From assembly GCF_002005225.1 (NCBI RefSeq), contig NZ_CP019724.1:1-64000 (forward strand): DNA of 64,000 nt. The letters run 5' to 3'. This document shows, one piece after another, positions 1 to 64,000 of this stretch; positions within the stretch are counted from its first letter, which is position 1; each line of letters starts with the position of its first letter. This DNA is from Streptomyces pactum. GTDB taxonomy: Bacteria > Actinomycetota > Actinomycetes > Streptomycetales > Streptomycetaceae. The notes below the pieces were generated by a model, which worked only from the letters and a program-made list of their open reading frames with translations, made no database searches and was not told the DNA's origin. Position numbers and translations under genes: made by a program.

Positions 1-1761
1 TTGGCGCGGGTGAGGGCGACGTAGAAGGCTCTGCGGGCTTCGGCGACCTCTTGGGGGCGGGAGGCTTGCCGGGGTAGTGACGTGGGAGCAGTCCTTCGAC
101 GAGGCCGGGCAGGATGACGATGCGGAACTCGCGGCCCTTGGCGCTGTGGTAGGTGGTCAGGGCGATGTGGCCGGGGATTTGTCCTCCGGCGAGTTCGGCC
201 ATGGTGAGGTCGCCGGGATCGGCCAGGGCCTGGGCCGTGTCCCGGTCGCGTTCGTCGGGGCTGTGATCGGCGAGGTGGGTGGCTCTCAGGGTGTCCCACA
301 GTGCGGCGAGGAAGATCCTCGCCGGGTGGGCTGGGGTTTCGCGGTCGGGGGCGTCCAGGAGCGCCGCCAGGCGTCGTGACAGGGTGCGCTGGGTGTCGGT
401 CGGGTCGTTGTGGTGGGCCAGCTGGAGTTGGCGATGCCAGGTTGCGGCCAGCTCGCGAAGGGTTCGGGCAGGGGCGATGCCGGCTGTTCTGCAGCGCGGT
501 GCTGCGAGGTCTGTGGTGGTGGGCCGGGAAGAGGCCCGGTCAGTCGCCGCGTGGCGCAGGCAGCGATCAGGTCGGCGAGGGGACCGCTGGGACGGCGGCG
601 CTGCTTTTCGCTGTCGAGGGGGATCTGGGCGGCCCGGATCGCGGTGGTCAGGGCGTCGAGCAGGGGGCCTTTGGAGCGGTAGAGGACAGCGATGTCTTCT
701 GGCGGTGTGCCTGTTGCCAGGCGGTTGTTGAGGACTTCGACGGTGCGGGCCGCGTGGGAGTCGATGTCGCCGTCGGCGTGGAGGATAGTGACGGCGCCTG
801 CGTCGTCGCGGCCAGGTGCGGCGTGGTAGCCGCGGTCTTGGCCGAGGACTGCGTGGCCAGCGGATATGAGGGCGCTGCCGCTGCGGTAGTTGACCCGCAA
901 GCGCAGTCGTCGGAAGTCGGGCCGGTTGCTGAGCTGGGTCAGGTAGCGGGGGCTGGCGCCCTGGTAGGCGTAGAGCACCTGATCGGGATCGCCGACGGCG
1001 GTGATGCCCACGCCGGCGTCCAGCAAGGTGAGCACCAGGGCGTGCAGGACGGGACCGAGGTCTTGGTATTCGTCGACGACGAAATGCGGGAAGCGCGCCA
1101 CGAGTTGCTCGCGTGCGGTGCGGCTTTCGCGCAGCAGGTCGAGGGCGCGGATGGTCATGGCCTCGAAGTCGAGGGTGTCGTGGTCGCGGAGCAGTTGTTC
1201 GTAGCGGCGGACGGCGCGCGGGTATTGGCGCGGGTAGTCGGCGATCGGCTCCCCGGCGGCGATCAGACGGCGCAGGCGCTCCAGTGTGGTCCGGTTGTTC
1301 GGGTTGACGTCCAGGCCGGATTCGTAGGCGGCGGTGTCCCACAGCTGTCTGCAGGCGGACGTGTCGGGGATGGTGAGGTCGGCGGGAAGCGGGTCGCCGA
1401 TCAGGCGGCCGTAGGGGCGCAGGATGTGGTGCAGGCAGAAGGCGTGCACGGTGGTGCTGGACAGGCGGCGGCCCGGGTGCAGTCCGAGGTGGTGCAGGCG
1501 CACGGTGGTCTCGTGGGCGGCTGTTTCGGTGTAGGTCAGGGCGGCGACGCCGCGGTGGCGGCTGGTGGTGGCCAGTAGGTATCCGACGCGGGCGACGAGG
1601 GCTCGGGTCTTGCCGGCGCCAGGTCCGGCGAGCACGGCGATGTTTGCGTGGTGGGTGGCGGCGGCGCGTTGGTCCGGGTGCAGCGCGCCCAGTTCGGCGG
1701 CCAGGGCGGGCGGCAGCAGAGCCGGCACGGTCGCAGGCGTCTGCTGGTGGGGGGCCGTCAT
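1..1761 (-). pseudogene. UvrD/PcrA-type helicase, GajB-like, frameshifted and cut by the window edge
   Basis: Superfamily 1 DNA helicase, probably the helicase partner of the adjacent OLD-type nuclease. The ATG at 1761 opens a frame with Walker A GPGAGKT near residue 46, VVDEYQDL (Walker B) and the UvrD motif VGDPDQVLYAYQG. That frame runs to a stop at 286, but after about residue 400 (near 440-545) it loses all family resemblance. The C-terminal helicase motifs continue in another frame: HSAKGREF is encoded at 148-125 and ARRAFYVALTRA ends next to the window edge. A one-base indel therefore separates the halves, so this is either a broken gene or an assembly error; without it the protein would exceed 585 residues. 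The start overlaps the upstream stop as TGATG, implying translational coupling. Confidence 0.8.
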
Positions 1762-3725
1762 CAGCTGTGGCCCGGGGTGGGGGCTGCGGGGAACAGGGGC
1801 CGGCCGCGGAAGGTGCAGCTAAGATCGTCCAGCAGGCCGAGGATGGCTCCCGGACCTTCGATCGTCAGCAGGTTGTCGCGGGTGATGAGGCCTTCCGTGC
1901 GGCCGAGCAGTTCCAGGACGCGGTCGTGCAAGCCGGTCATGCTGGCGACGTGCGCGGCCATCCGCTGGGCGTAGCGTCCCTTGCCGATGGCCTCGATCTT
2001 GTCCACCAGAGTGTCGCGCTGCTGGCCGGTTGCTGTGCCGTCCTCAAAGGGGGCCAGGGCATCACGAAAGGCGGACCGGCTGCTCTCGCGCTGCCGGAAG
2101 GCGCAGTAGGCCGCGGCCATTTCGGGATGCAGCAAAGGAGCGATGTCGGGTTCCAGCGTGTTGTCGCCGACGTAGACGCCTACCCGGGTCGCGGCGGTCA
2201 CCACCTGCTGCCGTCCGGCGCGTACGCCGCGCTCGGGCAGTTTCTGGACTGTGATCGTATCGATGCCGCGGTCGAGTGCCTGGTGCAGGGCGTCCTCGCG
2301 TGCGATGCGCGCCACGTCGCGAGCCCTCCACAGGCCCGGTTCCCTCTGGTGGCGGTGCTCGCCGTCTGCGGCGTCGCCGTCGGTGAGGATCCAGTGCGGG
2401 CGCCGCAGCGCCCGGGGGCCCAGCAGGGTGGCGTAGGGGGCGAAGTCGGTGCCTTCGACACTGGAGACGACGATGCCGTGATCGTCCAGGTGAAAGCCAG
2501 CTGCCTCGGCGAGTGCGGGCAGCAGGTAGGCGTCGGCTGCGCCCTCGACCAGGACGGTGCCCCGGGCGAAGAGGATCTCGGCGCGGGTGACGTTGATATA
2601 GCGCTCGAGGTCGGCCGTCTCGGCGTCGGTGAGCACGCCGGGCGGTACGACGGAGCCGACGGTGTGGTCGCCCTGGCTGCTGGTCAGCACGATGCTGGAC
2701 AGGGGGGTGACGGCGGCGATGTGCGGGCTGTGGGTGGTCAGCAGCAGCCGGTTGGGCTCGTGCAGCAGGTGGGCGAACACCTTGCGCTGCAGGCTGGGGT
2801 GGAGGTGGGCCTCGGGCTCCTCCACGGCCAGGAGTGTGTCCTCGCCGTCGCTGGCCTGGCGGCGCAGTTTCAGCCGCTCGAGCAGCAGGGCCAGGTAGAC
2901 GACGTTGGCGGTGCCGGTGGAGGTGTGCTGGATGCCGCGGCTGCTCGAGTCGATCAAGAGCTGGACGCTGCGGATCAGGTCGTCTTCCCGGCCGGCGAAG
3001 TCCAGCGAAGGGGTCAGCGGCAGCTGGGGGCCGGTCATGGCAGCCAGGCGGGAGGTGAGTTCGTCCACCGCCTGCTGCATGGAGGCGTCCTGGGCCAGCT
3101 GGTTGCGGGCCTGTTTCAGGGCGTCCAGAGTGGAGGCGACGATGTCGGGGGCCGGGGGCCGCTCGCGCAGCAGCCGGACCAGGGGGCTGCGGTCGGCGCG
3201 GGAGAAGTCGCCCTCGGCGTCGCGCAGGGCGGGCAGCACGGACAACGGGACGTATTCCTTGGCGTGGCGCATGTCGACGCCCGCATCGTCGCCGCCGTAG
3301 ATGGTCCAGGAGTAGTCGTCGGGCGTCAGCGGCTCGCTGGGCTGGGCGCCGAAGACTGCACCGACTGCCAGCTTGGGCTGGAACAGATAGGTCAGCCGGG
3401 CGACGCGGGGCTGCCCGTCCTCGGTGATGATCGCGCCGTCGAGGGTCGCGATGGCGTCGTCATCATCGTCGAAGTCGGCTAGCTCGACTTCGACCCTGAC
3501 CTCGACTCCTTGAGGCAAGGGCGGCGCACTGTCATGGATGTCGTCGGCCTGGAGTCTGCGCCACCGGTTGGACAGGTCCGGGTCGAGGACCAGGCGCAGC
3601 GCGTACAGCAGATTGCTCTTGCCAACCCCGTTCTCCCCCACGATCACCGCGGGAGTCGGGAAAGGATCAATCACCAGATCCCGGAAATTCCGGAAATTCA
3701 CGATCCTGACCTTTGAAAGGCGCAC
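1761..3725 (-). CDS. OLD-family ATP-dependent endonuclease (AAA plus TOPRIM), GajA-like
   Basis: ATPase-nuclease of the OLD family, 654 residues. The sequence shows Walker A GENGVGKS at residues 30-37, an ABC-type Walker B LAVEEPEAHLHP near residue 310, then a C-terminal TOPRIM domain with VLVEGAADAYLLPAL (catalytic Glu) and ILTDGDAADG (metal-binding Asp pair). I chose the GTG at 3725 because GGGGAGGGGAGAG lies directly upstream and KVRIVNFRNFRDL, the usual OLD N-terminus, follows at once; an in-frame ATG 54 bases upstream lacks such support. The gene is coupled to the downstream UvrD-type helicase, which is the gene order of Gabija (GajA then GajB). By analogy with that family it would nick or cut phage DNA when nucleotides are depleted. 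The Gabija assignment is inference; a plain OLD class 2 nuclease is the same family under another name. Confidence 0.85.
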   Translation of the reverse strand: MRLSKVRIVNFRNFRDLVIDPFPTPAVIVGENGVGKSNLLYALRLVLDPDLSNRWRRLQADDIHDSAPPLPQGVEVRVEVELADFDDDDDAIATLDGAIITEDGQPRVARLTYLFQPKLAVGAVFGAQPSEPLTPDDYSWTIYGGDDAGVDMRHAKEYVPLSVLPALRDAEGDFSRADRSPLVRLLRERPPAPDIVASTLDALKQARNQLAQDASMQQAVDELTSRLAAMTGPQLPLTPSLDFAGREDDLIRSVQLLIDSSSRGIQHTSTGTANVVYLALLLERLKLRRQASDGEDTLLAVEEPEAHLHPSLQRKVFAHLLHEPNRLLLTTHSPHIAAVTPLSSIVLTSSQGDHTVGSVVPPGVLTDAETADLERYINVTRAEILFARGTVLVEGAADAYLLPALAEAAGFHLDDHGIVVSSVEGTDFAPYATLLGPRALRRPHWILTDGDAADGEHRHQREPGLWRARDVARIAREDALHQALDRGIDTITVQKLPERGVRAGRQQVVTAATRVGVYVGDNTLEPDIAPLLHPEMAAAYCAFRQRESSRSAFRDALAPFEDGTATGQQRDTLVDKIEAIGKGRYAQRMAAHVASMTGLHDRVLELLGRTEGLITRDNLLTIEGPGAILGLLDDLSCTFRGRPLFPAAPTPGHS

Positions 3726-4039
3726 CGCTCTCCCCTCCCCCGCGCACGGCCCCCGCCCCACGCCCTCCAGACACCCCACCTGCGGACCACCAGCCTAGTT
3801 GCCGCATCAACCGACGGGGCACGCACCGTCACGCAGGAACAGCGGACTCTCGCGTGCGTCGACAGCCGGACGGAGTCCGGCTCCGGGTCCTGGAACCATC
3901 CGACCTTGGTCCCGGCCGGACGGGCCTCGTGCACAGCCCGGCCGGGCCCACGAGCCGACCGGCTGCACAGGGCCGGCGGTTTGCCCTGTGCAGGAGCCGA
4001 CACGGTTGCCGGCTGTCTGGTCATCGCCCCGCGGAGTTT
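3726..4039. other. Intergenic region without a supportable gene
   Basis: About 310 bases between the DUF6207 gene and the GajA-like gene. I see the ribosome site of the nuclease gene next to 3726 but no convincing coding frame, tRNA or strong hairpin. It presumably holds the promoter of the nuclease-helicase pair. Confidence 0.5.
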
Positions 4040-4252
4040 TCAGGAGCAGCGAGTTTCTTGGCGCAGGTCCACGTAACAGCGCAGCCGCACACCCGGCTCC
4101 CCGGGCTGGCGTGTGACGTGCTCGGCCGGCGCGGTGGCCCACCTCCGGGCAATCGCGTTCTGCATGGCGAACGCCGTGTCGTCATCGGCAGCCGCAAAGT
4201 CCACCACGAGCAGACCCGGCTCGGCCACGTGCACATCCCTGGTCGGCTTCAT
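4040..4252 (-). CDS. DUF6207 family protein
   Basis: Small soluble protein of about 70 residues. It carries the pattern I associate with DUF6207 of Streptomyces: HVAEPGLLVVDFAAADDDTA, then RRWATAPAEHVTR and QPGEPGVRLRCYVDLR near the C-terminus. The function of this family is unknown; members are often found near accessory genes. The ATG at 4252 is taken as the start; a GTG three codons upstream is possible, and the GTGGGG just before the ATG is only a weak ribosome site. It lies between the DEAH helicase and the GajA-like gene on the same strand. The 174 bases between its stop side and the helicase show no clear gene. Confidence 0.65.
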   Translation of the reverse strand: MKPTRDVHVAEPGLLVVDFAAADDDTAFAMQNAIARRWATAPAEHVTRQPGEPGVRLRCYVDLRQETRCS

Positions 4253-4426
4253 GCCCCACACGACGTCGCCGCATCCGGGCAGGTTCTCCCGACGTCACGG
4301 CATCACCCGACCGGGTCACGTACCGGCCTGCCGAAGTCGCACCGGCTTTGACGATTCCGTGGCGCAGCCATTCGAGGTCGTCGGCCGGTGTTTGGCCGTT
4401 CTCCTCAATCAGATGCGTTCGCCTGC

Positions 4427-6682
4427 TCACAGGCCGAGTTCGGCGAGCGCCTCCTGCCGCTGCGAGCTGAGGTTCGCGCGGCGGCGGCGCAGGTTGCTCA
4501 GCCACTGCCCCAGACGCACGGGGTCTCCTTCCACCTCCTCGATGTGCCGCTGGGGGACGTCGAGATGGCCTTCGCGGGCGCGGAAGGCCCGGGCGGCGAC
4601 CAGTCCCCGCTGGAAGGCCCGTTCGCGCGCCGGCGGGCGACTCTCCGTCGCCGGACAGCCGGATGTGTTGGGCAGGCCGATCAACCCCAACTCCTCGAGC
4701 AGTGACTTCTGTTCAGGGTGCAGGCGGTCGGAACGGGCGCGCTGTGACTCAAGCCAGCTCTCTGCCTCGGAGGCAGTCTCGTAGGCTGCCCGGCTCTGAC
4801 GGGCGGCGTGGTAGGCCCGTTGCCATGTGATCGGCCAGGGCGGGTTCCACCACCGGTCAAGGGCGGTGAGGGCGGCGGCGCGCTGGCCGGTGAGGGTCTC
4901 GGCGCGGGTGCGCTGGGTGGCCAGCCAGCGGCCGAGAGGGAAGCCGTCGTGGATCTCGTCGACGGGGGCGGCGAGGTGGCCGTAGCGGGCGGCATAGGCG
5001 GCGGCGTGGGCCAGTGCGCGGTCGAAGGCCTGCTGGCGGGGGTCCCAGATGATGCCGAGACGTTCGAGGGCGTGGACGCGTACGGCGTCGAGCGTGCCCT
5101 TGGTGTGCAGGTGGCGTTGCCAGGTCAGCCAGCGCCCCAAGGGGTAGCTGGTGGGGTCCTCGTAGTTCTGGGGGACGTCGAGGTGGCGGTGGGTGTGGCG
5201 GAAGCGGCGGGCCGCGGCGAGGCCGCGGCGCCATTCGGCGCTCTTGGGAGCCAGGACCCGCAGGGACAGGGCGAGGGCGATCTCGTCGGCCTGGGTGGGG
5301 CGGTCGAAACGCAGCCAGGCTTCGGGGTCTTCGGGGGGCATGGTGGGGCGGTGGGTGCGCGGGTCGGACAGGCGGGCATCGAGGCGGTCGTCGTGGGCAC
5401 GCAGAGCCTGGATGGTGCGCCACAGCGGGGTGTAGGCGTCGGCACCGAGAAGGTCGTCGGGGTCTTCGTCGGGGGTGAGGTAGACGGGGACGACGAGGGT
5501 GGCCTTCTTGCCAGCGCCAGGGTGCTGACGCAGGGCGCGGCCAACGGCCTGGATGGTGTCGACGGGGCTGTTCTTGGGATCGACGAAGATCACCGCGTCG
5601 ATGTCAGGCACGTCGATGCCCTCCCCCAGTACGCGGGCATTGGACAGGACGGCCGGCGCGTCGGGGCTGGTGTGGGAGGTGAATTCGAGCAGCAGGCGGC
5701 GGCGGATCTGCGGGGTGTGGCTGCCACCGACCCAGTCCGCCCACAGTCCCTGGGGGCGCAGGGGTGCAGGAAGAGCGGCGGCCGTCTGCGCCAGGGTGGT
5801 GGCGAAGGCGCGGGCATCGGCGACCCGGTGATGGAAGGTCAGGATCCGACGCAGCTTGTGGTCGTGGATGGCGCGCAGGGCGGCGACCTGACGGCCGGCC
5901 AGGCGCAGCCCGTCGGCGCCAGCACCGGGTCCGGTGGCGAGCCAGTCACGCAGGTCCGCGTCGGTGACGACGGGGACGAGGATCTGGTAGTCGGCGAGCA
6001 GTCCGAGGTCGATGGCGTCGGAGAGGTTGAGGTGGTAGGCGACGGGGCCGAAGAGGTTCTCGTCGTCCATGGAGGCCACCGTCTCCGACCCGTCGCCGGC
6101 CGAAGCGTCGTCGGGGTCCCAGATGCGGGGGGTGGCGGTCAGGTACAGGCGGCGGGCGGCCGGCACCTGGTCGTCGTGATGGACGGCAGCCCAGGCCTTG
6201 CCCAGGCGGCCTGCGGTGCGGTGGGCCTCGTCGACGACCGCGAGGTCCCAGGTGGGCAGGCGGTGGTCGCGGTGGGCGGCGATGACGCCGGGCAGGGAGG
6301 CGTAGGTGGCGTAGACGGTGGCCGGGCTGGGACTGGACTGGCCGACCAAGGCGGCCAGTTCGGCGGGGTCGGTGGTGAGGGGGATGTCGGCGCCGAGCGG
6401 TTCGTGATCGAGGGCCTGGCGTTGGGAGCACACGGCAATGGCGGTGCCCTTGCGGCCGGCCAGGCGCCAGGACCGGATCGTCTGGGACAGCAGATCCAGC
6501 GTCGGCAGCAGCACCAGGACCCGCCCCCGCGGGGCGATGCGGGCCGTGGTGCGGGCGGCGATGAGGGTCTTACCTGTGCCGCAGGCGGCGATCACGCTCG
6601 CGCGGGCGTGGTCGCGGAGCGTGGCGGTGGTGGCGGCTACCGCTTCTTTCTGGTGGGGCCGTAGCTGGATATCGGGGGCCAT
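4427..6682 (-). CDS. DEAD/DEAH-box helicase with C-terminal helicase-associated (HA) repeats
   Basis: Superfamily 2 helicase, 751 residues. The N-terminal core has a Q-motif-like LRPHQKEAV, Walker A AACGTGKT, Walker B VVDEAHRTAG and motif III LTATPRIW; the second RecA domain has VLSNARVLGEGIDVP and the motif VI-like IQAVGRALRQHPG. From about residue 480 to the end there are tandem segments of the HA type, each with a Trp-rich pattern such as PLGRWLTWQR and LGQWLSNLRR. HA-repeat helicases are common in Streptomyces and often sit on mobile or accessory DNA; no specific role is established that I know of. It follows sbcC by 78 bases on the same strand and may be co-transcribed with it. A nuclease domain is not visible, so it would need a partner if it acts in restriction. 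Confidence 0.9.
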   Translation of the reverse strand: MAPDIQLRPHQKEAVAATTATLRDHARASVIAACGTGKTLIAARTTARIAPRGRVLVLLPTLDLLSQTIRSWRLAGRKGTAIAVCSQRQALDHEPLGADIPLTTDPAELAALVGQSSPSPATVYATYASLPGVIAAHRDHRLPTWDLAVVDEAHRTAGRLGKAWAAVHHDDQVPAARRLYLTATPRIWDPDDASAGDGSETVASMDDENLFGPVAYHLNLSDAIDLGLLADYQILVPVVTDADLRDWLATGPGAGADGLRLAGRQVAALRAIHDHKLRRILTFHHRVADARAFATTLAQTAAALPAPLRPQGLWADWVGGSHTPQIRRRLLLEFTSHTSPDAPAVLSNARVLGEGIDVPDIDAVIFVDPKNSPVDTIQAVGRALRQHPGAGKKATLVVPVYLTPDEDPDDLLGADAYTPLWRTIQALRAHDDRLDARLSDPRTHRPTMPPEDPEAWLRFDRPTQADEIALALSLRVLAPKSAEWRRGLAAARRFRHTHRHLDVPQNYEDPTSYPLGRWLTWQRHLHTKGTLDAVRVHALERLGIIWDPRQQAFDRALAHAAAYAARYGHLAAPVDEIHDGFPLGRWLATQRTRAETLTGQRAAALTALDRWWNPPWPITWQRAYHAARQSRAAYETASEAESWLESQRARSDRLHPEQKSLLEELGLIGLPNTSGCPATESRPPARERAFQRGLVAARAFRAREGHLDVPQRHIEEVEGDPVRLGQWLSNLRRRRANLSSQRQEALAELGL

Positions 6683-6760
6683 GGAGGTGTATCGCTCCGT
6701 GGTAGTCGGCTGGCTGCTCCGGGAGGGCGGGGCTGGGGCTCTGCTCTCCCGGAGTTCAGG

Positions 6761-9700
6761 TTATTCGGCTGCTTCGGTCAGGTGGGCGAGGGTGGATCCG
6801 GTAGGGCTTTTTCGGATGTGCAGTCGCTGGGTGATGCGGCGGCGTAGTTCGGGGATGTGGCTGATGACGCCGACGGTGCGGTCGTGGGCGCGCAGGGAGT
6901 CGAGGACATCGAGGACGTTGTGGAGGGTGTCGTCGTCGAGGGTGCCGAAGCCTTCGTCGATGAAGAGGGTGTCGAGGGGGTTGCCGCCGGCTTCGTGGGT
7001 GACGACGTCGGCCAGGCCGAGGGCGAGGGACAGGGAGGCGAAGAAGGATTCGCCGCCGGAGAGGGTGTCGGTCTTGCGGGGGCGGCCGGTCCAGGAGTCG
7101 GTGATTTCCAGGCCGAGGCCGGAGCGGGCGCCGTGTGCGGCTTGGTGGTCGGAGTGGCGGAGGGTGTAGCGGCCTTCGGACATCAGGCTCAGGCGGGTGT
7201 TGGCAGCAGCGACGACTTGTTCGAGGCGGGCGGCCAGGACGTAGGCCTCCAGCTGCATGCGGACCCGGGTGCCGGAGGCGTTGCCGGTGGCCAGGTCGGC
7301 GAGGTGGCGGGCGGTGCTGTGGGCCTGCTCGAGTGCTCCCAGGCGTTCGACGACCCCTGCCAGGGTGGTGCTGAGGTCGGTGAGATCGGTGGTGCGGGCC
7401 CGGGCGGTACTGGCGGTGGTGACCGCTAGCGCGTGCTGGTCGTCTGCGGCCGTGCGCAGAGCTGTCGCAGCTTCGACGTCGGCGGCCGGCTGGGCTGCTG
7501 CTTCCTGCAGGACGGGGTCGTCGAGGACGGTCTGGTGGGAGGCGCGGGCCTCGCGCCATTGGTTGATCTCTTCCTCCAGTTCGTGGAGGTCCTTGTCGCT
7601 GAGCACGGCTTGTTCAGCGGCAGCGAGGGTGTCGAAGCCCTGGGATGTGGCGGCGTTGGCGGCTTGGCTGGTACGGGTGTGCAGGACCTGGGTGGCGGAG
7701 GCGGCGGTGCGGGATGCCTCGGCTGCCTGCTCAAGGCGGTCGGCAGTGCGGGTGAGGTCGTCGATGCGGGCCGCCAGGGTGGGGGCGGTGCCGCGGGCGG
7801 CATCGAGTTTCTCGGTGAGCTCCGCTTGCCGTTGGGACAGGGTGTCGTAGCTGGCGTTGCGGGCGGACAGGCCGGCGGTGGCGACACTGTCCTGCTCGGT
7901 CATGGTGATGTGTTCGCGGTCCAGCGCGAGGAGTTCCTCCTCGACGGTTCCGCGGTCGGCGGCACGTTCGAGAGAGTCGGCCAGCTGCGCGGCGAGTGCC
8001 TCGTGTTCGGCCTTGAGGCTGGCCAGCGGGGTGTCGCCGGCTTCGCCGGTGGCACCGGCGGCGTTCTCGCGAAGCTGCTGCAGCTCGGCCGCGATCTTGT
8101 CGCGCTGGTGCTGGGCGCGCTGGTGGGCTTTCTCGGCGGCTTGTTCGTCCTCGCGGGTGGGATGCCCGTCGGGAGCCTGGGCGGGAGCCGGGTGGGAGCA
8201 CGAGCCGCAGACCGGGCATGGTGCGCCGTCGGTGAGGCCGGCGGCGAGTTCGGCGGCCATGCCCTCGGTGCGTCGGCGGCGGATGCCGATGTGGGCCTGG
8301 GCTGCCTGTTCGGTTTCCTTCTGGGCGGCGGCCAGGCGCTGCTCGGTAATGGTGATCTCTGCGAGGTGGGCGTCGCGGCGTTCGGCGGCCGCGACGCGGC
8401 CGTTGAGGATCTCCAACTGGGCCTGGTGGCGGCGGCTTTCTTCCTCGGCCTCGCGGGCGGCTTCCCGGCGGGCCTGCAGAGTGGTGCGCCGGGTGGTCTC
8501 CTGCTCGAGCCAGTCACGGGCGGTGCGCTGCTGGACGGTGAAGTCCTGCCGCTCGGTGTCGATGCGCTTGAGGTCGGTGGTGAGCTGGCCGAGGGTGGCT
8601 TCCTCGGGAAGCAGGGTGTTCAGCACGGCGATGTCGTCGCGCGTGCGCTGCCCGACCGTGGCAAGGTCGGCGGCCTGGAGCGTGGCGTGTTCGGGGAGCA
8701 GCCGGGTGCGGGCGGCGCTTTCGCTGTCCTGGGCTCGGGTGTGGTCGGTGCGGGCGGTACTGACGGTGTGCAGCAGCGGTGCCAGCTGCTGGGCGCGCCG
8801 GGCTTGTTCCCGGCGCCTGCCGAGGGCTTCTTGGTGGGGTGTCTGTTCGTCCAGCCGGTTGAGCTGGGTGCGGGCGGTGGCGTGGGCGGTCTGCCGCCCG
8901 TGCAGTTCGCGGGTGACGGCTTCCAGGTTCTGGTGGGTGAGCTGGTTCTTCTTTGCCTTCTCGGCCTCGGCCTGGGCGGTGGCAGCGTCGGCCTGGCTGG
9001 CCTGGAAGAGGTCCTGGGCCCACGCCAGGGCGGGGCCGGTCAAGGCGTGCGCGGTGTCAGGGGCGGGGGCGTCGTACTGCGATTTCAGGTCCGGGCCGGC
9101 GGCCTGGTGGATGCGGGCCGCCAGGTGCAGCACCTCGTCGCGGGCGGCGTCGCGGTTCTTCTGAGTGGTGCGGCTGTGGTCGTTCAGCCAGCGTTCGATG
9201 AAGGCGTACCGGTCGCTGTAGAAGAGCTTGCCGAGGAGTTCGCGGCGCTTGCTGGCATCGGCGTAGAGGAACTTAGTGAACTCGTTCTGGGGCAGGAGGA
9301 CCACCTGGCAGAACTGGGTCCGGCTCATGCCGAGCAGGTCCTTGATTTCCTTGCCGGCCTCTTGGTGGGACTTGCTGGAGGCCTCCCAGTGGCCCTGTCC
9401 CAGGGCGTCGGTCGTGAACCGGCTGAGCCGGGTCTCGGCCTTCTGGACGGTGTCACCCGTGCCGTTCTTCTTGGGGCGCGTCTGCTGGGGGACGCGGTCG
9501 ATGAGCAGCCGCTGGCCGGCGATGGTGACGTCCAGGGTGACCTGGGTGAGCAGGTCGGCCGGGGCGTGGTGGCTGCGCAGCAGCAGGTCGCGGTCGACTG
9601 GGGGTTCGCCGTACAGGGCGAAGCAGATGGCGGTGAACAGGGTGCTCTTGCCGGCTCCGGTGTCGCCGTGCAGGAGGAACAGGCCGTCGGCGGTCAGGGC

Positions 9701-9769
9701 GTCGAAGTCGACGGTGTGGGTGCCGGCGAAGGGGCCGAAGGCCTGCAGGGTGAGGTGGTGCAGGCGCAT
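6761..9769 (-). CDS. sbcC: SbcC-type SMC-family ATPase of the SbcCD nuclease
   Basis: 1002-residue ATPase subunit of the Mre11/Rad50-like SbcCD exo/endonuclease, which processes hairpins and blocked DNA ends. Visible are the N-terminal MRLHHLTLQAFGPFAG and Walker A GDTGAGKST, two long Gln/Ala/Arg-rich coiled-coil arms, a central zinc hook CPVCGSCSHP near residue 500, and a C-terminal lobe with LSGGESFFASLSLALGLA (signature), LFIDEGFGTLDDD (Walker B) and VGVISHIPELRRRI. Length is typical for actinobacterial SbcC. Its ATG overlaps the stop of sbcD as TGATG, so the two subunits are translationally coupled. Chromosomal Streptomyces normally already carry sbcCD, so this may be a second, accessory copy; that cannot be decided from the window. 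Confidence 0.95.
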   Translation of the reverse strand: MRLHHLTLQAFGPFAGTHTVDFDALTADGLFLLHGDTGAGKSTLFTAICFALYGEPPVDRDLLLRSHHAPADLLTQVTLDVTIAGQRLLIDRVPQQTRPKKNGTGDTVQKAETRLSRFTTDALGQGHWEASSKSHQEAGKEIKDLLGMSRTQFCQVVLLPQNEFTKFLYADASKRRELLGKLFYSDRYAFIERWLNDHSRTTQKNRDAARDEVLHLAARIHQAAGPDLKSQYDAPAPDTAHALTGPALAWAQDLFQASQADAATAQAEAEKAKKNQLTHQNLEAVTRELHGRQTAHATARTQLNRLDEQTPHQEALGRRREQARRAQQLAPLLHTVSTARTDHTRAQDSESAARTRLLPEHATLQAADLATVGQRTRDDIAVLNTLLPEEATLGQLTTDLKRIDTERQDFTVQQRTARDWLEQETTRRTTLQARREAAREAEEESRRHQAQLEILNGRVAAAERRDAHLAEITITEQRLAAAQKETEQAAQAHIGIRRRRTEGMAAELAAGLTDGAPCPVCGSCSHPAPAQAPDGHPTREDEQAAEKAHQRAQHQRDKIAAELQQLRENAAGATGEAGDTPLASLKAEHEALAAQLADSLERAADRGTVEEELLALDREHITMTEQDSVATAGLSARNASYDTLSQRQAELTEKLDAARGTAPTLAARIDDLTRTADRLEQAAEASRTAASATQVLHTRTSQAANAATSQGFDTLAAAEQAVLSDKDLHELEEEINQWREARASHQTVLDDPVLQEAAAQPAADVEAATALRTAADDQHALAVTTASTARARTTDLTDLSTTLAGVVERLGALEQAHSTARHLADLATGNASGTRVRMQLEAYVLAARLEQVVAAANTRLSLMSEGRYTLRHSDHQAAHGARSGLGLEITDSWTGRPRKTDTLSGGESFFASLSLALGLADVVTHEAGGNPLDTLFIDEGFGTLDDDTLHNVLDVLDSLRAHDRTVGVISHIPELRRRITQRLHIRKSPTGSTLAHLTEAAE

Positions 9770-10968
9770 CAGACGGTTTCCTTCTGCAGTTCGTTCACGC
9801 GGGCGGCGTCGACGGCCTGCTGGAGCAGGGCGTGTTCGTCGGGGGTGGGGGCGGTGCCGCGCATGTCGGTGATGAAGTCGCTGGCGATGTCGAGTTCGCT
9901 GCGGCCGCGGAGGCGTTCGGTGTATGTCGGGGGGTCGGTGGCCTGGGCGGGGATGAAGGCCCGCTCGTGCTTGAGGCTGAGCGTGTCGGGGAAGCGGCGG
10001 CGCAGCCGGGCCATGGCCTCGAAGGGCAGGGCTGTGTCAGTGAGGGTGACCTCGAGCCAGGCGTCCTTCAGGTGTTCGTGGACGGGGCTGGTGAGGAGGT
10101 CCTCGAGGATGCCTTCGACGCGTTCCAGGCGGTGAGGGGTCGGACAAGTCAGGCGCCTGACGGCGGGAGCGGTGCCGGAGGAGGTGACGTCGACCAGGGT
10201 GAAGGACTTGGTGTGTGTGGCCTCAGAGAAGGAGTAGGGCAGCGGGGAGCCGCTGTAGTGGACTCGGTCGGTGACCTTCTGGGGGCCGTGGAGATGGCCG
10301 AGGGCGACGTAGTCGATGCCGTCGAAGACGTCCGCGCCGACGTGGGCGACACCGCCGACGCTGAGGTCGCGTTCACTGTCGGACTCCGTCACCTGCTGGT
10401 CTTCGCTCGGGCTGCTGCTGGGGGTAACGAAGGCGTGGGCAATGACCACCGAGCGGGTTCCGGCCGGCTGGTGGTTGGTGAGGTCGCTGTGGATCCTGTC
10501 CAGGGCTGCGGTCAGCACCGCGTGGTGGGAGGTCGCTTCTGCCTCCAGTTGGGTGCGGACCATCGACGGCTCAAGGTAGGGGATGCCGTACACGGCGACC
10601 GGGCCGTCGGCATCGTCGAGGACGACCGGGACGTCGCAGGTGGCGGGATCGGTGCGCAGATGGATCCCGGCGCGGGCGAAAAGGCCGGATCCGACACCGA
10701 GGCGGTGGGCCGAGTCATGGTTGCCGCTGATCATGATGATCGGTACATCGAGGTCAGCGAGCTGGTGCAGGGCGCGGCTGAACAGGCGCACGGCGTCCAG
10801 ACTGGGGATGGCGCGGTCGTAGAGGTCGCCGGCCACGAGGATGGCATCGACGTTCTCGCTCCGGGCTGTGTCGACCAGATGGTCGAGGAAAGCTTCTTGG
10901 GCGAGAATCAGGTCTTTTGTGTGGAACCGGCGACCGAGGTGCCAGTCCGAAGTGTGCAGAAACCGCAT
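9769..10968 (-). CDS. sbcD: SbcD-type exonuclease subunit
   Basis: Calcineurin-like metallophosphoesterase, about 400 residues, the nuclease subunit of SbcCD. All five phosphoesterase motifs are visible: LHTSDWHLG at the N-terminus, VAGDLYDRA, ISGNHDSAHRLG, VIAHAF and YVALGHLHGPQ. The C-terminal capping and SbcC-binding part is present. I place the start at the ATG at 10968 (MRFLHTSDWHLG, as in the family); a GTG two codons upstream is equally possible because no clear ribosome site helps. It is upstream of and coupled to sbcC. Confidence 0.93.
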   Translation of the reverse strand: MRFLHTSDWHLGRRFHTKDLILAQEAFLDHLVDTARSENVDAILVAGDLYDRAIPSLDAVRLFSRALHQLADLDVPIIMISGNHDSAHRLGVGSGLFARAGIHLRTDPATCDVPVVLDDADGPVAVYGIPYLEPSMVRTQLEAEATSHHAVLTAALDRIHSDLTNHQPAGTRSVVIAHAFVTPSSSPSEDQQVTESDSERDLSVGGVAHVGADVFDGIDYVALGHLHGPQKVTDRVHYSGSPLPYSFSEATHTKSFTLVDVTSSGTAPAVRRLTCPTPHRLERVEGILEDLLTSPVHEHLKDAWLEVTLTDTALPFEAMARLRRRFPDTLSLKHERAFIPAQATDPPTYTERLRGRSELDIASDFITDMRGTAPTPDEHALLQQAVDAARVNELQKETV

Positions 10969-11159
10969 GAGCACAGAAGGTAACTACTGTGGGGAGTGCT
11001 GTGGGTGGTTTTCCTGATAAACGGTGTTCCTGAGTGGGTGCACAATGCGCGTGAGGAATGGTTTCTTCGCGTGCCGTGCCGCGGGCTTGCGGGCTGCTGC
11101 GCCACCGGGCGATTGTCAGTGGCAGGCGGCAAGATATGCGGTGGGGGAAGGAGGATGTG

Positions 11160-11372
11160 ATGTCGTTATCGCGTTCTACCGGTACTGGATCCACCGTTGC
11201 ACCGAGTGGGTGCCGGTGGTGTGGGATTGAGGCGCGCGGGCACGGCCGGCAGCACGTCGTGGGGGTGGGCTGGCATGTCTGGACAGCGCCGACGCTGCAG
11301 CAGCGCAAGGAGCGGATGCTGCAGCGGCGCGCCGTGAGGCCGGTCAGGAAGCCAGGTCCCGGAGGTCGCTGA
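11160..11372 (+). CDS. Small CxxC protein of unknown function
   Basis: Predicted 70-residue basic protein with the pattern SGCRWCGIEARGHGRQH, then GWHVWTAPT and an Arg-rich end. Short proteins of this look (CRWCG, GW, APT, then a basic tail) recur in Streptomyces phages and mobile elements. The start is well supported: AAGGAGG at 11148-11154 sits five bases before the ATG. It is transcribed opposite to its neighbours and its last 29 bases overlap the 3' end of the OLD gene at 11344. The two cysteines plus histidines could bind a metal, but that is a guess from spacing only. Confidence 0.6.
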   Translation: MSLSRSTGTGSTVAPSGCRWCGIEARGHGRQHVVGVGWHVWTAPTLQQRKERMLQRRAVRPVRKPGPGGR

Positions 11373-13167
11373 AGGCCTTGGTCAGTTGCGAGGGGACGTC
11401 TTCGCGGGTTTTGAGGGTGGTGACCAGGCCGTAGAGCATGTCGTCCTTGCCGTCGGGGCTGGTGTGCTCGGCCTTCTCTTTGATCATGGTCAGGACGTGG
11501 GCGCTGAACTTGCCGCCGCGGTGTGCGGTGAAGTCCTCGGCGGTCCACTGGATGCCTTCCGGGCGGGTCCAGTGGGTGTTGGCGGCTGTGGCCCACTGGG
11601 CGTCGGTGAAGAGTTCCTCGAGTTCGTTGAACCCCTCTGCCTCGCCGATCCAGGTGACCTGGGTGTCGAGGTCGAGTCCGGCCTTGATCAGTCTTTCCGT
11701 CCTGAAGTGCTTGTTGGTGCGGCTGTCGGCGTCGACCATCAGCATGACGGTGCGGCGGTTCTTGACGAGGTACCCGGCCAGGTGGAGGGCTCCTTCGTTG
11801 TTGCCGCAGGCCCACAGGGCGATGCCCGCCGCCTGGAGGGGCAGGCCCTGGGACAGGCGGAACAGCAGGGGCAGGCACTGCTGTTCCGTGGGGCCCTCGA
11901 CGGCGAGGAAGCACCGTTCGTGCAACAGGACGGAGTTGCGCAGGCCCACGACGGAGGCGATCTGTCCGAGGTGGAAGTCGATCCCCTCGTGGGATTGGTC
12001 CGTGAGGCGTTCGACGAGGGTGCGGCCGCTCTCGCTGAGGCGGAGGTGGACGACGTCGGCGATGTCGACTCCGTCGATGAGGTTCATCGAGTGGGTGGCG
12101 ACGACGACGCTGACGTGGGGCAGGGCGCACTGTTTGCGGATGATGTCCATGACGGTGCGCTGGTGGCGATAGTCCAGGTGGGTGTCGGGTTCGTCGTAGA
12201 CGACGATGGTCTGGGTCGGCTCCGCATCACTCCCCTCCCCCGTGGCGAGTTCGCTGTGCTCGAGGAGGTTGCTGGTCCACTCCCACACCGCGAGCGCGAT
12301 CCGGCGGTTGCTGCCCTGCCCGGAGCGGGTGAGGTCCACCGGCTCGCCGTCGGCCTTGGAGACTTCCAGAGGGGCGCGCTTGAAGCCTCCCTTGAAGGAG
12401 ACCTCGGGCCTGACCTGCACGCCCACGAACTCCTGGCAGTGCTGGCGGATGTGCCGGCACAGGGAGTCGGCTTCCTTCTCCAGGCGCTGGGTGATCTCCG
12501 TTTCGATCTCCCGGACCCGGCCCTGGAGCGTTTCGTCCCCCAGGTAGGTTTCGTAGCAGCTGCTCAGCGCGGTCCGCACCGCGTCGTCGGGCCTTTCGTC
12601 CTTGCCTCCGAACGGCAGCAGGCGCGGCAGACGCTCCTGGAGTTCCTGGGGCAGCGGCTGCCACTGCTCCTCCTGCGGCGCCGTGGCCGCGTAGGCGGTG
12701 AGGGCCTGCAGCAAGTCGTCTCTGCGGGGACCGTCCGGGGAGACTGAGAACTCGGCTGCCAGCTCGGCAAGCTGGCCTTTCAACAGGCGGGGCATGTCGT
12801 GGAGCCGGCTGTCGGCCGGCCGGGAACCGAAGTACTGCCACTGGGGCGGCTGCCCCTCTTCGGAGATACGGCGGATCCGGACCGTCTGCGGCAGGCCGGT
12901 AGCGGCCTGTTCCCCGGCGTCGAGGCGGAAGTCCCCTTCGACCGAGGTGCTGGAGCAGCGGCGGCCGCCTGCCGATCCTTCCGCCTGCTCGTAGGTGCGG
13001 TCCTCGTCTGTCAGCCGGTGATCGCCCAGCAGGAAGGCCAGCGCCGTCAGTACGGCGCTCTTCCCGCCGTCGTTGTGACCGGCCAGGATCGTCGGACTGC
13101 TGACCGGGATGTCCTCGATGCGGGCCAGGGAGCGGAAACCGCGGGCGGAAAAACGGGTGAGGTACAC
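11344..13167 (-). CDS. Second OLD-type AAA/TOPRIM nuclease
   Basis: 607-residue ATP-binding protein. N-terminal YLTRFSARGFRSLARIEDI followed by Walker A GHNDGGKS (residues about 30-37), ABC-type region QTIVVYDEPDTHLDYRHQR, the switch HSMNLIDG, then a TOPRIM domain with FLAVEGPTEQQCLPLLF and VMLMVDADSRTN. This is the OLD architecture without an adjacent UvrD helicase (class 1-like). It differs clearly from the GajA-like gene at 1761-3725 in sequence. GTG at 13167 is the only start near the conserved N-terminus. It lies about 370 bases upstream of sbcD on the same strand, with a small divergent gene between. A defence role is likely from family and context; a repair role is possible. Confidence 0.85.
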   Translation of the reverse strand: MYLTRFSARGFRSLARIEDIPVSSPTILAGHNDGGKSAVLTALAFLLGDHRLTDEDRTYEQAEGSAGGRRCSSTSVEGDFRLDAGEQAATGLPQTVRIRRISEEGQPPQWQYFGSRPADSRLHDMPRLLKGQLAELAAEFSVSPDGPRRDDLLQALTAYAATAPQEEQWQPLPQELQERLPRLLPFGGKDERPDDAVRTALSSCYETYLGDETLQGRVREIETEITQRLEKEADSLCRHIRQHCQEFVGVQVRPEVSFKGGFKRAPLEVSKADGEPVDLTRSGQGSNRRIALAVWEWTSNLLEHSELATGEGSDAEPTQTIVVYDEPDTHLDYRHQRTVMDIIRKQCALPHVSVVVATHSMNLIDGVDIADVVHLRLSESGRTLVERLTDQSHEGIDFHLGQIASVVGLRNSVLLHERCFLAVEGPTEQQCLPLLFRLSQGLPLQAAGIALWACGNNEGALHLAGYLVKNRRTVMLMVDADSRTNKHFRTERLIKAGLDLDTQVTWIGEAEGFNELEELFTDAQWATAANTHWTRPEGIQWTAEDFTAHRGGKFSAHVLTMIKEKAEHTSPDGKDDMLYGLVTTLKTREDVPSQLTKAFSDLRDLAS

Positions 13168-13566
13168 AGTCGGCGTGCTCCGAATCTCCCCTTCCCCGGC
13201 CGGTAAGGGGTGACGTGCGGTGTTGGACGGGAAGAAGAGGCGCTTGAGACACCAGCGCAGATGGTCATACTAGAGGTATCCCTCACAACAACCGCACGTT
13301 TTCCACCACTTGTACCGACTCGCCGCTCGCACGCCGCTGCCGCGAGATGCAGCACCTCGTTCCTGCCGCGCAGGCATACGCCTCGGCTCCGGACGGACGG
13401 ATGGCGGAACCAGTCGCTGGAGTCGGGCGGCGGGCGTACGGGACGGCCTCCACGGTCCCTGCAGGCATGCGCGGAGCCCGGCAGACAGGATGGTGGCCAC
13501 TTCCCCCTTCCAACCGGCCGGAGAAGACCCCTCGGTGCTGGGCGTGGCCGGCCGGGCTTCTGTCCC
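13168..13566. other. Intergenic region, about 400 bases
   Basis: Between the OLD gene start and the stop of the downstream Mrr-like gene. I see a short imperfect hairpin (CCCCTT / AAGGGG) near 13190-13212 and no convincing gene. The region must contain the promoter of the OLD gene. Confidence 0.4.
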
Positions 13567-14322
13567 TTACAGCGTGGCGTTCTGGAGTCCGATGACGTCG
13601 TACAAGTGCTGGCCGTGGGCCCATTTCTTCAGCTCTGACCGACCCACGAGGATGAGCCGATGGTGCTGCGCGAAGTCGACGGCAGGCTGGGTGAAGCCGT
13701 TGAGCGCAACCATGACGGGGATGTCAGCACCGTGATGCGGGCGGGCTGTTCCGTTGAACTTCTGCACGTGTCCGGAGCCGACCGGGTTCCGGTACTGCTT
13801 GCACTGCAAGATCAGAAGTCGGCCCTCGCCGTCATGTGCGCTGACGTCGACACCGAGGTCGCCGGCGCCTCCGACCCGTACGGGGCGCAGAAACCCATCA
13901 CGCGCCAGGAGATCGGCGCACGCCTGCTCGAAGCCTGTCGCGCTCATCGCCGCGAGCTCCCGCATCCGGAAGGTCAGCTCTTCCGGCTCGCCCACGTCGT
14001 TGGACTGCGCGGCGGAAGCGTCGTCGCAGCCCGCATACACGGATGCACCAGACCGGAATGACAAGATCGCGCCCAGCGCGATGAGCGCAGCAAGGCCGCC
14101 GGCAACGACGAGTCCCGTCCACCAGGGGTGGCCGGTGATCAGGCCCCACACATCGTCTGTGATCCACCGGCTGACGTCTTCGGTGAGCCACTCCCAGATC
14201 ATCTTGCCGACAGCCAGCACAAGGACGGCGGACAGCAGGACCTTCAGTGTGGGGTCCAAGGATCCGTCTTCGTCGAACACCACTCCCCCCATTTCTCGAC
14301 GACGCCGAGTCGGATTGGTCAT
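13567..14322 (-). CDS. Membrane-anchored Mrr-type restriction endonuclease (second of a pair)
   Basis: 251 residues. The N-terminal part has two predicted membrane segments (LKVLLSAVLVLAVGKMIW and TGLVVAGGLAALIALGAIL); the C-terminal part is a Mrr-type PD-(D/E)XK nuclease domain with MSATGFEQACADLLARDGF, GGAGDLGVDVSA and LLILQCKQY, so the catalytic Asp and the Gln-x-Lys are present. The start at 14322 overlaps the upstream stop as ATGA; MGGVVFDEDG ten codons later is an alternative. Mrr-family enzymes cut modified or foreign DNA; membrane anchoring of such a domain suggests acting at the envelope, for example on incoming DNA, but this is inference. Confidence 0.8.
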   Translation of the reverse strand: MTNPTRRRREMGGVVFDEDGSLDPTLKVLLSAVLVLAVGKMIWEWLTEDVSRWITDDVWGLITGHPWWTGLVVAGGLAALIALGAILSFRSGASVYAGCDDASAAQSNDVGEPEELTFRMRELAAMSATGFEQACADLLARDGFLRPVRVGGAGDLGVDVSAHDGEGRLLILQCKQYRNPVGSGHVQKFNGTARPHHGADIPVMVALNGFTQPAVDFAQHHRLILVGRSELKKWAHGQHLYDVIGLQNATL

Positions 14323-14996
14323 GCGGCCCGTTTGAACCAGCTGCTGCGCGAGCGGGTGGGCAGTTTGAGGAGCTCGTGCAGCGCGGCCCCGCTCTCGGCC
14401 CAGCGCTGCAGCCTCTCCCGGTCGACCCAGTGGACGGTGTGCCGGTTTCCCCACGTCATGGCATCGCGGGTGAGGAACCCGTTGGTCACGACCACCGCGT
14501 GGTCGGCTCGGTGGGCGGGACCGGCCGTCCCTTTCACTCCGTACATCACCGCGGATCCGACTTTCCCTCCGACGCGGGTGTGCTTGGCCTGCACGACGAT
14601 CCGCCCCAGGACGGTGTGGTCGCCGATGACGTCGGCGGCCTGGTCCCCACCGCCTCCTACCCTTCGGGCCGTCCAGCCGTCTCGGACAAGCAGGTCCCTC
14701 AGCACGCATTCGAAACGCCGGTCGTCCATGGCGTCGAACTCGGCGAGCGTGATCCGCAAGGCGGCCAGGCGCGCGTCCTTCCGTCGTCGTCCTCCGACAG
14801 ACCGCCTGACCCTCCACACGGCCGCGGCTCCCCCCACCAAGGCAAGAGTCAGCGGTACCGGCCAGGCATCGATCAGCGCACCGGCCGTCACGGTGAGCGT
14901 TTGGGTGGCCATCACCAGCACGGCAAGTGCCACGACGGCGGCTGATGCCACTTCGAGCGGACCGCGGGGCCGCCGCAGGCGCCATCCTCGGCTCAT
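14319..14996 (-). CDS. Membrane-anchored Mrr-type restriction endonuclease (first of a pair)
   Basis: 225 residues. Two hydrophobic segments near the N-terminus (VASAAVVALAVLVMATQTL; PVPLTLALVGGAAAVW), then a Mrr-like nuclease domain with MDDRRFECVLRDLLVRDGW, GGGGDQAADVI and RIVVQAKH. It resembles the downstream gene in architecture and motif order but little in sequence, so the pair is either an old duplication or two paralogues recruited together. Start at 14996 overlaps the upstream stop (ATGA), and its stop overlaps the next start (ATGA): three genes coupled in one transcript. C-terminal residues after the nuclease core are basic. Confidence 0.8.
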   Translation of the reverse strand: MSRGWRLRRPRGPLEVASAAVVALAVLVMATQTLTVTAGALIDAWPVPLTLALVGGAAAVWRVRRSVGGRRRKDARLAALRITLAEFDAMDDRRFECVLRDLLVRDGWTARRVGGGGDQAADVIGDHTVLGRIVVQAKHTRVGGKVGSAVMYGVKGTAGPAHRADHAVVVTNGFLTRDAMTWGNRHTVHWVDRERLQRWAESGAALHELLKLPTRSRSSWFKRAA

Positions 14997-15199
14997 CGGT
15001 CCGCCGGTGTGCTGACTGCCGGGTTCGGGTCGGCCGGAGCGGGGGCCGCGGTGTCGAAGCCGAATACCTGTCCCCACAGCCATGCTCCCGCGAGCAGGCC
15101 GGCGATCATCCATCCGCTCATCCGCTTGGCGTTCCTGGGCTTCGGGTTACGGCGGATGTGTGCGCGCACCTGGTGGAATCCGTCCGGTACCTTCGCCAT
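14993..15199 (-). CDS. Small single-pass membrane protein
   Basis: 68 residues with a basic N-terminal part (VRAHIRRNPKPRNAKR), one membrane segment (MSGWMIAGLLAGAWLWGQVF) and a Pro/Ala-rich tail. Start at 15199 is supported by GGGAGGGGAAGC directly before the ATG. First gene of the coupled operon with the two membrane-bound Mrr-type proteins, which suggests it belongs to the same complex, perhaps as an assembly or sensor subunit. No family recognised. Confidence 0.7.
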   Translation of the reverse strand: MAKVPDGFHQVRAHIRRNPKPRNAKRMSGWMIAGLLAGAWLWGQVFGFDTAAPAPADPNPAVSTPADR

Positions 15200-15788
15200 G
15201 CTTCCCCTCCCATCGGCGCGGGACGCCGAGTGCGTCCCGTCCCAGGAATTGGTGTAACAGCGGGCACTGACAGCACTCCGCGTTTGATTGACCAGGCACG
15301 ACTTCATCCGGCCACGGTCACCCGATGCGAGAGGCGGGCTGGAGGCGGCAGCTTTCCGTGTGCTGACCTCGCTGTATGCGAGCTCGGCTTTGGGAGATCG
15401 GCATCGGATCGATGCCTAGATCTTCTTTGTGGCATGTATGTCGCAGAAGCTGTCACCTGTATGAACAGCCTCCCTTGAAGTCAGCCGGTCACCGCGCCGG
15501 AAACGGCGAGATACGGCGGGGCGCCACCCTGGTCCTACCGCGCGCCGGAGCCGCCCCTTGGCCTCCTTCGACGGCAACACCCCGCGTCACACTGCGAGCT
15601 GCGGCATAGGCAAGGCACGGGTTCAGCCTGCTCGCCAGGTGGGTTGTCGAATCACGAACCGAGGCATACTCGCTGTTTCGAAGAGAGCGCAGCGCTCTGG
15701 CGTCTGGCAATCAGCGGCTGCATTCCCGTTCTTCCGTTGATTGACAGGCAAGCAGGCAGGTGATGGTCCGGGTGGCAGGTCGTCATGG
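15200..15788. other. Intergenic region, about 590 bases
   Basis: Upstream of the small membrane protein operon and downstream of the large STAND gene, both minus strand. No reading frame here has credible protein features and I see no tRNA. It presumably carries the operon promoter and the terminator of the large gene. Confidence 0.4.
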
Positions 15789-18700
15789 TCAGGTCTGCTG
15801 CCCTGGTGGCCTGCAGTCCAGCACTTTGGCCTGCACGGGAAGCCGATGGACTGCGGCCTGTTGGTGCTGTTGCTGCTCGATCTGCTCCCGGCTGTGAGCC
15901 GGGGAGCAGCCCGGCCGCCAGCTGGTGTCCCAGATGTCGCAGTCAAAGAATCCGACCAGGAGGATGCCAGCCGTGCGGGGGTGGCACAGGTAGCGGGCTA
16001 CCAGCTGGTCGGTCAGTGCCGTGGGGAGTGTGGGGTTCCAGCATCCCTTGCACTCGATGACGACCGTGACCGGGGCCGGGTCGTCGGGAGCGGTGGCGGC
16101 CTGGATGTGGATGTCGGTGCGGCCTCCTCCCCCGACGCCGGGGCGGTTGACTTGCACTTCGCGGTTGAGGATGACGCGCCGGTGTTCAAGCTGCATCTTC
16201 AGCAGACCGGTCACCAGGTCGCTGAAGTCTTCCTCCCACATCGGCCACCAGGAAGAGCTGCCGGCAGCCGATGCGCTGCGGTTCCACAACAGGGTCGCCA
16301 GTCCGTTCGGTGCCGAGAGGGCTTCCTGGACGCTGTCCAGGGCTTCCATGACAACGTCGAGGAGGTGGACCTCGTTGCCGATCACGCGCTTTCTGTGATC
16401 GTCGGCCAGTCGTCGGAGCTGGTCGGCTGTCAGGGGCTGCAGCTGGCGTTCGGCGGCTTGACGCATGGTGCGCAGTGCCAGTCGGCGCAGGCGGCGGGTC
16501 TGGTGGGGCACGGAGTCTGCCAGGGCGAGGAGCTGGGTGGCTGCGGCCTGGGTGCGCTTGTCTGCCATCAACTGGAGGAGGCTGTCGGCGAGGTCGTGGA
16601 GCCGGTCGGTCGTGGTGATGGGGTAAGCGACGCCGGGCTCGTGTTCGGGGCGAGGTTGCTGAAGTTCTTCTCGTGTGTGCAGGCGGCGGTGGAGGTCGGC
16701 GAGATCGGCTTCGCTGAGCGCGGCCACGCCGTCGGGCCAGTGGTGCCGGAGGGTGAGGTGTGTAGCAGTACGGCCGATGACCTCGTCACAGAGTTGAGGG
16801 GTCTCGTCGAAGTAATGACGGATGGTGGGCCACAGCCTGGGCAGAACGTCGAAGGACATCACGATGCGTACGGCTCTGATCCAGCGTTCCTGCTGTTGCG
16901 GGTCCCCGTGTGGGCCTGCCTGCACGGCGTCGGTCAGGAGTGTTTGCGCTGGCGTGTGGCCGTGGTGGGCCAGTGCGGCCAGGGCTGTGGCCCATGATTC
17001 AGCTGTCCGGCCTGGAGTGGTCGCCCAGCGCTGGATGATGCTGCAGGCTGCCGGCAGCGGCAGTTGCGCAAGAATGCGGACCGCTTCGGCAAGACGATGG
17101 GCGTCGAGTACGTCGAGGCATGGCTCCAGTGCGGCATCGAAGGCGGGGCCCGCCTGTTGGGCGCAGTCCCGCAGGAGAGTGTGGTGCTGTGCGGTTTCCT
17201 GTGATCGGGGCGTCATTGTGGCCAGAGCCACTGTCCAGCCGGCCCAGCGGATGGCCTGATGGTGGCCGAGGATGGTGTGTGCCTCGTCTGGGGAGACGAA
17301 TCCCAGGGCCGTCAGTTCCGGTACCTCGGTGACGTTCGGCCCCCAGGGGTCCATGTCCTGGCTGTTCCACGCGGGGGCCGTGACGAGCACGTGCAATGCG
17401 CTCCTGGTCAGTTCTTCGTGCAGGTCGCTGCCTGGAGCGGGCAGGGATGGCGCCTGGGTGACCGCGGTGAGCAGGGGCTGGGAGGTGGGCTGATTCGGGG
17501 GGCGTGTGCCGTCGGTGGTGCGGTGCAGGTGCCCGAGAACAGCGAGCCATGCTTCCCGTACCGTGTCCGGGCCCGCTGACTGCGCGGTGCGCAGGGCGGT
17601 GCGCAGCGCGTGCTCGTCGAAGGTGTTGTTGCGGCGTTCGTCTTCCTGCCGTTCGCGGCTGCGGCGCTGCCATTCCGGCTCCGGTCCGTCCCACCAGGCG
17701 GTGGCCCGTTTCAGGGCATTGTCCGTCTGCCGGGCCTGATCGACGGCCTGGCGCAGTTCGGTGTCCTCAGGTCGTGGGCGGTGGCTGATGAGGGGGCGTG
17801 CCGCGGTACGTGATTCCTGGGACAGGGTGGGCCAGGCGGTGGCCCAGTGCAGGAGGTCTTCGTCGGGGAACAAGCCCGTGTCCGGACTCTGGTGGGCGAG
17901 ATGCAGCATATCGTCCGGGTCGGCGTGCTGCAGCACGTATGAGGCGAGGCGGCGGCGCAGTTCCGGTGCGCTGTGCAGGGCGTTGTTGAGGGACTCGAAA
18001 GCGGTGCGCGCGTCGGTGCGGTAGGCGAGTTGGTGATCGGCGGCGAGTGCCACGAGGGCTTGCCCGGCCCGTTCTTCCAGCAGGGGGGCCGGCTGTGTGG
18101 GGGTGTGGCTCATCTGGCTGATGCAGGTGGCCAGCGCCGTGGCCGCGATGGCGGCCTTGGGGCTTTTCTCTTTCAGTGCATTGACGGACCAGTCGAGGAG
18201 GCTACCGGCCTGGCCGGTGATCGTGTCCAGTCTGTCGAGGGTGAGGCGCCAGGGCCATTCATCGAGGTCGGGCAGCAAGTCGAGGTAGTCGGTGAGGGAC
18301 AGGTGGTGCGGCCACAGGTGCTGGAGGGCTGCGCAGGCGACGCTGGGCTTGAGGTCGGATGCCAGGGTGCGCAGCCGGGCTACAGCCGCTGGGTCCTCGA
18401 CCTCGTGCAGGACGTTGAGGGCGAAGGCGCGGATGCGGGTGGGTGCGTTTGTCTCTTCTGCAAGGGCCAGCAGGTGTGGGGTCAGGCCGGCAGGCTGGCA
18501 CTTCCCCGTGATCCACAGGGCGAGGTAGCGCTGGTCCGGGTCTGACTGCGGTGTCAGGAACGGCTGCAGTTGCGGGGCGAGGTCCGGATGGTTCAGCCGG
18601 TCGAGTTGGTCCCAGCCGATGCGGTAGGGCTCCTGGTCGGGTACCGACTCGAGTATGGCCCGGGCTGTCCTTCGGCGGTGCTCTGCGGGCAGGGCCCGGA

Positions 18701-20006
18701 GGTCGGCCAGGAGCAGGATGTACGGGTCGTGCCTGAGTAGGTCGTCGAAGAGTGTGTCGTCGATGACTGCCAGGCGGGCGGCTATCTCCTGATGCTCAGG
18801 CAGGATGTGACGGGTCTGGCCGGTTCCGGCCCACAGCAGCGCGCCGCGCACGGCCGGCTCTACGGCTGTTGCCATGTATTCAGCGGCCAGGTGTTCCTGC
18901 AGGCTTCGGTGGGCGAACACCCATCTGCGCTGGCCCACCGGGGCCAGGAGGCCCGACTCTGTGAGGTGGAGCAGTTCATGCCGGCCGCACGCCGTTGTCT
19001 CGTCGCTTCCTGGCACGTGATCTCCGCACAGGGTGTCCAGGTGCAGCTCTCCCGGGCCGGGGCGGGCTCCGTCGGTGAGCGCGGCGCACGGGCTGAACTG
19101 CAGGGCGGCCGCGGCCCAGCGGGCCACGTCGAGGAGATGGTCCACCGAGGGCCGTTCCTGGCGCTGCGAGAAGTTCTGCGGTCGGGTCTCGGTGCACAGG
19201 GTGCGACAGGCTTGCGCGAAGGCCTCCGCCACCGTGGTGGGCAGCTCTCGTCCCTCTGTCCGGGCCGTGATGAGGGGAATCAAAGTGGCCGGCTGTTGTG
19301 CGAGGGCCTGCAGGCCCCGGCTGAGGACATGCTCCGTGAACGCAGCACCGTCCAGGCCGCTTTGGTCGACGGCGTACTGGGCGTCGGCTGGGCTGAGGGC
19401 CGCCAGTGTCACCATCGCGACCTGTCCCGGCTCCGGCCACAGGTCGCGCAGACCTCTTTCCAGGTGTTCTGGCCACCGGGTGGAACGGCAGGCTATCCGC
19501 AGCCGGAGCCGGCGCCGTTCCTCCGGAGACAGGGCGCGGAGCTGGGTCAGCAGCACCTTGTTGAGGGCTGGGATGTCGCTCAGGCCCTCATCCAGGCCGT
19601 CCAGCAGCACATGATGTGTTCCGTCGCCCTCGGGGTTCAGACGGTGGTGAAGGTGTGTACTCGCGGTCGCTGTGTCATACACGTCCTGCCCCAGATCGAT
19701 CAGCGTCGCAGGGGTTGCATCATCGAGCAGGCGGGCGAGTTCCTGCTCGAACGCTACTGACTTGCCGCAGCCCCGCTCCCCCAGCACCACCACCACGGGA
19801 ACATCCCGAACCTCGCCGAAGTAGGTCTCTTCGCCCGCAGTTGGTTGACGCTCGACCACCTGCTGCTGGCCCGGTCTCTCAGCAGGCAGAGCTTCCAGGA
19901 CCCGTCGCCATGCGTATCGCATCCCGCCATTGTCCCCGGACTCACCTTGGTCGTCAGCCACCGCCCGAGTGTCCGAGCTCATCATGGTCGTCCGACCCGA
20001 CTGCAA
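15789..20006 (-). CDS. Giant STAND/NACHT-type NTPase with C-terminal PD-(D/E)XK nuclease domain
   Basis: 1405 residues. N-terminal signal-transduction NTPase: Walker A GERGCGKS at 76-83 in VVVVLGERGCGKSVAFEQEL, NACHT-like Walker B HHVLLDGLDE at 131-140, and a sensor-like ACRSTRWPEHLE near 172. A long middle (about 350-1250) is rich in Leu/Ala helical pairs resembling HEAT- or TPR-like repeats and ends in a nuclease: GGGGRTDIHIQ (Asp about 1298) and VVIECKGCWNP (Glu-Cys-Lys about 1318-1320). Known Avs-type STAND defence proteins usually carry the nuclease at the N-terminus; here it is C-terminal. The start is uncertain: ATGs at 20006, 19985 and 19922 are in frame and none has a strong ribosome site. 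Stands alone as a one-gene unit. I infer a phage-sensing, self-contained abortive-infection or DNA-degrading protein. Confidence 0.75.
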   Translation of the reverse strand: MQSGRTTMMSSDTRAVADDQGESGDNGGMRYAWRRVLEALPAERPGQQQVVERQPTAGEETYFGEVRDVPVVVVLGERGCGKSVAFEQELARLLDDATPATLIDLGQDVYDTATASTHLHHRLNPEGDGTHHVLLDGLDEGLSDIPALNKVLLTQLRALSPEERRRLRLRIACRSTRWPEHLERGLRDLWPEPGQVAMVTLAALSPADAQYAVDQSGLDGAAFTEHVLSRGLQALAQQPATLIPLITARTEGRELPTTVAEAFAQACRTLCTETRPQNFSQRQERPSVDHLLDVARWAAAALQFSPCAALTDGARPGPGELHLDTLCGDHVPGSDETTACGRHELLHLTESGLLAPVGQRRWVFAHRSLQEHLAAEYMATAVEPAVRGALLWAGTGQTRHILPEHQEIAARLAVIDDTLFDDLLRHDPYILLLADLRALPAEHRRRTARAILESVPDQEPYRIGWDQLDRLNHPDLAPQLQPFLTPQSDPDQRYLALWITGKCQPAGLTPHLLALAEETNAPTRIRAFALNVLHEVEDPAAVARLRTLASDLKPSVACAALQHLWPHHLSLTDYLDLLPDLDEWPWRLTLDRLDTITGQAGSLLDWSVNALKEKSPKAAIAATALATCISQMSHTPTQPAPLLEERAGQALVALAADHQLAYRTDARTAFESLNNALHSAPELRRRLASYVLQHADPDDMLHLAHQSPDTGLFPDEDLLHWATAWPTLSQESRTAARPLISHRPRPEDTELRQAVDQARQTDNALKRATAWWDGPEPEWQRRSRERQEDERRNNTFDEHALRTALRTAQSAGPDTVREAWLAVLGHLHRTTDGTRPPNQPTSQPLLTAVTQAPSLPAPGSDLHEELTRSALHVLVTAPAWNSQDMDPWGPNVTEVPELTALGFVSPDEAHTILGHHQAIRWAGWTVALATMTPRSQETAQHHTLLRDCAQQAGPAFDAALEPCLDVLDAHRLAEAVRILAQLPLPAACSIIQRWATTPGRTAESWATALAALAHHGHTPAQTLLTDAVQAGPHGDPQQQERWIRAVRIVMSFDVLPRLWPTIRHYFDETPQLCDEVIGRTATHLTLRHHWPDGVAALSEADLADLHRRLHTREELQQPRPEHEPGVAYPITTTDRLHDLADSLLQLMADKRTQAAATQLLALADSVPHQTRRLRRLALRTMRQAAERQLQPLTADQLRRLADDHRKRVIGNEVHLLDVVMEALDSVQEALSAPNGLATLLWNRSASAAGSSSWWPMWEEDFSDLVTGLLKMQLEHRRVILNREVQVNRPGVGGGGRTDIHIQAATAPDDPAPVTVVIECKGCWNPTLPTALTDQLVARYLCHPRTAGILLVGFFDCDIWDTSWRPGCSPAHSREQIEQQQHQQAAVHRLPVQAKVLDCRPPGQQT

Positions 20007-20059
20007 CTGAGTCGTAGCGCCCGCGCCCTCTATGATCGCGGCTGCCGTACAGGTGGTGG

Positions 20060-20082
20060 GGCTTCCGGCGCGGCCGGAAGCC
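20060..20082. terminator. Perfect 9-bp hairpin
   Basis: GGCTTCCGG and CCGGAAGCC flank a five-base loop. It sits upstream of the STAND gene start on the minus strand, so it could end transcription entering from the right, or be a regulatory hairpin. No T-run follows, as is usual in GC-rich actinobacteria. Confidence 0.5.
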
Positions 20083-20111
20083 TCCGCTCACGTTGACCAG
20101 GCGCACCCCAA

Positions 20112-20315
20112 ATGGCGCTGTGGGATCATGGCCTCGGCATTTCGCCGGACCGGTACCCGGTCGAAGAACTCCTCGCGCTCGTTGTCGTCATGAACTCGAT
20201 AGACGATCAGGTCATCGCCGACCGCATGCAAAGCCTCCGTCCGCCCCACCAGATCACCAGCTCCTCCATCCAGCAGCTCGCCGGATACCTCCTGCTCGAA
20301 TACGGCGACACGTAG
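20112..20315 (+). CDS. Possible small protein, unrecognised
   Basis: A 67-codon frame beginning MALWDHGLGISPDRYPVEEL and ending LAGYLLLEYGDT. Base composition by codon position is compatible with coding, but no clear ribosome site or family supports it. It lies between the STAND gene hairpin and the IS5-type element. Reported only as a weak candidate. Confidence 0.25.
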   Translation: MALWDHGLGISPDRYPVEELLALVVVMNSIDDQVIADRMQSLRPPHQITSSSIQQLAGYLLLEYGDT

Positions 20316-20594
20316 CGATCGACCGGGTCGGGTTTTACCTCGCTCGGCAAGGAGCCCTCCTGAGATGGAACGTGCCCGACTTCCTGGCGCCCTGGGCGCC
20401 ACCGCGCCTCTCCCCCGCCTGCGATCCCTGCTGCGTCAGCACCGGGCCGCTGCACTCAGCAGGGTTCCGCAAACTGTTCTGTCTGACCCTGCGCAGTGCA
20501 CCCGCGGTGGTCCCGTAGAGGTGTTGACGCTTACAGACCGGACAGCACGCAAACTCCGTGCATGCCAGCCTCGGCATGCCGTCGCCTCCTTAGA

Positions 20595-21475
20595 GGCCCT
20601 AACAAAGGCGTTGGACGTGGCGGTGGGTGATCAGGTAGACGGCGAGGCCGAGGAATGCTTCGTGGATGTCGTCGCGTGGTTCCCATCGGATGCGCAGGCG
20701 GCGGAAGCCGTGGAGCCAGGCAATCGTGCGCTCGACGATGTACGGAAGATGCCCAGGCCGGTGCCGTGCGGCTCGCCTCTCTTCGCGATCACGGGGCGGA
20801 TGCCTCGCTGCCAGAGCAGGCGGCGGTACTTGTCGTGGTCGTAGCCGCGGTCGGCCAGGAGTGCGTCGGGGCGGCGGCGGGGTCTGCCGGCCTGGCCCGC
20901 GACGGCGGGAATCTTGTCGAGCAACGGCTCGAGTGGGGTGACGTCGCCCGCGGTTTCCGCCGGTCAGCGACACCGCGAGCGGGATGCCCTGGCCGTCGAC
21001 GATGAGGTGGTGCTTGCTGCCCGGCCGTGCGCGGTCGACCGGGCTGGGCCCGCTTTTGGGCCCCGCCGGGCGGCCCGCACGTGCGAGGAGTCGATCACCG
21101 CCCGTTCCCAGTCCAGCTGGTTCTTCGACCGCAGCTCGTTCAGCAGCAGCTGGTGCAGCCGGTCCCAGACGCCGGCCTCGTTCCAAGCCGCAAGACGCCG
21201 CCAGCAGGTCATGCCCGAGCCAAAGCCGAGCTCCTGGGGCAGGTACTCCCACTGGATGCCGGTGTGCAGGACGAAGAGGATCCCGCACAGGGCCTGCCGG
21301 TCCGGCACCCGCGGTCTGCCCTCGGCCTTCTTCGGACCCGGCTTCGGCAGCAACGGCTCGATCAGCGACCACAGTTCATCCGACACGATCCACGGCCGCG
21401 ACTGACGGTTTCCCATGCCCAGACATACGAGCAGAGAGGGCGACCGACTCATGATCAGCAGCTTTTGTTAGAGCC
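20595..21475 (-). mobile_element. IS5-family insertion sequence, decayed
   Basis: Inverted ends GGCCCTAACAAAGGCG at 20595-20610 and, on the other strand, GGCTCTAACAAAAGCTG from 21475 down to 21459 bound an 881-bp element containing a DDE transposase broken into several frames. I could not define a clean target duplication. Confidence 0.8.
20599..21416 (-). pseudogene. IS5-family transposase with at least three frameshifts
   Basis: The DDE transposase starts at the ATG at 21416 (IVSDELWSLIEPLLPKPGPK). The frame shifts near 21060 (continuing GSKHHLIVDGQGIPLAVSLT, with the first part of the DDE core), again near 20945 (EPLLDKIPAVAG, then DALLADRGYDHDKYRRLLW), and again near 20745 (IVERTIAWLHGFRRLRIRW to VYLITHRHVQRLC). 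All family segments are present in order, so this is a recently inactivated copy or a stretch with sequencing errors. A single programmed frameshift cannot explain three changes. Confidence 0.85.
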
Positions 21476-21877
21476 AGTAAGGGCGATACCTGCAAATTTG
21501 CGCGAATGCATAGGCGAGGGCGGGGCGCACCATGTCCGCAGACGTTGCGGCGGCGGAGTGCGCCCCGGCGTACGTCAGGGAGGCAAGACGGTCCATTCGT
21601 CTGGATCAGTCGCATTTATGCAGCACAGCGGGGGGTTGTCATTCGCGGTCGAGACCGATCAAGGATGGGCTGAAGTCGACGATGTTCGACGCCTTCGCAG
21701 GCCACAGACTGCAATTGCTCACCGCGAGGAGATTCGAACTTTGCGCGATGAACGGTTTATATGGCGCCATCTGTGACGGAGGGGCTACCGTCCGTTGACG
21801 CGAGGGAACCCCGGGCAGGCTCGCTACCGACTCCGGGGCCCCTCCTCAACGAGACCAAGGAAGGCAGGTAACCACCT
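21476..21877. other. Intergenic region, about 400 bases
   Basis: Between the IS end and a small membrane-protein gene. Less GC-rich than its surroundings in places; no gene recognised. Confidence 0.35.
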
Positions 21878-22144
21878 ATGCTTGTCCCGTACTTCGCCGC
21901 TGCCGCAACCAGGGCGGCAACTCGCGACGACGCTAGCATTCCGCGTCGCTCCCAGCCTGAAACCCGTGGCATGAGTGCCTGGACTGTCACGGTGCAGGCG
22001 AGCGCGTTCCTGGCAGTGACCGTGCTCCCCGTGCTCCTGATCCGAGACGAGTGGACGGGACCTGCCACCACAGCGCTGATGGCCGGCCTCTCGGTGATGA
22101 TGCGCCAGTCGCAACTCCGCTACCAGCGAATTCGACTGATCTGA
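21878..22144 (+). CDS. Small putative membrane protein
   Basis: 88 residues starting MLVPYFAAAATRAATRDDAS, with one hydrophobic stretch (VTVQASAFLAVTVLPVLLI) and a second weaker one, and a basic C-terminus (RQSQLRYQRIRLI). AAGGAAGG lies about 20 bases before the ATG, so the ribosome site is not ideal. No family recognised. Followed directly by a double hairpin terminator, which supports the transcription unit ending here. Confidence 0.5.
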   Translation: MLVPYFAAAATRAATRDDASIPRRSQPETRGMSAWTVTVQASAFLAVTVLPVLLIRDEWTGPATTALMAGLSVMMRQSQLRYQRIRLI

Positions 22145-22159
22145 GCCGTGCTTGATCGT

Positions 22160-22212
22160 GGCGGCGCGCTGCACAGCGCGCCGCCCGCCGTCCCGGCGGC
22201 TGCCGCCGGGAC
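22160..22212 (+). terminator. Two tandem strong hairpins
   Basis: First hairpin 22160-22185: GGCGGCGCGCT and AGCGCGCCGCC around a four-base loop (11-bp perfect stem). Second 22190-22212: GTCCCGGCGG and CCGCCGGGAC around three bases (10-bp perfect stem). They lie between the small membrane-protein gene and the next start at 22300, the position of a terminator. Confidence 0.75.
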
Positions 22213-22299
22213 GGACACGGGAAGAGTCCATTCCTCTTCAGCTTGCGCAGAACCCCGCGCACATGGGAGAGAAACGGTCACAGCACGTGGGAGGAAAGG

Positions 22300-23376
22300 A
22301 TGGCGGGTTCAAGTCCCCGCTATGGCATCTGCCGCTACTGCCAGGAGCGCTTCGCTCAGACGATCGGTCCGGGCCGCAAGCGGGAGTACTGCAGCGTCGG
22401 CTGCCGGAGCAAGGCGCAGCGCGACCGGTCTGGCAAGACAGGCCAGCACAAGGCGCCCACGGCGCTCCCCTTGGGCCGGCGCATCGCAGAGGACCTGCAG
22501 GCATTGTCGGCCGCTCTCCTCGAGGCCGAGTACGACGGACGGCCTCTTCAGGAGCTCCTGCGTTGCGCCAGCAGCGTGGCACGGGAAGTGGACTACTACA
22601 CGGCGGCCGCCGTTCAGGACGCGCGGTCCCAGGGCTCGAGTTGGGAGCAGGTAGCCGAGGCGGCGCAGCTGAGCGTGACCACGGCCCGTACACGGTGGCC
22701 GGAGAACCGGGTGCGAGAACGCCTGGGAAGGCGGGCTGCCGAGCGTGCTGAGGTGCAGCAGCCTCTTGCCCCGATGACGGAGGGCCCGAACGCCGCGGCA
22801 GACGGTCAGCTGTCCAAGGTGGCCGAGCGGGCGTCGGCGAAACTGGCCTCGGCGCTGTCGCATCTCCACCGATCCAGTGGCCTGACGATCAGGGACGTGG
22901 GCGAGCGGACGTGCTTGTCTCCCTCGTATGTCTCGCGCATCCTTTCCGGAGAGCGAACCCCGGCCTGGGCCGTGGTGGGTGCGCTGACCGAGTTGTTCGG
23001 AGGCGACCCGGCAGAGCTGAGCGTGCTGTTCGAAAGTGCGCACGGGAAGGTGCCGCCAGCGCAGTACGCGATCACTGACGCGGTGGACCGGCTCCACGCC
23101 GCACTGCGCGGTCTGCACCTGGCGGCAGGACGTCCCCGTGTCGGCGTGGTCCGCAGCGCTTCACATGGCGCGCTGAGCGTCCAGGAGATCGACGACATCC
23201 TCGAGGGCGTCTTGGTTCCGGGCTGGGAGCAGACGTCGGCGCTGGTGACCGCGCTGGGCGGCTGGCCCGCCGACGTGCGGCCGCTGTGGCAGGCGGTCCA
23301 CTACACATTCCTGCTCTGCATGGATCCGCCCAAGGATCCGCAGCCGCGGTCTGCTGACCCGTCCGAATCCACCTGA
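22300..23376 (+). CDS. Zinc-finger plus helix-turn-helix regulator
   Basis: 358 residues. The N-terminus has a four-cysteine cluster (GICRYCQERF ... REYCSVGCRSKAQRDR) resembling a small zinc ribbon. A first helix-turn-helix-like segment, SSWEQVAEAAQLSVTTART, follows near residue 115, and an XRE-type HTH, LTIRDVGERTCLSPSYVSRI, lies near residue 215. The C-terminal third, including a Trp-rich stretch (GGWPADVRPLWQAVHY), has no recognised domain. GGGAGGAAAGG just before 22300 sets the start. Followed closely by the sigma-like gene, so probably co-transcribed. Likely a DNA-binding regulator; its targets are unknown. Confidence 0.75.
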   Translation: MAGSSPRYGICRYCQERFAQTIGPGRKREYCSVGCRSKAQRDRSGKTGQHKAPTALPLGRRIAEDLQALSAALLEAEYDGRPLQELLRCASSVAREVDYYTAAAVQDARSQGSSWEQVAEAAQLSVTTARTRWPENRVRERLGRRAAERAEVQQPLAPMTEGPNAAADGQLSKVAERASAKLASALSHLHRSSGLTIRDVGERTCLSPSYVSRILSGERTPAWAVVGALTELFGGDPAELSVLFESAHGKVPPAQYAITDAVDRLHAALRGLHLAAGRPRVGVVRSASHGALSVQEIDDILEGVLVPGWEQTSALVTALGGWPADVRPLWQAVHYTFLLCMDPPKDPQPRSADPSEST

Positions 23377-23406
23377 TGCCCTGTGTGCTGCAGGAAGTGG
23401 GATGCC

Positions 23407-23949
23407 ATGTTCATGCGTTTGCGTCGGACGGACCGGCTGGTGCAGGCAGCCGGCGCGGTGGAGACCACTACCACTGCGCCGTCTATCGAGCTGGTTCTGC
23501 CGCTGGAGTACACCGCCTTCTGCCTTCTGTATCAGGAGCGGTACCTGCACTACACGCGGGAGCGGGTCCACGACCCCTTGATGAGCCAGCAGGTGGTCAG
23601 GGCGCTCCTGGGCAACCTTGCCACGATCTGGCCGACGGTCATCAGCAGCCCGCGGCCTGCTGCGGTGGCGTGGCGGCTGCTGGACGCCCTGATCTCCTCC
23701 GTGCTGCGCAACGGTGATGCAGGTGTCACCGGGCCGGATCCGGTGCGCCAGGTGTTGCCGCCCGCGCAGGCAGACGCGGTCGTCCTGCGATGCCGGATGC
23801 ATTTGAGTGAGGCGCAGGCGGCGGAGCTGATGGGTGTCGAGCCGCCGGTTGTCGCTACCCGGTTACGGATGGCTCAGCGGGCCTTGCCCGGGAAGCTGAC
23901 GGCCTCCGCCGCGGCCGCGCATCCGCCATCCGGTCGCGCGCGCCAGTGA
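23407..23949 (+). CDS. Sigma-factor-like protein
   Basis: About 180 residues, with a sigma region 2-like segment (LPLEYTAFCLLYQERYLHYT) and a region 4-like helix-turn-helix segment (LSEAQAAELMGVEPPVVATR). The overall length fits a short ECF-type sigma factor, but region 2 is poorly conserved and sequence support is modest. ATG at 23407 preceded by AGGAAGTGGG. It lies 30 bases after the zinc-finger/HTH gene, suggesting an operon of two transcription regulators. It could also be a degenerate or sigma-like regulator that does not bind core polymerase. Confidence 0.6.
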   Translation: MFMRLRRTDRLVQAAGAVETTTTAPSIELVLPLEYTAFCLLYQERYLHYTRERVHDPLMSQQVVRALLGNLATIWPTVISSPRPAAVAWRLLDALISSVLRNGDAGVTGPDPVRQVLPPAQADAVVLRCRMHLSEAQAAELMGVEPPVVATRLRMAQRALPGKLTASAAAAHPPSGRARQ

Positions 23950-24039
23950 GAGGGTTCCGGAAGAGATTCTGCAGCGCGCCTCGACCCACGGGTGCTGATT
24001 CGGCGAAGAACTACCCGCGGTGAAAGCGGCCTCCTTACC

Positions 24040-24909
24040 ATGGGTACCCGCAGCACGCAGCGTGCTGCGGGTACCAACACGGGGCGGGGTGCCACCTTGG
24101 AGCGCGGGCAGACGCCGCGGCTGGACGTAATCGACTCCAAATCACCGAACCTTGCCCGGATGAACAACTACCTGTTGGGCGGCAAGGACCACTACGGCGC
24201 CGACCGTGAGGCGTGCGAGCGGCTGACGCAGCTCGTTCCCGAAGCACCTCGGGTGGCTCAGGCTGCGCATCGGTTCCTCTTGAGGGCAACCAGCCATCTG
24301 GCCCGTGATCACCAGGTGCGCCAGTACGTGGTTTTCGGCGCCGGACTGCCGACCTCTGTGGGAGTACACCACGTTGCTCGGCGCATCCAGGCGGGTGCGC
24401 GCACCGTTTATGCCGATCACGATCCGCTGGCTCTGGTCCATGGCCGCGCGCTGTGGGAGGACCGGTACACGCTGGTCATGCGGGCTGCTCCGGCTGAATC
24501 ACTTGCTCTGCTGAGAAGTGCAGCGGTGCGCGAGATGATCGATTTTGCGTCGCCGGTGGCCGTGCTTCTTGTCTCAGGACTGCACAACGTTCCCGAAGAC
24601 GCTGGTCCTTCGACCGTGCTGCAACAGGCATCGAGAATACTGGCATCGGGAAGTTTCATCGCAGCAAGTCATCTCGTGAGTGAGGATGCCGAGGTGCGTC
24701 GGAAGGCTGGTGCATTGCTGCGGGAAGCGGCCGCGGGCCGGTGGGGGCGCGTGCGCCCGCGGGCGGAGGTCGACGCATTCTTCGGCGGCTTGCAGCAGAT
24801 GGCTCCGGGGCTGGTGGATGTGCACCAGTGGCGGCCGGGCGGTGACCGTGCTGCGGGTGGCGGCAGTCTGAGGTGGGCCGAGCGCGGAGCGGTGGCCGTG
24901 GTGCACTGA
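24040..24909 (+). CDS. SAM-dependent methyltransferase of the DUF574 type
   Basis: About 290 residues. Shows the family hallmark near the N-terminus: SKSPNLARMNNYLLGGKDHY followed by ADREACERL, then the glycine-rich cofactor region YVVFGAGLPTSVGVHHVARR and the acidic VYADHDPLALVHGRALW. Typical members have a Ser/Thr-Pro-rich region and conserved Asp in the cofactor loop, both roughly in place. Substrate unknown; Streptomyces carry many copies. ATG at 24040 chosen; a GTG at 23992 in the same frame is possible. Ends 18 bases before the stop of a convergent HTH gene. Confidence 0.85.
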   Translation: MGTRSTQRAAGTNTGRGATLERGQTPRLDVIDSKSPNLARMNNYLLGGKDHYGADREACERLTQLVPEAPRVAQAAHRFLLRATSHLARDHQVRQYVVFGAGLPTSVGVHHVARRIQAGARTVYADHDPLALVHGRALWEDRYTLVMRAAPAESLALLRSAAVREMIDFASPVAVLLVSGLHNVPEDAGPSTVLQQASRILASGSFIAASHLVSEDAEVRRKAGALLREAAAGRWGRVRPRAEVDAFFGGLQQMAPGLVDVHQWRPGGDRAAGGGSLRWAERGAVAVVH

Positions 24910-24927
24910 GGTGCGGACTGGCCGGGT

Positions 24928-25830
24928 TCAGCTGATGATGCTGTCCAGGAGCTCCACACTCTCCTGCGGGGACAGAGCGGCCTGGGCCAAGCCGTCCAGG
25001 ACGCTTCGGTAGTGCTGAGTCTCGTCTGGTTTGTCCAAGTACTCGGCGTCCTGCAGTTGCTCCAGGTAGACGACGTCGGGCAAGGCGGGAAGGTCGAAGC
25101 GCAGGTGCGTAATCGGGAAGCCTCCGGCGATGCACCCCGGCCGGTTGAAGGGCGCGATCTGTATCGTGACGTGGCTGAGGCGAGACATGCTGATCAGAGA
25201 GCGCAGTTGCTCTCGCATGACCAGATCGCCGCCCATGGGCCGGCGCAGCACGGCTTCGTCGAGGACGGCCCAAAGGCGGGGCGGGTCCTGGCGGATCAGG
25301 ACGTTCTGGCGTAGGGCCCTGAGTTCCAGCCGGTCTTTGACCTCTTCCGGAGGAGCGGCGGGGTAGGCCTGGTGTACCAGGGCTTCTGTGTAGGCGGGTG
25401 TCTGCAGCAGTCCGGGAACGAGCTGCACTTCGTAGGTTCGGATGACAGAGGCTGCCTCCTGCAGTCCGATCAGCTTGCCGCACCAGTCCGGCAGGACTCC
25501 GTCGAATCGATGCCACCAACCGGGCTGGCGGGAGATGCGTACGATCTCGGCGAAGCAGGCGCGGACGTGCTTGTCATTGACACCGTAGAGGGTGAGCAGG
25601 TCCATCACGTCGTCGTGCTTACAGGTGACCTGGGCTCGCTCCATCCGGGAAATCTTGGCTTCCGAGCTTCTGATGGACTTGCCCGCCGGCTCCGCGTCGA
25701 TGTGTGCCGCCTTGCGCAGGTGACGGAGGTAGTACCCGAGGACCAGCCGCAGCGCGATGGGGCTGCGCGCGGAGGCGTCGAGGTAGTACTCCAGGGTCGG
25801 TGCATCGACCGGAGGGGCGGGCACGGGCAT
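24928..25830 (-). CDS. Helix-turn-helix regulator with DUF5753 (Scr1-type antitoxin-like)
   Basis: 300 residues. N-terminal XRE helix-turn-helix (LGYYLRHLRKAAH ... SEAKISRMERAQVTCKHDD), then the DUF5753 domain with WHRFDGVLPDWCGKLIGLQE, RTYEVQLVPGLLQTPAYTEA, LWAVLDEAVLRRPMGG and YLEQLQDAEYLDKPDE. AGGAGACATC before the ATG at 25830 supports the start. These regulators are normally paired with a small DUF397 protein; here DUF397 lies just upstream on the same strand but an IS630 element has been inserted between them. The promoter of this gene may now depend on the roughly 90 bases left of the insertion or on the element. Confidence 0.9.
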   Translation of the reverse strand: MPVPAPPVDAPTLEYYLDASARSPIALRLVLGYYLRHLRKAAHIDAEPAGKSIRSSEAKISRMERAQVTCKHDDVMDLLTLYGVNDKHVRACFAEIVRISRQPGWWHRFDGVLPDWCGKLIGLQEAASVIRTYEVQLVPGLLQTPAYTEALVHQAYPAAPPEEVKDRLELRALRQNVLIRQDPPRLWAVLDEAVLRRPMGGDLVMREQLRSLISMSRLSHVTIQIAPFNRPGCIAGGFPITHLRFDLPALPDVVYLEQLQDAEYLDKPDETQHYRSVLDGLAQAALSPQESVELLDSIIS

Positions 25831-25921
25831 GATGTCTCCTGTGGTGGCCGGACGACGAGCGTCAGTCTTCCAGGAGACGATGCGACGGGCGCGTCAATTG
25901 GACTGTCTCAGGCTGGCGTTA

Positions 25922-27089
25922 CTGACTTCGGCTCGCCAGGGTGAATCTTTGCGAAGTCCCTGATGGGTCTGGAGCGGTGGCTGTATTCCGTGGTGTGTGA
26001 GATATGCGGATGGGGGCGGGCTGACCGCTGCGGGACGTCGGCGCCGGGAGTCGGTGCGGATGCAGGCGGCCGAGCTGTTCGAGCAGGAGATCAAGCCGCC
26101 GGAGGTGGCACGGCGACTGCGGGTGAGCCTGAAATCGGCCTACCAGTGGCACCAGCTGTGGCGGGACGGTGGTCATGAGGCTCTGGCCTCCCGCGGCCCG
26201 AGCGGATCCCGTTGCCGGCTGTCCCCGCGCTGTCTGGAGAAACTGGCTGCGTACCTCGATGAGGGCCCGGCCGCCCACGGCTGGGTGGAGGACCAGGTGT
26301 GGACCGCGGCGAGGGTGGCCACGCTGATCGGCCGGAAGTTCCACGTCTCCTACAGCGTCTCCGGTGCCACGAGGCTGATGCACCGGCTCGGCTTCAGCCC
26401 GCAGGTCCCCGCACGGCGGGTCGCCGAGCGCGACGAGAGGGCCGTCACCGTGTGGAAGGAGGTGACCTGGGCGGAGGTAAAAGAGCCCGGGCGGCCTGCG
26501 GGGGCTACATCTGCTTCGAGGACGAAGCAGGGTTCACGCGGAAGCCGCCCCGGGGACGAACCTGGGGCCGGCGCGGGCACACCCCGGTCGTGACCGTCAG
26601 CGGGCGACGCTCGGGGCGGCTGTCGGTGGCCGGACTGATCGCCATGCGGCCCGGCTCCCGTACCCGGCTGTGCCACCGCCTGCGCGCCCACCGGGCGGGC
26701 AGAGGCAAACGCCGCAGCATGGGCGAGCGTGACTTCATCGCGCTCGTCGACGGCGTCCACCAGCTCCTCAAGGCACCTATCGTGCTGGTCTGGGACCGCC
26801 TCAACACCCACGTCTCTCACGCCATGCGCAAGTTGATCGCCGAGCGCGCATGGCTGACAGTGTTCCTGCTGCCCGCCTACTCACCCGACCTCAACCCCGT
26901 CGAATGGGTATGGGCACACATCAAACGCAGCCTGGCCAACCTCGCCGTCGTCGCGCTCGACCGGCTCGAAGCACTCGTCCGTAACCGACTCAAGCGCCTT
27001 CAGTACCGGCCCGGCACCCTCGACGGCTTCATAGCCGGCACCGGCCTGACTCTCGACGAACCTGCCTCACCCTGACGAGCCGAAGTCAG
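25922..27089 (+). mobile_element. IS630-family insertion sequence
   Basis: 1168 bp bounded by inverted ends that read CTGACTTCGGCTCG inward from both sides and flanked by TA at 25920-25921 and 27090-27091, the TA target duplication typical of IS630. It holds one transposase gene in two overlapping frames. Removing it rejoins the DUF397 gene to the DUF5753 HTH gene with about 90 bases between. Confidence 0.92.
25997..27075 (+). CDS. IS630-family transposase in two frames, probably made by -1 frameshifting
   Basis: First frame from the GTG at 25997: a winged-helix/HTH part (AAELFEQEIKPPEVARRLRV, SLKSAYQWHQLW). Second frame, -1 relative to the first, carries the DDE core: YICFEDEAGFTRKPP (first Asp), LVWDRLNTHVSH (second Asp) and FLLPAYSPDLNPVEWVWAHIKR (Glu). 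The switch falls at about 26479-26483, where A AAA G is read across codons, a plausible -1 slippage site. Other IS630 elements use such frameshifting; here it is inferred, and a one-base mutation would look the same. Confidence 0.82.
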
Positions 27090-27325
27090 TAACTGGCGAT
27101 CGGGTCGAATTCACCGTCCTTCACCCCCGCGATGAAGGCCGCGATCTCTGCCCTCGAGTAGACCAGCGCCGGTCCGTCAGGGTGCCGGGAGTTGCGCAGT
27201 GCCACCTCACCTCCTATCAGTAGCGCCACTTCGACGCAGTTGCCGTCTGCTGTGCTGTGACGGCTCTTGACCCATGTCACTCCTGGAAGAGAGTCCGCCG
27301 AGACACCGTTGAAGGCACGGGCCAT
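27086..27325 (-). CDS. DUF397 domain protein with its stop codon rebuilt by the IS
   Basis: 79 residues: GVTWVKSRHSTADGNCVEVA, then LRNSRHPDGPALVYSRAEIA and FIAGVKDGEFDPIAS. This is the DUF397 pattern, the usual small partner of DUF5753 HTH regulators. ATG at 27325 with GAAAGAGG upstream. The final codons now read Tyr-stop (TAC TGA), with TGA inside the IS630 end; without the element the same position reads TAA, so the native protein ended one residue earlier. The protein is therefore probably still functional although it has been separated from its partner. Confidence 0.9.
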   Translation of the reverse strand: MARAFNGVSADSLPGVTWVKSRHSTADGNCVEVALLIGGEVALRNSRHPDGPALVYSRAEIAAFIAGVKDGEFDPIASY

Positions 27326-27528
27326 GTCCGACCTCTTTCGATCGTTTCCGACTTCTTTCATTTTTGGGTGACGCTGCTCTGGTTGCTGGGGACATGCTTT
27401 CCCTCCCCTCCTCATTTGGATGCAAGTCACGGATGCAATTGCATCCGGAGCGGGGCGACGCGGATACTTATCAGTCAGGGCAGAGGACCGCGGCCCATAC
27501 AACTGGACGTCTTCCGGGGGGATGAACA

Positions 27529-28071
27529 GTGTCAGCTCATGCGGCGACGGCGCCGAGCCAAGGGCCGAATGCGGAGGCGCTCTTGCCACTTCGGAGCATG
27601 AGCTGCCCCTCCCGTTCACCGCTGACGCCACCCACGGCACCGGACTGGGGACTTGCCCTGGGCATCAGCACATCCGACTTTGCCGCTCGGGCATTCACGC
27701 GGGACCCGAGTAGTCTGAAAAGCATCCGCTGCTTCGTCCGCGACACCGCCGTGGCATGGGGCATCGGCGCTGTGGCCGAAGACCTGACTCTCGTGGTCAA
27801 CGAGCTGACCACCAACGCGGTTCGGCATGCGCTGCGGTCGAGCCCTCAACGGGAAGCCAAGGCATGGCTGGGTATCGCCCAGACTGCGGGCACGGTGCTG
27901 TGCGCTGTCTCCGACCCCAGTCCGGCTCCCCCACTGCCTCACCCGCCTCGGGGTATGGCCGTGGCGGGCCGGGGCCTGCTCATCGTGGACGCCCTGACCA
28001 GCCAATGGGGTTACGCCGAGGCAGCACCCGGAAAGACCGTCTGGGCACGGCTGAACGCGCACGCGCACTGA
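27529..28071 (+). CDS. ATP-binding anti-sigma-type regulatory protein (HATPase_c)
   Basis: 180 residues with a GHKL ATPase fold: LTLVVNELTTNAVRHAL (N box), CAVSDPSPAPPLPHPP and GRGLLIVDALTSQWGY (G boxes), ending KTVWARLNA. Resembles the many short histidine-kinase-like ATP-binding proteins of Streptomyces that neighbour DUF5753/DUF397 pairs, so the three genes 24928-28071 form one typical regulatory cluster. GTG start at 27529 after GGGGGATGAACA. Divergent from DUF397; the 200 bases between are A/T-richer and probably hold both promoters. Confidence 0.85.
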   Translation: MSAHAATAPSQGPNAEALLPLRSMSCPSRSPLTPPTAPDWGLALGISTSDFAARAFTRDPSSLKSIRCFVRDTAVAWGIGAVAEDLTLVVNELTTNAVRHALRSSPQREAKAWLGIAQTAGTVLCAVSDPSPAPPLPHPPRGMAVAGRGLLIVDALTSQWGYAEAAPGKTVWARLNAHAH

Positions 28072-28119
28072 CTTGGTGATGACGGTCACCCCTCCGCACC
28101 CTCACACGTACGCGGGCCT

Positions 28120-29586
28120 TCATGACGCGTCCTGCGCCGCAGCACCGTCGGGGTGATCACGGACCCATGACAGCCCGCCGAGGTCGAGACACTGGCGTGC
28201 CCGTGTGACCGCCACGTACGCCAGACGGGCTTCTGCCTCGTCGATCGGTTCGGGAGGCGTCGGAGCGCCCTCATAGCTGTCGACTGGGGCGAAGTCGTCG
28301 GCGATGAGCACGCGGGACCACTCCCGTCCCTTCGCTTTGTGCGCGGTGGAGACAGTCGCCTGCGCCTGTGGCTCGGAGACGAGCCGAGCTACGGCGTCGA
28401 GAATGGCATCGGTGCCGTGGCTGTCGACGAGGTTGACCAGCGGCTGCAGATCACGTCCCGCCGGGTCATAGGCTGCGTAGTCCTGGAGGTCGCCCCAGTG
28501 AGTGAAGAGGGTCAGCTCCGGGTGGTGGGTACGCCGGCCTTCTTTGAGGTCCCGGGCTGCCAGGGCAAGGGCCTGCAGACTCTCTCCTCCCCCGGCCAGA
28601 GCTACTCGGCTGCCGACGGCCATGAGCGCCATCACCTGCGCCATGGCACCGACGTTGGTGCGGCACAAAACGGCATCTGGTTGGGTGACGGTCCCGAGTT
28701 CTGTGGGGATGTCGGGGGTGCCGGTAAGGCGGAGCGGAGCGCCGGCGAGGTGGAGCCAGCGGTTGGCCTCTGCGGCAAGGTCGGGGCCGAAACGGAAGGA
28801 CTGCGACAAGGCCAGGCGGGTGCCGTCGAAGCCGGTCATGATGTCCTTGGCGCCGCGCCAGTGGTAGATGGCCTGTGCAGAGTCACCGACCATGACGAGC
28901 TGGGCGTGGCCGCGCTGGGCCAGGAAGACGTCTTCGACGACCGGATTAGTGTCCTGTGCCTCGTCCAGCAGGAGAAAGTCGGTGTCGAGCCGAGGTCGGG
29001 TGAGTGCCCAGATTTTCAGGTAGTGGTCGTGGTCGAAACGGACGGCGCCGCCGTCGGGGTGCTGCAGGTCGGCCCAGGCTTTACGGGCGAACGGAACGAT
29101 GTGGTCGGCGAGTTCAGTATGGCAGCCAGGATCTTCCAGGCCGCGCAGGCGGGGCACGTGGTGAGGAGCGATGCTCTCGTCGGCGGCATGACAGAAGCGG
29201 GAAACGGTACGCAGGGTCGCGTTGGAGAGAGCCATAGGGCTCACCTCCTTCTCGTCGATGCGGAGGGCCTTGGTGATGCCGAGGTCCTGCCCGCTCTTCC
29301 ATGCGGGGCGGCGGGGGGCGTTCAGACGGCGGCGGTATCGGTGGCCGATTGCCGCGTAGGCCAGGGCGTGGGCAGTTCTGCACTGAACGCTGCTGGGGAA
29401 CTGCGCGGCGGCGCTCTGGGCGATGGCCCGGTTGTAGGCGAGATAGCGGCCTCGGCGACTGGTGGTGCGAGCGAGCAGGTTGAGGGTGGTGGTTTTGCCG
29501 GTCCCGGCACCGGCCTGCAAGGACAGGTGATCGCCGTTACGGAAGGTGTCGGCTGCGGCGGTCTGCTCGTCAGTGGCGGTCACCAT
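28120..29586 (-). CDS. UvrD-like superfamily 1 helicase
   Basis: 488 residues. Walker A QAGAGTGKTTTLNLL (about 23-37), FLLLDEAQDTNPVVEDV (Walker B), MVGDSAQAIYHWRGA (motif III), SQSFRFGPDLAAEAN (motif IV), STAHKAKGREWSRVLIADDF (motif V) and LAYVAVTRARQ (motif VI). Compact, without the long 1B/2B insertions of UvrD proper; similar to FBH1-like helicases of plasmids. ATG at 29586 overlaps the stop of the upstream gene by several bases, so it is the third gene of a coupled operon (30892 to 28120). Complete, unlike the helicase at the left edge. Confidence 0.9.
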   Translation of the reverse strand: MVTATDEQTAAADTFRNGDHLSLQAGAGTGKTTTLNLLARTTSRRGRYLAYNRAIAQSAAAQFPSSVQCRTAHALAYAAIGHRYRRRLNAPRRPAWKSGQDLGITKALRIDEKEVSPMALSNATLRTVSRFCHAADESIAPHHVPRLRGLEDPGCHTELADHIVPFARKAWADLQHPDGGAVRFDHDHYLKIWALTRPRLDTDFLLLDEAQDTNPVVEDVFLAQRGHAQLVMVGDSAQAIYHWRGAKDIMTGFDGTRLALSQSFRFGPDLAAEANRWLHLAGAPLRLTGTPDIPTELGTVTQPDAVLCRTNVGAMAQVMALMAVGSRVALAGGGESLQALALAARDLKEGRRTHHPELTLFTHWGDLQDYAAYDPAGRDLQPLVNLVDSHGTDAILDAVARLVSEPQAQATVSTAHKAKGREWSRVLIADDFAPVDSYEGAPTPPEPIDEAEARLAYVAVTRARQCLDLGGLSWVRDHPDGAAAQDAS

Positions 29587-30059
29587 GGTACTGCTCCAGG
29601 GAAACGGGTCAGCGCGTGGCCGACGGCCGTCAGAAGGCGGGCGGGCGTGGTACCGATGAGGAGGTGATTCACAGCGCGGCTGAGACGCTCGGTTTCCTCC
29701 CTGTCGTACTGGGTCAGTTCTTGGTGCAGCGCCCGTTCCAGCACCTGTTCGGGGGTTTGACCGGCCTGCTCTGCTGTTCGGCCGAGGACGGCTCGAGTGG
29801 CGGGCGGCACAGAGACGTTGAGCAGAACCTGGCCATGCGTGTCCGGGTAGTGGGTGGTGATGACGTCGACCGGCAGGTGTTCACCGAGACGGCGGCGCAG
29901 ACGGTGGGCGGCTCGCCGGGCTGTCTTTCCGGGACAGAGTGCCATCAGGCGTGTGGCGTCGTGGTTGGCAGCGAGTGGGATGGAGCGGGTGGCTGCGCGG
30001 AGCTCGGCCGGACGAGCGGAACGGGTGAGCAGGACTTCCAGGGCGTGGTGGGGCATCAT
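29580..30059 (-). CDS. Unrecognised protein with a ribbon-helix-helix-like segment
   Basis: 159 residues starting MMPHHALEVLLTRSARPAEL. The middle, VLLNVSVPPATRAVLGRTAE followed by QAGQTPEQVLERALHQEL, reads as a beta strand plus two helices like a ribbon-helix-helix DNA-binding unit. Its start overlaps the DUF6083 stop as TGATG and its stop overlaps the helicase start. The context suggests a plasmid replication, partition or regulatory role but no family is recognised. Confidence 0.6.
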   Translation of the reverse strand: MMPHHALEVLLTRSARPAELRAATRSIPLAANHDATRLMALCPGKTARRAAHRLRRRLGEHLPVDVITTHYPDTHGQVLLNVSVPPATRAVLGRTAEQAGQTPEQVLERALHQELTQYDREETERLSRAVNHLLIGTTPARLLTAVGHALTRFPGAVPW

Positions 30060-30892
30060 CACGCTCCTTGGCAGGGTCGGCGCGACGGGCGTGGAAGCTG
30101 GGTGTGGATGTGGTCGGCGTGCAGGAGGGGGTCGAAGACCTTCCATTCGGTCTGGTCGAGTTCGACGGGACTGGCAACGTGGTCCGGGCAGTGTTGAGCG
30201 CGCCAGCGCAGTTGCTGGACCGGGTCGAGTCGGTCGAGATCGTAGACGGCCACCGGGAGCGGAGACTGGCCTGGGCTGTGCTTGGCGCGGACGGGCAGGA
30301 GGCGCCAGGTGCCTGCCGGGAAGCCGGCGTCCAGGAGGCGCTGGCCGCACAGGGGATGGTGAGGACGCTGTGCGATGCAGCGGATGTTGTCCAGTGGTGC
30401 GCTGGCCAGGTAGAGGGTCAGCAGGGCTCGTACGACCGGGCGGGCAGGGGTGGTGGACGGTTGCTCTGAGCGGTGCGGTGCGGGGGTGAGCAGGCCGGTG
30501 TCGATCAGGCGGCGGGTTCGCAGGGCGAGCCGGAGGCGGAGGGCGTCCAGGTGGGGCCGGGACTGTGACGAGTCCGTTCGGCGGGGGCAGACGAGCCGGT
30601 GTGGGATACGGCACCACGGGCTGCCGTCACCGCTCGGGTGGGCGATGCCTGCGCTGAGGTGCCAGCGGCAGTCCTCGGGGATTACGGCAGTGGCCAGTTC
30701 TGCGGGGTGCAGGGCAATGAGTCGGTGATCCGCGCGCGGGAAGAGCTCGATCGGGTTGCCGCAGGCGTAGCAGCGGCGAGTTTGACCGGCAGTCGGAAAT
30801 CGGTCTGGGCTGGTGGCGGTTGTTCGTAGCGGTCGCCTGCGGGGGCGCGCGGTGTGAGGGATGCCGTGCAGGCGGGTGAGGTGGGAACGCAT
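30059..30892 (-). CDS. DUF6083-type zinc-binding protein
   Basis: 277 residues. Contains RRCYACGNPIELFPRADHRL, IALHPAELATAVIPEDCRWH, LSAGIAHPSGDGSPWCRIPH and RLVCPRR, the spaced Cys/His pattern I associate with DUF6083 proteins of Streptomyces. Rest is Arg/Pro-rich with no clear domain; a second cysteine-rich stretch lies at LCGQRLLDAGFPAGTWRL. First gene of the coupled three-gene operon with the RHH-like protein and helicase. Function unknown. Confidence 0.6.
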   Translation of the reverse strand: MRSHLTRLHGIPHTARPRRRPLRTTATSPDRFPTAGQTRRCYACGNPIELFPRADHRLIALHPAELATAVIPEDCRWHLSAGIAHPSGDGSPWCRIPHRLVCPRRTDSSQSRPHLDALRLRLALRTRRLIDTGLLTPAPHRSEQPSTTPARPVVRALLTLYLASAPLDNIRCIAQRPHHPLCGQRLLDAGFPAGTWRLLPVRAKHSPGQSPLPVAVYDLDRLDPVQQLRWRAQHCPDHVASPVELDQTEWKVFDPLLHADHIHTQLPRPSRRPCQGA

Positions 30893-31062
30893 GCGCGGAC
30901 CGTGTCAGGCGACACGCTGTGATCGGCGCAACGACAGCCGAGGATCCCGCGAACGGCCCAACACTCGCGAACGTGTGAGCGGAGGTGCGTATGCGAGTGC
31001 GACTCTCCCTCGCCTCTTCGGGTGATTCGCTGCGGCGTGATTTTCAGGGCGTGGCCGGTTGG

Positions 31063-31326
31063 TCAGGTGTCGTTGCCGCCCGGCGGGGTGTGGTTGCCGC
31101 AGAGCACCGCAAGCAGGTGCTCGATGGGTACGTCGAAGACGTGGGCGAGGGCGTGCCAGGTGGTGAGGTTGCCGGGGGTTCGACCGTGTTCGAGGTCGAT
31201 GAGGGTGCGGCGGGCCAGGCCACTGCGGTTGGCGAGTTCGTCGAAGGTCCAGCCGCGTTCGCCCCGCAGGCGTGCGAATTCCACGCGTAGTGCGCTGAAG
31301 TCGGGATCGGGGGGCAAGATCGTCAC
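31063..31326 (-). CDS. XRE-type repressor
   Basis: 87 residues: FARLRGERGWTFDELANRSG then LARRTLIDLEHGRTPGNLTT and WHALAHVFDVPIEHLLAVLC, a complete XRE helix-turn-helix. The frame also opens further upstream (31401), but the GTG at 31326 is chosen because three operator-like repeats lie at 31341-31422, which would otherwise be inside the gene. It faces away from the gene at 31500, so it likely controls both promoters. Confidence 0.8.
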   Translation of the reverse strand: MTILPPDPDFSALRVEFARLRGERGWTFDELANRSGLARRTLIDLEHGRTPGNLTTWHALAHVFDVPIEHLLAVLCGNHTPPGGNDT

Positions 31327-31340
31327 TCCACCATCCGACG

Positions 31341-31422
31341 GTGCAGAAGCCTGCCCTGTCAGTGCGGGTTTCTGCACTATCTGCGCTGACGAGAGTGACA
31401 TTCACGGTGCGGAAATCTGCAC
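31341..31422. promoter_or_regulatory. Three operator-like repeats in a divergent promoter
   Basis: GTGCGGGTTTCTGCAC at 31362-31377, GTGCGGAAATCTGCAC at 31407-31422, and a weaker related copy GTGCAGAAGCCTGCCC at 31341-31356. Each good copy has inverted GTGC/GCAC ends. They lie between an XRE repressor gene and a divergent gene, as expected for autoregulation. Confidence 0.65.
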
Positions 31423-31499
31423 TAGCGTTCTGGCCGTCCTGGCGCCTGCTGCCAGGACGCCTGTCAGACCAGTTGTGTTCACGGGAGGACGACGAGCCG

Positions 31500-32531
31500 A
31501 TGAGGCTGGCCGGTACACAGGCCGCGGTGCGGCGCGTCTGGACAGTCGAGCTACGCCCGCGAGCGGGAGGGCCGAGACTGTTCTGCATCCAGTGCAAGGC
31601 CCACACACACCCGGTGGATGTGTCCTCGGCCCGTTCGGCGGCCCTGACACATCTGGCCAGCCACGCTCGTGCCGAGGCGTTGCCCGGGCACCTGCGCACG
31701 TGCCAGTGCCGCGCCCTGGGCTGTACGTGGCATTCCCGCAGCCGAGGCTGCGGGGGGCTGGTGCTCCTGGCGCTCACCCGCCAGGCGGGCGGGCGCTCCT
31801 GGCGCCTGGCCGACGCCTGCGCCGCCTGCGCCGCAGCAACCAGCGAGACCGCCGTCGTGCCGGACACGCTGCTCGGCGCACGCCGGCCCAAGCCGGCGGG
31901 AGGCATCTTGCGGCGCGCCCACCACGGCCTGTCTCCGGGGCCCGACGAACGGGCCCGTGTGCGGGAGATGCTCACCTACCTGTCTGCCACGCTCCCCCAG
32001 TTCACCTCACCCGCTGCCCGGCTGCTCGCCCTGCAGTGCGCCCTGCGCTCGGACACCCGGGGACATGTCACTGTCGCGGACGGGCTACTGCGCAGCATGC
32101 GGCTGCGCGGGCGCCGGGAACTGTGGCTGGAGCTGGCTCAGGCCGGATGGCTGGAGACGACCAGTCCCCGGCCCGGATCCGTGGCCGTACGGCTACTGGA
32201 CGCCACCGTGCTCGACCAGGCGCCAGGCCGCGGCGCGCGGCGCCGCGCCGCTCACTGGGCGCTGCACCCGACGCCCCTGGTGCTGCCGGCTGCGGCTCCC
32301 GCTGTGTTGCGGCTGACCGCTCTCGCGCTCGCGTCACATACCTTCCGCACGGAGGATTTGGATGCTGTGTCCCGCCTGTGCGGGAACTCCCCGCAGCAGA
32401 CCATGGAGTTGCTCGACCGGCTGGTGTCGGCTCGCACACTGGCGGCCTGGCATCACCACCAGGACACCGATGAAGTGCTCTGGCAGTTCCCGCAACAGCT
32501 ACCACGGTATTCGGCAGACCGGGACAGCTAA
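31500..32531 (+). CDS. Unrecognised protein with a cysteine-rich N-terminal part
   Basis: 343 residues starting MRLAGTQAAVRRVWTVELR. Early cysteines (RLFCIQCKAH, HLRTCQCRALGCTWHSRSRG, DACAACAA) suggest metal binding; the C-terminal half has several helical segments that look like a winged helix near LDAVSRLCGNSPQQTMELLD. GGGAGG precedes the ATG at 31500. Divergent from the XRE repressor and probably regulated by it. No family recognised; a plasmid replication or regulatory role is possible. Confidence 0.6.
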   Translation: MRLAGTQAAVRRVWTVELRPRAGGPRLFCIQCKAHTHPVDVSSARSAALTHLASHARAEALPGHLRTCQCRALGCTWHSRSRGCGGLVLLALTRQAGGRSWRLADACAACAAATSETAVVPDTLLGARRPKPAGGILRRAHHGLSPGPDERARVREMLTYLSATLPQFTSPAARLLALQCALRSDTRGHVTVADGLLRSMRLRGRRELWLELAQAGWLETTSPRPGSVAVRLLDATVLDQAPGRGARRRAAHWALHPTPLVLPAAAPAVLRLTALALASHTFRTEDLDAVSRLCGNSPQQTMELLDRLVSARTLAAWHHHQDTDEVLWQFPQQLPRYSADRDS

Positions 32532-32738
32532 CGCTGCAACCCGCGGCGTCCGGACCAGGAGTACGCATGGACGTGGTCCGGGATGACCAATCCTCATCTC
32601 TCATCCGTACTATCTCCGCACGGGGGTATGCGCGGCAGGTGCTGTGCAGCGGCTTTCCTCTCAGGCGCAGCCAGCACATCCGCGCCCGGCAGTTACCTCC
32701 CCTCCCCGTCCCTCACGCAACCAAGGAGAACCAGCGCC

Positions 32739-33389
32739 ATGTCGGAGACATCGAACACAACCGAAGTGGCCTCGCAGTATGCCGTCCAGGTGGCCGGCGA
32801 CCTCGAGCGCAACGCCAAGGAGCAGGAGCGCATCGGCGCGGACATCGCCACGCTGCAGGAGAAGCTCACCGCCCTGCAGCAGGACCACAATGTGCTGGTA
32901 AACATCCAGCAGGCACTGGCCGCCACTGTGCCCGCACCGGCTGCTGAGAGCACCACCGTGCCCTCGCCCCGCAAGAAGACGGCCGTTGAGCCTACCGGCG
33001 GCAGGCGCTCGCAGGCCGAGAAGACCACGGCCTCGCGGGGTCGCACAGCGGCCAAGGGGCCCGTCGCCAAGAAGGCACGTGCCGCCAAGGCTCCGGCCAA
33101 GGCAACAGGGGCGAAGAGCGACGCGCCCACCCTCGTCGAACTCGTCCGCCTTCACCTTGCCGCGCAGAGTGAACCGCGGTCCGCCGCAGAGGTCTCTGCC
33201 GGGCTGAACCAGGCCCATCCCGAACGTGCTGTCCAGACCACCGTGGTTCGCAACACGCTCGAAGGTCTCGTTGCCAAGCAGCGTGCCCAGCGCACCAAGC
33301 AGGGCTCCTCGGTCTACTACACCGCCACCGGTGGGCCCGAGCCCGTTGCTGCTTCCGAGGTCGCTGCACAAGCCGAGAAGAGCAAGTAG
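32739..33389 (+). CDS. Coiled-coil, Lys/Ala-rich linker and winged-helix protein
   Basis: 216 residues. Residues about 15-70 form a coiled coil (VAGDLERNAKEQERIGADIA, TLQEKLTALQQDHNVLVNIQ); 85-140 is a Lys/Ala/Pro-rich, histone-tail-like linker (KKARAAKAPAKATGAKS); the end is a winged-helix fold (TLVELVRLHLAAQSEPRSAA ... VVRNTLEGLVAKQRAQRT, then SSVYYTA). AAGGAGAA before the ATG at 32739. Probably binds DNA and oligomerises through the coiled coil; could be a nucleoid-type or partition protein. Confidence 0.7.
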   Translation: MSETSNTTEVASQYAVQVAGDLERNAKEQERIGADIATLQEKLTALQQDHNVLVNIQQALAATVPAPAAESTTVPSPRKKTAVEPTGGRRSQAEKTTASRGRTAAKGPVAKKARAAKAPAKATGAKSDAPTLVELVRLHLAAQSEPRSAAEVSAGLNQAHPERAVQTTVVRNTLEGLVAKQRAQRTKQGSSVYYTATGGPEPVAASEVAAQAEKSK

Positions 33390-33749
33390 AAGCCCAAGCC
33401 CGCTGCGCTCGCCGCCCGCAGACTGGGCTGTGTGGTTGTCACATCACCGGCGACATAGCGTTGGCACGACGGGCCTGGCCCGGAGCGGGCGGCGGAGAGC
33501 CAAGGACGTCCGCCCTCTCCAGCTTGCAGCCCTGCTTGATATCACGGCTGAGCCACCAACTCGGGTCAAGCAGGCCGGCCACAGCTGGATCGCGCCCGAT
33601 GCACTGCGTCATGACGTCCATCGCTTGCGCTTCCGCATGGCGGCAGCCGTCGTTCCGCCAAAGTCCCAAGGGTCCTGGCCGGTTGGGTTCCCTGTCCTCC
33701 CCGTGAGGGGATCATGCTGCCATTCTGGCTATACCGATCGTGGCGCCGT

Positions 33750-34350
33750 CTTCTCACCTGATGCGGTGGCGACCGCCATCGCACTTGCGGCTGCGCCACT
33801 ACGCTACTTCGGTGCCCGGGCCGGCGCGAAGGCCACTGTGCAAGCCGTCCGCGAACAGACCCGAAGCGCCGCCGACCAGCAGGCACTCACAGCCCGCCGC
33901 ACTGTGTATGCAGAGTTCGCCCGGGGCGCGGTCCGAGGCGGTCCTGCACGTGGACCAGCAGGTTGAACGGATTCGGCGCGCCGCTGGGAAGTTGCCACCG
34001 GAGTGGCGAATGCTGGCGAGAGCCTGGAGCAACGTGCCTGGTCTCCGGGAGCGCTGGGAAGAGGAACGAAGGCCGTCCCCCGCGCGAAGCTTCTGAGCTT
34101 GAGGATTTGGCCGCGCTGGTCGCTCTGCTCAGAGGCGGCGTGCACCCGAATGCGCTGAAGGAGGCCGTCCAGCTTGGCCTTCTGCCCCCGAGGGATGCTG
34201 AACGGATCACATCATACTCGGTCCAATGGCCCGATGATGAGCCGCTGGAACGGGGTCGGCAGCAGCTTCAGCCCATGAACGAGGCTCTGGGTGCGTTCAT
34301 ACGCGAGGCTCACTTGGTTCTGCATCCGCCAGAAGTGGAACGGACCGCCC
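33750..34350 (+). pseudogene. Possible degraded gene spread over three frames
   Basis: Protein-like segments follow one another in successive frames: LRYFGARAGAKATVQAVREQ near 33800, then VERIRRAAGKLPPEWRMLAR near 33965, then LEDLAALVALLRGGVHPNAL near 34105. The order and spacing fit a small Streptomyces hypothetical protein hit by frameshifts, but GC-rich DNA can produce such appearances by chance. No other gene is visible in 33390-34457. Confidence 0.35.
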
Positions 34351-34457
34351 GGACCGCCCGTGACCGACCGATGCCGATCCAGTTCAGACGGGAGGAACCT
34401 TCACTCTACGCCTCGCACACAGCGGGGGGCCGTTGGCCGCACGAGTACACAGAGCCG

Positions 34458-35180
34458 TCAGCGAGGGCGCCAAGTGCGTACTTCAAGATGGAGAATCTGG
34501 GCTTCGGGGCGGATACGGCCGGTCTCCGAGAGCCACTGGTGCACGGCGGCGGTAACGTCACCGCCGGCGGCGTCCACGCGGCGGGCGAAATCGGTCGCAT
34601 CGAAGCCGCCGGTCTGGGCGGAGCCGTAGGAGCGTTCTTCGGTGTGGTCAGCGCGCTGGGTGACATCGCGGCGGATCCCGGGTGAGTCGGTGCGGCTGCC
34701 GGAGGGATGCACATAGGCGGTCTTGGCGAGGCGGACCGTGAAGGCCAGGCGCAGGCCGCGGAGTGCCGCTTCGGCAATAAGGGGGCGCAGGCGGGCGGAC
34801 CCGGAGGCGATGGCCTGGGAGGCGACGCGGCCGGTGCCGGAGCCGGTCGGGGTGATCAGCAGGGCTTTGGTGCGGACGCGGGCGCGGGTGCCGGAGGCGG
34901 TGGTACGGCGGGTGGTGTGGCGGGCCGCGATGGCGGCAAGTTCGGGCAGGTCGGTGATCCCGCCGGTTTCGACGGCGGTGAGGACCTGGCGCAGGGCGGG
35001 GACGAAGGCTGCACCTTTGTTCCTGGAGTAGAACTGCGAGACCAGGGAGGGGTCGCGGTCGATGATGCGGGCGATGTCACGTTTGGTGTAGCCAGCCTGC
35101 TGGAGCCGGTCGGCGAGCTGAGCAGCTTCGTTCCTCCCTGTGTCCTGCGAGGAGCGTCGGCGACGAGTGCGGGGCGGCAT
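34458..35180 (-). CDS. DNA-binding protein with HTH, coupled to the polymerase-like gene
   Basis: 240 residues starting MPPRTRRRRSSQDTGRNEAA. A clear helix-turn-helix, ADRLQQAGYTKRDIARIIDR then DPSLVSQFYSRNKGAAFVPAL, occupies about 20-65; a basic centre and a C-terminal helical part (ARRVDAAGGDVTAAVHQWLS) follow. Its ATG overlaps the stop of the 700-residue gene as TGATG. A large protein followed by a small HTH protein recalls the Tap-Tpg and Tac-Tpc telomere operons of Streptomyces linear replicons, but I see no clear similarity to Tpg, so this is only an analogy of layout. Confidence 0.65.
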   Translation of the reverse strand: MPPRTRRRRSSQDTGRNEAAQLADRLQQAGYTKRDIARIIDRDPSLVSQFYSRNKGAAFVPALRQVLTAVETGGITDLPELAAIAARHTTRRTTASGTRARVRTKALLITPTGSGTGRVASQAIASGSARLRPLIAEAALRGLRLAFTVRLAKTAYVHPSGSRTDSPGIRRDVTQRADHTEERSYGSAQTGGFDATDFARRVDAAGGDVTAAVHQWLSETGRIRPEAQILHLEVRTWRPR

Positions 35181-37282
35181 CAGGCCTCCTGCCGGGTGAT
35201 GGCGTGGGTGGCCCTTCCAGCGTCCCGAAGGGTGAGGAGTTCCTCCTCGGTGGTGGGAGCGGTGACGGGGCCGGTGAGGTGGCCGCGCAGAAGGTAGTCG
35301 CCGGGCTGGTGGTGATAGGGCCAGTTCTGGTGCTGGGTGAGGTAGAGGGCATCGGTACGGAAGGCGACGACGGTGCCGGGCGGGGTGTGCAGGGCTCCGG
35401 CGTAGGCGTTGTCGTCGCGGTGGCGCTGGCTGAGGAGGGCAGCGCGGGCACCGGACCAGATGGCGGCGGCCCATTCTGGGTGGGCGTTGGGGTCACGGCT
35501 GAAGCCGGTGGGGCGCTGCCAGGTGATCTGCTCGTCGTCGAAGCCGATGATCTCAGCGTCCGGGGGCAGGTCGCGTTCCATGGTGCGGGGAGTGGTGCCG
35601 GTGACCATGCGGGGACGCTGGGCGAAGGAGCCGATGCCGTACAGGAGGATGGCGCGTACGGCGCGGGAGGCGAGGTGGGCGGCGCGGGCCTGCTGGGGGT
35701 CGCCGTGGATCTGGGCCTGGGCGGTGAGGTTGGTCCAGGTGTCTTTGAGTTTCTTGGCCCAGTCGTCGAGGGGCTTGCCGTCTTCCCAGAGGATGCCGTC
35801 GAGGATTTCGATCTTCCACGGCTGAAGGGGGTTGGTCAGGGCGGTGTGGAGTTCGGGGCCACCGGCCCAGGTGGTGAAGGTGGTGCCGGCAGTGGCGGGG
35901 TAGTGCCAGGCCCGGTCGCCCGGGGCAGGCGCCGGGAGGAGGCCGACGTGGTTCCAGCCGTCGGGCACGGTGACGCGGACGTGCCAGTGGCCGCAGCCGT
36001 ACAGGGCGCGGATCTGTTCCTTCTCACTCCAGGAGGCGAAGGTGGCGGAGGGGATGCGGCGGGGGGTGCCGACCGGGGATTTCCAGGTGTGTTTGGCGTA
36101 GGCGAAGGTACGGTCGTATTCGACCAGTGCGGGAAGCTGTTCAGGTACGCGGGGCGGGGCGATGAGTTCGTTGCGGCCCTGGCCGGCGGTGGCGTGGAGC
36201 AGGCCGCGCAGTTCTTCGGACAGGACGGGGAAGCCGTCAGCGTGCTGGCCGCGTTGGGGGATGGTGCGGGTCCACAGGTCGCGGCCGGTCTGCGAGGGGG
36301 AGCCCATGAGGACGGCGTCGTTCCAGTGGCGGCGCAGGGCCTGCCACAGGAGGACGAAGGCGTCGCGGACGGTGGCGGGGGTGTCGTTGGTGTCGAGGTC
36401 GAACCACTCCCCCACCGAGCGGATTTCGACGTGGGTGGTGCCGTCGTTGCTCTGGTAGCGGCCGACGGGGTTGCGGGCGTGGACGAAGTGTCCGGCCATG
36501 CGGTCGCGGCCGCGGCCGGTGTCGGTGCGCCAGCCGGGGGTGGGGGCGTTCAGCCAGGCGGTGACTGCGTCGCGGAGGTAGGGGTAGCGGTCTGCCTCGC
36601 GGTGCCAGGGGTCTCCGGCGGTGATGTAGATCCGCTCCACGCCGTCGGGGACGGTGTGGAAGACGGCGGTGAGGATGTCCGCTGCTGAGCGGCCTGCGAG
36701 GTCCAGGTGGTGGGTCTGGTGGCGATGCACGAGGACGCCGGTGGCGGTGTCGAGGAAGACGGTGGACCGTGCCTGCTGCGTGAAGCTCGGTCGTGTGGAG
36801 GCCAGGTCCGCGGTGTGGGAGAACCAGGCGTCGCCCACTTCTCCTGGAGGAAGGGTCGGCAGGGTCCGTGGCGTGTCCGGTGCCTCGGGCGGGGCCGGGG
36901 CACCGACCGGTTCTGTGAACTTCTGCGGAGGCGGCGGGGTGGGCGGTGCGTTGTTCGTTGCGGGGGCTGCTGTCTGCGGGTGAACCACCGGCCGGTCGTC
37001 GGTCTCGTGCATGGTGGCTTCGGAGGGTGTGGTGGGCTCTAGGGCCTCGCGGGCGGCAAGGTCGTCTGGGGCCAACTCGGGGGCGAGGGCGACGATGTCG
37101 GCGACGCTCATCCCGGCTGCTGGGGCGATGCGTTCGGCCTTGGCTTTGCCGTAGGCCGCCACGCGGGTGATCCGCTGGTCGCGGTCGGTTTCCAGCTTTG
37201 CCAGCTCTGTCCGCAGCTTCTTGATCTTGTCTCGCACGGTGCGCAGTTCGGCAAGCGCGGCGTTGTAGCTCTGTGCGTCCAT
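35180..37282 (-). CDS. 700-residue protein with divergent family-B DNA polymerase-like motifs
   Basis: Residues 1-60 form a coiled coil (TVRDKIKKLRTELAKLETDR), 100-150 is Pro-rich. From about 320 the order of elements resembles protein-primed family-B polymerases: ATAGQGRNELIAPP (364-377; compare the GGR-E region), VEYDRTFAYAKHTW with Asp390 (motif A position), ASRAVRAILLYGIGSFAQR (538-556; motif B position, Arg in place of the usual Lys), and VVAFRTDALYLT with Asp644 (motif C position). The exonuclease domain is not obvious. GGAGGAAACCCG precedes the ATG at 37282. Upstream is an HTH gene, downstream a coupled HTH protein. If the reading is right this is a replication or telomere-type polymerase, or a catalytically altered relative; otherwise it is a large unknown plasmid protein. 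Confidence 0.55.
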   Translation of the reverse strand: MDAQSYNAALAELRTVRDKIKKLRTELAKLETDRDQRITRVAAYGKAKAERIAPAAGMSVADIVALAPELAPDDLAAREALEPTTPSEATMHETDDRPVVHPQTAAPATNNAPPTPPPPQKFTEPVGAPAPPEAPDTPRTLPTLPPGEVGDAWFSHTADLASTRPSFTQQARSTVFLDTATGVLVHRHQTHHLDLAGRSAADILTAVFHTVPDGVERIYITAGDPWHREADRYPYLRDAVTAWLNAPTPGWRTDTGRGRDRMAGHFVHARNPVGRYQSNDGTTHVEIRSVGEWFDLDTNDTPATVRDAFVLLWQALRRHWNDAVLMGSPSQTGRDLWTRTIPQRGQHADGFPVLSEELRGLLHATAGQGRNELIAPPRVPEQLPALVEYDRTFAYAKHTWKSPVGTPRRIPSATFASWSEKEQIRALYGCGHWHVRVTVPDGWNHVGLLPAPAPGDRAWHYPATAGTTFTTWAGGPELHTALTNPLQPWKIEILDGILWEDGKPLDDWAKKLKDTWTNLTAQAQIHGDPQQARAAHLASRAVRAILLYGIGSFAQRPRMVTGTTPRTMERDLPPDAEIIGFDDEQITWQRPTGFSRDPNAHPEWAAAIWSGARAALLSQRHRDDNAYAGALHTPPGTVVAFRTDALYLTQHQNWPYHHQPGDYLLRGHLTGPVTAPTTEEELLTLRDAGRATHAITRQEA

Positions 37283-37303
37283 CGGGTTTCCTCCGGGCCG
37301 GGC

Positions 37304-37900
37304 TCAGGCTGTGGCGTTTGCCGGGACGTAGGCGACCGCGCCGCCAGAGTGTGAGACGAGGCGGGTGCCCAGCAGCAGTCCGGCAAGGTGAGGGTCGTCG
37401 TTGACGTGGGACGTCATGACGGTGTGCGGAGTGACCAGGTCGGTGACGTAGCCGGCGAGGCGGGCCTTGGGGAACGCGTGGCGGCCCTGGGTGTTCTTCT
37501 CCCACTGTTGAAGGCCGGTCAGTACGGCCACGACGTAACCGGACAGGGTGACCGGCAGCACCTGTCCGGCTGCTACTGCGGCGGGATCACAGCGCCACCA
37601 GCCGCGCAGAGCGCTGAGTAGGTCATCTGGTGCGAGGAAGGAGGAGAACCCCGTCCAGGCACGGTCGGGTTCCTTGGCTGGCTGGACGGTGTCGACACGC
37701 AGGACGGCGACCTCTGGGGAGTCCAGCTGATCGAGGGGGGCGTGGTGGCGGGTACTGAGTGCTTGGACGGCCTCTAGCGGGACCATGACGCGGACACCGC
37801 GCCGGGACAGGCCGGGTAGGAGCTCCGCGCGCACGAGGCGCCGGAAAGTGGTGATGGCACAGCCGAGTTCTTCCGCTGCCTGGCCTGTCGTCAGTAGCAT
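37304..37900 (-). CDS. Excisionase/MerR-like helix-turn-helix protein
   Basis: 198 residues. N-terminal winged HTH MLLTTGQAAEELGCAITTFR then RLVRAELLPGLSRRGVRVMV, as in excisionase-type DNA-binding proteins. The rest, including DLLSALRGWWRCDPAAVAAG and VTLSGYVVAVLTGLQQWEKN, is unrecognised. The ATG at 37900 has AAGG before it, better than an ATG 15 bases upstream. First gene of the operon with the polymerase-like and HTH genes; 21 bases separate it from the next start. Confidence 0.7.
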   Translation of the reverse strand: MLLTTGQAAEELGCAITTFRRLVRAELLPGLSRRGVRVMVPLEAVQALSTRHHAPLDQLDSPEVAVLRVDTVQPAKEPDRAWTGFSSFLAPDDLLSALRGWWRCDPAAVAAGQVLPVTLSGYVVAVLTGLQQWEKNTQGRHAFPKARLAGYVTDLVTPHTVMTSHVNDDPHLAGLLLGTRLVSHSGGAVAYVPANATA

Positions 37901-38483
37901 CGCACACCCTTGCATGCCAGATCACATATTTGATTTGGGATGCTAGTGATCACCCGGACAGGAGTCAAAGCCCGGCGACGACGATGCGGAACACAGAAGG
38001 CCGTCGCCGGACTCATCTGTTCCTGGCGCACGGTCCAGGCATCCGCTCAGGCCCGCACCGGGCCCCGGCCCGTGGGGGCGGAGTGTCTTGCCAGCAAGCA
38101 GGTCCTGCGGCTTCGTCGGTGGTCCGAATGATGTCGCCTCCAAGTGCGTGATCGGGAGGGTGGTCTGAGCCCGCTCGGGCAAAGAGCACTGCGGCCGTTC
38201 ACGTCGACGGTGGTCCCGGCTTCGACGTCAGGAACCCGATGATCTCGCGCCCTGAGGCTCCGCCCCGACCAGGCCCGAGCCTGGGCCTGGGAAGTGCAGT
38301 CGGTGCAGACCGTCGCGAAAGTTGCCGCAGATGGCGGGAAACCCGCGAAGTCGTTCGATCGAGTGTTGGCAAGGCGAACTCAGACCCATCCCTCGAACGT
38401 ATGCACTGGCTTCTCGTTCATCCTGGGCGCCGAGGCGGCGCGGCCCGGCCTGCAGACCGTATGCGGCTGGCAGCCTCCAGCGC
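37901..38483. other. Intergenic region, about 580 bases
   Basis: Divergent region between the HTH operon (minus) and the 472-residue gene (plus). Slightly A/T-rich just upstream of 37901, where the operon promoter would lie. No tRNA, repeat array or coding frame supported. Confidence 0.4.
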
Positions 38484-39902
38484 ATGTCCTCTAGCTTTCA
38501 TGACTCTGTGTGGCCTGATGGTGCGATTGATGCTTCCTCCGCGCGGCGGGCCCTGTGGAGCGTGCGTTCGTGCGAGGTTTCGACGATCGCGTGCCCCACT
38601 TGCGGGGCAGCGAGGCGTCAGGCGTGCCGCACTTTGCGGGACCGGCCCACGCGGGCCCTGCACCGCAGCCGCACCGTCCGCTATCTGAAGATGCGCTTCG
38701 CCCTGGATCTGGTCGAGCCGCATGTCCGGCCAGTTCGCCACCGGACCGGACCCGTACTCGCGGGCGCTGGACTGGAGGCGACTCGGGTACCGCACCCGCA
38801 GCCGTGGCGGCTTCCGATGCAGGAAGTGGCGGACCTGGTCCATGTGAGTTTCCTCGACCTGGCCAAGGTCGTAACGGCGCATGCATGTGGGCTCCGGCGG
38901 ACCGGCCTGGATGAGCTGCTCTTCGGCCCGGACTGCATCCAGCAGAGCATCGACGCCCTCACCTATGCGATGCACGACCGGCAGATCCGACGTGAGATGT
39001 ACGTCCTGGGCGGCGGCCGCTCGGAAGAGGGCGAGTTGTTGGCGGCACAGTGGCGGTCTGTGCGTGGCCGGCTGCGCGATGCCGAAAGGCTCCTCAAGGA
39101 GCAACGCGTGGCGGATCTTACGGCTGCGGGCATTCTGCCCTTCCCGACAGCAACCAGCGATCCACGGCGTCTGGCGCGGATGTGGCTGGGCCGCTACCTC
39201 CCCGATGAGAAGGAAGCCTTGGTGCGTGGCTTCGCGGCAGAGGCGGGAGTGGCGCCCTCGGCCACCGTTCATATCAGGTCCATTCCGGAGAAGATCAAGC
39301 GGTGCATCGACAACGGGTGGCTTGTCGCGCCACTCACGGACGCGGTGGAGCAGTTACTCGAACTGGACAGGCGGGCCTTCCGGCAGCGTCTCATGGTCGA
39401 TGCCGGCCGGAACGACACTCGCGACGACGCACTGTGCCATCCGCTGCTGCTCAATCGATGGCGCGATCAACTCAACGAGGTCCTCGCCGACATCGCGCCG
39501 AGCGCAGAGAACTCGCATACCCGGCACCTTCATGACCTCACGCTCACGGGCACGGCACGAAGCGCCGCACAGCTCGAGCGACTCCACGGCCGCCGGCGCC
39601 TGTTTGCCGCGCTGCTGCAGCGACGCTCGGAATGCATCCGGCTGATCACTACGCTCAACGACGCCATGTCCCTGGCGGAACGCCGAGACCCCAGTTATGA
39701 GGTGCTGAAGAGGGCCGGGGCCCGGGCCTACGACGAGCTCGTCCGCCGTCACCCCGCCCTCTACCAGCTCATCCGCGCCCGCCTGGCTCCGTACGAGACT
39801 GGCCCGGGCCGCCTTGAGATCACGGGTTCACGTGCACGGCTCCGTGATCAGATCTTCGACGAACTCGACTGCCTGTCCACCTCCTCTAGACCCGGCTGCT
39901 AG
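38484..39902 (+). CDS. Unrecognised 472-residue protein with N-terminal zinc finger
   Basis: Starts MSSSFHDSVWPDGAIDASSA at 38484, though the ribosome site is poor and a later start is possible. Residues 36-65 hold IACPTCGAARRQACRTLRDR and ALHRSR, a Cys/His pattern like small zinc fingers of Streptomyces mobile genes. The remainder is mostly helical, with a repeated Arg/Leu-rich pattern (RSVRGRLRDAERLLKEQRVA; RLFAALLQRRSECIRLITTL) that could be coiled coil. The stop TAG at 39900-39902 lies within the CTAG target of an IS5-type element; its reading frame is intact. Confidence 0.6.
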   Translation: MSSSFHDSVWPDGAIDASSARRALWSVRSCEVSTIACPTCGAARRQACRTLRDRPTRALHRSRTVRYLKMRFALDLVEPHVRPVRHRTGPVLAGAGLEATRVPHPQPWRLPMQEVADLVHVSFLDLAKVVTAHACGLRRTGLDELLFGPDCIQQSIDALTYAMHDRQIRREMYVLGGGRSEEGELLAAQWRSVRGRLRDAERLLKEQRVADLTAAGILPFPTATSDPRRLARMWLGRYLPDEKEALVRGFAAEAGVAPSATVHIRSIPEKIKRCIDNGWLVAPLTDAVEQLLELDRRAFRQRLMVDAGRNDTRDDALCHPLLLNRWRDQLNEVLADIAPSAENSHTRHLHDLTLTGTARSAAQLERLHGRRRLFAALLQRRSECIRLITTLNDAMSLAERRDPSYEVLKRAGARAYDELVRRHPALYQLIRARLAPYETGPGRLEITGSRARLRDQIFDELDCLSTSSRPGC

Positions 39903-39920
39903 GCCGTGTCTGACAAATGA

Positions 39921-40810
39921 TCACGCTGTGGTGTCGCGGAGCCACAAGATGAGCGAGGCCAGGTGCAGTCCTGACTGATAGCGGACGGCGAGCTTGTCGA
40001 AGCGGGTCGCGATTGCGCGGAACTGCCTGAGTCGGTTGAAGCAGCGTTCGACCACGTTGCGGCCTTTGTACTGCTCTTTGTCGAAGGCCGGTGGTCGTCC
40101 GCCGCGGGTGCCGCGTCGCTTGCGGTTAGCCACCTGGTCTGATCGTTCGGGGATGGCGGCCCGGATGCCGCGTTTCCGAAGGCTGGCTCGGATGGCCCGT
40201 GAGGAATACGCCTTGTCGGCCAGCACCCGGTCGGGACGGCGTCGCGGCCTGCCGACCGTGGCGCGGGGTACCTTGATGGCGTCCAGTACCGCGTCGAACA
40301 TCGTGGAGTCGTTCACGTTCCCGGCGGTCACGACAAACGACAGGGGCAGGCCACGGCCGTCCGCTGCCAAGTGGACCTTTGTGGTCAGTCCGCCGCGGGA
40401 CCGGCCGAGGGCCTGCCGCGCCGCCGAGCGTTGTGGATCTTCCAGTTTGTCCCCGTCCAAGTCCCCTTTTTCCCGGCTCCGGCGGAGTGCTGGTGAGCCC
40501 GGTTGATGGTGGAGTCCACCGAAACTGTCCACTCCAGGCGGCCGACCGCATCGTCACGGACCTGAACGTGCTCCAGCAACCGGGCCCACGTGCCGTCGGC
40601 TTCCCACCGGGCGAACCGCTCGCAGACCGTCTGTCACGGCCCATAGCGCGTCGGCAGGTCCCGCCACGGAGCCCCGGTCCGCAAGCGCCACAGCACCCCG
40701 TCGATCACCTGCCGGTGGTCCCGCCACCGCCGCCCTCGACCATCCAGCGCCGGCAAGAGCGGAGCTATCCGCTCCCACGCCGCATCCGTCAACTCACCAC
40801 GACCAGCCAC
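39921..40810 (-). pseudogene. IS5-family transposase, two frames, with an internal stop
   Basis: The first frame starts at the GTG at 40810 (ELTDAAWERIAPLLPALDGR; VIDGVLWRLRTGAPWRDLP) and meets a TGA at about 40634 where the family has Trp (RYGP-stop-QTVCERFARW). Beyond the stop the same frame continues with LLEHVQVRDDAVGRLEWTVS and DSTINRAHQHSAG, then a -1 shift at an A5G4 run (40471-40463) leads to the second frame: QALGRSRGGLTTKVHLAADG and VLADKAYSSRAIRASLRKRG, ending LILWLRDTTA. The shift is a plausible programmed site; the TGA is a real lesion. Confidence 0.85.
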
Positions 40811-40814
40811 AAGA

Positions 40815-41213
40815 TCAAGTATGAGACTTCGCTGCATTGGGGCAGTCCACGACTTCAGCGAAGTAGGGCCAGCCGTTCACTTTGAGGTTCTGCACCGATG
40901 GCCGGGTGTCCAGAGCAGGCGCCGCGGCGTCGAGCAGGCGTCGAACCGTTCCGGGCTCGTAGAGGTTGAGCCAGGCGCGGTCCGGGAGGCGCACGACCGT
41001 GCCCGCCTCGAAGTGCGAGTTCGAAACGATTCTGTCCGGGCCCGGGGCAAAGACCAAGGCCAATCGACGTCGAACGCCCTGCGCCGTGACCTCTGGGAAG
41101 AGTGAAAGCGTCAGCCGGCAGTCAGCGTAGTCCGGTTTCACTCGCTGCCGGACAGTCCAACACCAGACAGCCTCGTCGACCACGAGGTGGCGGACACGTC
41201 GATCGTTCCCCAT
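40815..41213 (-). CDS. Passenger gene of the IS5-type element, unknown function
   Basis: 132 residues: HLVVDEAVWCWTVRQRVKPD, then CRLTLSLFPEVTAQGVRRRL, ALVFAPGPDRIVSNSHFEAG, RAWLNLYEPGTVRRLLDAAA and VQNLKVNGWPYFAEVVDC. Codon use is coding-like throughout and the gene ends five bases before the transposase GTG, so the two would share a transcript. I do not recognise a family. Since it lies inside the inverted ends it moves with the element; it may also be a captured 3'-truncated host gene. Confidence 0.6.
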   Translation of the reverse strand: MGNDRRVRHLVVDEAVWCWTVRQRVKPDYADCRLTLSLFPEVTAQGVRRRLALVFAPGPDRIVSNSHFEAGTVVRLPDRAWLNLYEPGTVRRLLDAAAPALDTRPSVQNLKVNGWPYFAEVVDCPNAAKSHT

Positions 41214-41431
41214 CGAGCCAGCGTAGATCGTTGGCCTGGACGAATGGCTTTTTTAGACGACGCGGTCACCCCCATCGTGATCGTTTGTCAGACGCGGCCT
41301 AGCCGCGGTCAGGTCAAGGAGGTCCCAGGAGTCACTGACTGCCACTGCCCATAGCCGTTCCCCATGTCAGCCAACGGGCCTGCACGAACTGAAGAGGGGC
41401 GGGTCTTGCGAGCCCCCGAGAAGGGATTGTC

Positions 41432-42004
41432 GTGGTAGGCACCGGGCAAGAAGCCGCGGGACTGGTCGGCGCTCCCGACGAGGTGACCGTGCGTGACCTG
41501 GCCCGTCTCCAGACGCAGGCACTGAGCGACTACCTGACCCGGCACGCCGGCAACGACTCCCTCGCAGAAAAGGCCCTGCTGTCCTGTGCCGCCAGCGGAT
41601 ACCGGTCGCGTGACGACTTCGACAACGTGCTGCGCCGCCACAGCTGTCCCGACACGGTGCTGCTCCGCCTCACCGAGCGCCTGCGCACCCGCCTTGGCGG
41701 CGGGCCTTCCTGGCGTGAGACCTGGACCCAACTGGTCCTGAGCAGAACGGGGGCCGATCCGGCACTCGTGCGCGCCCCGCCGGCCTGGACGGCGCTGCGC
41801 GCCCGGGGCGACTACCACGCAACCGCGCACGCCGCTGTGGTCACGGCCGTACGCGAGGCTCTGGGAAGTGACCAGGAGGCATGGGACCGCTTCGCGGCCT
41901 GCCCCGCCACTCACTCCGGCCCCACCGCCTGGCTGCGCCTGGGCGACTTGCTGGACGCAGCCGCCACAGGGAGCCCGTGGCCGAAGCCGCCGGGCAGCCG
42001 ATAA
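41432..42004 (+). CDS. Unrecognised 190-residue protein
   Basis: GTG at 41432 with GAAGGG shortly before. Features: VTVRDLARLQTQALSDYLTR, LRRHSCPDTVLLRLTERLRT and EAWDRFAACPATHSGPTAWL. Soluble, mostly helical, no motifs recognised. Before the IS insertion it would have lain about 130 bases after the 472-residue gene on the same strand, so it was probably the second gene of that unit; the element now separates them. Confidence 0.55.
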   Translation: MVGTGQEAAGLVGAPDEVTVRDLARLQTQALSDYLTRHAGNDSLAEKALLSCAASGYRSRDDFDNVLRRHSCPDTVLLRLTERLRTRLGGGPSWRETWTQLVLSRTGADPALVRAPPAWTALRARGDYHATAHAAVVTAVREALGSDQEAWDRFAACPATHSGPTAWLRLGDLLDAAATGSPWPKPPGSR

Positions 42005-42121
42005 GCCCCGCCATGGCCTCAACGGGCACGAGGCCCTCTCACCGAGCAGCAACGCGTGCCAGGTCTGCGCTGAATTCCCGCAATTCCGGCGACGGGCGTG
42101 GCGCAGACTTGACCAACTGCG

Positions 42122-43008
42122 CTACAAATCGGGCTTGTTTGGAAATGCAGGAGGGGGCATCAGCCCCGGCCCGCCCGGCTGCCACGGACCCGTGGCCTGA
42201 TCCGCCATGGCGAGAAACGCCGTGGCTCTATCGGTCGGAGCCAGGTAGGTGACCTCGGGCACCGTGACCGTGGCACCGTCGTCCATGTACAGGGAAATGG
42301 TGAAGGTGTAGATCCAGGGCATCGATCCCTCTCCGTACCGCTCGGCCCCACCGTGAACGCAACCCGCTCCTGAGCATGCGGCGGCAGGGTGTACTTCATT
42401 TTCCGGGGGATGACGGCTCCCTCGCGGGCTTCGGCCGGGATCTTGATGTCGTACTGCGCAGTGATGTCAGTCGGCCCGGCCCCGTAGCGGCAGAACACCT
42501 CAGCAGCGGAGACAAGGTTCACTTCGGCACGGGAGATCAGAACGGGATTGTCTGCGCTGTTCCTCAGCGTCGCGCTGACGACGGATGCGGGTACCCGAGC
42601 CTGTTCGGTGACTTGTCCGTCGAAGACCACATCGGCAGCGACGTTCTGCTCCCGGTGGACGTCCGAGTCGACCAGTTCGACCGCCGGCACCGGTTCGGGC
42701 TCAGGTTTGGGCTGCACGTCGGGCCAGAAGAGAAAGATCAGTCCGGCTACCCCAGCAATCGCCGTAACAACGGCGCCGACGATCTCGAGCATCCTTTTCT
42801 GCTTGTGCCAGAACCCTCCCTCCGGCTGCGGGCCGCTGTCCCCGGTTTCCGCTGCCGCCGCATCACCTTCCGGCCGTGTGGAGCCCTGACCGCCCTCATC
42901 GCTCGTTCGTCTGCCTGACCGCGGCCGCGCAGCGCTGCCGCTTGCCCCTTCCCCCGAAGGCCGACACTGCTCCCCCTCATGTAATCCGTCTGTCTCTCCA
43001 GAGCTCAT
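42122..43008 (-). pseudogene. Single-pass membrane protein with a one-base frameshift near its end
   Basis: ATG at 43008 preceded by GGGAGGAGAAGGGT. A charged, Gly/Ser-rich cytoplasmic stretch is followed by a membrane helix (MLEIVGAVVTAIAGVAGLIF) and an extracytoplasmic domain (AADVVFDGQVTEQARVPASV ... KYTLPPHAQERVAFTVG). At about 42338 a GGGG run appears one G short: the frame then turns to Arg/Pro-rich sequence, whereas the next frame continues RYGEGSMPWIYTFTISLYMD and VTVPEVTYLAPTDRATAFLA to a stop at 42122. Either a recent mutation or a homopolymer error; the repaired product would be about 295 residues. No family recognised. Confidence 0.65.
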
Positions 43009-43151
43009 ACCCTTCTCCTCCCTTGCCCCCATGGCAGCCATCCACCCACGCGTAGCCCAGCGACGGTTCCGCGCAAAAGACCATCACCGACCCGAACCCA
43101 GGTGGGGCCGGCGCCCTGCCAGGGTGCCTCGCGTACCCGCAGCCTTCGCCG

Positions 43152-43181
43152 CCGGGCAGTGCGTCCCAAGGCACTGCCCGG
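43152..43181 (-). terminator. Perfect 11-bp hairpin after the sigma-factor operon
   Basis: CCGGGCAGTGC and GCACTGCCCGG around an eight-base loop, 42 bases past the stop of the SigB-like gene in its direction of transcription. Position and strength fit a terminator. Confidence 0.8.
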
Positions 43182-43222
43182 GAGCGGGTAACGCGAGCAC
43201 GGAAGGTTCTGTATAGGGAAGT

Positions 43223-44233
43223 TCACTCCTCCGCAAGTAGCCTCTCTCGCAGCTGGGCCAGTGTGCGCGCCAGTAGCCGGGAGACGTGCATCTGGGAGAT
43301 GCCGATCTCCTGCGCGATCTGCGATTGGGTCATGTTGCCGAAGAAGCGCAGCAGCAGGATCCGCTTCTCGCGCGGCGGGAGGCTTTCCAGCAACGGCTTG
43401 AGGGACTCGCGGTACTCGACGCCCTCGAGTGCCTCTTCCTCGACTCCCAGGGTGTCCGCGACCGCCGGGGACTCGTCGTCGGTGTCGGGGACGTCCAACG
43501 ACAGTGTGGAGTACGCGTTCGCGGACTCCAGGCCCTCCAGGACTTCCTCCTCCGAGATCGACAGCTTCGTGGCCAGCTCGTGGACCGTGGGCGGTCGGCC
43601 TTGTTCCTGCGACAGCTCCGCAGTGGCCGTGGTGAGCGCAAGGCGCAGTTCCTGAAGGCGCCTGGGTACACGCACTGCCCAGCCCTTGTCACGGAAGTGG
43701 CGTTTGATCTCACCGACCACCGTCGGGGTCGCGTACGTGGAGAACTCCACGCCACGCTCCGGGTCGAAACGGTCGACCGACTTGATCAGACCGATGGTGG
43801 CGACCTGGGCGAGGTCGTCCAGCGGCTCATCGCGGTTGCGGAAGCGGCGTGCGAGGTGCTCCACGAGCGGCAGATACATCCGGACCAGCCGGTTGCGCAG
43901 CTCGGCGTACTCCGGGCTGCCGCCTTGCATCGCGCGCAGTTGGAGGAACATCGCTCGCGCGTCACTACGGTCGGCGTCGGACGACGTAGTGCGAAGGGGC
44001 TGCTGGGGGGTGGGCTGTGTCTTGGTCCGCCGCTTGACTCTGGCCAGCGCGGACTCGACGTCCTGGGCCGTGGCCATGAGCGATCCGATCGGTCCTTCAC
44101 TGGCCATGAGGGTTTCTCGCAGCGCGGCAATGTCGTCCTTGTCGTGGTGGTCGGCCCTCGCCGCCTTCCGCCCGCGACGGACCGCCCCCGCAGGCAGTGC
44201 GGCAACTTCATCCTCGTCGTGGTGGCCGGTCAT
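43223..44233 (-). CDS. SigB/SigF-family RNA polymerase sigma factor
   Basis: 336 residues. An N-terminal extension of about 100 residues with two His/Asp/Glu-rich copies (TGHHDEDEVAALPAG; DHHDKDDIAALRETL) precedes the sigma core: RLVRMYLPLVEHLARRFRNR, DEPLDDLAQVATIGLIKSVD and FDPERGVEFSTYATPTVVGE (region 2), AVRVPRRLQELRL and RPPTVHELATKLSISEEEVL (region 3), LPPREKRILLLRFFGNMTQS and QIAQEIGISQMHVSRLLART (region 4). Typical of the stress-type SigB/F/G/H group. Its ATG overlaps the ECF-like gene stop as TGATG. Such factors are normally held by an anti-sigma factor; none is adjacent here. Confidence 0.93.
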   Translation of the reverse strand: MTGHHDEDEVAALPAGAVRRGRKAARADHHDKDDIAALRETLMASEGPIGSLMATAQDVESALARVKRRTKTQPTPQQPLRTTSSDADRSDARAMFLQLRAMQGGSPEYAELRNRLVRMYLPLVEHLARRFRNRDEPLDDLAQVATIGLIKSVDRFDPERGVEFSTYATPTVVGEIKRHFRDKGWAVRVPRRLQELRLALTTATAELSQEQGRPPTVHELATKLSISEEEVLEGLESANAYSTLSLDVPDTDDESPAVADTLGVEEEALEGVEYRESLKPLLESLPPREKRILLLRFFGNMTQSQIAQEIGISQMHVSRLLARTLAQLRERLLAEE

Positions 44234-44781
44234 CACTGCCTCCCCTCGCCCGTGTCGATCACACCCAGCTCCTGCAGCTGGCTTCGTACATCTTCCAGCG
44301 CCTGGCGGGCGCGGTGCAGATGCACGCGCGCGGTGGCTACCTGGATTCGCATCTCCTTCGCGGCATCCCCCAGCGGCTGTCCGGCAATCGCGCAGCGGCC
44401 CATGACTTCGCGCTGTTTGTCGCTGAGGGACACGATGCGCTCCAGCACGGTGCGGTAGGCGCCGCGCGCATCCGTCCAGGACGCCATGTCCACCTCCGCC
44501 GCGGCCCGGTCGTGGTGCTCTGTATCGAAGCCGATCGAGCCGGCTTCCTTCTGCAGTCGCAGCACCTCCCGCACGACGGTGGTGCGTAGCCATGCGGGCC
44601 AGGCCCTGACCGGTTCCAAGTGCGGGGCGTTCCAGCGCTGCCAACATTGCAGGAAGGCCTCCTGCACCGCGTCGTCGGCCAGAGTGCGGCGCCCTCCGGA
44701 GACGAAGATCGCCTGCGCCAGAAGGGGCCGGTACCACGTACGGAACAGAGCGTCGAACTCCTCCTCGGGCGGGGCCGTCAT
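44233..44781 (-). CDS. ECF-type sigma factor
   Basis: 182 residues: DALFRTWYRPLLAQAIFVSG, LADDAVQEAFLQCWQRWNAP and VRAWPAWLRTTVVREVLRLQ (region 2), then RTVLERIVSLSDKQREVMGR and ATARVHLHRARQALEDVRSQ (region 4). Starts at 44781 (ATGA overlap with the upstream gene) and its stop overlaps the SigB-like start. Two sigma factors translated from one coupled message is an unusual arrangement. Confidence 0.88.
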   Translation of the reverse strand: MTAPPEEEFDALFRTWYRPLLAQAIFVSGGRRTLADDAVQEAFLQCWQRWNAPHLEPVRAWPAWLRTTVVREVLRLQKEAGSIGFDTEHHDRAAAEVDMASWTDARGAYRTVLERIVSLSDKQREVMGRCAIAGQPLGDAAKEMRIQVATARVHLHRARQALEDVRSQLQELGVIDTGEGRQ

Positions 44782-44993
44782 TGAGGATCCTGCTCGTCCA
44801 GGCGGACGCTCCATGCGGTGCCGTCCTGGTCGCTCACCTCGGCCCTCCCCCCGCGGGCGGACAGCTCACGTGCCATCCGGACCATCGCCCGGGCACACAC
44901 CTGCTCCCTGAGCAGGTATCCGCAGGTTCGTACAGCCGCGCCCGCAGCAGCCGCCCCGGTGCCCACTATCACCCAACTCCACTGTCCTGTCAC
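44778..44993 (-). CDS. Small putative membrane protein heading the sigma operon
   Basis: 71 residues starting at a GTG (44993, GGGAGG upstream). Hydrophobic N-terminal segment WSWVIVGTGAAAAGAAVRTC, then a charged part with MARELSARGGRAEVSDQDGT. Coupled to the ECF sigma gene by ATGA. Could be a membrane-bound regulator of the sigma factor, but it lacks a recognisable anti-sigma domain. Confidence 0.65.
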   Translation of the reverse strand: MTGQWSWVIVGTGAAAAGAAVRTCGYLLREQVCARAMVRMARELSARGGRAEVSDQDGTAWSVRLDEQDPQ

Positions 44994-45546
44994 GGCGTTG
45001 GCCTCCCGAGGCTCGATGTGCTTTCACCAGGTAGAGGAATCAGGCGCCGAAAACGTGTACACGCCCCGCCGACTCCGACCGAGAGGCGACTGGACGATCC
45101 GTCCGGCTCGGACGAGTTGGCCTGCAATCCGATGTACAGCCGAGTACCGGCGCCGGAGGGACGAGCCGAAGGCGTGCGCTGGCAGGATTCCCGTCGATCG
45201 TCCGCATCCGACGTCCAGCCCGGCGGCCCGCTCGTCCTGGTCAGGAACTTCTTGGTGATCAGTGAGTACGTGGTGTGGCTCTCGTCGGTGGCGTCGGCAT
45301 AGATGACGATGGAGCGGCTCCAGCAGATGACGGCCGGCCGGGACGGCGTTGAGCGCGTTCAGATCCGCGGTCTGGAGCTGCGTCCGTAGGCGTCGCGTTC
45401 GCGCGGCGGCTGCCCGCCACGGAGCCGTAAAGCTCGCCGAGCCGAGCAGCGACGGCTCTCGTTGTGGCCTGGCTGGCTTCGAAGAGATCGCGACGGACGC
45501 CCCCCCCTGTCCCGCACCGCAATCAACCCACACCCAACATCAAATG
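44994..45546. other. Region with no intact gene; possible remnant on the minus strand
   Basis: On the minus strand, SIVIYADATDESHTTYSLIT (near 45310-45250) and, in another frame, IAGQLVRAGRIVQSPLGRSR followed by RGVYTF (near 45130-45060) look protein-like. They could be pieces of one broken gene with a frameshift, but no complete frame or start is supported. Confidence 0.25.
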
Positions 45547-45563
45547 AGCACTCAATGAGTGCT
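45547..45563 (+). promoter_or_regulatory. Palindromic operator AGCACTC-AAT-GAGTGCT
   Basis: Perfect 7-bp arms with a 3-base spacer, 39 bases before the start of an XRE regulator gene; likely its autoregulatory operator. The arms equal the half-sites of the CIRCE heat-shock element (TTAGCACTC-N9-GAGTGCTAA), but CIRCE has nine bases between them. Confidence 0.6.
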
Positions 45564-45601
45564 AAAGTTGCGCCTGTCTGTCGGGCACCGAAGGGGCGAG
45601 C

Positions 45602-46642
45602 ATGGCCAAGGAATCGGCGAACAACGCGGTGAAACAGCGCCGTGCCGAGCTGAACCTCACACAGCAGGAGGCGGCTCGGCGCGCTGATGTATCTCTGGCG
45701 ACCTGGCGGCGCTTCGAGAACAACGCAGACAGCGCCGGCGCACTGGACGGGTTCCGAGCGGACAACCTGCAAGGATTCGCCCGAGCACTGAAGCTCAGCG
45801 TCACAGCGCTGAAGCAACTGACTGATGCCGGGGCCACGCCGGGCAACGTAGAGCGCGTCGAGACCGACCACTCAGTCAGCGATGTCGTGCAGCTGTTCAA
45901 CAGGTCTTTCACAGGTGAGCCGCTCACCCCGGCAGACGCCATGGCGCTGGCCAGTACCGTCGACTTCTCCGATTTCGCCCCCACCCGGGACGGCAAGCTG
46001 CACCTGGACACCTCCTTCACCTACGAGTTCGCCGCCTACCTGAAAGGCGAGGCGACGATCCGGGACGTCGGTCTGCTGCGCGACCTGCCTGAACTGGCTC
46101 TCACCCAGGTCAACAACCACTGGCTGGTACGCATGGGTGAGCGCATCATGCGGATCGGCAGCGAACTGGGAAAAGGGCGTGTCCCGCGTCCCCAGTGCCT
46201 GGCCGACGAGTACGCCCTGTGGATCGTCATCCAGAACACCGACCCGCCTCAGATCGGCGACGTCCTCGACATGTTCCCCGGACTCCGGAGTGCGGATGAC
46301 GTGTTCGGCTACGACCCCGACGTCGATGAACCCGATGACGACCGCGCGATCCGGGAGGACTGGATGAACCGCATGGCGGGCGGCCTCCTCCCTCCGGACG
46401 AGAGTCACAGCCACCGGCGGTATGACCTGACCCTCATGGAGGCGTACGGACAAGGCGTCTACGATCCCGGCGATCCCCGTCACCCGCTGCGCTGGTTCGA
46501 CCGGGACGACCTGCGCGAACGGTGCACATCGGAGCTGGCCTTCGTCAGACTACCGAAGGAGGAACAGGAGGCCCGGACCGCCGAAGCGTTCAACCGCATG
46601 TCGGAAATACTGCGTCCGGGAACAGCGGGCAACTCCCACTGA
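45602..46642 (+). CDS. XRE-family regulator with a large C-terminal domain
   Basis: 346 residues. N-terminal HTH: VKQRRAELNLTQQEAARRAD then VSLATWRRFENNADSAGALD. The remaining 270 residues (YALWIVIQNTDPPQIGDVLD, HRRYDLTLMEAYGQGVYDPG, RWFDRDDLRERCTSELAFVR) are acidic and unrecognised. GAAGGGG precedes the ATG. The palindrome 39 bases upstream suggests autoregulation. Convergent with the DUF3800 gene. Confidence 0.75.
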   Translation: MAKESANNAVKQRRAELNLTQQEAARRADVSLATWRRFENNADSAGALDGFRADNLQGFARALKLSVTALKQLTDAGATPGNVERVETDHSVSDVVQLFNRSFTGEPLTPADAMALASTVDFSDFAPTRDGKLHLDTSFTYEFAAYLKGEATIRDVGLLRDLPELALTQVNNHWLVRMGERIMRIGSELGKGRVPRPQCLADEYALWIVIQNTDPPQIGDVLDMFPGLRSADDVFGYDPDVDEPDDDRAIREDWMNRMAGGLLPPDESHSHRRYDLTLMEAYGQGVYDPGDPRHPLRWFDRDDLRERCTSELAFVRLPKEEQEARTAEAFNRMSEILRPGTAGNSH

Positions 46643-46687
46643 CCACAGCGGTTCACCCAGGCCACGCATGCAGGACGAGGCCAAGAG

Positions 46688-46723
46688 CCCCCCGGATGAC
46701 GGCTGGCATGTCCACCCGGGGGG
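46688..46723. terminator. Hairpin between convergent genes
   Basis: CCCCCCGG at 46688-46695 pairs with CCGGGGGG at 46716-46723 (8-bp perfect stem, 20-base loop) in the 180-base gap between two converging genes; suitable as a shared terminator. Confidence 0.55.
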
Positions 46724-46822
46724 GCAGTGACATGACGCGCGGAGTCGGCGGAGCAGCCGGTTTCCGCACCACACCGGCCGGCTTACGCCGATCACGCCAC
46801 CGGTTCCCGAAGCCTGTTGGCG

Positions 46823-48028
46823 TCAGCGGCGTTTCGCACGCGCGGAATCGACTCGTGCGAAATCCTCATGCCCTTCGTCCATGAGCAGTCCCCCGGGATC
46901 CACCAGCGGCGCCACCACCAGGTGAAGCTCGTCTCCAGCGGGCTCATCCTCGCCGTCATGCCACCGCGCAACCACACGCCCCGCGCCCGCTATCAGGTCA
47001 GCGAGCTGGAGGGAGGGGTGGTCCACCGAACGGCCGCGTACCAGATCTTGAAGGTGGTTTTCCTTGATGAGGCCGTGGACCAGACCCACGGCCGTGGCCC
47101 CGCGCTCCAGCACCTCGAGTTTGTCATCGGTCAGCAGCCGCTGATCGTCCGCGAGCACCTGGAGCTTGCCGCCGTAGCGTATCGACGCGTGGAGAATGAC
47201 CGTGGGCACCGCAGTGACGAGGGGGTCCATCGCGTCATCCAGAAGGCCGTGCTCTCCGGTCGGTGTAGCCTCGGCCGGACGCTCACGGGCGAACTCCTCC
47301 GCCTCCGGGCGGGTCTTGCGCAACATGTCCAGGACCTCTGCCGCTTTCTTCGCCTGGGGCGCCTTGCGGCGGCGGGCGTAGGCATAGGACTCCCGGATGA
47401 CGGCGTAGAAGTCGTCGACCGTGACCTGGTCGCCCGTGCGGTTCTTCTTGGAGAAGAAGCCCACGGCGGTGGCAATGAGCCGGTCGAAGCCGTCGCGGCC
47501 CAGGGCTCGGGGGCCTTCCGTGGCCAGGTCCAGAGCCAGCTGCCGGCCCACGCCGTTGCTGTCGATGTCGTAACCCAGGGCGTTGAACCGCTCCTCCAGC
47601 AGGAGGGAGACGAGCTTGGCCGCCACGAAGTAGTGCTTGTCGATCACGTACACCGAAGCACGATCGTGCAAGGACCCGCCCGGCCCCAGCAGTTCGCCCA
47701 GGAGCCGGCGGCGCCGGCTGGCTCCCCCGCCGGTGAACATCTTCTGGAACTTCACCTCCGTCGCGGACTGCTGGATCCCCGCATCACGTCTCAGCGTGTC
47801 CACGATCGCGGCGGCTTCGGCGTCATCGATGGCCACCGAACCCAGGATCATGTAGCGGTCGCGGCCATGGAGTTGATCACCGTTATAGCCGGACTCATCG
47901 ATGGCGATCCACCTGCCGGTGCCGACACCGTCGTCGGTAGGTGCCTGGCGGTTGCGGCGGCTGAAGTACGCTCCGAGCAGTCCCGTGCCGGCATTCGGCG
48001 CGTGGTCACGTTCGATCATGCCGCTCAT
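46823..48028 (-). CDS. DUF3800-type protein
   Basis: About 400 residues. Near the N-terminus RWIAIDESGYNGDQLHGRDR and YMILGSVAIDDAEAAAIVDT match the DUF3800 pattern, whose Asp-Glu-Ser-Gly motif belongs to an RNase H-like fold; further Asp positions occur in SVYVIDKHYF and the C-terminal SLQLADLIAGAGRVVARW. DUF3800 proteins often occur on mobile DNA and in defence neighbourhoods but their activity is not established. Start set at ATG 48028 (MSGMIERDHAPN), because upstream in-frame sequence is low-quality; ATG 48019 is also possible. Confidence 0.7.
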   Translation of the reverse strand: MSGMIERDHAPNAGTGLLGAYFSRRNRQAPTDDGVGTGRWIAIDESGYNGDQLHGRDRYMILGSVAIDDAEAAAIVDTLRRDAGIQQSATEVKFQKMFTGGGASRRRRLLGELLGPGGSLHDRASVYVIDKHYFVAAKLVSLLLEERFNALGYDIDSNGVGRQLALDLATEGPRALGRDGFDRLIATAVGFFSKKNRTGDQVTVDDFYAVIRESYAYARRRKAPQAKKAAEVLDMLRKTRPEAEEFARERPAEATPTGEHGLLDDAMDPLVTAVPTVILHASIRYGGKLQVLADDQRLLTDDKLEVLERGATAVGLVHGLIKENHLQDLVRGRSVDHPSLQLADLIAGAGRVVARWHDGEDEPAGDELHLVVAPLVDPGGLLMDEGHEDFARVDSARAKRR

Positions 48029-48468
48029 ACTCGGCGTACGGAACCTTGTGGACAAGCCACGCTGCACCCACGTCCCGCCGACCACACCCCGGCCTGCGCT
48101 GTGGGCACTGTCAGGGGCCCGACGGCAACCAGGTGGCGAGCGACCCGGCGAGAACGATGGTGGTACCAGCAGAGCCGACACCAGTCGAGAGAAACTATCC
48201 GGCCACGGCCAGCCCACCTGTTCTCGACCGCCACAACCGGCCGCCCAGCAAATCTGAGCAGTCAACGCTCAGCGTGAGCAACCCAGAAAGAACCGCAGAT
48301 CACACCCACTCAACCGACACACCCCAACAACCTACCTACGAGTAACTTCAAGTGCGCCCCGCTCATCAAACTGAGCAATGCGCAGGTCAGCCCTCGAAGA
48401 GCTGCTCACTTTCAGGGGGGCCGCAACAAGTGAATAACCGCCGAACAAAGTCCTCTGAGTCGCCACAG
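48029..48468. other. Intergenic region, about 440 bases
   Basis: Less GC-rich than the genes (about 48240-48420 is A/C-rich) with no supported gene. It presumably contains the promoter of the DUF3800 gene and the terminator of the HTH-membrane gene. Confidence 0.4.
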
Positions 48469-49596
48469 TCAGCTTGAAGCATCCTCACGAGGAACCGGCT
48501 GGGGCCGTGAAACCAGAGGCTCACCCTGCAGCTCATAGTAGCGACGCCAGCTGCGGGCCCGCTGAATTGCTTTCTGCTTGTCTGCATTGAGCTGTTGGAC
48601 TCTCGCTCGGTCTTTCCTGATCAGGTCCTTCACCTCATCCTCGAGTTCAGGGAAGAGACCGTCCACAGCACCACTCAGCAACGCTAGCGGCATGGTAGTG
48701 GTGACCAACATCACCGCGTAGATGACGATTTGAACCGGTAGCGGGCCTTCGGCTAGATGGCCCTCCAGATAGGAAATTGTAGGTCCGGCCATAACGCCGG
48801 CAGCAAGAAGGTAAAGCAGAACGATCTGCCGTCTCGCGTCCAACACCTGAGTTCGGTTGATGATGTCCGCTAATGCGGCTGCCCAGGGCACCATCAGAAC
48901 ACTAGCCGAGTACATAATTTTCACGAAGAGTTCGGTATTATCAGCCCAGGCCAACGCAACGATACAAATGGTTACAAGGCTCACGAGGCTCCCAGCCATA
49001 CAGGCGGTAATTCGTGCTTCCTTCGGAATGCTGGTATCGAACGTCGATTCGACGATGCGGACGTACTCCTCGGCCGTCACGTCACCCGAGTCTTCCTGCT
49101 GCGTCGTCGTGCAGGTGTCGTCGCCGCTCGTGTCTTCGCTCGTACGGGTTTGCTCGGCTATGTGCAGGGATTCAGGTTCGTAGCTGGTGTCGTCGTGGAC
49201 CTGCTTGTCTGTCACACGCAGGCGCTTCTTCGCACGCTGGGCCTGGCGCTGCAGCACTTTGACGTGCTGCCAGCGGTCGCGCCACTCCTGGACCATGTCG
49301 GGATCTGCACGGAACTTCGCCGCGGTCGGCTTGTCCAACCCGCTCGGGGTGGTAACGACCCGAACGAACTCTAGAAGTGCTTCCTGCGAGGGCAGCCGCT
49401 TCCCAGTGAGCATCTCGGTCAGGCCGGACTTCGTCAGTCTCGATCGCACTGAGGCGGAGGCGATGGTCGCGTAGGAGGGGGAACCGCTAGCAATATGGAG
49501 CAGGGTCAGCTCTTCGGCGAAGGCGGTCAGCGCGGCTTCGAACGCGTTGATCACTTCGTTGCCCTGCGGATCCACTGCAGACTCCTCGCCGATCAT
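48469..49596 (-). CDS. HTH-like N-terminus fused to a membrane domain
   Basis: 375 residues. N-terminal part (SRLTKSGLTEMLTGKRLPSQ then EALLEFVRVV) resembles the XRE-like helices used in Streptomyces sensor proteins. A basic coiled segment (HVKVLQRQAQRAKKRLRVTD) and an acidic/Thr-rich linker follow, then three to four membrane helices (MAGSLVSLVTICIVALAWAD; VKIMYSASVLMVPWAAALAD; IVLLYLLAAGVMAGPTISYL; VQIVIYAVMLVTTTMPLALL) and a charged C-terminal coiled coil. AGAAGGGAGATCTG before the ATG at 49596. The gene is less GC-rich than most. Possibly a membrane-tethered regulator or an effector-type membrane protein. Confidence 0.65.
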   Translation of the reverse strand: MIGEESAVDPQGNEVINAFEAALTAFAEELTLLHIASGSPSYATIASASVRSRLTKSGLTEMLTGKRLPSQEALLEFVRVVTTPSGLDKPTAAKFRADPDMVQEWRDRWQHVKVLQRQAQRAKKRLRVTDKQVHDDTSYEPESLHIAEQTRTSEDTSGDDTCTTTQQEDSGDVTAEEYVRIVESTFDTSIPKEARITACMAGSLVSLVTICIVALAWADNTELFVKIMYSASVLMVPWAAALADIINRTQVLDARRQIVLLYLLAAGVMAGPTISYLEGHLAEGPLPVQIVIYAVMLVTTTMPLALLSGAVDGLFPELEDEVKDLIRKDRARVQQLNADKQKAIQRARSWRRYYELQGEPLVSRPQPVPREDASS

Positions 49597-49787
49597 CAGA
49601 TCTCCCTTCTCTGGTACGAAAAGCCACGGTAGAGCCCTGTGTCGGCGTGCGTACGCGGATTGTGCCGAACGGATCCGGACGTCCAGCCTCGTCCGGGATC
49701 GGGCCAATCCTCAATGGTGTTGTCCGGGGCCGTACGGGGTCGTACGAGTCACTGGGAAGACGGCTGCGAAGGCGGTCTCCTGGAGTC

Positions 49788-50018
49788 ATGACCAACGCAG
49801 ACAGCACTTCTATGAACCCTGCTTCCACACGGCCCCGCACCCGAAAGAACCCAACGGTGGCACCCAGGACACGCAAGGTGCCGGCTCCTGACGCCGTGGT
49901 GCTCGTGGTGCTTCTCGCGTCCTGTGCCGGCATCTACCTCGCCGTCGGCGAAGCGGGCTTCGCTGGCGTCATCAGCGCTGTCGCGGCTCTGTACGGAACC
50001 TGGCGCACACGCCGCTGA
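49788..50018 (+). CDS. Small membrane protein
   Basis: 76 residues: basic N-terminus (STRPRTRKNPTVAPRTRKVP) and two hydrophobic segments (AVVLVVLLASCAGIYLAVGE; FAGVISAVAALYGTW). TGGAG lies just before the ATG. Divergent from the HTH-membrane gene with a shared 190-base promoter region. Confidence 0.55.
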   Translation: MTNADSTSMNPASTRPRTRKNPTVAPRTRKVPAPDAVVLVVLLASCAGIYLAVGEAGFAGVISAVAALYGTWRTRR

Positions 50019-50499
50019 CTGCCATCGCTCGAACATGCCCCAGTGCCTTCAGCGCAGATGCGATGCATGAGCACATGGCCGAACCTGCAGTCGCCGTGGT
50101 GGATTTCAGCGCATCAGAACTAACCAAACTGAGACAGCGTCACCCCTCACGCGATAACGCTCAACGACAGCGATGCTCTGTGGATCTCTGACCTCCCGGA
50201 CAGTGCCCCCTCAGCCCCGAAACAACCCACGCCCAGCATGAGCACCCTCAAGCCTCGCTGTCGCTCACTCCGCTGTCGCCAAACCGATAGATCGCACATG
50301 CGCACGGCCCCCGACGGACTGATCCGCAGGGCGTCAACTGCTGTTGGGGGGCTTTTAGTGTCTTCTCTGGCCTTTTGGTGGACGAGTCGTCACTAGGCCA
50401 GTCTGAGGCTCGCCAAGACGGTGGCGGGCCTCACGGACACCTCAGCGGTCTATCGTCGCTCAAAGCCTCGTTGCCGCTTATCTGGCTTAAGGCCGTTGA
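50019..50499. other. Intergenic region, about 480 bases
   Basis: Between convergent genes. Lower GC than the surroundings; short related motifs such as CGCTGTCG occur, but no array, RNA gene or coding frame is supported. Confidence 0.4.
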
Positions 50500-51882
50500 C
50501 TATTCCTCTGTGGCCGTTTCTGGGGTTTCTTCGATGGCCGCTGCGATCACCGCGTATGCCGGGCGTTCCTGGTCAAGTGATTCCAGCAGTTGGCGCCACA
50601 GCTTCTTCCGGGAGTCGCCGAGGTGGCTGGTCGCTTGGTAAAGGCTGACGAGGTAGTAGGGCATGAGGCGGCCCCAGCATTGCGGATTCTCTTCCCAAGC
50701 TGAGAGCAGTGCTTGGAGTTGGTCGTGCGTCAGGTAGCTGGCGCAGGGCAGTACTGCCGTTCGCGCCAGGGACTCGCCGTGGTCGAAGCCGCCGGCATCG
50801 GCCATGAGGGCTGCCAGATGTTCTGCGAAGTAGGTGCTGGGGCTCTGCGCTATGACCGCGGCCCGCTTGTGGGCTGGCAGGTCGGTGAATGCCTTCTCTA
50901 GGCTGGGAAGGGTGGCGCGTACGCGGGGGTCTGTGGCCAGGGCCAGCGCCTGGAGTTCGTCAGGGCTCAGCATCTTGTGCCATGCGCTCTCCTCGGCGTG
51001 GGTGGCGCCTACCGTGCGTATGAGGGCGTCGAGTTGGCTGTGCATCGGCTCGTCGGTTCCTGACCAGAATGGTTCGAGGTCTCCCATTCGTCCGGCTGCC
51101 CGTAGTTGCACCGGTGTCGGCGCGGTGAGCAGGCGTTGTGCTGCTCGGGTGATGGCGTTGCGGACGAGGTCGTGTTCTTGGGCTGCGAAGACTCGAAGGC
51201 AGGTCGCCATTCGATCGGCGAGTTCAGAGTCTGTGATCCCGTCTGCGGGCAGCTCCAGGAGGGCGTGCTTGGCAGCGAGGTCGGTGATGCGGCGTCGGGA
51301 GGTCGGGCGTACGCGATAGTAGAAGACCTGCGCAATGTGGACCGGATCGCCGACGAAGCCTGGGTCGGTAACGTGGTTCGTGAAGGCTTGCATGCTTTTG
51401 CGTCCTTGGCTGGCCGGGTGAACCAGTACTGCGTCCAGGGCGGCGGCCAAGTGAGCACGTGCGTATTCGGGCTGGGGGTCGAACAACTCTCCTAGTGGGC
51501 GCAGCGAGGGATGAGCGCACATGTTGCGGTCCTCGCGCAAGCGCTGCAGCTGGAGCTTTTGCGATGCGTCGATCAGCTCCAGCGTCAAGGCGGTGTCAAG
51601 CAGTGAGTCTTCAACCTTCTGCATGGTGCGCACCGCTGTGGCGTCCAGGTGGCCCTGGGCGGACTCGACCTGCTGCACGAGCGGCTTTGCGTCGCCCTCG
51701 CCCTCCTCATGGAGCTGGCGGATCTTGCCTATCAGGTCGGCGCAGACTGCTGTCCAGGTCAGGACGATCGCGGCCCTGGCTGCGCCTGCTGTGTAGGCGC
51801 GGTAGGCCTCCTTCACCAGTGGCCGAACATCGGCGTCTGGTACCCGTCCGACCCACTCTTCGAGGTCCCTCAACCCGCTCAT
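50500..51882 (-). CDS. Protein with an N-terminal HEPN-like domain
   Basis: 460 residues. N-terminal four-helix region (LVKEAYRAYTAGAARAAIVL, TWTAVCADLIGKIRQLHEEG) ends in LQRLREDRNMCAHPSLRPLG, containing RNMCAH, the R(N)-x3-H motif of HEPN ribonucleases. The rest (about 150-460) has no recognised domain and is predicted helical (LATDPRVRATLPSLEKAFTD; LTHDQLQALLSAWEENPQCW). GAAGGGGAGGCAAG precedes the ATG at 51882, giving a confident start. HEPN domains are common RNA-cleaving effectors in toxin and abortive-infection systems; some are inactive. It lies beside the CRISPR-Cas locus and a YaaC remnant. Confidence 0.7.
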   Translation of the reverse strand: MSGLRDLEEWVGRVPDADVRPLVKEAYRAYTAGAARAAIVLTWTAVCADLIGKIRQLHEEGEGDAKPLVQQVESAQGHLDATAVRTMQKVEDSLLDTALTLELIDASQKLQLQRLREDRNMCAHPSLRPLGELFDPQPEYARAHLAAALDAVLVHPASQGRKSMQAFTNHVTDPGFVGDPVHIAQVFYYRVRPTSRRRITDLAAKHALLELPADGITDSELADRMATCLRVFAAQEHDLVRNAITRAAQRLLTAPTPVQLRAAGRMGDLEPFWSGTDEPMHSQLDALIRTVGATHAEESAWHKMLSPDELQALALATDPRVRATLPSLEKAFTDLPAHKRAAVIAQSPSTYFAEHLAALMADAGGFDHGESLARTAVLPCASYLTHDQLQALLSAWEENPQCWGRLMPYYLVSLYQATSHLGDSRKKLWRQLLESLDQERPAYAVIAAAIEETPETATEE

Positions 51883-52023
51883 CTTGCCTCCCCTTCGATC
51901 AGATCGACATTGTCCTCCCGAGAGCGGCAGCGCCTGGTCGTACCCAGCCTGTACAGGACGGCCGGACGCTGGGGAAGCACAGGCCCGTCTCGGGTGATGG
52001 CCAGGGCGTCGTCGTGCCCGCGC

Positions 52024-52580
52024 TCAGGTGCTGATTTCGGTGATGGTGTCCGCGATCAGGACAGGAAGGTGGCTGATCGCGCGTTCCAGAAGCCGTTCAA
52101 TCGGGAGGGCGTGCTGACTGTCATCGACGCTGATGAGCTTGACCCAGGTCGCGGGCTGGTAGCGGGCGAGCATGGACAGGGTGTACAGAACGGCCCACCA
52201 CGCCATGAGTGGATGCAGTTCTTGCTTCATTGAGGGGAGGACGGGCAGGAAATACCGTTCCCCGGCGTAGGAGCGCGTGATGGTCCGCAGGTACTCGCGG
52301 CGCTCGTCTGTGGTGGCTGGTCCGTGGGGCATCTGCCAGTTGACCGTCAGTCCGCCGCGGCCGTCCTCGTGACGGCTGTAGTCAGGGGGTGCCTCGGAGC
52401 CAAGACGGAGGGCGTGCGTGGTGACGTAGCTGTCGTGCTGGGCGACGGCCGGGTATGCGGTGAGGAAGTCGGCGAGCGCCTCGCGCGTGCCCGCGTCGAC
52501 GACCCGGCTCGGAATGTCGTTTCGGCTGGCCGGTACCCCGTGCCACCCGCTTCGGCGGACTGAGCGGTGCCGGCCTTTTC
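52024..52580 (-). pseudogene. YaaC-like protein, 5'-truncated remnant
   Basis: The frame reads without a stop from about 52580 to TGA at 52024, but has no start and lacks the N-terminal half. Recognisable segments: REALADFLTAYPAVAQHDSY, VNWQMPHGPATTDERREYLR and HPLMAWWAVLYTLSMLARYQ, with PATWVKLISV, ending LPVLIADTITEIST, matching the C-terminal half of YaaC-like proteins. Upstream is a TAG in frame and no resemblance. Function of the family is unknown. It may mark a past recombination junction next to the CRISPR locus. Confidence 0.6.
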
Positions 52581-52689
52581 TACTGCCCGGGGCTGGCTAC
52601 ACAGTCAGCCCGTGCGTGCGTCGGCGAGCAGCTGCTGCGCGTTGCGCCCGCGGGGCGACCCCGCCGCATCGGGTGGCATCCCTCGCGCT

Positions 52690-52905
52690 TCAGCGGCTGG
52701 AGTCGGTGATGCCTGCCGCTAGCTTCGCCACGACGTCCAACACGCCCCGCCCGAACGCGGTCGGCGCAACGAGGACGCCGAAGACCAGGACGATCAGTAC
52801 CGTCAGCTTCTCGTCGTTGCGGTTGCGCGCCTCGGTCCGCCGGCGCAGCCGCACGACGATGATGACCGCCAGCAACACCGCCACATTGATCGTGAGCACG
52901 AGCAA
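52690..52905 (-). CDS. Small two-helix membrane protein
   Basis: 71 residues: VLTINVAVLLAVIIVVRLRR, then a charged loop and KLTVLIVLVFGVLVAPTAFG. Starts at TTG 52905 or GTG 52899. Typical of short plasmid- or integrative-element-borne membrane proteins in Streptomyces (mating or spread proteins), without specific evidence. Confidence 0.6.
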   Translation of the reverse strand: MLVLTINVAVLLAVIIVVRLRRRTEARNRNDEKLTVLIVLVFGVLVAPTAFGRGVLDVVAKLAAGITDSSR

Positions 52906-53417
52906 CCCCCACCCAGAAGAAGACCTTTGGTCAGGTTGTAGCTAGTGCGCCTTCTGGCGTGTCCGTGCCCTGCGAGGATGGCTGCATATATCTGGCAGAT
53001 CGGCCGGATCGGCTGTCTTGCCTCCCGCCGCTCCCAGAAGAAGGGCGTCACGCGAGGCCCGCTCGCCTACGAGGTCACACGGGCGACAGCGACTCTTGAG
53101 TGCGTGCCTGGAAGGTTGCGTGGCTGTTACAGGCCGCCCGCAATGGTGAGGCCACTTTTGCTCGGTTGGAACTCGCGTCCGGCTCAGGTCGCGGTCTCCC
53201 CCGGTGGCTACTTCTGGGGCACGCGGAGTGCTTCCGCGGCCACTGTACAGGTCGCCACTGACAGTTAATTCATTCGCTTGCGCGCCCGTCTTATCTCACT
53301 TTATGTTGACCCTGTCGCTGATCAGACAGCAGGTCAACGACCCTTATTTACGCAGGCAGTTGACGTTTTATCGCTCCCGTTTACCGGGAGCCACCGTCCC
53401 GGCTGGAGCTACTCTCT
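52906..53417. other. Intergenic region upstream of the cas operon
   Basis: About 510 bases. The last 170 are A/T-richer (53265-53380), as expected for the cas promoter, and contain the inverted repeat at 53305-53338. No gene is supported. Confidence 0.5.
53305..53338. promoter_or_regulatory. Inverted repeat upstream of cse1
   Basis: GTTGACC (53305-53311) and GGTCAAC (53332-53338) are perfect inverted arms; inside, CTGTC and GACAG pair as well around a GATCA-containing loop. It lies 80 bases before the first cas gene, so it may be an operator or an RNA hairpin. Confidence 0.55.
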
Positions 53418-55022
53418 GTGTTCAATGTGCTGATGTCGCCGTGCGTGCCGATGAAGTGGTGCCACACCGCCGACCCCACCGAACTCTCGCGTCTGGTGCC
53501 TGGCGCGCTGCCTGCTGCCGCTCCGGGCCTGACGACTCTTACTCCTCTCGGTGAGGTGCTCTCGGCTGCGCATCTCGGCACGCTAGATGTCCCTAACGTT
53601 GCCGTCTCCTCCGCCCTGCGCCGGCTCCTCGTGGCACTGTTCATCCGCGTCAGCGGCCTGGACATCGCTGGCCCCGACGCGTGGGACGACCGCTGGGACT
53701 TACTCCTTGATCAAGGTCACCTTGATCCCACAGAGGTGAGCGCCTACGTCGCCAGGTGGGGTCACCGGTTCAACCTGGACGACCCTGAGCGGCCGTTCCT
53801 CCAGGACCCACGCCTCGCTGAGGAGTGCGGCGACCCGGCGCCGCCGGCGAAGCTCGTTATGACCCGAGCGTCCGGGAACAATCAGCCCTGGCTGAACCGG
53901 ACTCCGCAGGATGCACCGATCACGCCGTACGAGGCGTTCTGGTGGATCCTCGCGTGGCGGCAGTACGGGCCGTGCGGACTCGGAGCGAACCGCAGCCACA
54001 ACGGCATCACGCACAAGTCCATGGCTGCCGCCCCGCTTCGGTCCGTCATCTCCTGGCACCCCGAGACCGGCAACGAATACACCAACCTCCTGCTGTCGGC
54101 ACCCCACCCCACCGACATCCCCGTCACCGGACCCGACCTGCCCGAGTGGGAACAGGCCACCCTGCCCGACCCCCTCCACCCTGAACTGCCATCCGGCCCC
54201 GTGTCCCGGCTCATCAACCGGGCCGCGCACGCCACCCTCACCCATGCCGACCCGGCCACCGGCCAGATCACCGCCGTCTGGGCAGCATGGCGATCCCCCG
54301 TACCCACCGCCGTGAAGGAGGCCGGCGCGAAGAAGGCTCTCGAAGTCGCGGCCGAGGCCGTCGCCGCCGCTGGCGACCCGTTCCTCATCAACCGCAGCAA
54401 GGGCGGTCCCGTCCGCGCCAACCACGCCCGCGCCCTTGTACGGGACTTCGACTCCCTTATCCACATCCAGCGCCCCGGTGACACCACGAAGGCGGCTACC
54501 ACCCCGCCGGCGTGGATCCGGCTCCTCGACACCCTCCCCATCGAGGCCCTCGACCGACTCGGCCCCATCCGCGCACGAGCTCTCGCCTGTCACCAGGACA
54601 AGCAGGAGAAGGAAGAGATCTGGTTCGAGCAAATCACCCCGGTCCCGATCGCCGACTACACCTCGGGCCGCCACCCCGAAAGGGCGGCTCTGGTCGCATC
54701 CACCCGCAAGACGGCCGAGGACACTGCGAAGGCCCTGGCGGCCGCCCTGCGGTCTGCGTGGAACGCGATGAGTCCCGATCCTCGCTCCGAGTGCCCCTGG
54801 ACCAACGACGCGATCGCCGCCTACTGGGACCGCGCCGACAGCCGCTTCTGGCAGGCCCTCAACGCCGACACCGACCCCCAACTGCACTCACTTGCCATCG
54901 CCTTGTACGACGACGCCACCCGCGCCGACGCCTCCACGCCCACGGGCCTCATTCCCATCGCCCAGGCGCGAGCCACCCTCACCCACCCCAAGGTCCGGCG
55001 CACCACGAAGAAGACCACCTGA
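53418..55022 (+). CDS. casA: Cse1/CasA, large subunit of type I-E Cascade
   Basis: 534 residues, within the family range. Marks of Cse1: early LSRLVPGALPAAAPGLTTLT, the segment WDLLLDQGHLDPTEVSAYVA followed by RFNLDDPERPFLQDPRLAEE, and the centre NNQPWLNRTPQDAPITPYEA then FWWILAWRQYGPCGLGANRS. Cse1 recognises the PAM and recruits Cas3. GTG at 53418 is a likely start; ATG codons at 53433 and 53451 are alternatives. First gene of the operon casA-casB-cas7-cas5-cas6e. Confidence 0.9.
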   Translation: MFNVLMSPCVPMKWCHTADPTELSRLVPGALPAAAPGLTTLTPLGEVLSAAHLGTLDVPNVAVSSALRRLLVALFIRVSGLDIAGPDAWDDRWDLLLDQGHLDPTEVSAYVARWGHRFNLDDPERPFLQDPRLAEECGDPAPPAKLVMTRASGNNQPWLNRTPQDAPITPYEAFWWILAWRQYGPCGLGANRSHNGITHKSMAAAPLRSVISWHPETGNEYTNLLLSAPHPTDIPVTGPDLPEWEQATLPDPLHPELPSGPVSRLINRAAHATLTHADPATGQITAVWAAWRSPVPTAVKEAGAKKALEVAAEAVAAAGDPFLINRSKGGPVRANHARALVRDFDSLIHIQRPGDTTKAATTPPAWIRLLDTLPIEALDRLGPIRARALACHQDKQEKEEIWFEQITPVPIADYTSGRHPERAALVASTRKTAEDTAKALAAALRSAWNAMSPDPRSECPWTNDAIAAYWDRADSRFWQALNADTDPQLHSLAIALYDDATRADASTPTGLIPIAQARATLTHPKVRRTTKKTT

Positions 55023-55050
55023 TCCGCGACCACGAGAAAGAGCCCCGACC

Positions 55051-55659
55051 GTGACGACCGAATCACCGCCGTCCAAGGAAAACAGTCTCGCCACCTGCGA
55101 GCGGTTCATGAACACCGTCCGCCGCGCCTGCGCCACCCCCGAAGGCCGCGCAACCCTACGGCAGGGTCTCGCCGACCATCTCGACAACCCCTGGCCCCTT
55201 TACGTGCACCTCATGCCCGCCGGCGGCATCCCTGTCGGTGAGGACACCCCCCACCACGCTCTCCGCCAAGCCGAACACCCGTTCCTGCTCGTCGCGGCCC
55301 TGTACGCCGTCCACGACGCGCCCAACCCCCGCGCCGGCGACAAACCGCTCACCGTCAAGCAACCCGCCCCGGCGAAGCCGTGGGAGAACCTCGGCTGGTC
55401 CCTCGCCCGCGCTGCGCGCGTCGGCATGCGCCGCGAGACGGCCACCGGCCTCCTCTCTCACCTGTGCGAACTCGACTACGAGGCGTTCATGGCCGAACTC
55501 CCGTCCACCATCAGCCTTCTGCGTTCCAGCAACATTCCGGTCAGGTGGCCGGTCCTGCTCCGCGACAGCATCCGCTACCAGCGCTGGGCGCCCGACGTCC
55601 GGATCGACTGGGCCCGCTCCTACACCACTCCCGCAGGCTCGAAGGAGACCAGTAAGTGA
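55051..55659 (+). CDS. casB: Cse2/CasB, small subunit of type I-E Cascade
   Basis: 202 residues, all-helical: ERFMNTVRRACATPEGRATL, ADHLDNPWPLYVHLMPAGGI, LSHLCELDYEAFMAELPSTI and SLLRSSNIPVRWPVLLRDSI. GTG at 55051 follows GAAAGAG, 28 bases after casA. Cse2 dimers lie along the crRNA and stabilise the R-loop. Confidence 0.9.
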   Translation: MTTESPPSKENSLATCERFMNTVRRACATPEGRATLRQGLADHLDNPWPLYVHLMPAGGIPVGEDTPHHALRQAEHPFLLVAALYAVHDAPNPRAGDKPLTVKQPAPAKPWENLGWSLARAARVGMRRETATGLLSHLCELDYEAFMAELPSTISLLRSSNIPVRWPVLLRDSIRYQRWAPDVRIDWARSYTTPAGSKETSK

Positions 55660-56915
55660 CCCCGCTCTACATCGACGTCCACATCATCCACTCCGCCCCC
55701 TACAGCAACCTCAACCGCGACCGGCAGGGCGCCCCGAAGATGGCCACCTACGGCGGCGTGTCCCGCCCTCGCCTCTCATCCCAGCACGGACGCCGCCACA
55801 GTCGCACGCACATGGAAGAGGCCCTCGGTACGCGCGCCATCCGCACCCGCGGCACCCCCCTCGCCGTCGCCAAGCGCCTGACCGCAACCGGCTGGGACGA
55901 GACCACCGCTCTTGCCGCCGCGCAGATGCTGATCCTCGCGGCCGACGTCAAAGGCCTCGGCTTGTCGGACGCCGGTGGCACCAACGCCCTGCTGTTCCTG
56001 CCGGAGACCGCATTCGATTCCCTCGCCGAGATCGCCAACAGCCGCCGCGACGTCCTCACCAAGGCTGCCGGCGCCGCGGCAAAGGCCATCACCGAAGCCA
56101 AGGCGAAGGCCGAAGCCAAGAAGGCCAAGAGCGACACCGAGGACGCTGACGCCGACTCCGAGGAGGAAGAGGCCGTCGAGACCGGTCCCCTCGCCACCGC
56201 CTACAAGAAGATCCCCGCCGCCGAGCGCAAGGAGCTCCAGTCAGCTGTGCTGGAAGTCTTCCGCCAGCGCAACGCATCCATCGCTGCCTACGGCCGCATG
56301 CTTGCCAACGAAGCCGGATCCACCGTCGCCGGCGCCATCCAGATGGCCCACAGCATCGGCACCCACGCCGGCCCGTCCCAGATCGACTTCTTCTCCGCCG
56401 TGGACGACCTGATCCACGACGCCGGAGAAGAAACCGGCGCAGGCCACATGGGCGACCAGCGCTACACCTCCGCCACCTTCTACCGCTACGCCACCCTCAA
56501 CGTCCGCGAACTCATCGACAACCTCGACGGCGACACCGCCACCGCCCAGCAGGTCACCGAAGCATTCCTGCGGGCCTTCCCGCTGGCGATCATGCCCGCC
56601 AAGGCCTCCGGCACCGCACCCCACACCGTCCCCCACCTCATCCACATCGCCGTCCGCACCGACCGGCCCGTCAACCTCGTCGGCGCGTTCGAGACCCCCA
56701 TCCCCGCCACCACCAACGGCTACGTCACCGCCTCACTGGACGCCCTCAACGCCCACGCAGCCGCCCACGCCCGCATGCTCGGCACCAGCCGCATCGCCGA
56801 CCACGCTCACGTCACCCTCAGCGACACCGAGTTCACCGCCCTCGGAGACCGCGTGGACGCGGTCGATGACCTGATCACCCGAACCCTCGCCACCATCACC
56901 AAGCACACCAGCTGA
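55656..56915 (+). CDS. cas7: Cas7/Cse4 (CasC), backbone subunit of type I-E Cascade
   Basis: 419 residues. N-terminus LYIDVHIIHSAPYSNLNRDR then QGAPKMATYGGVSRPRLSSQ is the Cas7e signature; later ADVKGLGLSDAGGTNALLFL, AYGRMLANEAGSTVAGAIQM and DLIHDAGEETGAGHMGDQRY. GTG start overlaps the casB stop by four bases (GTGA). An unusually charged, low-complexity insertion (AKAKAEAKKAKSDTEDADAD then SEEEEAVE) sits at about 150-178 and lengthens it beyond the roughly 360 residues common for the family. Confidence 0.93.
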   Translation: MTPLYIDVHIIHSAPYSNLNRDRQGAPKMATYGGVSRPRLSSQHGRRHSRTHMEEALGTRAIRTRGTPLAVAKRLTATGWDETTALAAAQMLILAADVKGLGLSDAGGTNALLFLPETAFDSLAEIANSRRDVLTKAAGAAAKAITEAKAKAEAKKAKSDTEDADADSEEEEAVETGPLATAYKKIPAAERKELQSAVLEVFRQRNASIAAYGRMLANEAGSTVAGAIQMAHSIGTHAGPSQIDFFSAVDDLIHDAGEETGAGHMGDQRYTSATFYRYATLNVRELIDNLDGDTATAQQVTEAFLRAFPLAIMPAKASGTAPHTVPHLIHIAVRTDRPVNLVGAFETPIPATTNGYVTASLDALNAHAAAHARMLGTSRIADHAHVTLSDTEFTALGDRVDAVDDLITRTLATITKHTS

Positions 56916-57015
56916 CCCGGCCTGCCACCTGCACCCGCGGAGCTGAAGCACACCGTCCCGGGACCGCTCCGCGCACGCGGAGGTCGCATCCGCCCCACCA
57001 CACCAAGGAGGACCC

Positions 57016-57771
57016 TTGACCGGCTTCCTGATGCACTTGTCCGCCCCACTGCAAAGCTGGGGTGGACCCGCCGACTTCAAAGTGAGGCCCACCAGCACCT
57101 CGCCCACCAGGTCTGCCCTCACGGGCCTTCTCGCCTCCGCGCTCGGCCGGCCCCGCGACCACGAGAACACTGACCTTGCCCAACTCCGCTACGTCATCCG
57201 CGTCGACCGCCCCGGGCACCGCGAGATGGATTTCCACACCATCGGCGGCGGCTATCCCAGGGAACTCACCCCACCCACCGCCGACGGCAAACGGAAGAAG
57301 CCCGGGGAGGGAACGATGATCACCGAACGGTGGTACCTCGCGGACGCCGCGTTCACCGTCGCCGTCACGGGCCCCGGTGACACCATCGCCCTCGCCGCTC
57401 ACGCCCTTGCCGAGCCGGTCTTCGCCCCCTACCTCGGCCGCCGCTCCTGCCCACCCGACACCCCCATCCTCCTGCGCACGGACCTGGACGACCCCGTGGC
57501 CGAACTCGACCGCGCCCCACTCCACGCAGACCGGCCCCGCAACGCGGCCACCATCGACGTCACCTTCATCCACGACGCTCCGCCCACCCCTGACCTCCCG
57601 GCGACCACCACCGTGCGCGACACCCCCGCACCCGGCCGCACCTTCACCACCCGCGACCTGTGGGAAACCCAGCGCGCCCTCCCCGCCAGCCTCTGCGCCG
57701 GCCGCGGAACCCAGTGGCTCACCGCCCTCACCGCCTACGCAAAGACCACTGCCGTCCAGGAGACGCCATGA
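57016..57771 (+). CDS. cas5: Cas5e (CasD), subunit of type I-E Cascade
   Basis: 251 residues. N-terminus GFLMHLSAPLQSWGGPADFK is diagnostic; then SPTRSALTGLLASALGRPRD, LRYVIRVDRPGHREMDFHTI and WYLADAAFTVAVTGPGDTIA. TTG start at 57016 with AAGGAGG upstream. The 100 bases after cas7 show no gene. Binds the 5' handle of the crRNA in this family. Confidence 0.92.
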   Translation: MTGFLMHLSAPLQSWGGPADFKVRPTSTSPTRSALTGLLASALGRPRDHENTDLAQLRYVIRVDRPGHREMDFHTIGGGYPRELTPPTADGKRKKPGEGTMITERWYLADAAFTVAVTGPGDTIALAAHALAEPVFAPYLGRRSCPPDTPILLRTDLDDPVAELDRAPLHADRPRNAATIDVTFIHDAPPTPDLPATTTVRDTPAPGRTFTTRDLWETQRALPASLCAGRGTQWLTALTAYAKTTAVQETP

Positions 57772-58433
57772 CCACTGCCGCCACCGCAACCACCGTCCAC
57801 CTGGCCCGCATCACCCTCAACCCCCGCTCACGCGACTTCCACAACGACCTCCGCGACCACACCGCCCTCCACCGCCGCATCAGCGCACTCTTTCCCGACC
57901 AGGCAGGCACCAGCCCCCGCACCGCCCACAACGTTCTCTACCGCCTCGAACGCGAACCAACCGGCGCCAAACTGCTCATCCAGTCCACCGGCATCACCAT
58001 CAACCGCAACGCCCTCCCCGCCAGCTACACCACCGCCGACATCGACTACCGCGAACTCAACCCCCTCCTCGACTGGGCGACACCCGGCCGCATCATCCGC
58101 TACCGCATCGACGCCAACCCCCTCAAAACCGAATTCGTCCCCGGCCGCCGAGGCCGCCGCGTCCCCCTCACCGGTGAAGCCGCCCTCACCTGGTGGGAAC
58201 GCAAAGCCGCCCACGCCGGTCTCACACCGCAGCTCATCCTCGACACCCCCCAACCCCCCGTACTCGCCACCCGAGGCGACAAGAAGCGCGCACGCCTCAA
58301 CGTCACACGGTTCGACGGCATCGCCACCATCACCGACACCCACGCCCTCCGCCAGGCCATCACCACCGGCATCGGCCAAGGACGCGCCTACGGACTCGGA
58401 CTCCTCTCCATCGCACCCCACCGCGAGCAGTGA
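57768..58433 (+). CDS. cas6e: Cas6e (CasE), crRNA-processing endoribonuclease
   Basis: 221 residues. Start overlaps the cas5 stop (ATGA). RNA-binding fold with HLARITLNPRSRDFHNDLRD, then HTALHRRISALFPDQAG (a candidate catalytic His at 35), NVLYRLEREPTGAKLLIQST and the glycine-rich C-terminal TTGIGQGRAYGLGLLSIAPH. Cuts the repeat RNA at the 3' side of its hairpin. Mini-array begins 38 bases after its stop. Confidence 0.93.
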   Translation: MTTAATATTVHLARITLNPRSRDFHNDLRDHTALHRRISALFPDQAGTSPRTAHNVLYRLEREPTGAKLLIQSTGITINRNALPASYTTADIDYRELNPLLDWATPGRIIRYRIDANPLKTEFVPGRRGRRVPLTGEAALTWWERKAAHAGLTPQLILDTPQPPVLATRGDKKRARLNVTRFDGIATITDTHALRQAITTGIGQGRAYGLGLLSIAPHREQ

Positions 58434-58470
58434 CACAGCAACGCAACCAAGACAGCACAGGTTAGAGAGG

Positions 58471-58682
58471 GTGCGCTCCGCGTGAGTGGAGGTGTCCCGA
58501 ACCCCATCACCGGCGACAAAAACGTCTTTGCATGGGCTCCGCGTACGCGGAGATGTCCCGTTGTTGGTGCCCTGGCCGATGGTGCGGGCGATATGCGCTC
58601 CGCCTACGCGGAGGTGTCCCGCAGGACGAGATCGCCGGCTACGAGTGGATGATGCGTGCTCCGCAAACGCGGAGATTTTCTG
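58471..58682 (+). CRISPR. Mini-array of 4 repeats and 3 spacers between cas6e and cas3
   Basis: Repeats of 29 bases at 58471, 58532, 58593 and 58654, with 32-base spacers: an exact 61-base period. Core CTCCGCGTACGCGGAG with small changes, ending GTGTCCCG in the first and third copy and ATGTCCCG in the second; the fourth copy ends TTTTCTG, as a decayed terminal repeat. Orientation matches the main array, but the last eight bases (the crRNA 5' handle) differ from its GTGAGCCG. The third spacer reads as a plausible peptide frame (DEIAGYEWMM). Confidence 0.9.
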
Positions 58683-58702
58683 GATCTGATTGGAGATCTC
58701 TG

Positions 58703-61456
58703 ATGATGCGGCCCCTCATTGAGGATCGCCTGTGGGGCAAGTCCGATGGTCTGGAAGACGTGGGGCCGTACCCGGTCCTCGGCCATCTGATCGACACCGC
58801 GATGATCGCCGGACAGTTGTGGGACAACTACCTCACCGCCGGCCAGCGGGACATCATCGCGAAAGGCTGGGGCGTTACCGAGGTGCACGCTCGGCAACTG
58901 GTGATGTTCTGGGCTGGACTGCACGACCTGGGCAAGATCTGCCCGGCTTTTCAGCATCAGGACCAGAAGGCGGCGGCCGGTCTCCTCGAGGACCCCGCAT
59001 ACCCTGTCCCGGACGACCGCAGTTCGATCCGGCACGAGCGCGTCTCTCACCTCACCGCGCCCATGCTTCTCGCGCAGGCGGGCTACCCAACGAGCGGCCG
59101 TCCACTGCGGTCGATCGCCCACCAGATCGGGCAAATCCTCGGCGGTCACCACGGCACCTACGGCAATGCCCTGAACGCCCGCACTCTCACCGGCCCCGAG
59201 GACCAGGAGCCGCGCGTCGGGGCGGCCGGCTGGAGCGCGCAGCGGGCCGCGCATCTCCACACTGTTCATGCTCTGTGTGGCAGCCCCGAGCCGCCTGCCT
59301 TGTTCGCCCCCGGGGGCGCCTGCGTCGTAGCGACAGGATTGATCGTTCTCGCGGACTGGCTCGCCTCCCGGATCGGCTGGGTTCGCGCACGCCACTGGGA
59401 GCGCAAGCACTCCCGTGACCCTCGCGACTGGAAGACGCATGCCGAACGTGCCCAGAGGGCAGCGCCGGAGGCTCTCGCGCAGGTCCAGCTTGCCTCCGCG
59501 GTCTGGAAGCCGGCCAAGTCGTTCACCGCGATGTTCCCGTTCATCACCGACCCGTACCCTCTTCAGGCTGACCTCGCCAAGCGCCTCCCGGCGCTCGTCA
59601 ACGGTCCTGGTCTGGTCGTCATCACCGCCCCCACCGGGGACGGCAAAACGGAAACGGCGTTGTTCACCGCGCACGTCCTCGGTCACGCCGCCCGCACCGA
59701 AGGCCTCGGCGTGTTCCTGCCGACCATGGCCACCACCGACGCCATGCACACCCGCATCACCGAGCACGTCGCCCAGGCCGCCAGCGTCCGCATGCCCGTC
59801 GCCCTGCTGCACTCCATGGCCTGGCTCAACGCCGACTACAACCCCGACACAGACCGCGTCCTCACCGACGCGTCAACCACCGCGGGAGAGTGGATCAAAG
59901 GGCGCCACCGCGGGCTCCTGGCCGGCGTAGCCGTCGGCACCTGGGACACCGCGGCCCTCGCCGCCCTCCCGGTCCGCTACAACGTCATGCGCTGGCTCGG
60001 CCTCACCGGCAAAACCGTTGTCATCGACGAGGCCCACGCCTACGACGCCTACGGACATCGCCTGACCGAACGCCTCCTCGAATGGCTCGGCCACACCCGG
60101 ACCCCCGTGATCCTGCTGTCCGCCACCCTCACCGGCACCATCGCCACACGACTCGCAGCCGCCTACCGGACCGGGGCAGGCCACACCAGCCCCGCCACCA
60201 TCGCCCCCACCTATCCCGGCTGGACCCATATCGACGCCACCACCGGCACCGTCACCACCAGCGAAACCCTCCCCACCACCCGTGCCCGCCGCCTGGCCGT
60301 CAACCTCCACCACATCCGCCACCAAGCCTCCCCCACCAACCCGGACAGCCGCCTCGCCACCCTCACCCGCACCCTCCAGCCCATGATCGACGAAGGCCGA
60401 GGCTGCGCCGCCGTCGTCTGCAACACCGTCGCCGACGCCCAGGCCACCGCCCGCCACCTGAGGACCGCATGGGCCGGCCCCACCGCCCCGCTCGTTCAAC
60501 TGCTCCACGCCCGCATGCCCGCACGCCAACGCCGAGGCGTCACACGCCGCATCGAGCACTGGGCCGGAAAGCCCCGCGCCGCCCGCACCACCCCGGACGG
60601 CCACTACACCCCGGCCCGCGGCCGTCGCCCCTCCCGGCCGGTCATCGTCGTCGCCACCCAGGTCATCGAACAATCCCTCGACGTCGACTTCGACCACGTC
60701 ATCAGCGACCTCGCCCCGATCGCCCTCCTCCTCCAACGCGCCGGCCGATGCCACCGCCACCCCCGCACCGACCGCCCCGCCTGGGCCCCCGCCCCGGCCA
60801 TGACCGTCCTCATCCCCACCGGAAAACTCCCACCCCAGAGATGGGGCACCGTCTACAGCGAAAACCTCCTCAACCGCACCGTGACGGCCCTCCAAGGCCT
60901 CGGCGGCGGCATCTGCGCCATCCCCGAAGATGTCCAAAGCCTGGTCGACCAGGTCTACGCCGCCGACTGGACCACCACCGCCGGCACCCACGATCTCGCC
61001 ACCGAACACGCCACGCGGGCCCTCGCCGACACCGCCACCATCCCCACCCCCACCCAGCTGATCCGCGACCTCCACCCGCTCACCACCATCGACGACGAGA
61101 ACCTCCTCGTGACCCGACTGGGCGCAGACAGCGTCCGCGTCCTGCCCGTCTGGACCGACACCAACGGCCGCCCCTGGCTCGACCGCCAGGCACGCCACCG
61201 GCCGCTCCCCACCCACATCGACCCCCGAGACACAGCCACCATCCGCAACCTCATGGCCCACACCGTCCAAGTCGACCACCGATGGCTCCAAGGACACGGC
61301 GCCGAAACCAACACCCCCACCACCTGGCGGCACATCGGTGCCCTCCAAGACGTCCTCCTCCTGCCACAACGCGTCACCAGCACAGGAAGACGGCCGTATC
61401 GACTCAACGGCAAAACCCACCACCTGTCCCGACTCGACGGCCTCGTACGCGAGTAA
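58703..61456 (+). CDS. cas3: Cas3 helicase-nuclease
   Basis: 917 residues. N-terminal HD nuclease: YPVLGHLIDTA (His28), WAGLHDLGKICPAF (His74-Asp75), RHERVSHLTAPMLL and LGGHHGTYGNAL. Superfamily 2 helicase: VVITAPTGDGKTETALF (Walker A, about 305-316), VVIDEAHAYDAYGHR (DEAH about 440), LLSATLTGTIA, VVATQVIEQSLDVDFDHVIS and LLLQRAGRCHRH (about 675). Start at ATG 58703 after GGAG at 58692; ATG 58706 is equivalent. Upstream in-frame codons run through the mini-array and are not gene. Cas3 usually precedes cse1; here it follows the Cascade genes. Confidence 0.93.
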   Translation: MMRPLIEDRLWGKSDGLEDVGPYPVLGHLIDTAMIAGQLWDNYLTAGQRDIIAKGWGVTEVHARQLVMFWAGLHDLGKICPAFQHQDQKAAAGLLEDPAYPVPDDRSSIRHERVSHLTAPMLLAQAGYPTSGRPLRSIAHQIGQILGGHHGTYGNALNARTLTGPEDQEPRVGAAGWSAQRAAHLHTVHALCGSPEPPALFAPGGACVVATGLIVLADWLASRIGWVRARHWERKHSRDPRDWKTHAERAQRAAPEALAQVQLASAVWKPAKSFTAMFPFITDPYPLQADLAKRLPALVNGPGLVVITAPTGDGKTETALFTAHVLGHAARTEGLGVFLPTMATTDAMHTRITEHVAQAASVRMPVALLHSMAWLNADYNPDTDRVLTDASTTAGEWIKGRHRGLLAGVAVGTWDTAALAALPVRYNVMRWLGLTGKTVVIDEAHAYDAYGHRLTERLLEWLGHTRTPVILLSATLTGTIATRLAAAYRTGAGHTSPATIAPTYPGWTHIDATTGTVTTSETLPTTRARRLAVNLHHIRHQASPTNPDSRLATLTRTLQPMIDEGRGCAAVVCNTVADAQATARHLRTAWAGPTAPLVQLLHARMPARQRRGVTRRIEHWAGKPRAARTTPDGHYTPARGRRPSRPVIVVATQVIEQSLDVDFDHVISDLAPIALLLQRAGRCHRHPRTDRPAWAPAPAMTVLIPTGKLPPQRWGTVYSENLLNRTVTALQGLGGGICAIPEDVQSLVDQVYAADWTTTAGTHDLATEHATRALADTATIPTPTQLIRDLHPLTTIDDENLLVTRLGADSVRVLPVWTDTNGRPWLDRQARHRPLPTHIDPRDTATIRNLMAHTVQVDHRWLQGHGAETNTPTTWRHIGALQDVLLLPQRVTSTGRRPYRLNGKTHHLSRLDGLVRE

Positions 61457-61524
61457 CATCACAAACACACTCGCACCTTGAAAAAAGAATCACGCAACAC
61501 CCACGACATCGCAGGTCACGAAAT
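61457..61524 (+). promoter_or_regulatory. Leader-like A/T-rich stretch before the main array
   Basis: 68 bases between cas3 and the first repeat, distinctly A-rich (including TTGAAAAAAGAATCACG) in a 70% GC region. It lies on the 5' side of the repeat orientation, where a leader should be. The decayed first repeat argues against a working leader, so this is tentative. Confidence 0.45.
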
Positions 61525-64000
61525 ACCCGCTCCGCGCACGCAGAGGTAAGCCGGCCCAACCGGTCTGGTTGATGTCCCACCGGTAGTCCTCTCCGCTCGA
61601 GCGGAGGTGAGCCGGTGCCGCCGTCGGTGGTGACCCAGCCGAGGCAGTCCTCTCCGCGCGAGCGGAAGTGAGCCGTTGCAGCCGGTGGCGTCCAGCTCGA
61701 CGACCCACCCCTCTCCGCGCGAGCGGAGATGAGCCGCCAGCGTCGCTCATGTGGACTCCGTCCGTGCCGTCCTCTCCGCGCGAGCAGAGGTGAGCCGACC
61801 GTCGTTTTCTCCCACCTGGCACACCGGATGTCCTCTCCGGGCGTGCGAGCGGAGGTAAGCCGGTCGGAACCGTCTCCCGTACCGGCGGAGAGAAGTCCTT
61901 TCCGCGCGAGCGGAGGTGCGCCGGGTCACTCGGCGTCTGTGGGTACGGTCCTCTCCGCACGAGCGGAGGTGAACCGACGTTCACGGCGAGCTCCACCGCC
62001 AGGCCGACGTCCTCCCCGTGCGAGCGGAGGTGATCCGAAATCGACCAGCGTATCTACGACCTCCGCCACGAGTCCTCTCCGCGCGAATGGAGGAGAACCG
62101 GCCTCGCGGCGGCCGCGGATCCCTCATGGGGACCCTCTCCGCGCGAGCGGAGGTGAGCTGGTGACCAGGCGCACGCAGACCGGCATACTCGGGTCCTCTC
62201 CGCGTGAGCGGAGATGAGCCGCAGACCTGTCACCCCAGAGCGCAGGTCGAAGGGGCCCTCTCCGCTCGGCGGAGGTGAGCCGTCGAGTGGGTCGATCGCC
62301 ACCAGGCGGCCGAAGTCCTCTCCGCACGAGCGGAGTGAGCCGACGCAGGACGGGAAGACGCCCGCGCTGGAGCTGTCCTCTCCGCGCGAGCGGAGGTGAG
62401 CCAGTCCGCCGGCCGACGCTCCCCGGCGAGATGATGTCCTCTCCGCTCGCGCGGAGGTGAGCCGGCATCCACGTCGGTGGACGGTACGCCCAGTTCGTCC
62501 TGTCCACGCGAGCGGAGGACGAAGCGCCCTCTCCGCGCCAGCGGAGGTGAGTCGCTCCTGGAACTTCCGCTCCCATTCCGTGGAGCGTCCTCTCCGCGCG
62601 AGCAGAGGTGGGCCGGACATCAGCGCCTGTCTGGGGGTGCGTAGGGAGTCCTCTCCGCTCCAGCGGAGGTGAGCCGTTCTGCGTCGCCTCGGGGTACGCG
62701 TCGTCGGTGCCCTCTCCGCGCGAGCGGAGGTGAGTCGTGATAGACGGTCTTGCCGGCGGCGTCCGGGTAGCACTCTCCGCACGGGCGGAGGTGAGCCGTA
62801 CAGCGCGCGGACGGAGACGATAGCGTTCACGTCCTCTCCGCGCGAGCGAAGATGGTTCGTGGCGCTGCGTCAGGCCGGCCTCCAGATGGTCCTCTCTTCG
62901 CAAAGCGGAGGTGAGCCGTGCCCAGTCGTCGTGGTCGAGCTGCACGGCGTGTCCTCTCCGCGCCCACGGAGGTGAGCCGTACCTGGTCAGTGAGCTGGAG
63001 CAGATCCTCCTGTCCTATCCGCGCGAGCGGAGGTGAGCCGTAGAAGGGAGGCCCGGGGGAAGGGCACTGGTGCCGTTCTCTCCGCCCGAGCGGAGGCGTC
63101 CTCTCCGCGCCAGCGGAGGTGAGCCGAACGCGAACGGCGCGCTGAGTTCTGACCAGGTGCCCTCTCCGCGCGAGCGGAGGTGAGCCGTTCGCCCGCCCGG
63201 TGCCGACGATGGTCCCGGCGCCCTCTCCGCACAAGCAGAGGTGAACCGTCGTGGACGTTGCCGTCCTCGTCGATGCCGGTGTCCTCTCCGCACGAGCGGA
63301 GGTGAGGCTCAGCCGTCGCAGAAGGAGACGTCGTGGTCACTGTCCTCTCCGCGCAAGCGAAGGTAAGCCAACGTATCCGTTCTCGAGACCGGGGATCTGA
63401 TTGTCCTCTCCGCGCGAGCGGGGGTGAGCCGGGCATGGACGTCTACCCGGTCACCGTGGTGTCGTCCTCTCCGCGCGAGCGGAGGTGAGCCGTTCTGCCG
63501 CCCGTCAGGTGAGCCGGTCAGCCGGTCCTCTCTGCGCGAGCGGAAGTGAGCCGTGGGACAGGCTGCCGACGGACACGGTCCGGTAGTCCTCTCCGCGGGA
63601 GCGGAGGTGAGCCGGTCACCATCGGCCAGGGCACGGATTTCGATTTGTCCTCTCCGCGTAAGCGGAGGTGAGCCGTGCCACAGGACCTCCAGGTCCGCGC
63701 GAGCGGAGGTGAGCCGGATTACACGGTCGAAGCCGTGGGCATCGGCGGGTCCTCTCCGCCCGAGCGGAGGCGAGCCGGATCCCGATTCGGGTTTCGTGGT
63801 GACGTCCGGGTCCTCTCCGCGCGAGCGGAGGTAAGCCGGACAGCACAGCGCTGATAGCTTGCTTGATCGCGTCCTCTCCGGGCGAGCGGAGGTGAACCGG
63901 TCGGCGACGGTTCGACGTACCGGTGGTGGCTGTCCTCTCCGCGCGAGCGGAGGTGAGCCGGAGGTCTGCCCATGGCAGGCAACTCTCGGCCGGTCCTCTC
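61525..64000 (+). CRISPR. Type I-E CRISPR array, at least 42 repeats, running past the right edge
   Basis: Repeat unit 29 bases, beginning GTCCTCTCCGCGCGAGCGGA and ending GGTGAGCCG, with mostly 32-base spacers (61-base period). The last complete copies at 63810, 63871 and 63932 keep the period and a partial copy starts at 63993. Palindrome CTCCGC...GCGGAG fits Cas6e processing, and the strand matches other I-E repeats whose last eight bases are the 5' handle. The first copy (61525) and many copies to about 63370 carry substitutions; some are truncated or have insertions (61830, 62497, 63075, 63281, 63690). The right-hand third is more uniform. Confidence 0.97.

Follow-up and report, generated by a model that had tools for sequence, protein, structure and literature searches.

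A Tac/Tpc-type gene pair in the terminal repeats of a Streptomyces chromosome probably encodes a divergent family-B polymerase and its protein primer

What is the function of a 700-residue protein that is encoded, together with a small helix-turn-helix (HTH) protein, near the end of a Streptomyces chromosome? The window, which is the whole 64,000-nucleotide stretch analyzed here (1..64000), forms the left end of the chromosome contig and matches the right end perfectly as an inverted repeat. The 700-aa gene (35180..37282, minus strand) terminates in a TGA codon (35182-35180) that overlaps the ATG (35180) of a 240-aa gene with an N-terminal HTH (34458..35180, minus strand), giving a TGATG junction. 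A longer ORF for the small gene, reaching 35474, represents a mechanical extension. Upstream of the pair is the third member of the putative operon, a 203-aa HTH/excisionase-like gene (37304..37915, minus strand), whose product matched HTH_17 with an E-value of 9.6e-6 and 26.2 bits, slightly below the cut-off of 27, and the excisionase profile TIGR01764 with 18.7 bits against a cut-off of 28.8. The overlapping genes and the excisionase-like neighbor are arranged as described in an earlier note, which viewed the large protein as a possible protein-primed family-B polymerase.

We consider it likely that the two genes constitute a Tac/Tpc-type telomere replication module, with the large protein as a divergent family-B polymerase and the small HTH protein as its primer. 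Support from the analysis itself comes from the predicted fold, the register of motifs B and C, residue conservation, gene coupling and the location within terminal repeats. The Tac/Tpc assignment runs through relatives on pSCO2 and pFRL3, and is an indirect link to Tac and Tpc of SCP1.

A high-confidence structure model of the 700-aa protein was built without templates and used for fold searches. The best six matches in the PDB were all phi29 polymerase, well ahead of the others, with the polymerase-terminal protein complex (2ex3) at the top, and the leading match in a viral structure library was a tectivirus DNA polymerase. These results support a predicted family-B fold like that of phi29 polymerase and bear out the protein-primed reading of the earlier note. 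The polymerase palm is retained in the predicted model, and the absence of a palm domain, which the note had named as grounds for refutation, is contradicted as far as that model goes. The structural match ends at phi29 residue 522, leaving outside it the thumb, which we take to span about residues 530-575. The coiled coil noted at the N-terminus was predicted as a single long helix (residues 3-42; 37157..37276, minus strand), which is absent from the pLMV7, pCSL1 and Curtobacterium homologues.

We also searched for polymerase similarity at the sequence level, using three overlapping alignments (A1, A2 and A3) with 200 column shuffles for each. The polymerase-profile score exceeded the best shuffle narrowly for A1 (32.6 vs 31.9), and by more for A2 (32.2 vs 28.0) and A3 (37.7 vs 33.2). 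Pfam family-B matches were found in 17 of 55 family members, and those PF03175 matches for which bits were given scored 19.7, 15.0 and 14.1, all below the cut-off of 25.8. When ten members were scanned singly, only two gave a match at E<=0.1, and the 700-aa window protein had no Pfam match at this threshold. Little was gained from Pfam and NCBIfam scans of the window protein or from a PHROGs search, and the four matches of the family profile to PDB sequences included no polymerase. Probabilities from hhalign were low (0.1-24%), and comparison with phi29 polymerase alone likewise yielded little. The best local stretch took in motif B or, out of register, the residues leading to D390; the -glob mode was uninformative. 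Such weak direct similarity could mean that the polymerase likeness is a modeling artifact and that the protein has a new fold or is a primase of another superfamily; a paper from 2017 reportedly assigns Tap to the primases. We regard this explanation as very improbable, given that phi29 polymerase stands well ahead in a search with a confident template-free model, and that the profile signal lies above the shuffles and is joined by the Pfam matches. Altogether, 536 family proteins were scored, and among the 120 members listed, those that have a name are mostly called "hypothetical protein", with some "Mucin-19".

Residue conservation among 38 homologues of the 700-aa protein agrees with the family-B landmarks previously recognized. 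D390 and Y395 of the motif A region (residues 386-396; 36095..36127, minus strand) are invariant (38/38), as are G551 in the motif B region (residues 543-556; 35615..35656, minus strand) and D644 in the motif C region (residues 641-646; 35345..35362, minus strand), and R543 is found in 37 of 38. Profile alignment placed Y395 on phi29 Y254 in all three alignments. The aligner placed D390 on phi29 N234, and its correspondence to D249 is implied only by a gap-free reading from Y395. In motif B (R543, G551, F553, A554), R543, G551 and F553 aligned to phi29 K383, G391 and F393 with A1 and A2, and their counterparts did likewise with A3. In motif C, T643 and D644 aligned to T457 and D458, and R642 to D456. 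The Arg at the motif-B Lys and the single motif-C Asp, both pointed out in the note, are confirmed, position 642 being R in 27 of 38 homologues, A in five and N in three. Because the first motif-C Asp is replaced, we call the 700-aa protein a divergent relative rather than an orthodox family-B member; both metal-binding Asp residues are most likely kept. ExoI was left unaligned by the profile aligner and the remaining sites were placed unreliably; D178, conserved in 25 of 38 homologues, is taken as the ExoI Asp by assumption from its place where the match begins, and position 180, which would then be the second acidic site, is not kept acidic, being A in 10 of 38 and D in 4 of 38. In our reading, the large protein lacks the first motif-C Asp, shows no recognizable exonuclease acidic pair and bears an extra helix and HTH-like segment at its N-terminus.

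These departures in motifs B and C would also suit a protein that has a family-B fold without catalysis and acts at telomeres as a scaffold, tethering the terminal protein while host DinB carries out synthesis. The requirement for DinB1 or DinB2 and an older tether model for Tap are in line with this alternative (PMC4513846). We nevertheless judge it improbable, because a dead scaffold would not need the invariant D390 and D644, and because purified Tac nucleotidylates Tpc and extends it shortly in the SCP1 system with no polymerase added (PMC4513846).

A polymerase of this kind would act with its partner, and a match to the small protein was present in 80 of 80 loci examined. Together with the polymerase-profile scores above all column shuffles, this count shows that the features described in the note go beyond chance. 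A homologue of the HTH/excisionase-like gene lies <=400 nt upstream in 48 of the 77 loci with enough upstream sequence. Gene order, with the large gene coupled to and preceding the terminal-protein gene, is that of Tac/Tpc, and the 240-aa size and N-terminal HTH of the small protein correspond to a Tpc-type primer of ~259 aa with an N-terminal HTH. The likeness to terminal-protein operons drawn in the note fits this two-gene layout. A fold search of the 240-aa protein returned mainly HTH proteins, with no terminal protein, that of phi29 included, among the matches listed. T148 is a candidate priming residue. The note also raised the option of a defense polymerase, and the window does contain a Gabija-like pair and CRISPR genes elsewhere. 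This option gained no support and seems barely credible, since the two-gene unit is conserved on plasmids and chromosome ends, including two plasmids with G-run telomeres, and no coupled defense gene was seen among the annotated neighbors inspected, except for an AbiEi/AbiEii pair downstream on a Curtobacterium plasmid.

We then considered which replicon the pair may serve. The genome consists of a single contig, and each of its terminal repeats contains the pair; base 1 shows no telomere structure, and the contig boundary there cuts through an open frame. This genome gave no match to the Tpg profile NF047541, which detected Tpg in 110 of 151 genomes as a positive control, and 75.7 bits with the Tap profile NF047542, far under the cut-off of 600. 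We considered whether Tpg and Tac/Tpc exclude each other in general, and this is not supported: 18 of 27 Tac/Tpc carriers have Tpg, with no depletion relative to the 110 of 151 overall. Relatives occur on 57 plasmid records. The closest, on BB1-1-1 (94.7%), accompanies an archetypal left end and Tpg; the pFRL3 relative is at 60% and the pSCO2 relative at 33% identity (E 1e-50), and the pSCO2 partner is 31% identical to the BB1-1-1 relative by tblastn. G-run telomeres are present at both ends of pSCO2 and at the right end of pFRL3, though not at its left end as deposited. pSCO2 is known to carry tac and tpc (PMC8743542).

The plasmid records raise the alternative that the module works, or used to work, for a linear plasmid and that another, unrecognized system keeps the chromosome ends. 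Tpg is often retained beside Tac/Tpc, as in the carriers above and in four genomes (G243, G327, G341, G349) where the contig that bears the Tpc-like gene is long, and several telomere classes lack known proteins (PMC8743542). We think this alternative unlikely, though it deserves more weight than the others: the pair occupies both terminal repeats of a single-contig genome that has no Tpg match and no Tap above cut-off. Moreover, Tpg over cut-off is lacking in all three genomes (G000, G066, G272) that have two inverted, far-apart Tpc-like copies on one contig, an arrangement like that of terminal repeats, which at n=3 is suggestive only. This alternative overlaps the telomere-module reading, as the enzyme is the same and only the target may differ.

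If the telomere-module reading is correct, the window pair would act on its own chromosome as the SCP1 pair does. Replication started internally would leave a 3' overhang, and the polymerase, jointly with its HTH partner, would work on this overhang in folded form. It would use a hydroxyl of the HTH protein as the attachment point for the first nucleotide and add a short stretch of DNA before handing over to another polymerase, and the HTH protein would remain on the 5' end as a cap.

More tentatively, the SCP1-class telomere polymerase, here located in each terminal repeat of a chromosome, may be a phi29-type polymerase reduced by loss of the proofreading residues and thumb. It would be common to linear phage-like pSCO2-type elements of <20 kb, and chromosome-end replication would therefore have been taken over from protein-primed mobile elements. 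Tectiviruses carry family-B polymerases (PMC6950372). We considered whether pSCO2 is itself a tectivirus, and found no Tac relative in phage records: neither the window protein nor that of pSCO2 gave a tblastn match there, and IMG/VR scans confirmed no viral contig. The note's term "undescribed" holds in part, in that the pair is of the published Tac/Tpc kind, but its polymerase ancestry went unrecognized in that publication (PMC4513846), and published relatives of the large protein were said to be without any polymerase motif. If our reading is true, Streptomyces would encode a family-B polymerase, against the statement that none exists (PMC4513846). A reduced phi29-type Tac would answer the published puzzle for the Tac branch and make its catalytic residues testable, and the lack of a thumb match would become a candidate structural cause of the short Tac products. 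It would also tie the maintenance of bacterial linear chromosomes to protein-primed mobile elements, and suggests an annotation for several hundred proteins.

Among known systems, Tap/Tpg of archetypal Streptomyces telomeres is likewise a telomere protein operon that pairs a large protein with an HTH-containing primer protein, but in this genome neither the Tap nor the Tpg cut-off is exceeded, and Tap and Tac share no homology (PMC4513846). With the protein-primed family-B polymerases of phi29 and tectiviruses, the window protein shares the overall predicted fold, the register of motifs B and C and an adjacently encoded partner. It differs from them in motif C, in motif B, in the ExoI acidic pair, in the unmatched thumb, in the added N-terminal helical region and in having an HTH-type partner. 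The small linear elements of the pSCO2 type have both a Tac-like polymerase and a Tpc-like partner; unlike the window, pSCO2 is 19 kb long and has genes for a terminase-like ATPase, an endolysin and a minor-tail-like protein. The window pair also parallels the Tac/Tpc telomere proteins of plasmid SCP1, reportedly described by Huang in 2007: both are two-gene units of a large protein followed by a smaller HTH primer protein on a linear replicon, with homologues on the SCP1-type telomere plasmids pSCO2 and pFRL3, whereas the window pair resides in both terminal repeats of a chromosome.

We found that the 700-aa large protein, which we read as a Tac-like protein-primed polymerase, is encoded by the middle of three consecutive minus-strand genes (37282-35180). 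It is preceded by a gene for a 203-aa HTH_17/excisionase-like protein whose matches fall under the family cut-offs (37915-37304, minus strand), and is followed by the gene for the 240-aa HTH partner (35180-34458, minus strand), with TGATG common to the end of the large gene and the beginning of the small one. A DDE-domain transposase lies approximately 2 kb upstream of the operon (39921-40532, minus strand).

The two proteins were traced in plasmids and genomes. Among 72,556 plasmid records, tblastn matched the large protein in 57, 30 of them from Streptomyces or Kitasatospora; the small protein was matched in 27 records in the same type of search, all from these two genera. Distant relatives of the large protein occur on plasmids of Micrococcus (pLMV7, which is linear; PMC3869321), Clavibacter, Curtobacterium, Cutibacterium and Kineococcus, where a smaller gene directly follows. 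A protein search that scored 7,996 candidates gave 536 relatives at E<=0.001, and the closest carry Streptomyces names among the matches listed (best 120 of 536). GTDB genomes contained 145 stretches encoding large-protein relatives, and coupling was counted in the best 80. A partner match was present in 80 of 80 loci. With the nearest in-frame start taken as the partner start, stop and start overlapped by 1 or 4 bases in 67 of the 80 and were spaced otherwise in 12, one locus being outside the count. The upstream gene had a homologue no more than 400 nt away in 48 of the 77 loci with sufficient sequence on that side. Five loci lie on contigs longer than 8 Mb: four (L023, L027, L070 and L074) are 1.6-12.5 kb from a contig end, and L081 lies further in, at about 248 kb.

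A full-length profile alignment placed Y395, R543, G551, F553, R613, T643 and D644 opposite phi29 polymerase residues Y254, K383, G391, F393, R438, T457 and D458, the phi29 numbering being checked by residue identity. Equivalent residues occupy those phi29 positions in A3, the alignment of pSCO2-type proteins. D390, Y395, G551, P602, E603, W609, R613, D644 and G661 were invariant in 38 homologues, and R543 was Lys in one of the 38. D390 aligned to phi29 N234 and not to D249, whereas its spacing from Y395 would give D249. In better-studied family-B enzymes, the metals are held by the Asp of motif A and the second Asp of motif C; thus, loss of the first motif-C Asp need not be fatal to the enzyme. 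The ExoI acidic pair was not recognisable, exonuclease sites aligned only unreliably, and the match stops short of the phi29 thumb, which we take to be approximately residues 530-575.

Purified Tac nucleotidylates Tpc and then adds a short stretch, according to PMC4513846, which also describes Tap and Tac as "a new class" without any polymerase motif and states that Streptomyces encodes no family-B polymerase. No polymerase assignment of Tac was found in the open-access literature, as judged on listings and abstract beginnings. Our result suggests Tac to be a reduced form of a phi29-type enzyme. In the HTH partner, the HTH is accompanied by a C-terminal domain and a conserved basic stretch (model pLDDT 79.1, pTM 0.50). 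Its fold search gave mainly HTH proteins, and its primer role therefore rests on gene coupling and the published Tpc. Residue T148, which 14 of 15 aligned partners share and which does not vary in a 39-sequence alignment, is a candidate priming residue. Tac-Tpc homologues are reported in Kitasatospora viridifaciens by PMC7188733, and their locus tags there differ from those of the pKVP2 pair; PMC7205883 states that none were found in the strains it studied.

The S. pactum genome is a single contig of 8,550,793 bases. Over all 64,000 bases, the window matches the reverse complement of the right chromosome end (compared as four stretches) without a difference, and the large gene recurs in identical form at 8513512-8515611. 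Because a 447-aa open frame at base 1 continues past the contig edge and folding of the first 120 bases is no stronger than that of shuffled sequence (z 0.26), in contrast to the BB1-1-1 left end described below, the assembly is without the chromosome's true telomeres. Domain matches identified, at the chromosome end (286-3779, minus strand), a 672-aa protein with AAA_15 and OLD-like TOPRIM domains and, after it, a 491-aa UvrD helicase, which together we take to be a Gabija-like GajA/GajB pair; a DEAD/ResIII helicase with three helicase-associated domains (4427-6682, minus strand), possibly related to telomere-linked helicases; and, within the terminal repeat, an SbcC/Rad50-like ATPase (6761-9769, minus strand). 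CRISPR genes Cse1 and Cas3 (53418-61456, plus strand; domain matches), presumably type I-E, are present twice because they are within the terminal repeat. A protein with a helicase-associated domain, as in the 4427-6682 helicase, is also encoded after tpc on pKVP2.

A search of the S. pactum genome with the curated Tpg family gave no match, and the Tap family gave only an N-terminal match (75.7 bits vs a cut-off of 600). In the same search, 110 of the 151 genus genomes covered (S. pactum included) scored above the Tpg cut-off. Tpc-like matches at E<=1e-20 were found in 38 of 393 genus genomes (S. pactum included). The Tpg search covered 27 of these 38, omitting 11 with short or broken matches, and 18 of the 27 had Tpg over cut-off, so carriers are not short of Tpg in general. 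In three genomes (G000, G066 and G272), a single contig holds two widely separated Tpc-like copies in inverted orientation, an arrangement like that of terminal repeats, and none of the three has Tpg over cut-off; in four others (G243, G327, G341 and G349), Tpg occurs alongside a Tpc-like copy on a long contig. Tap was over cut-off in none of nine genomes picked for absence of Tpg, the nearest being G189 (557.6 vs 600 bits). This distribution is suggestive only.

Plasmid pSCO2 (L005, 1-19314) looks like a linear phage-like element, with genes for an endolysin, a minor-tail-like protein and a terminase-like ATPase (E 1.3e-17) beside its Tac/Tpc-like pair. In a search with the pSCO2 protein, the longest contig was at most 19,658 bases in 63 of 64 clusters among those listed (the query's own included), many of them metagenome contigs, which are usually short in any case. 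Together, the short-contig clusters and the three phage-like genes point to an enzyme common to small linear phage-like elements. Searches of phage records and IMG/VR contigs gave no confirmation of this.

Among plasmids, the closest large protein (94.7%) is that of BB1-1-1 (NZ_CP134205.1; loci L103 and L111), which carries a Tpg gene plus Tac/Tpc genes. Its left end is palindromic (folding z -7.76 vs shuffles) and presumably of the archetypal telomere type; its right end, likewise rich in palindromes, differs from it. An archetypal left end and Tpg beside the closest large protein count against a simple telomere-type rule, and BB1-1-1 is probably a hybrid replicon.

The link to SCP1 runs via pSCO2 and pFRL3, SCP1 itself being absent from the compared collections. 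SCP1-type telomeres are listed for SCP1, pSCO2 and pFRL3, and tac and tpc are stated to be present on pSCO2, in PMC8743542. We found one matching Tac/Tpc-like pair on pSCO2, of 645 aa and 199 aa, the former sharing 33% identity with the window large protein (E 1e-50). Tpg was looked for on pSCO2 and pFRL3 and found on neither. The right end of pFRL3 (L004) reads GGGGGGGCGGGG, unlike the left end in the deposited sequence. The pair on pFRL3 has, approximately 2 kb downstream, a gene annotated DNA polymerase IV (7877-8142); PMC4513846 implicates DinB enzymes in the patching of ends. Both ends of pSCO2 read GGGGGGCAGAGG, in agreement with the start of SCP1 DNA published in PMC4513846 (as many as six G followed by C). 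Finally, the Tpc of SCP1 is a 259-aa protein with an N-terminal HTH encoded downstream of tac, according to PMC3572947, and the window pair agrees with SCP1 Tac/Tpc in gene order and protein sizes.
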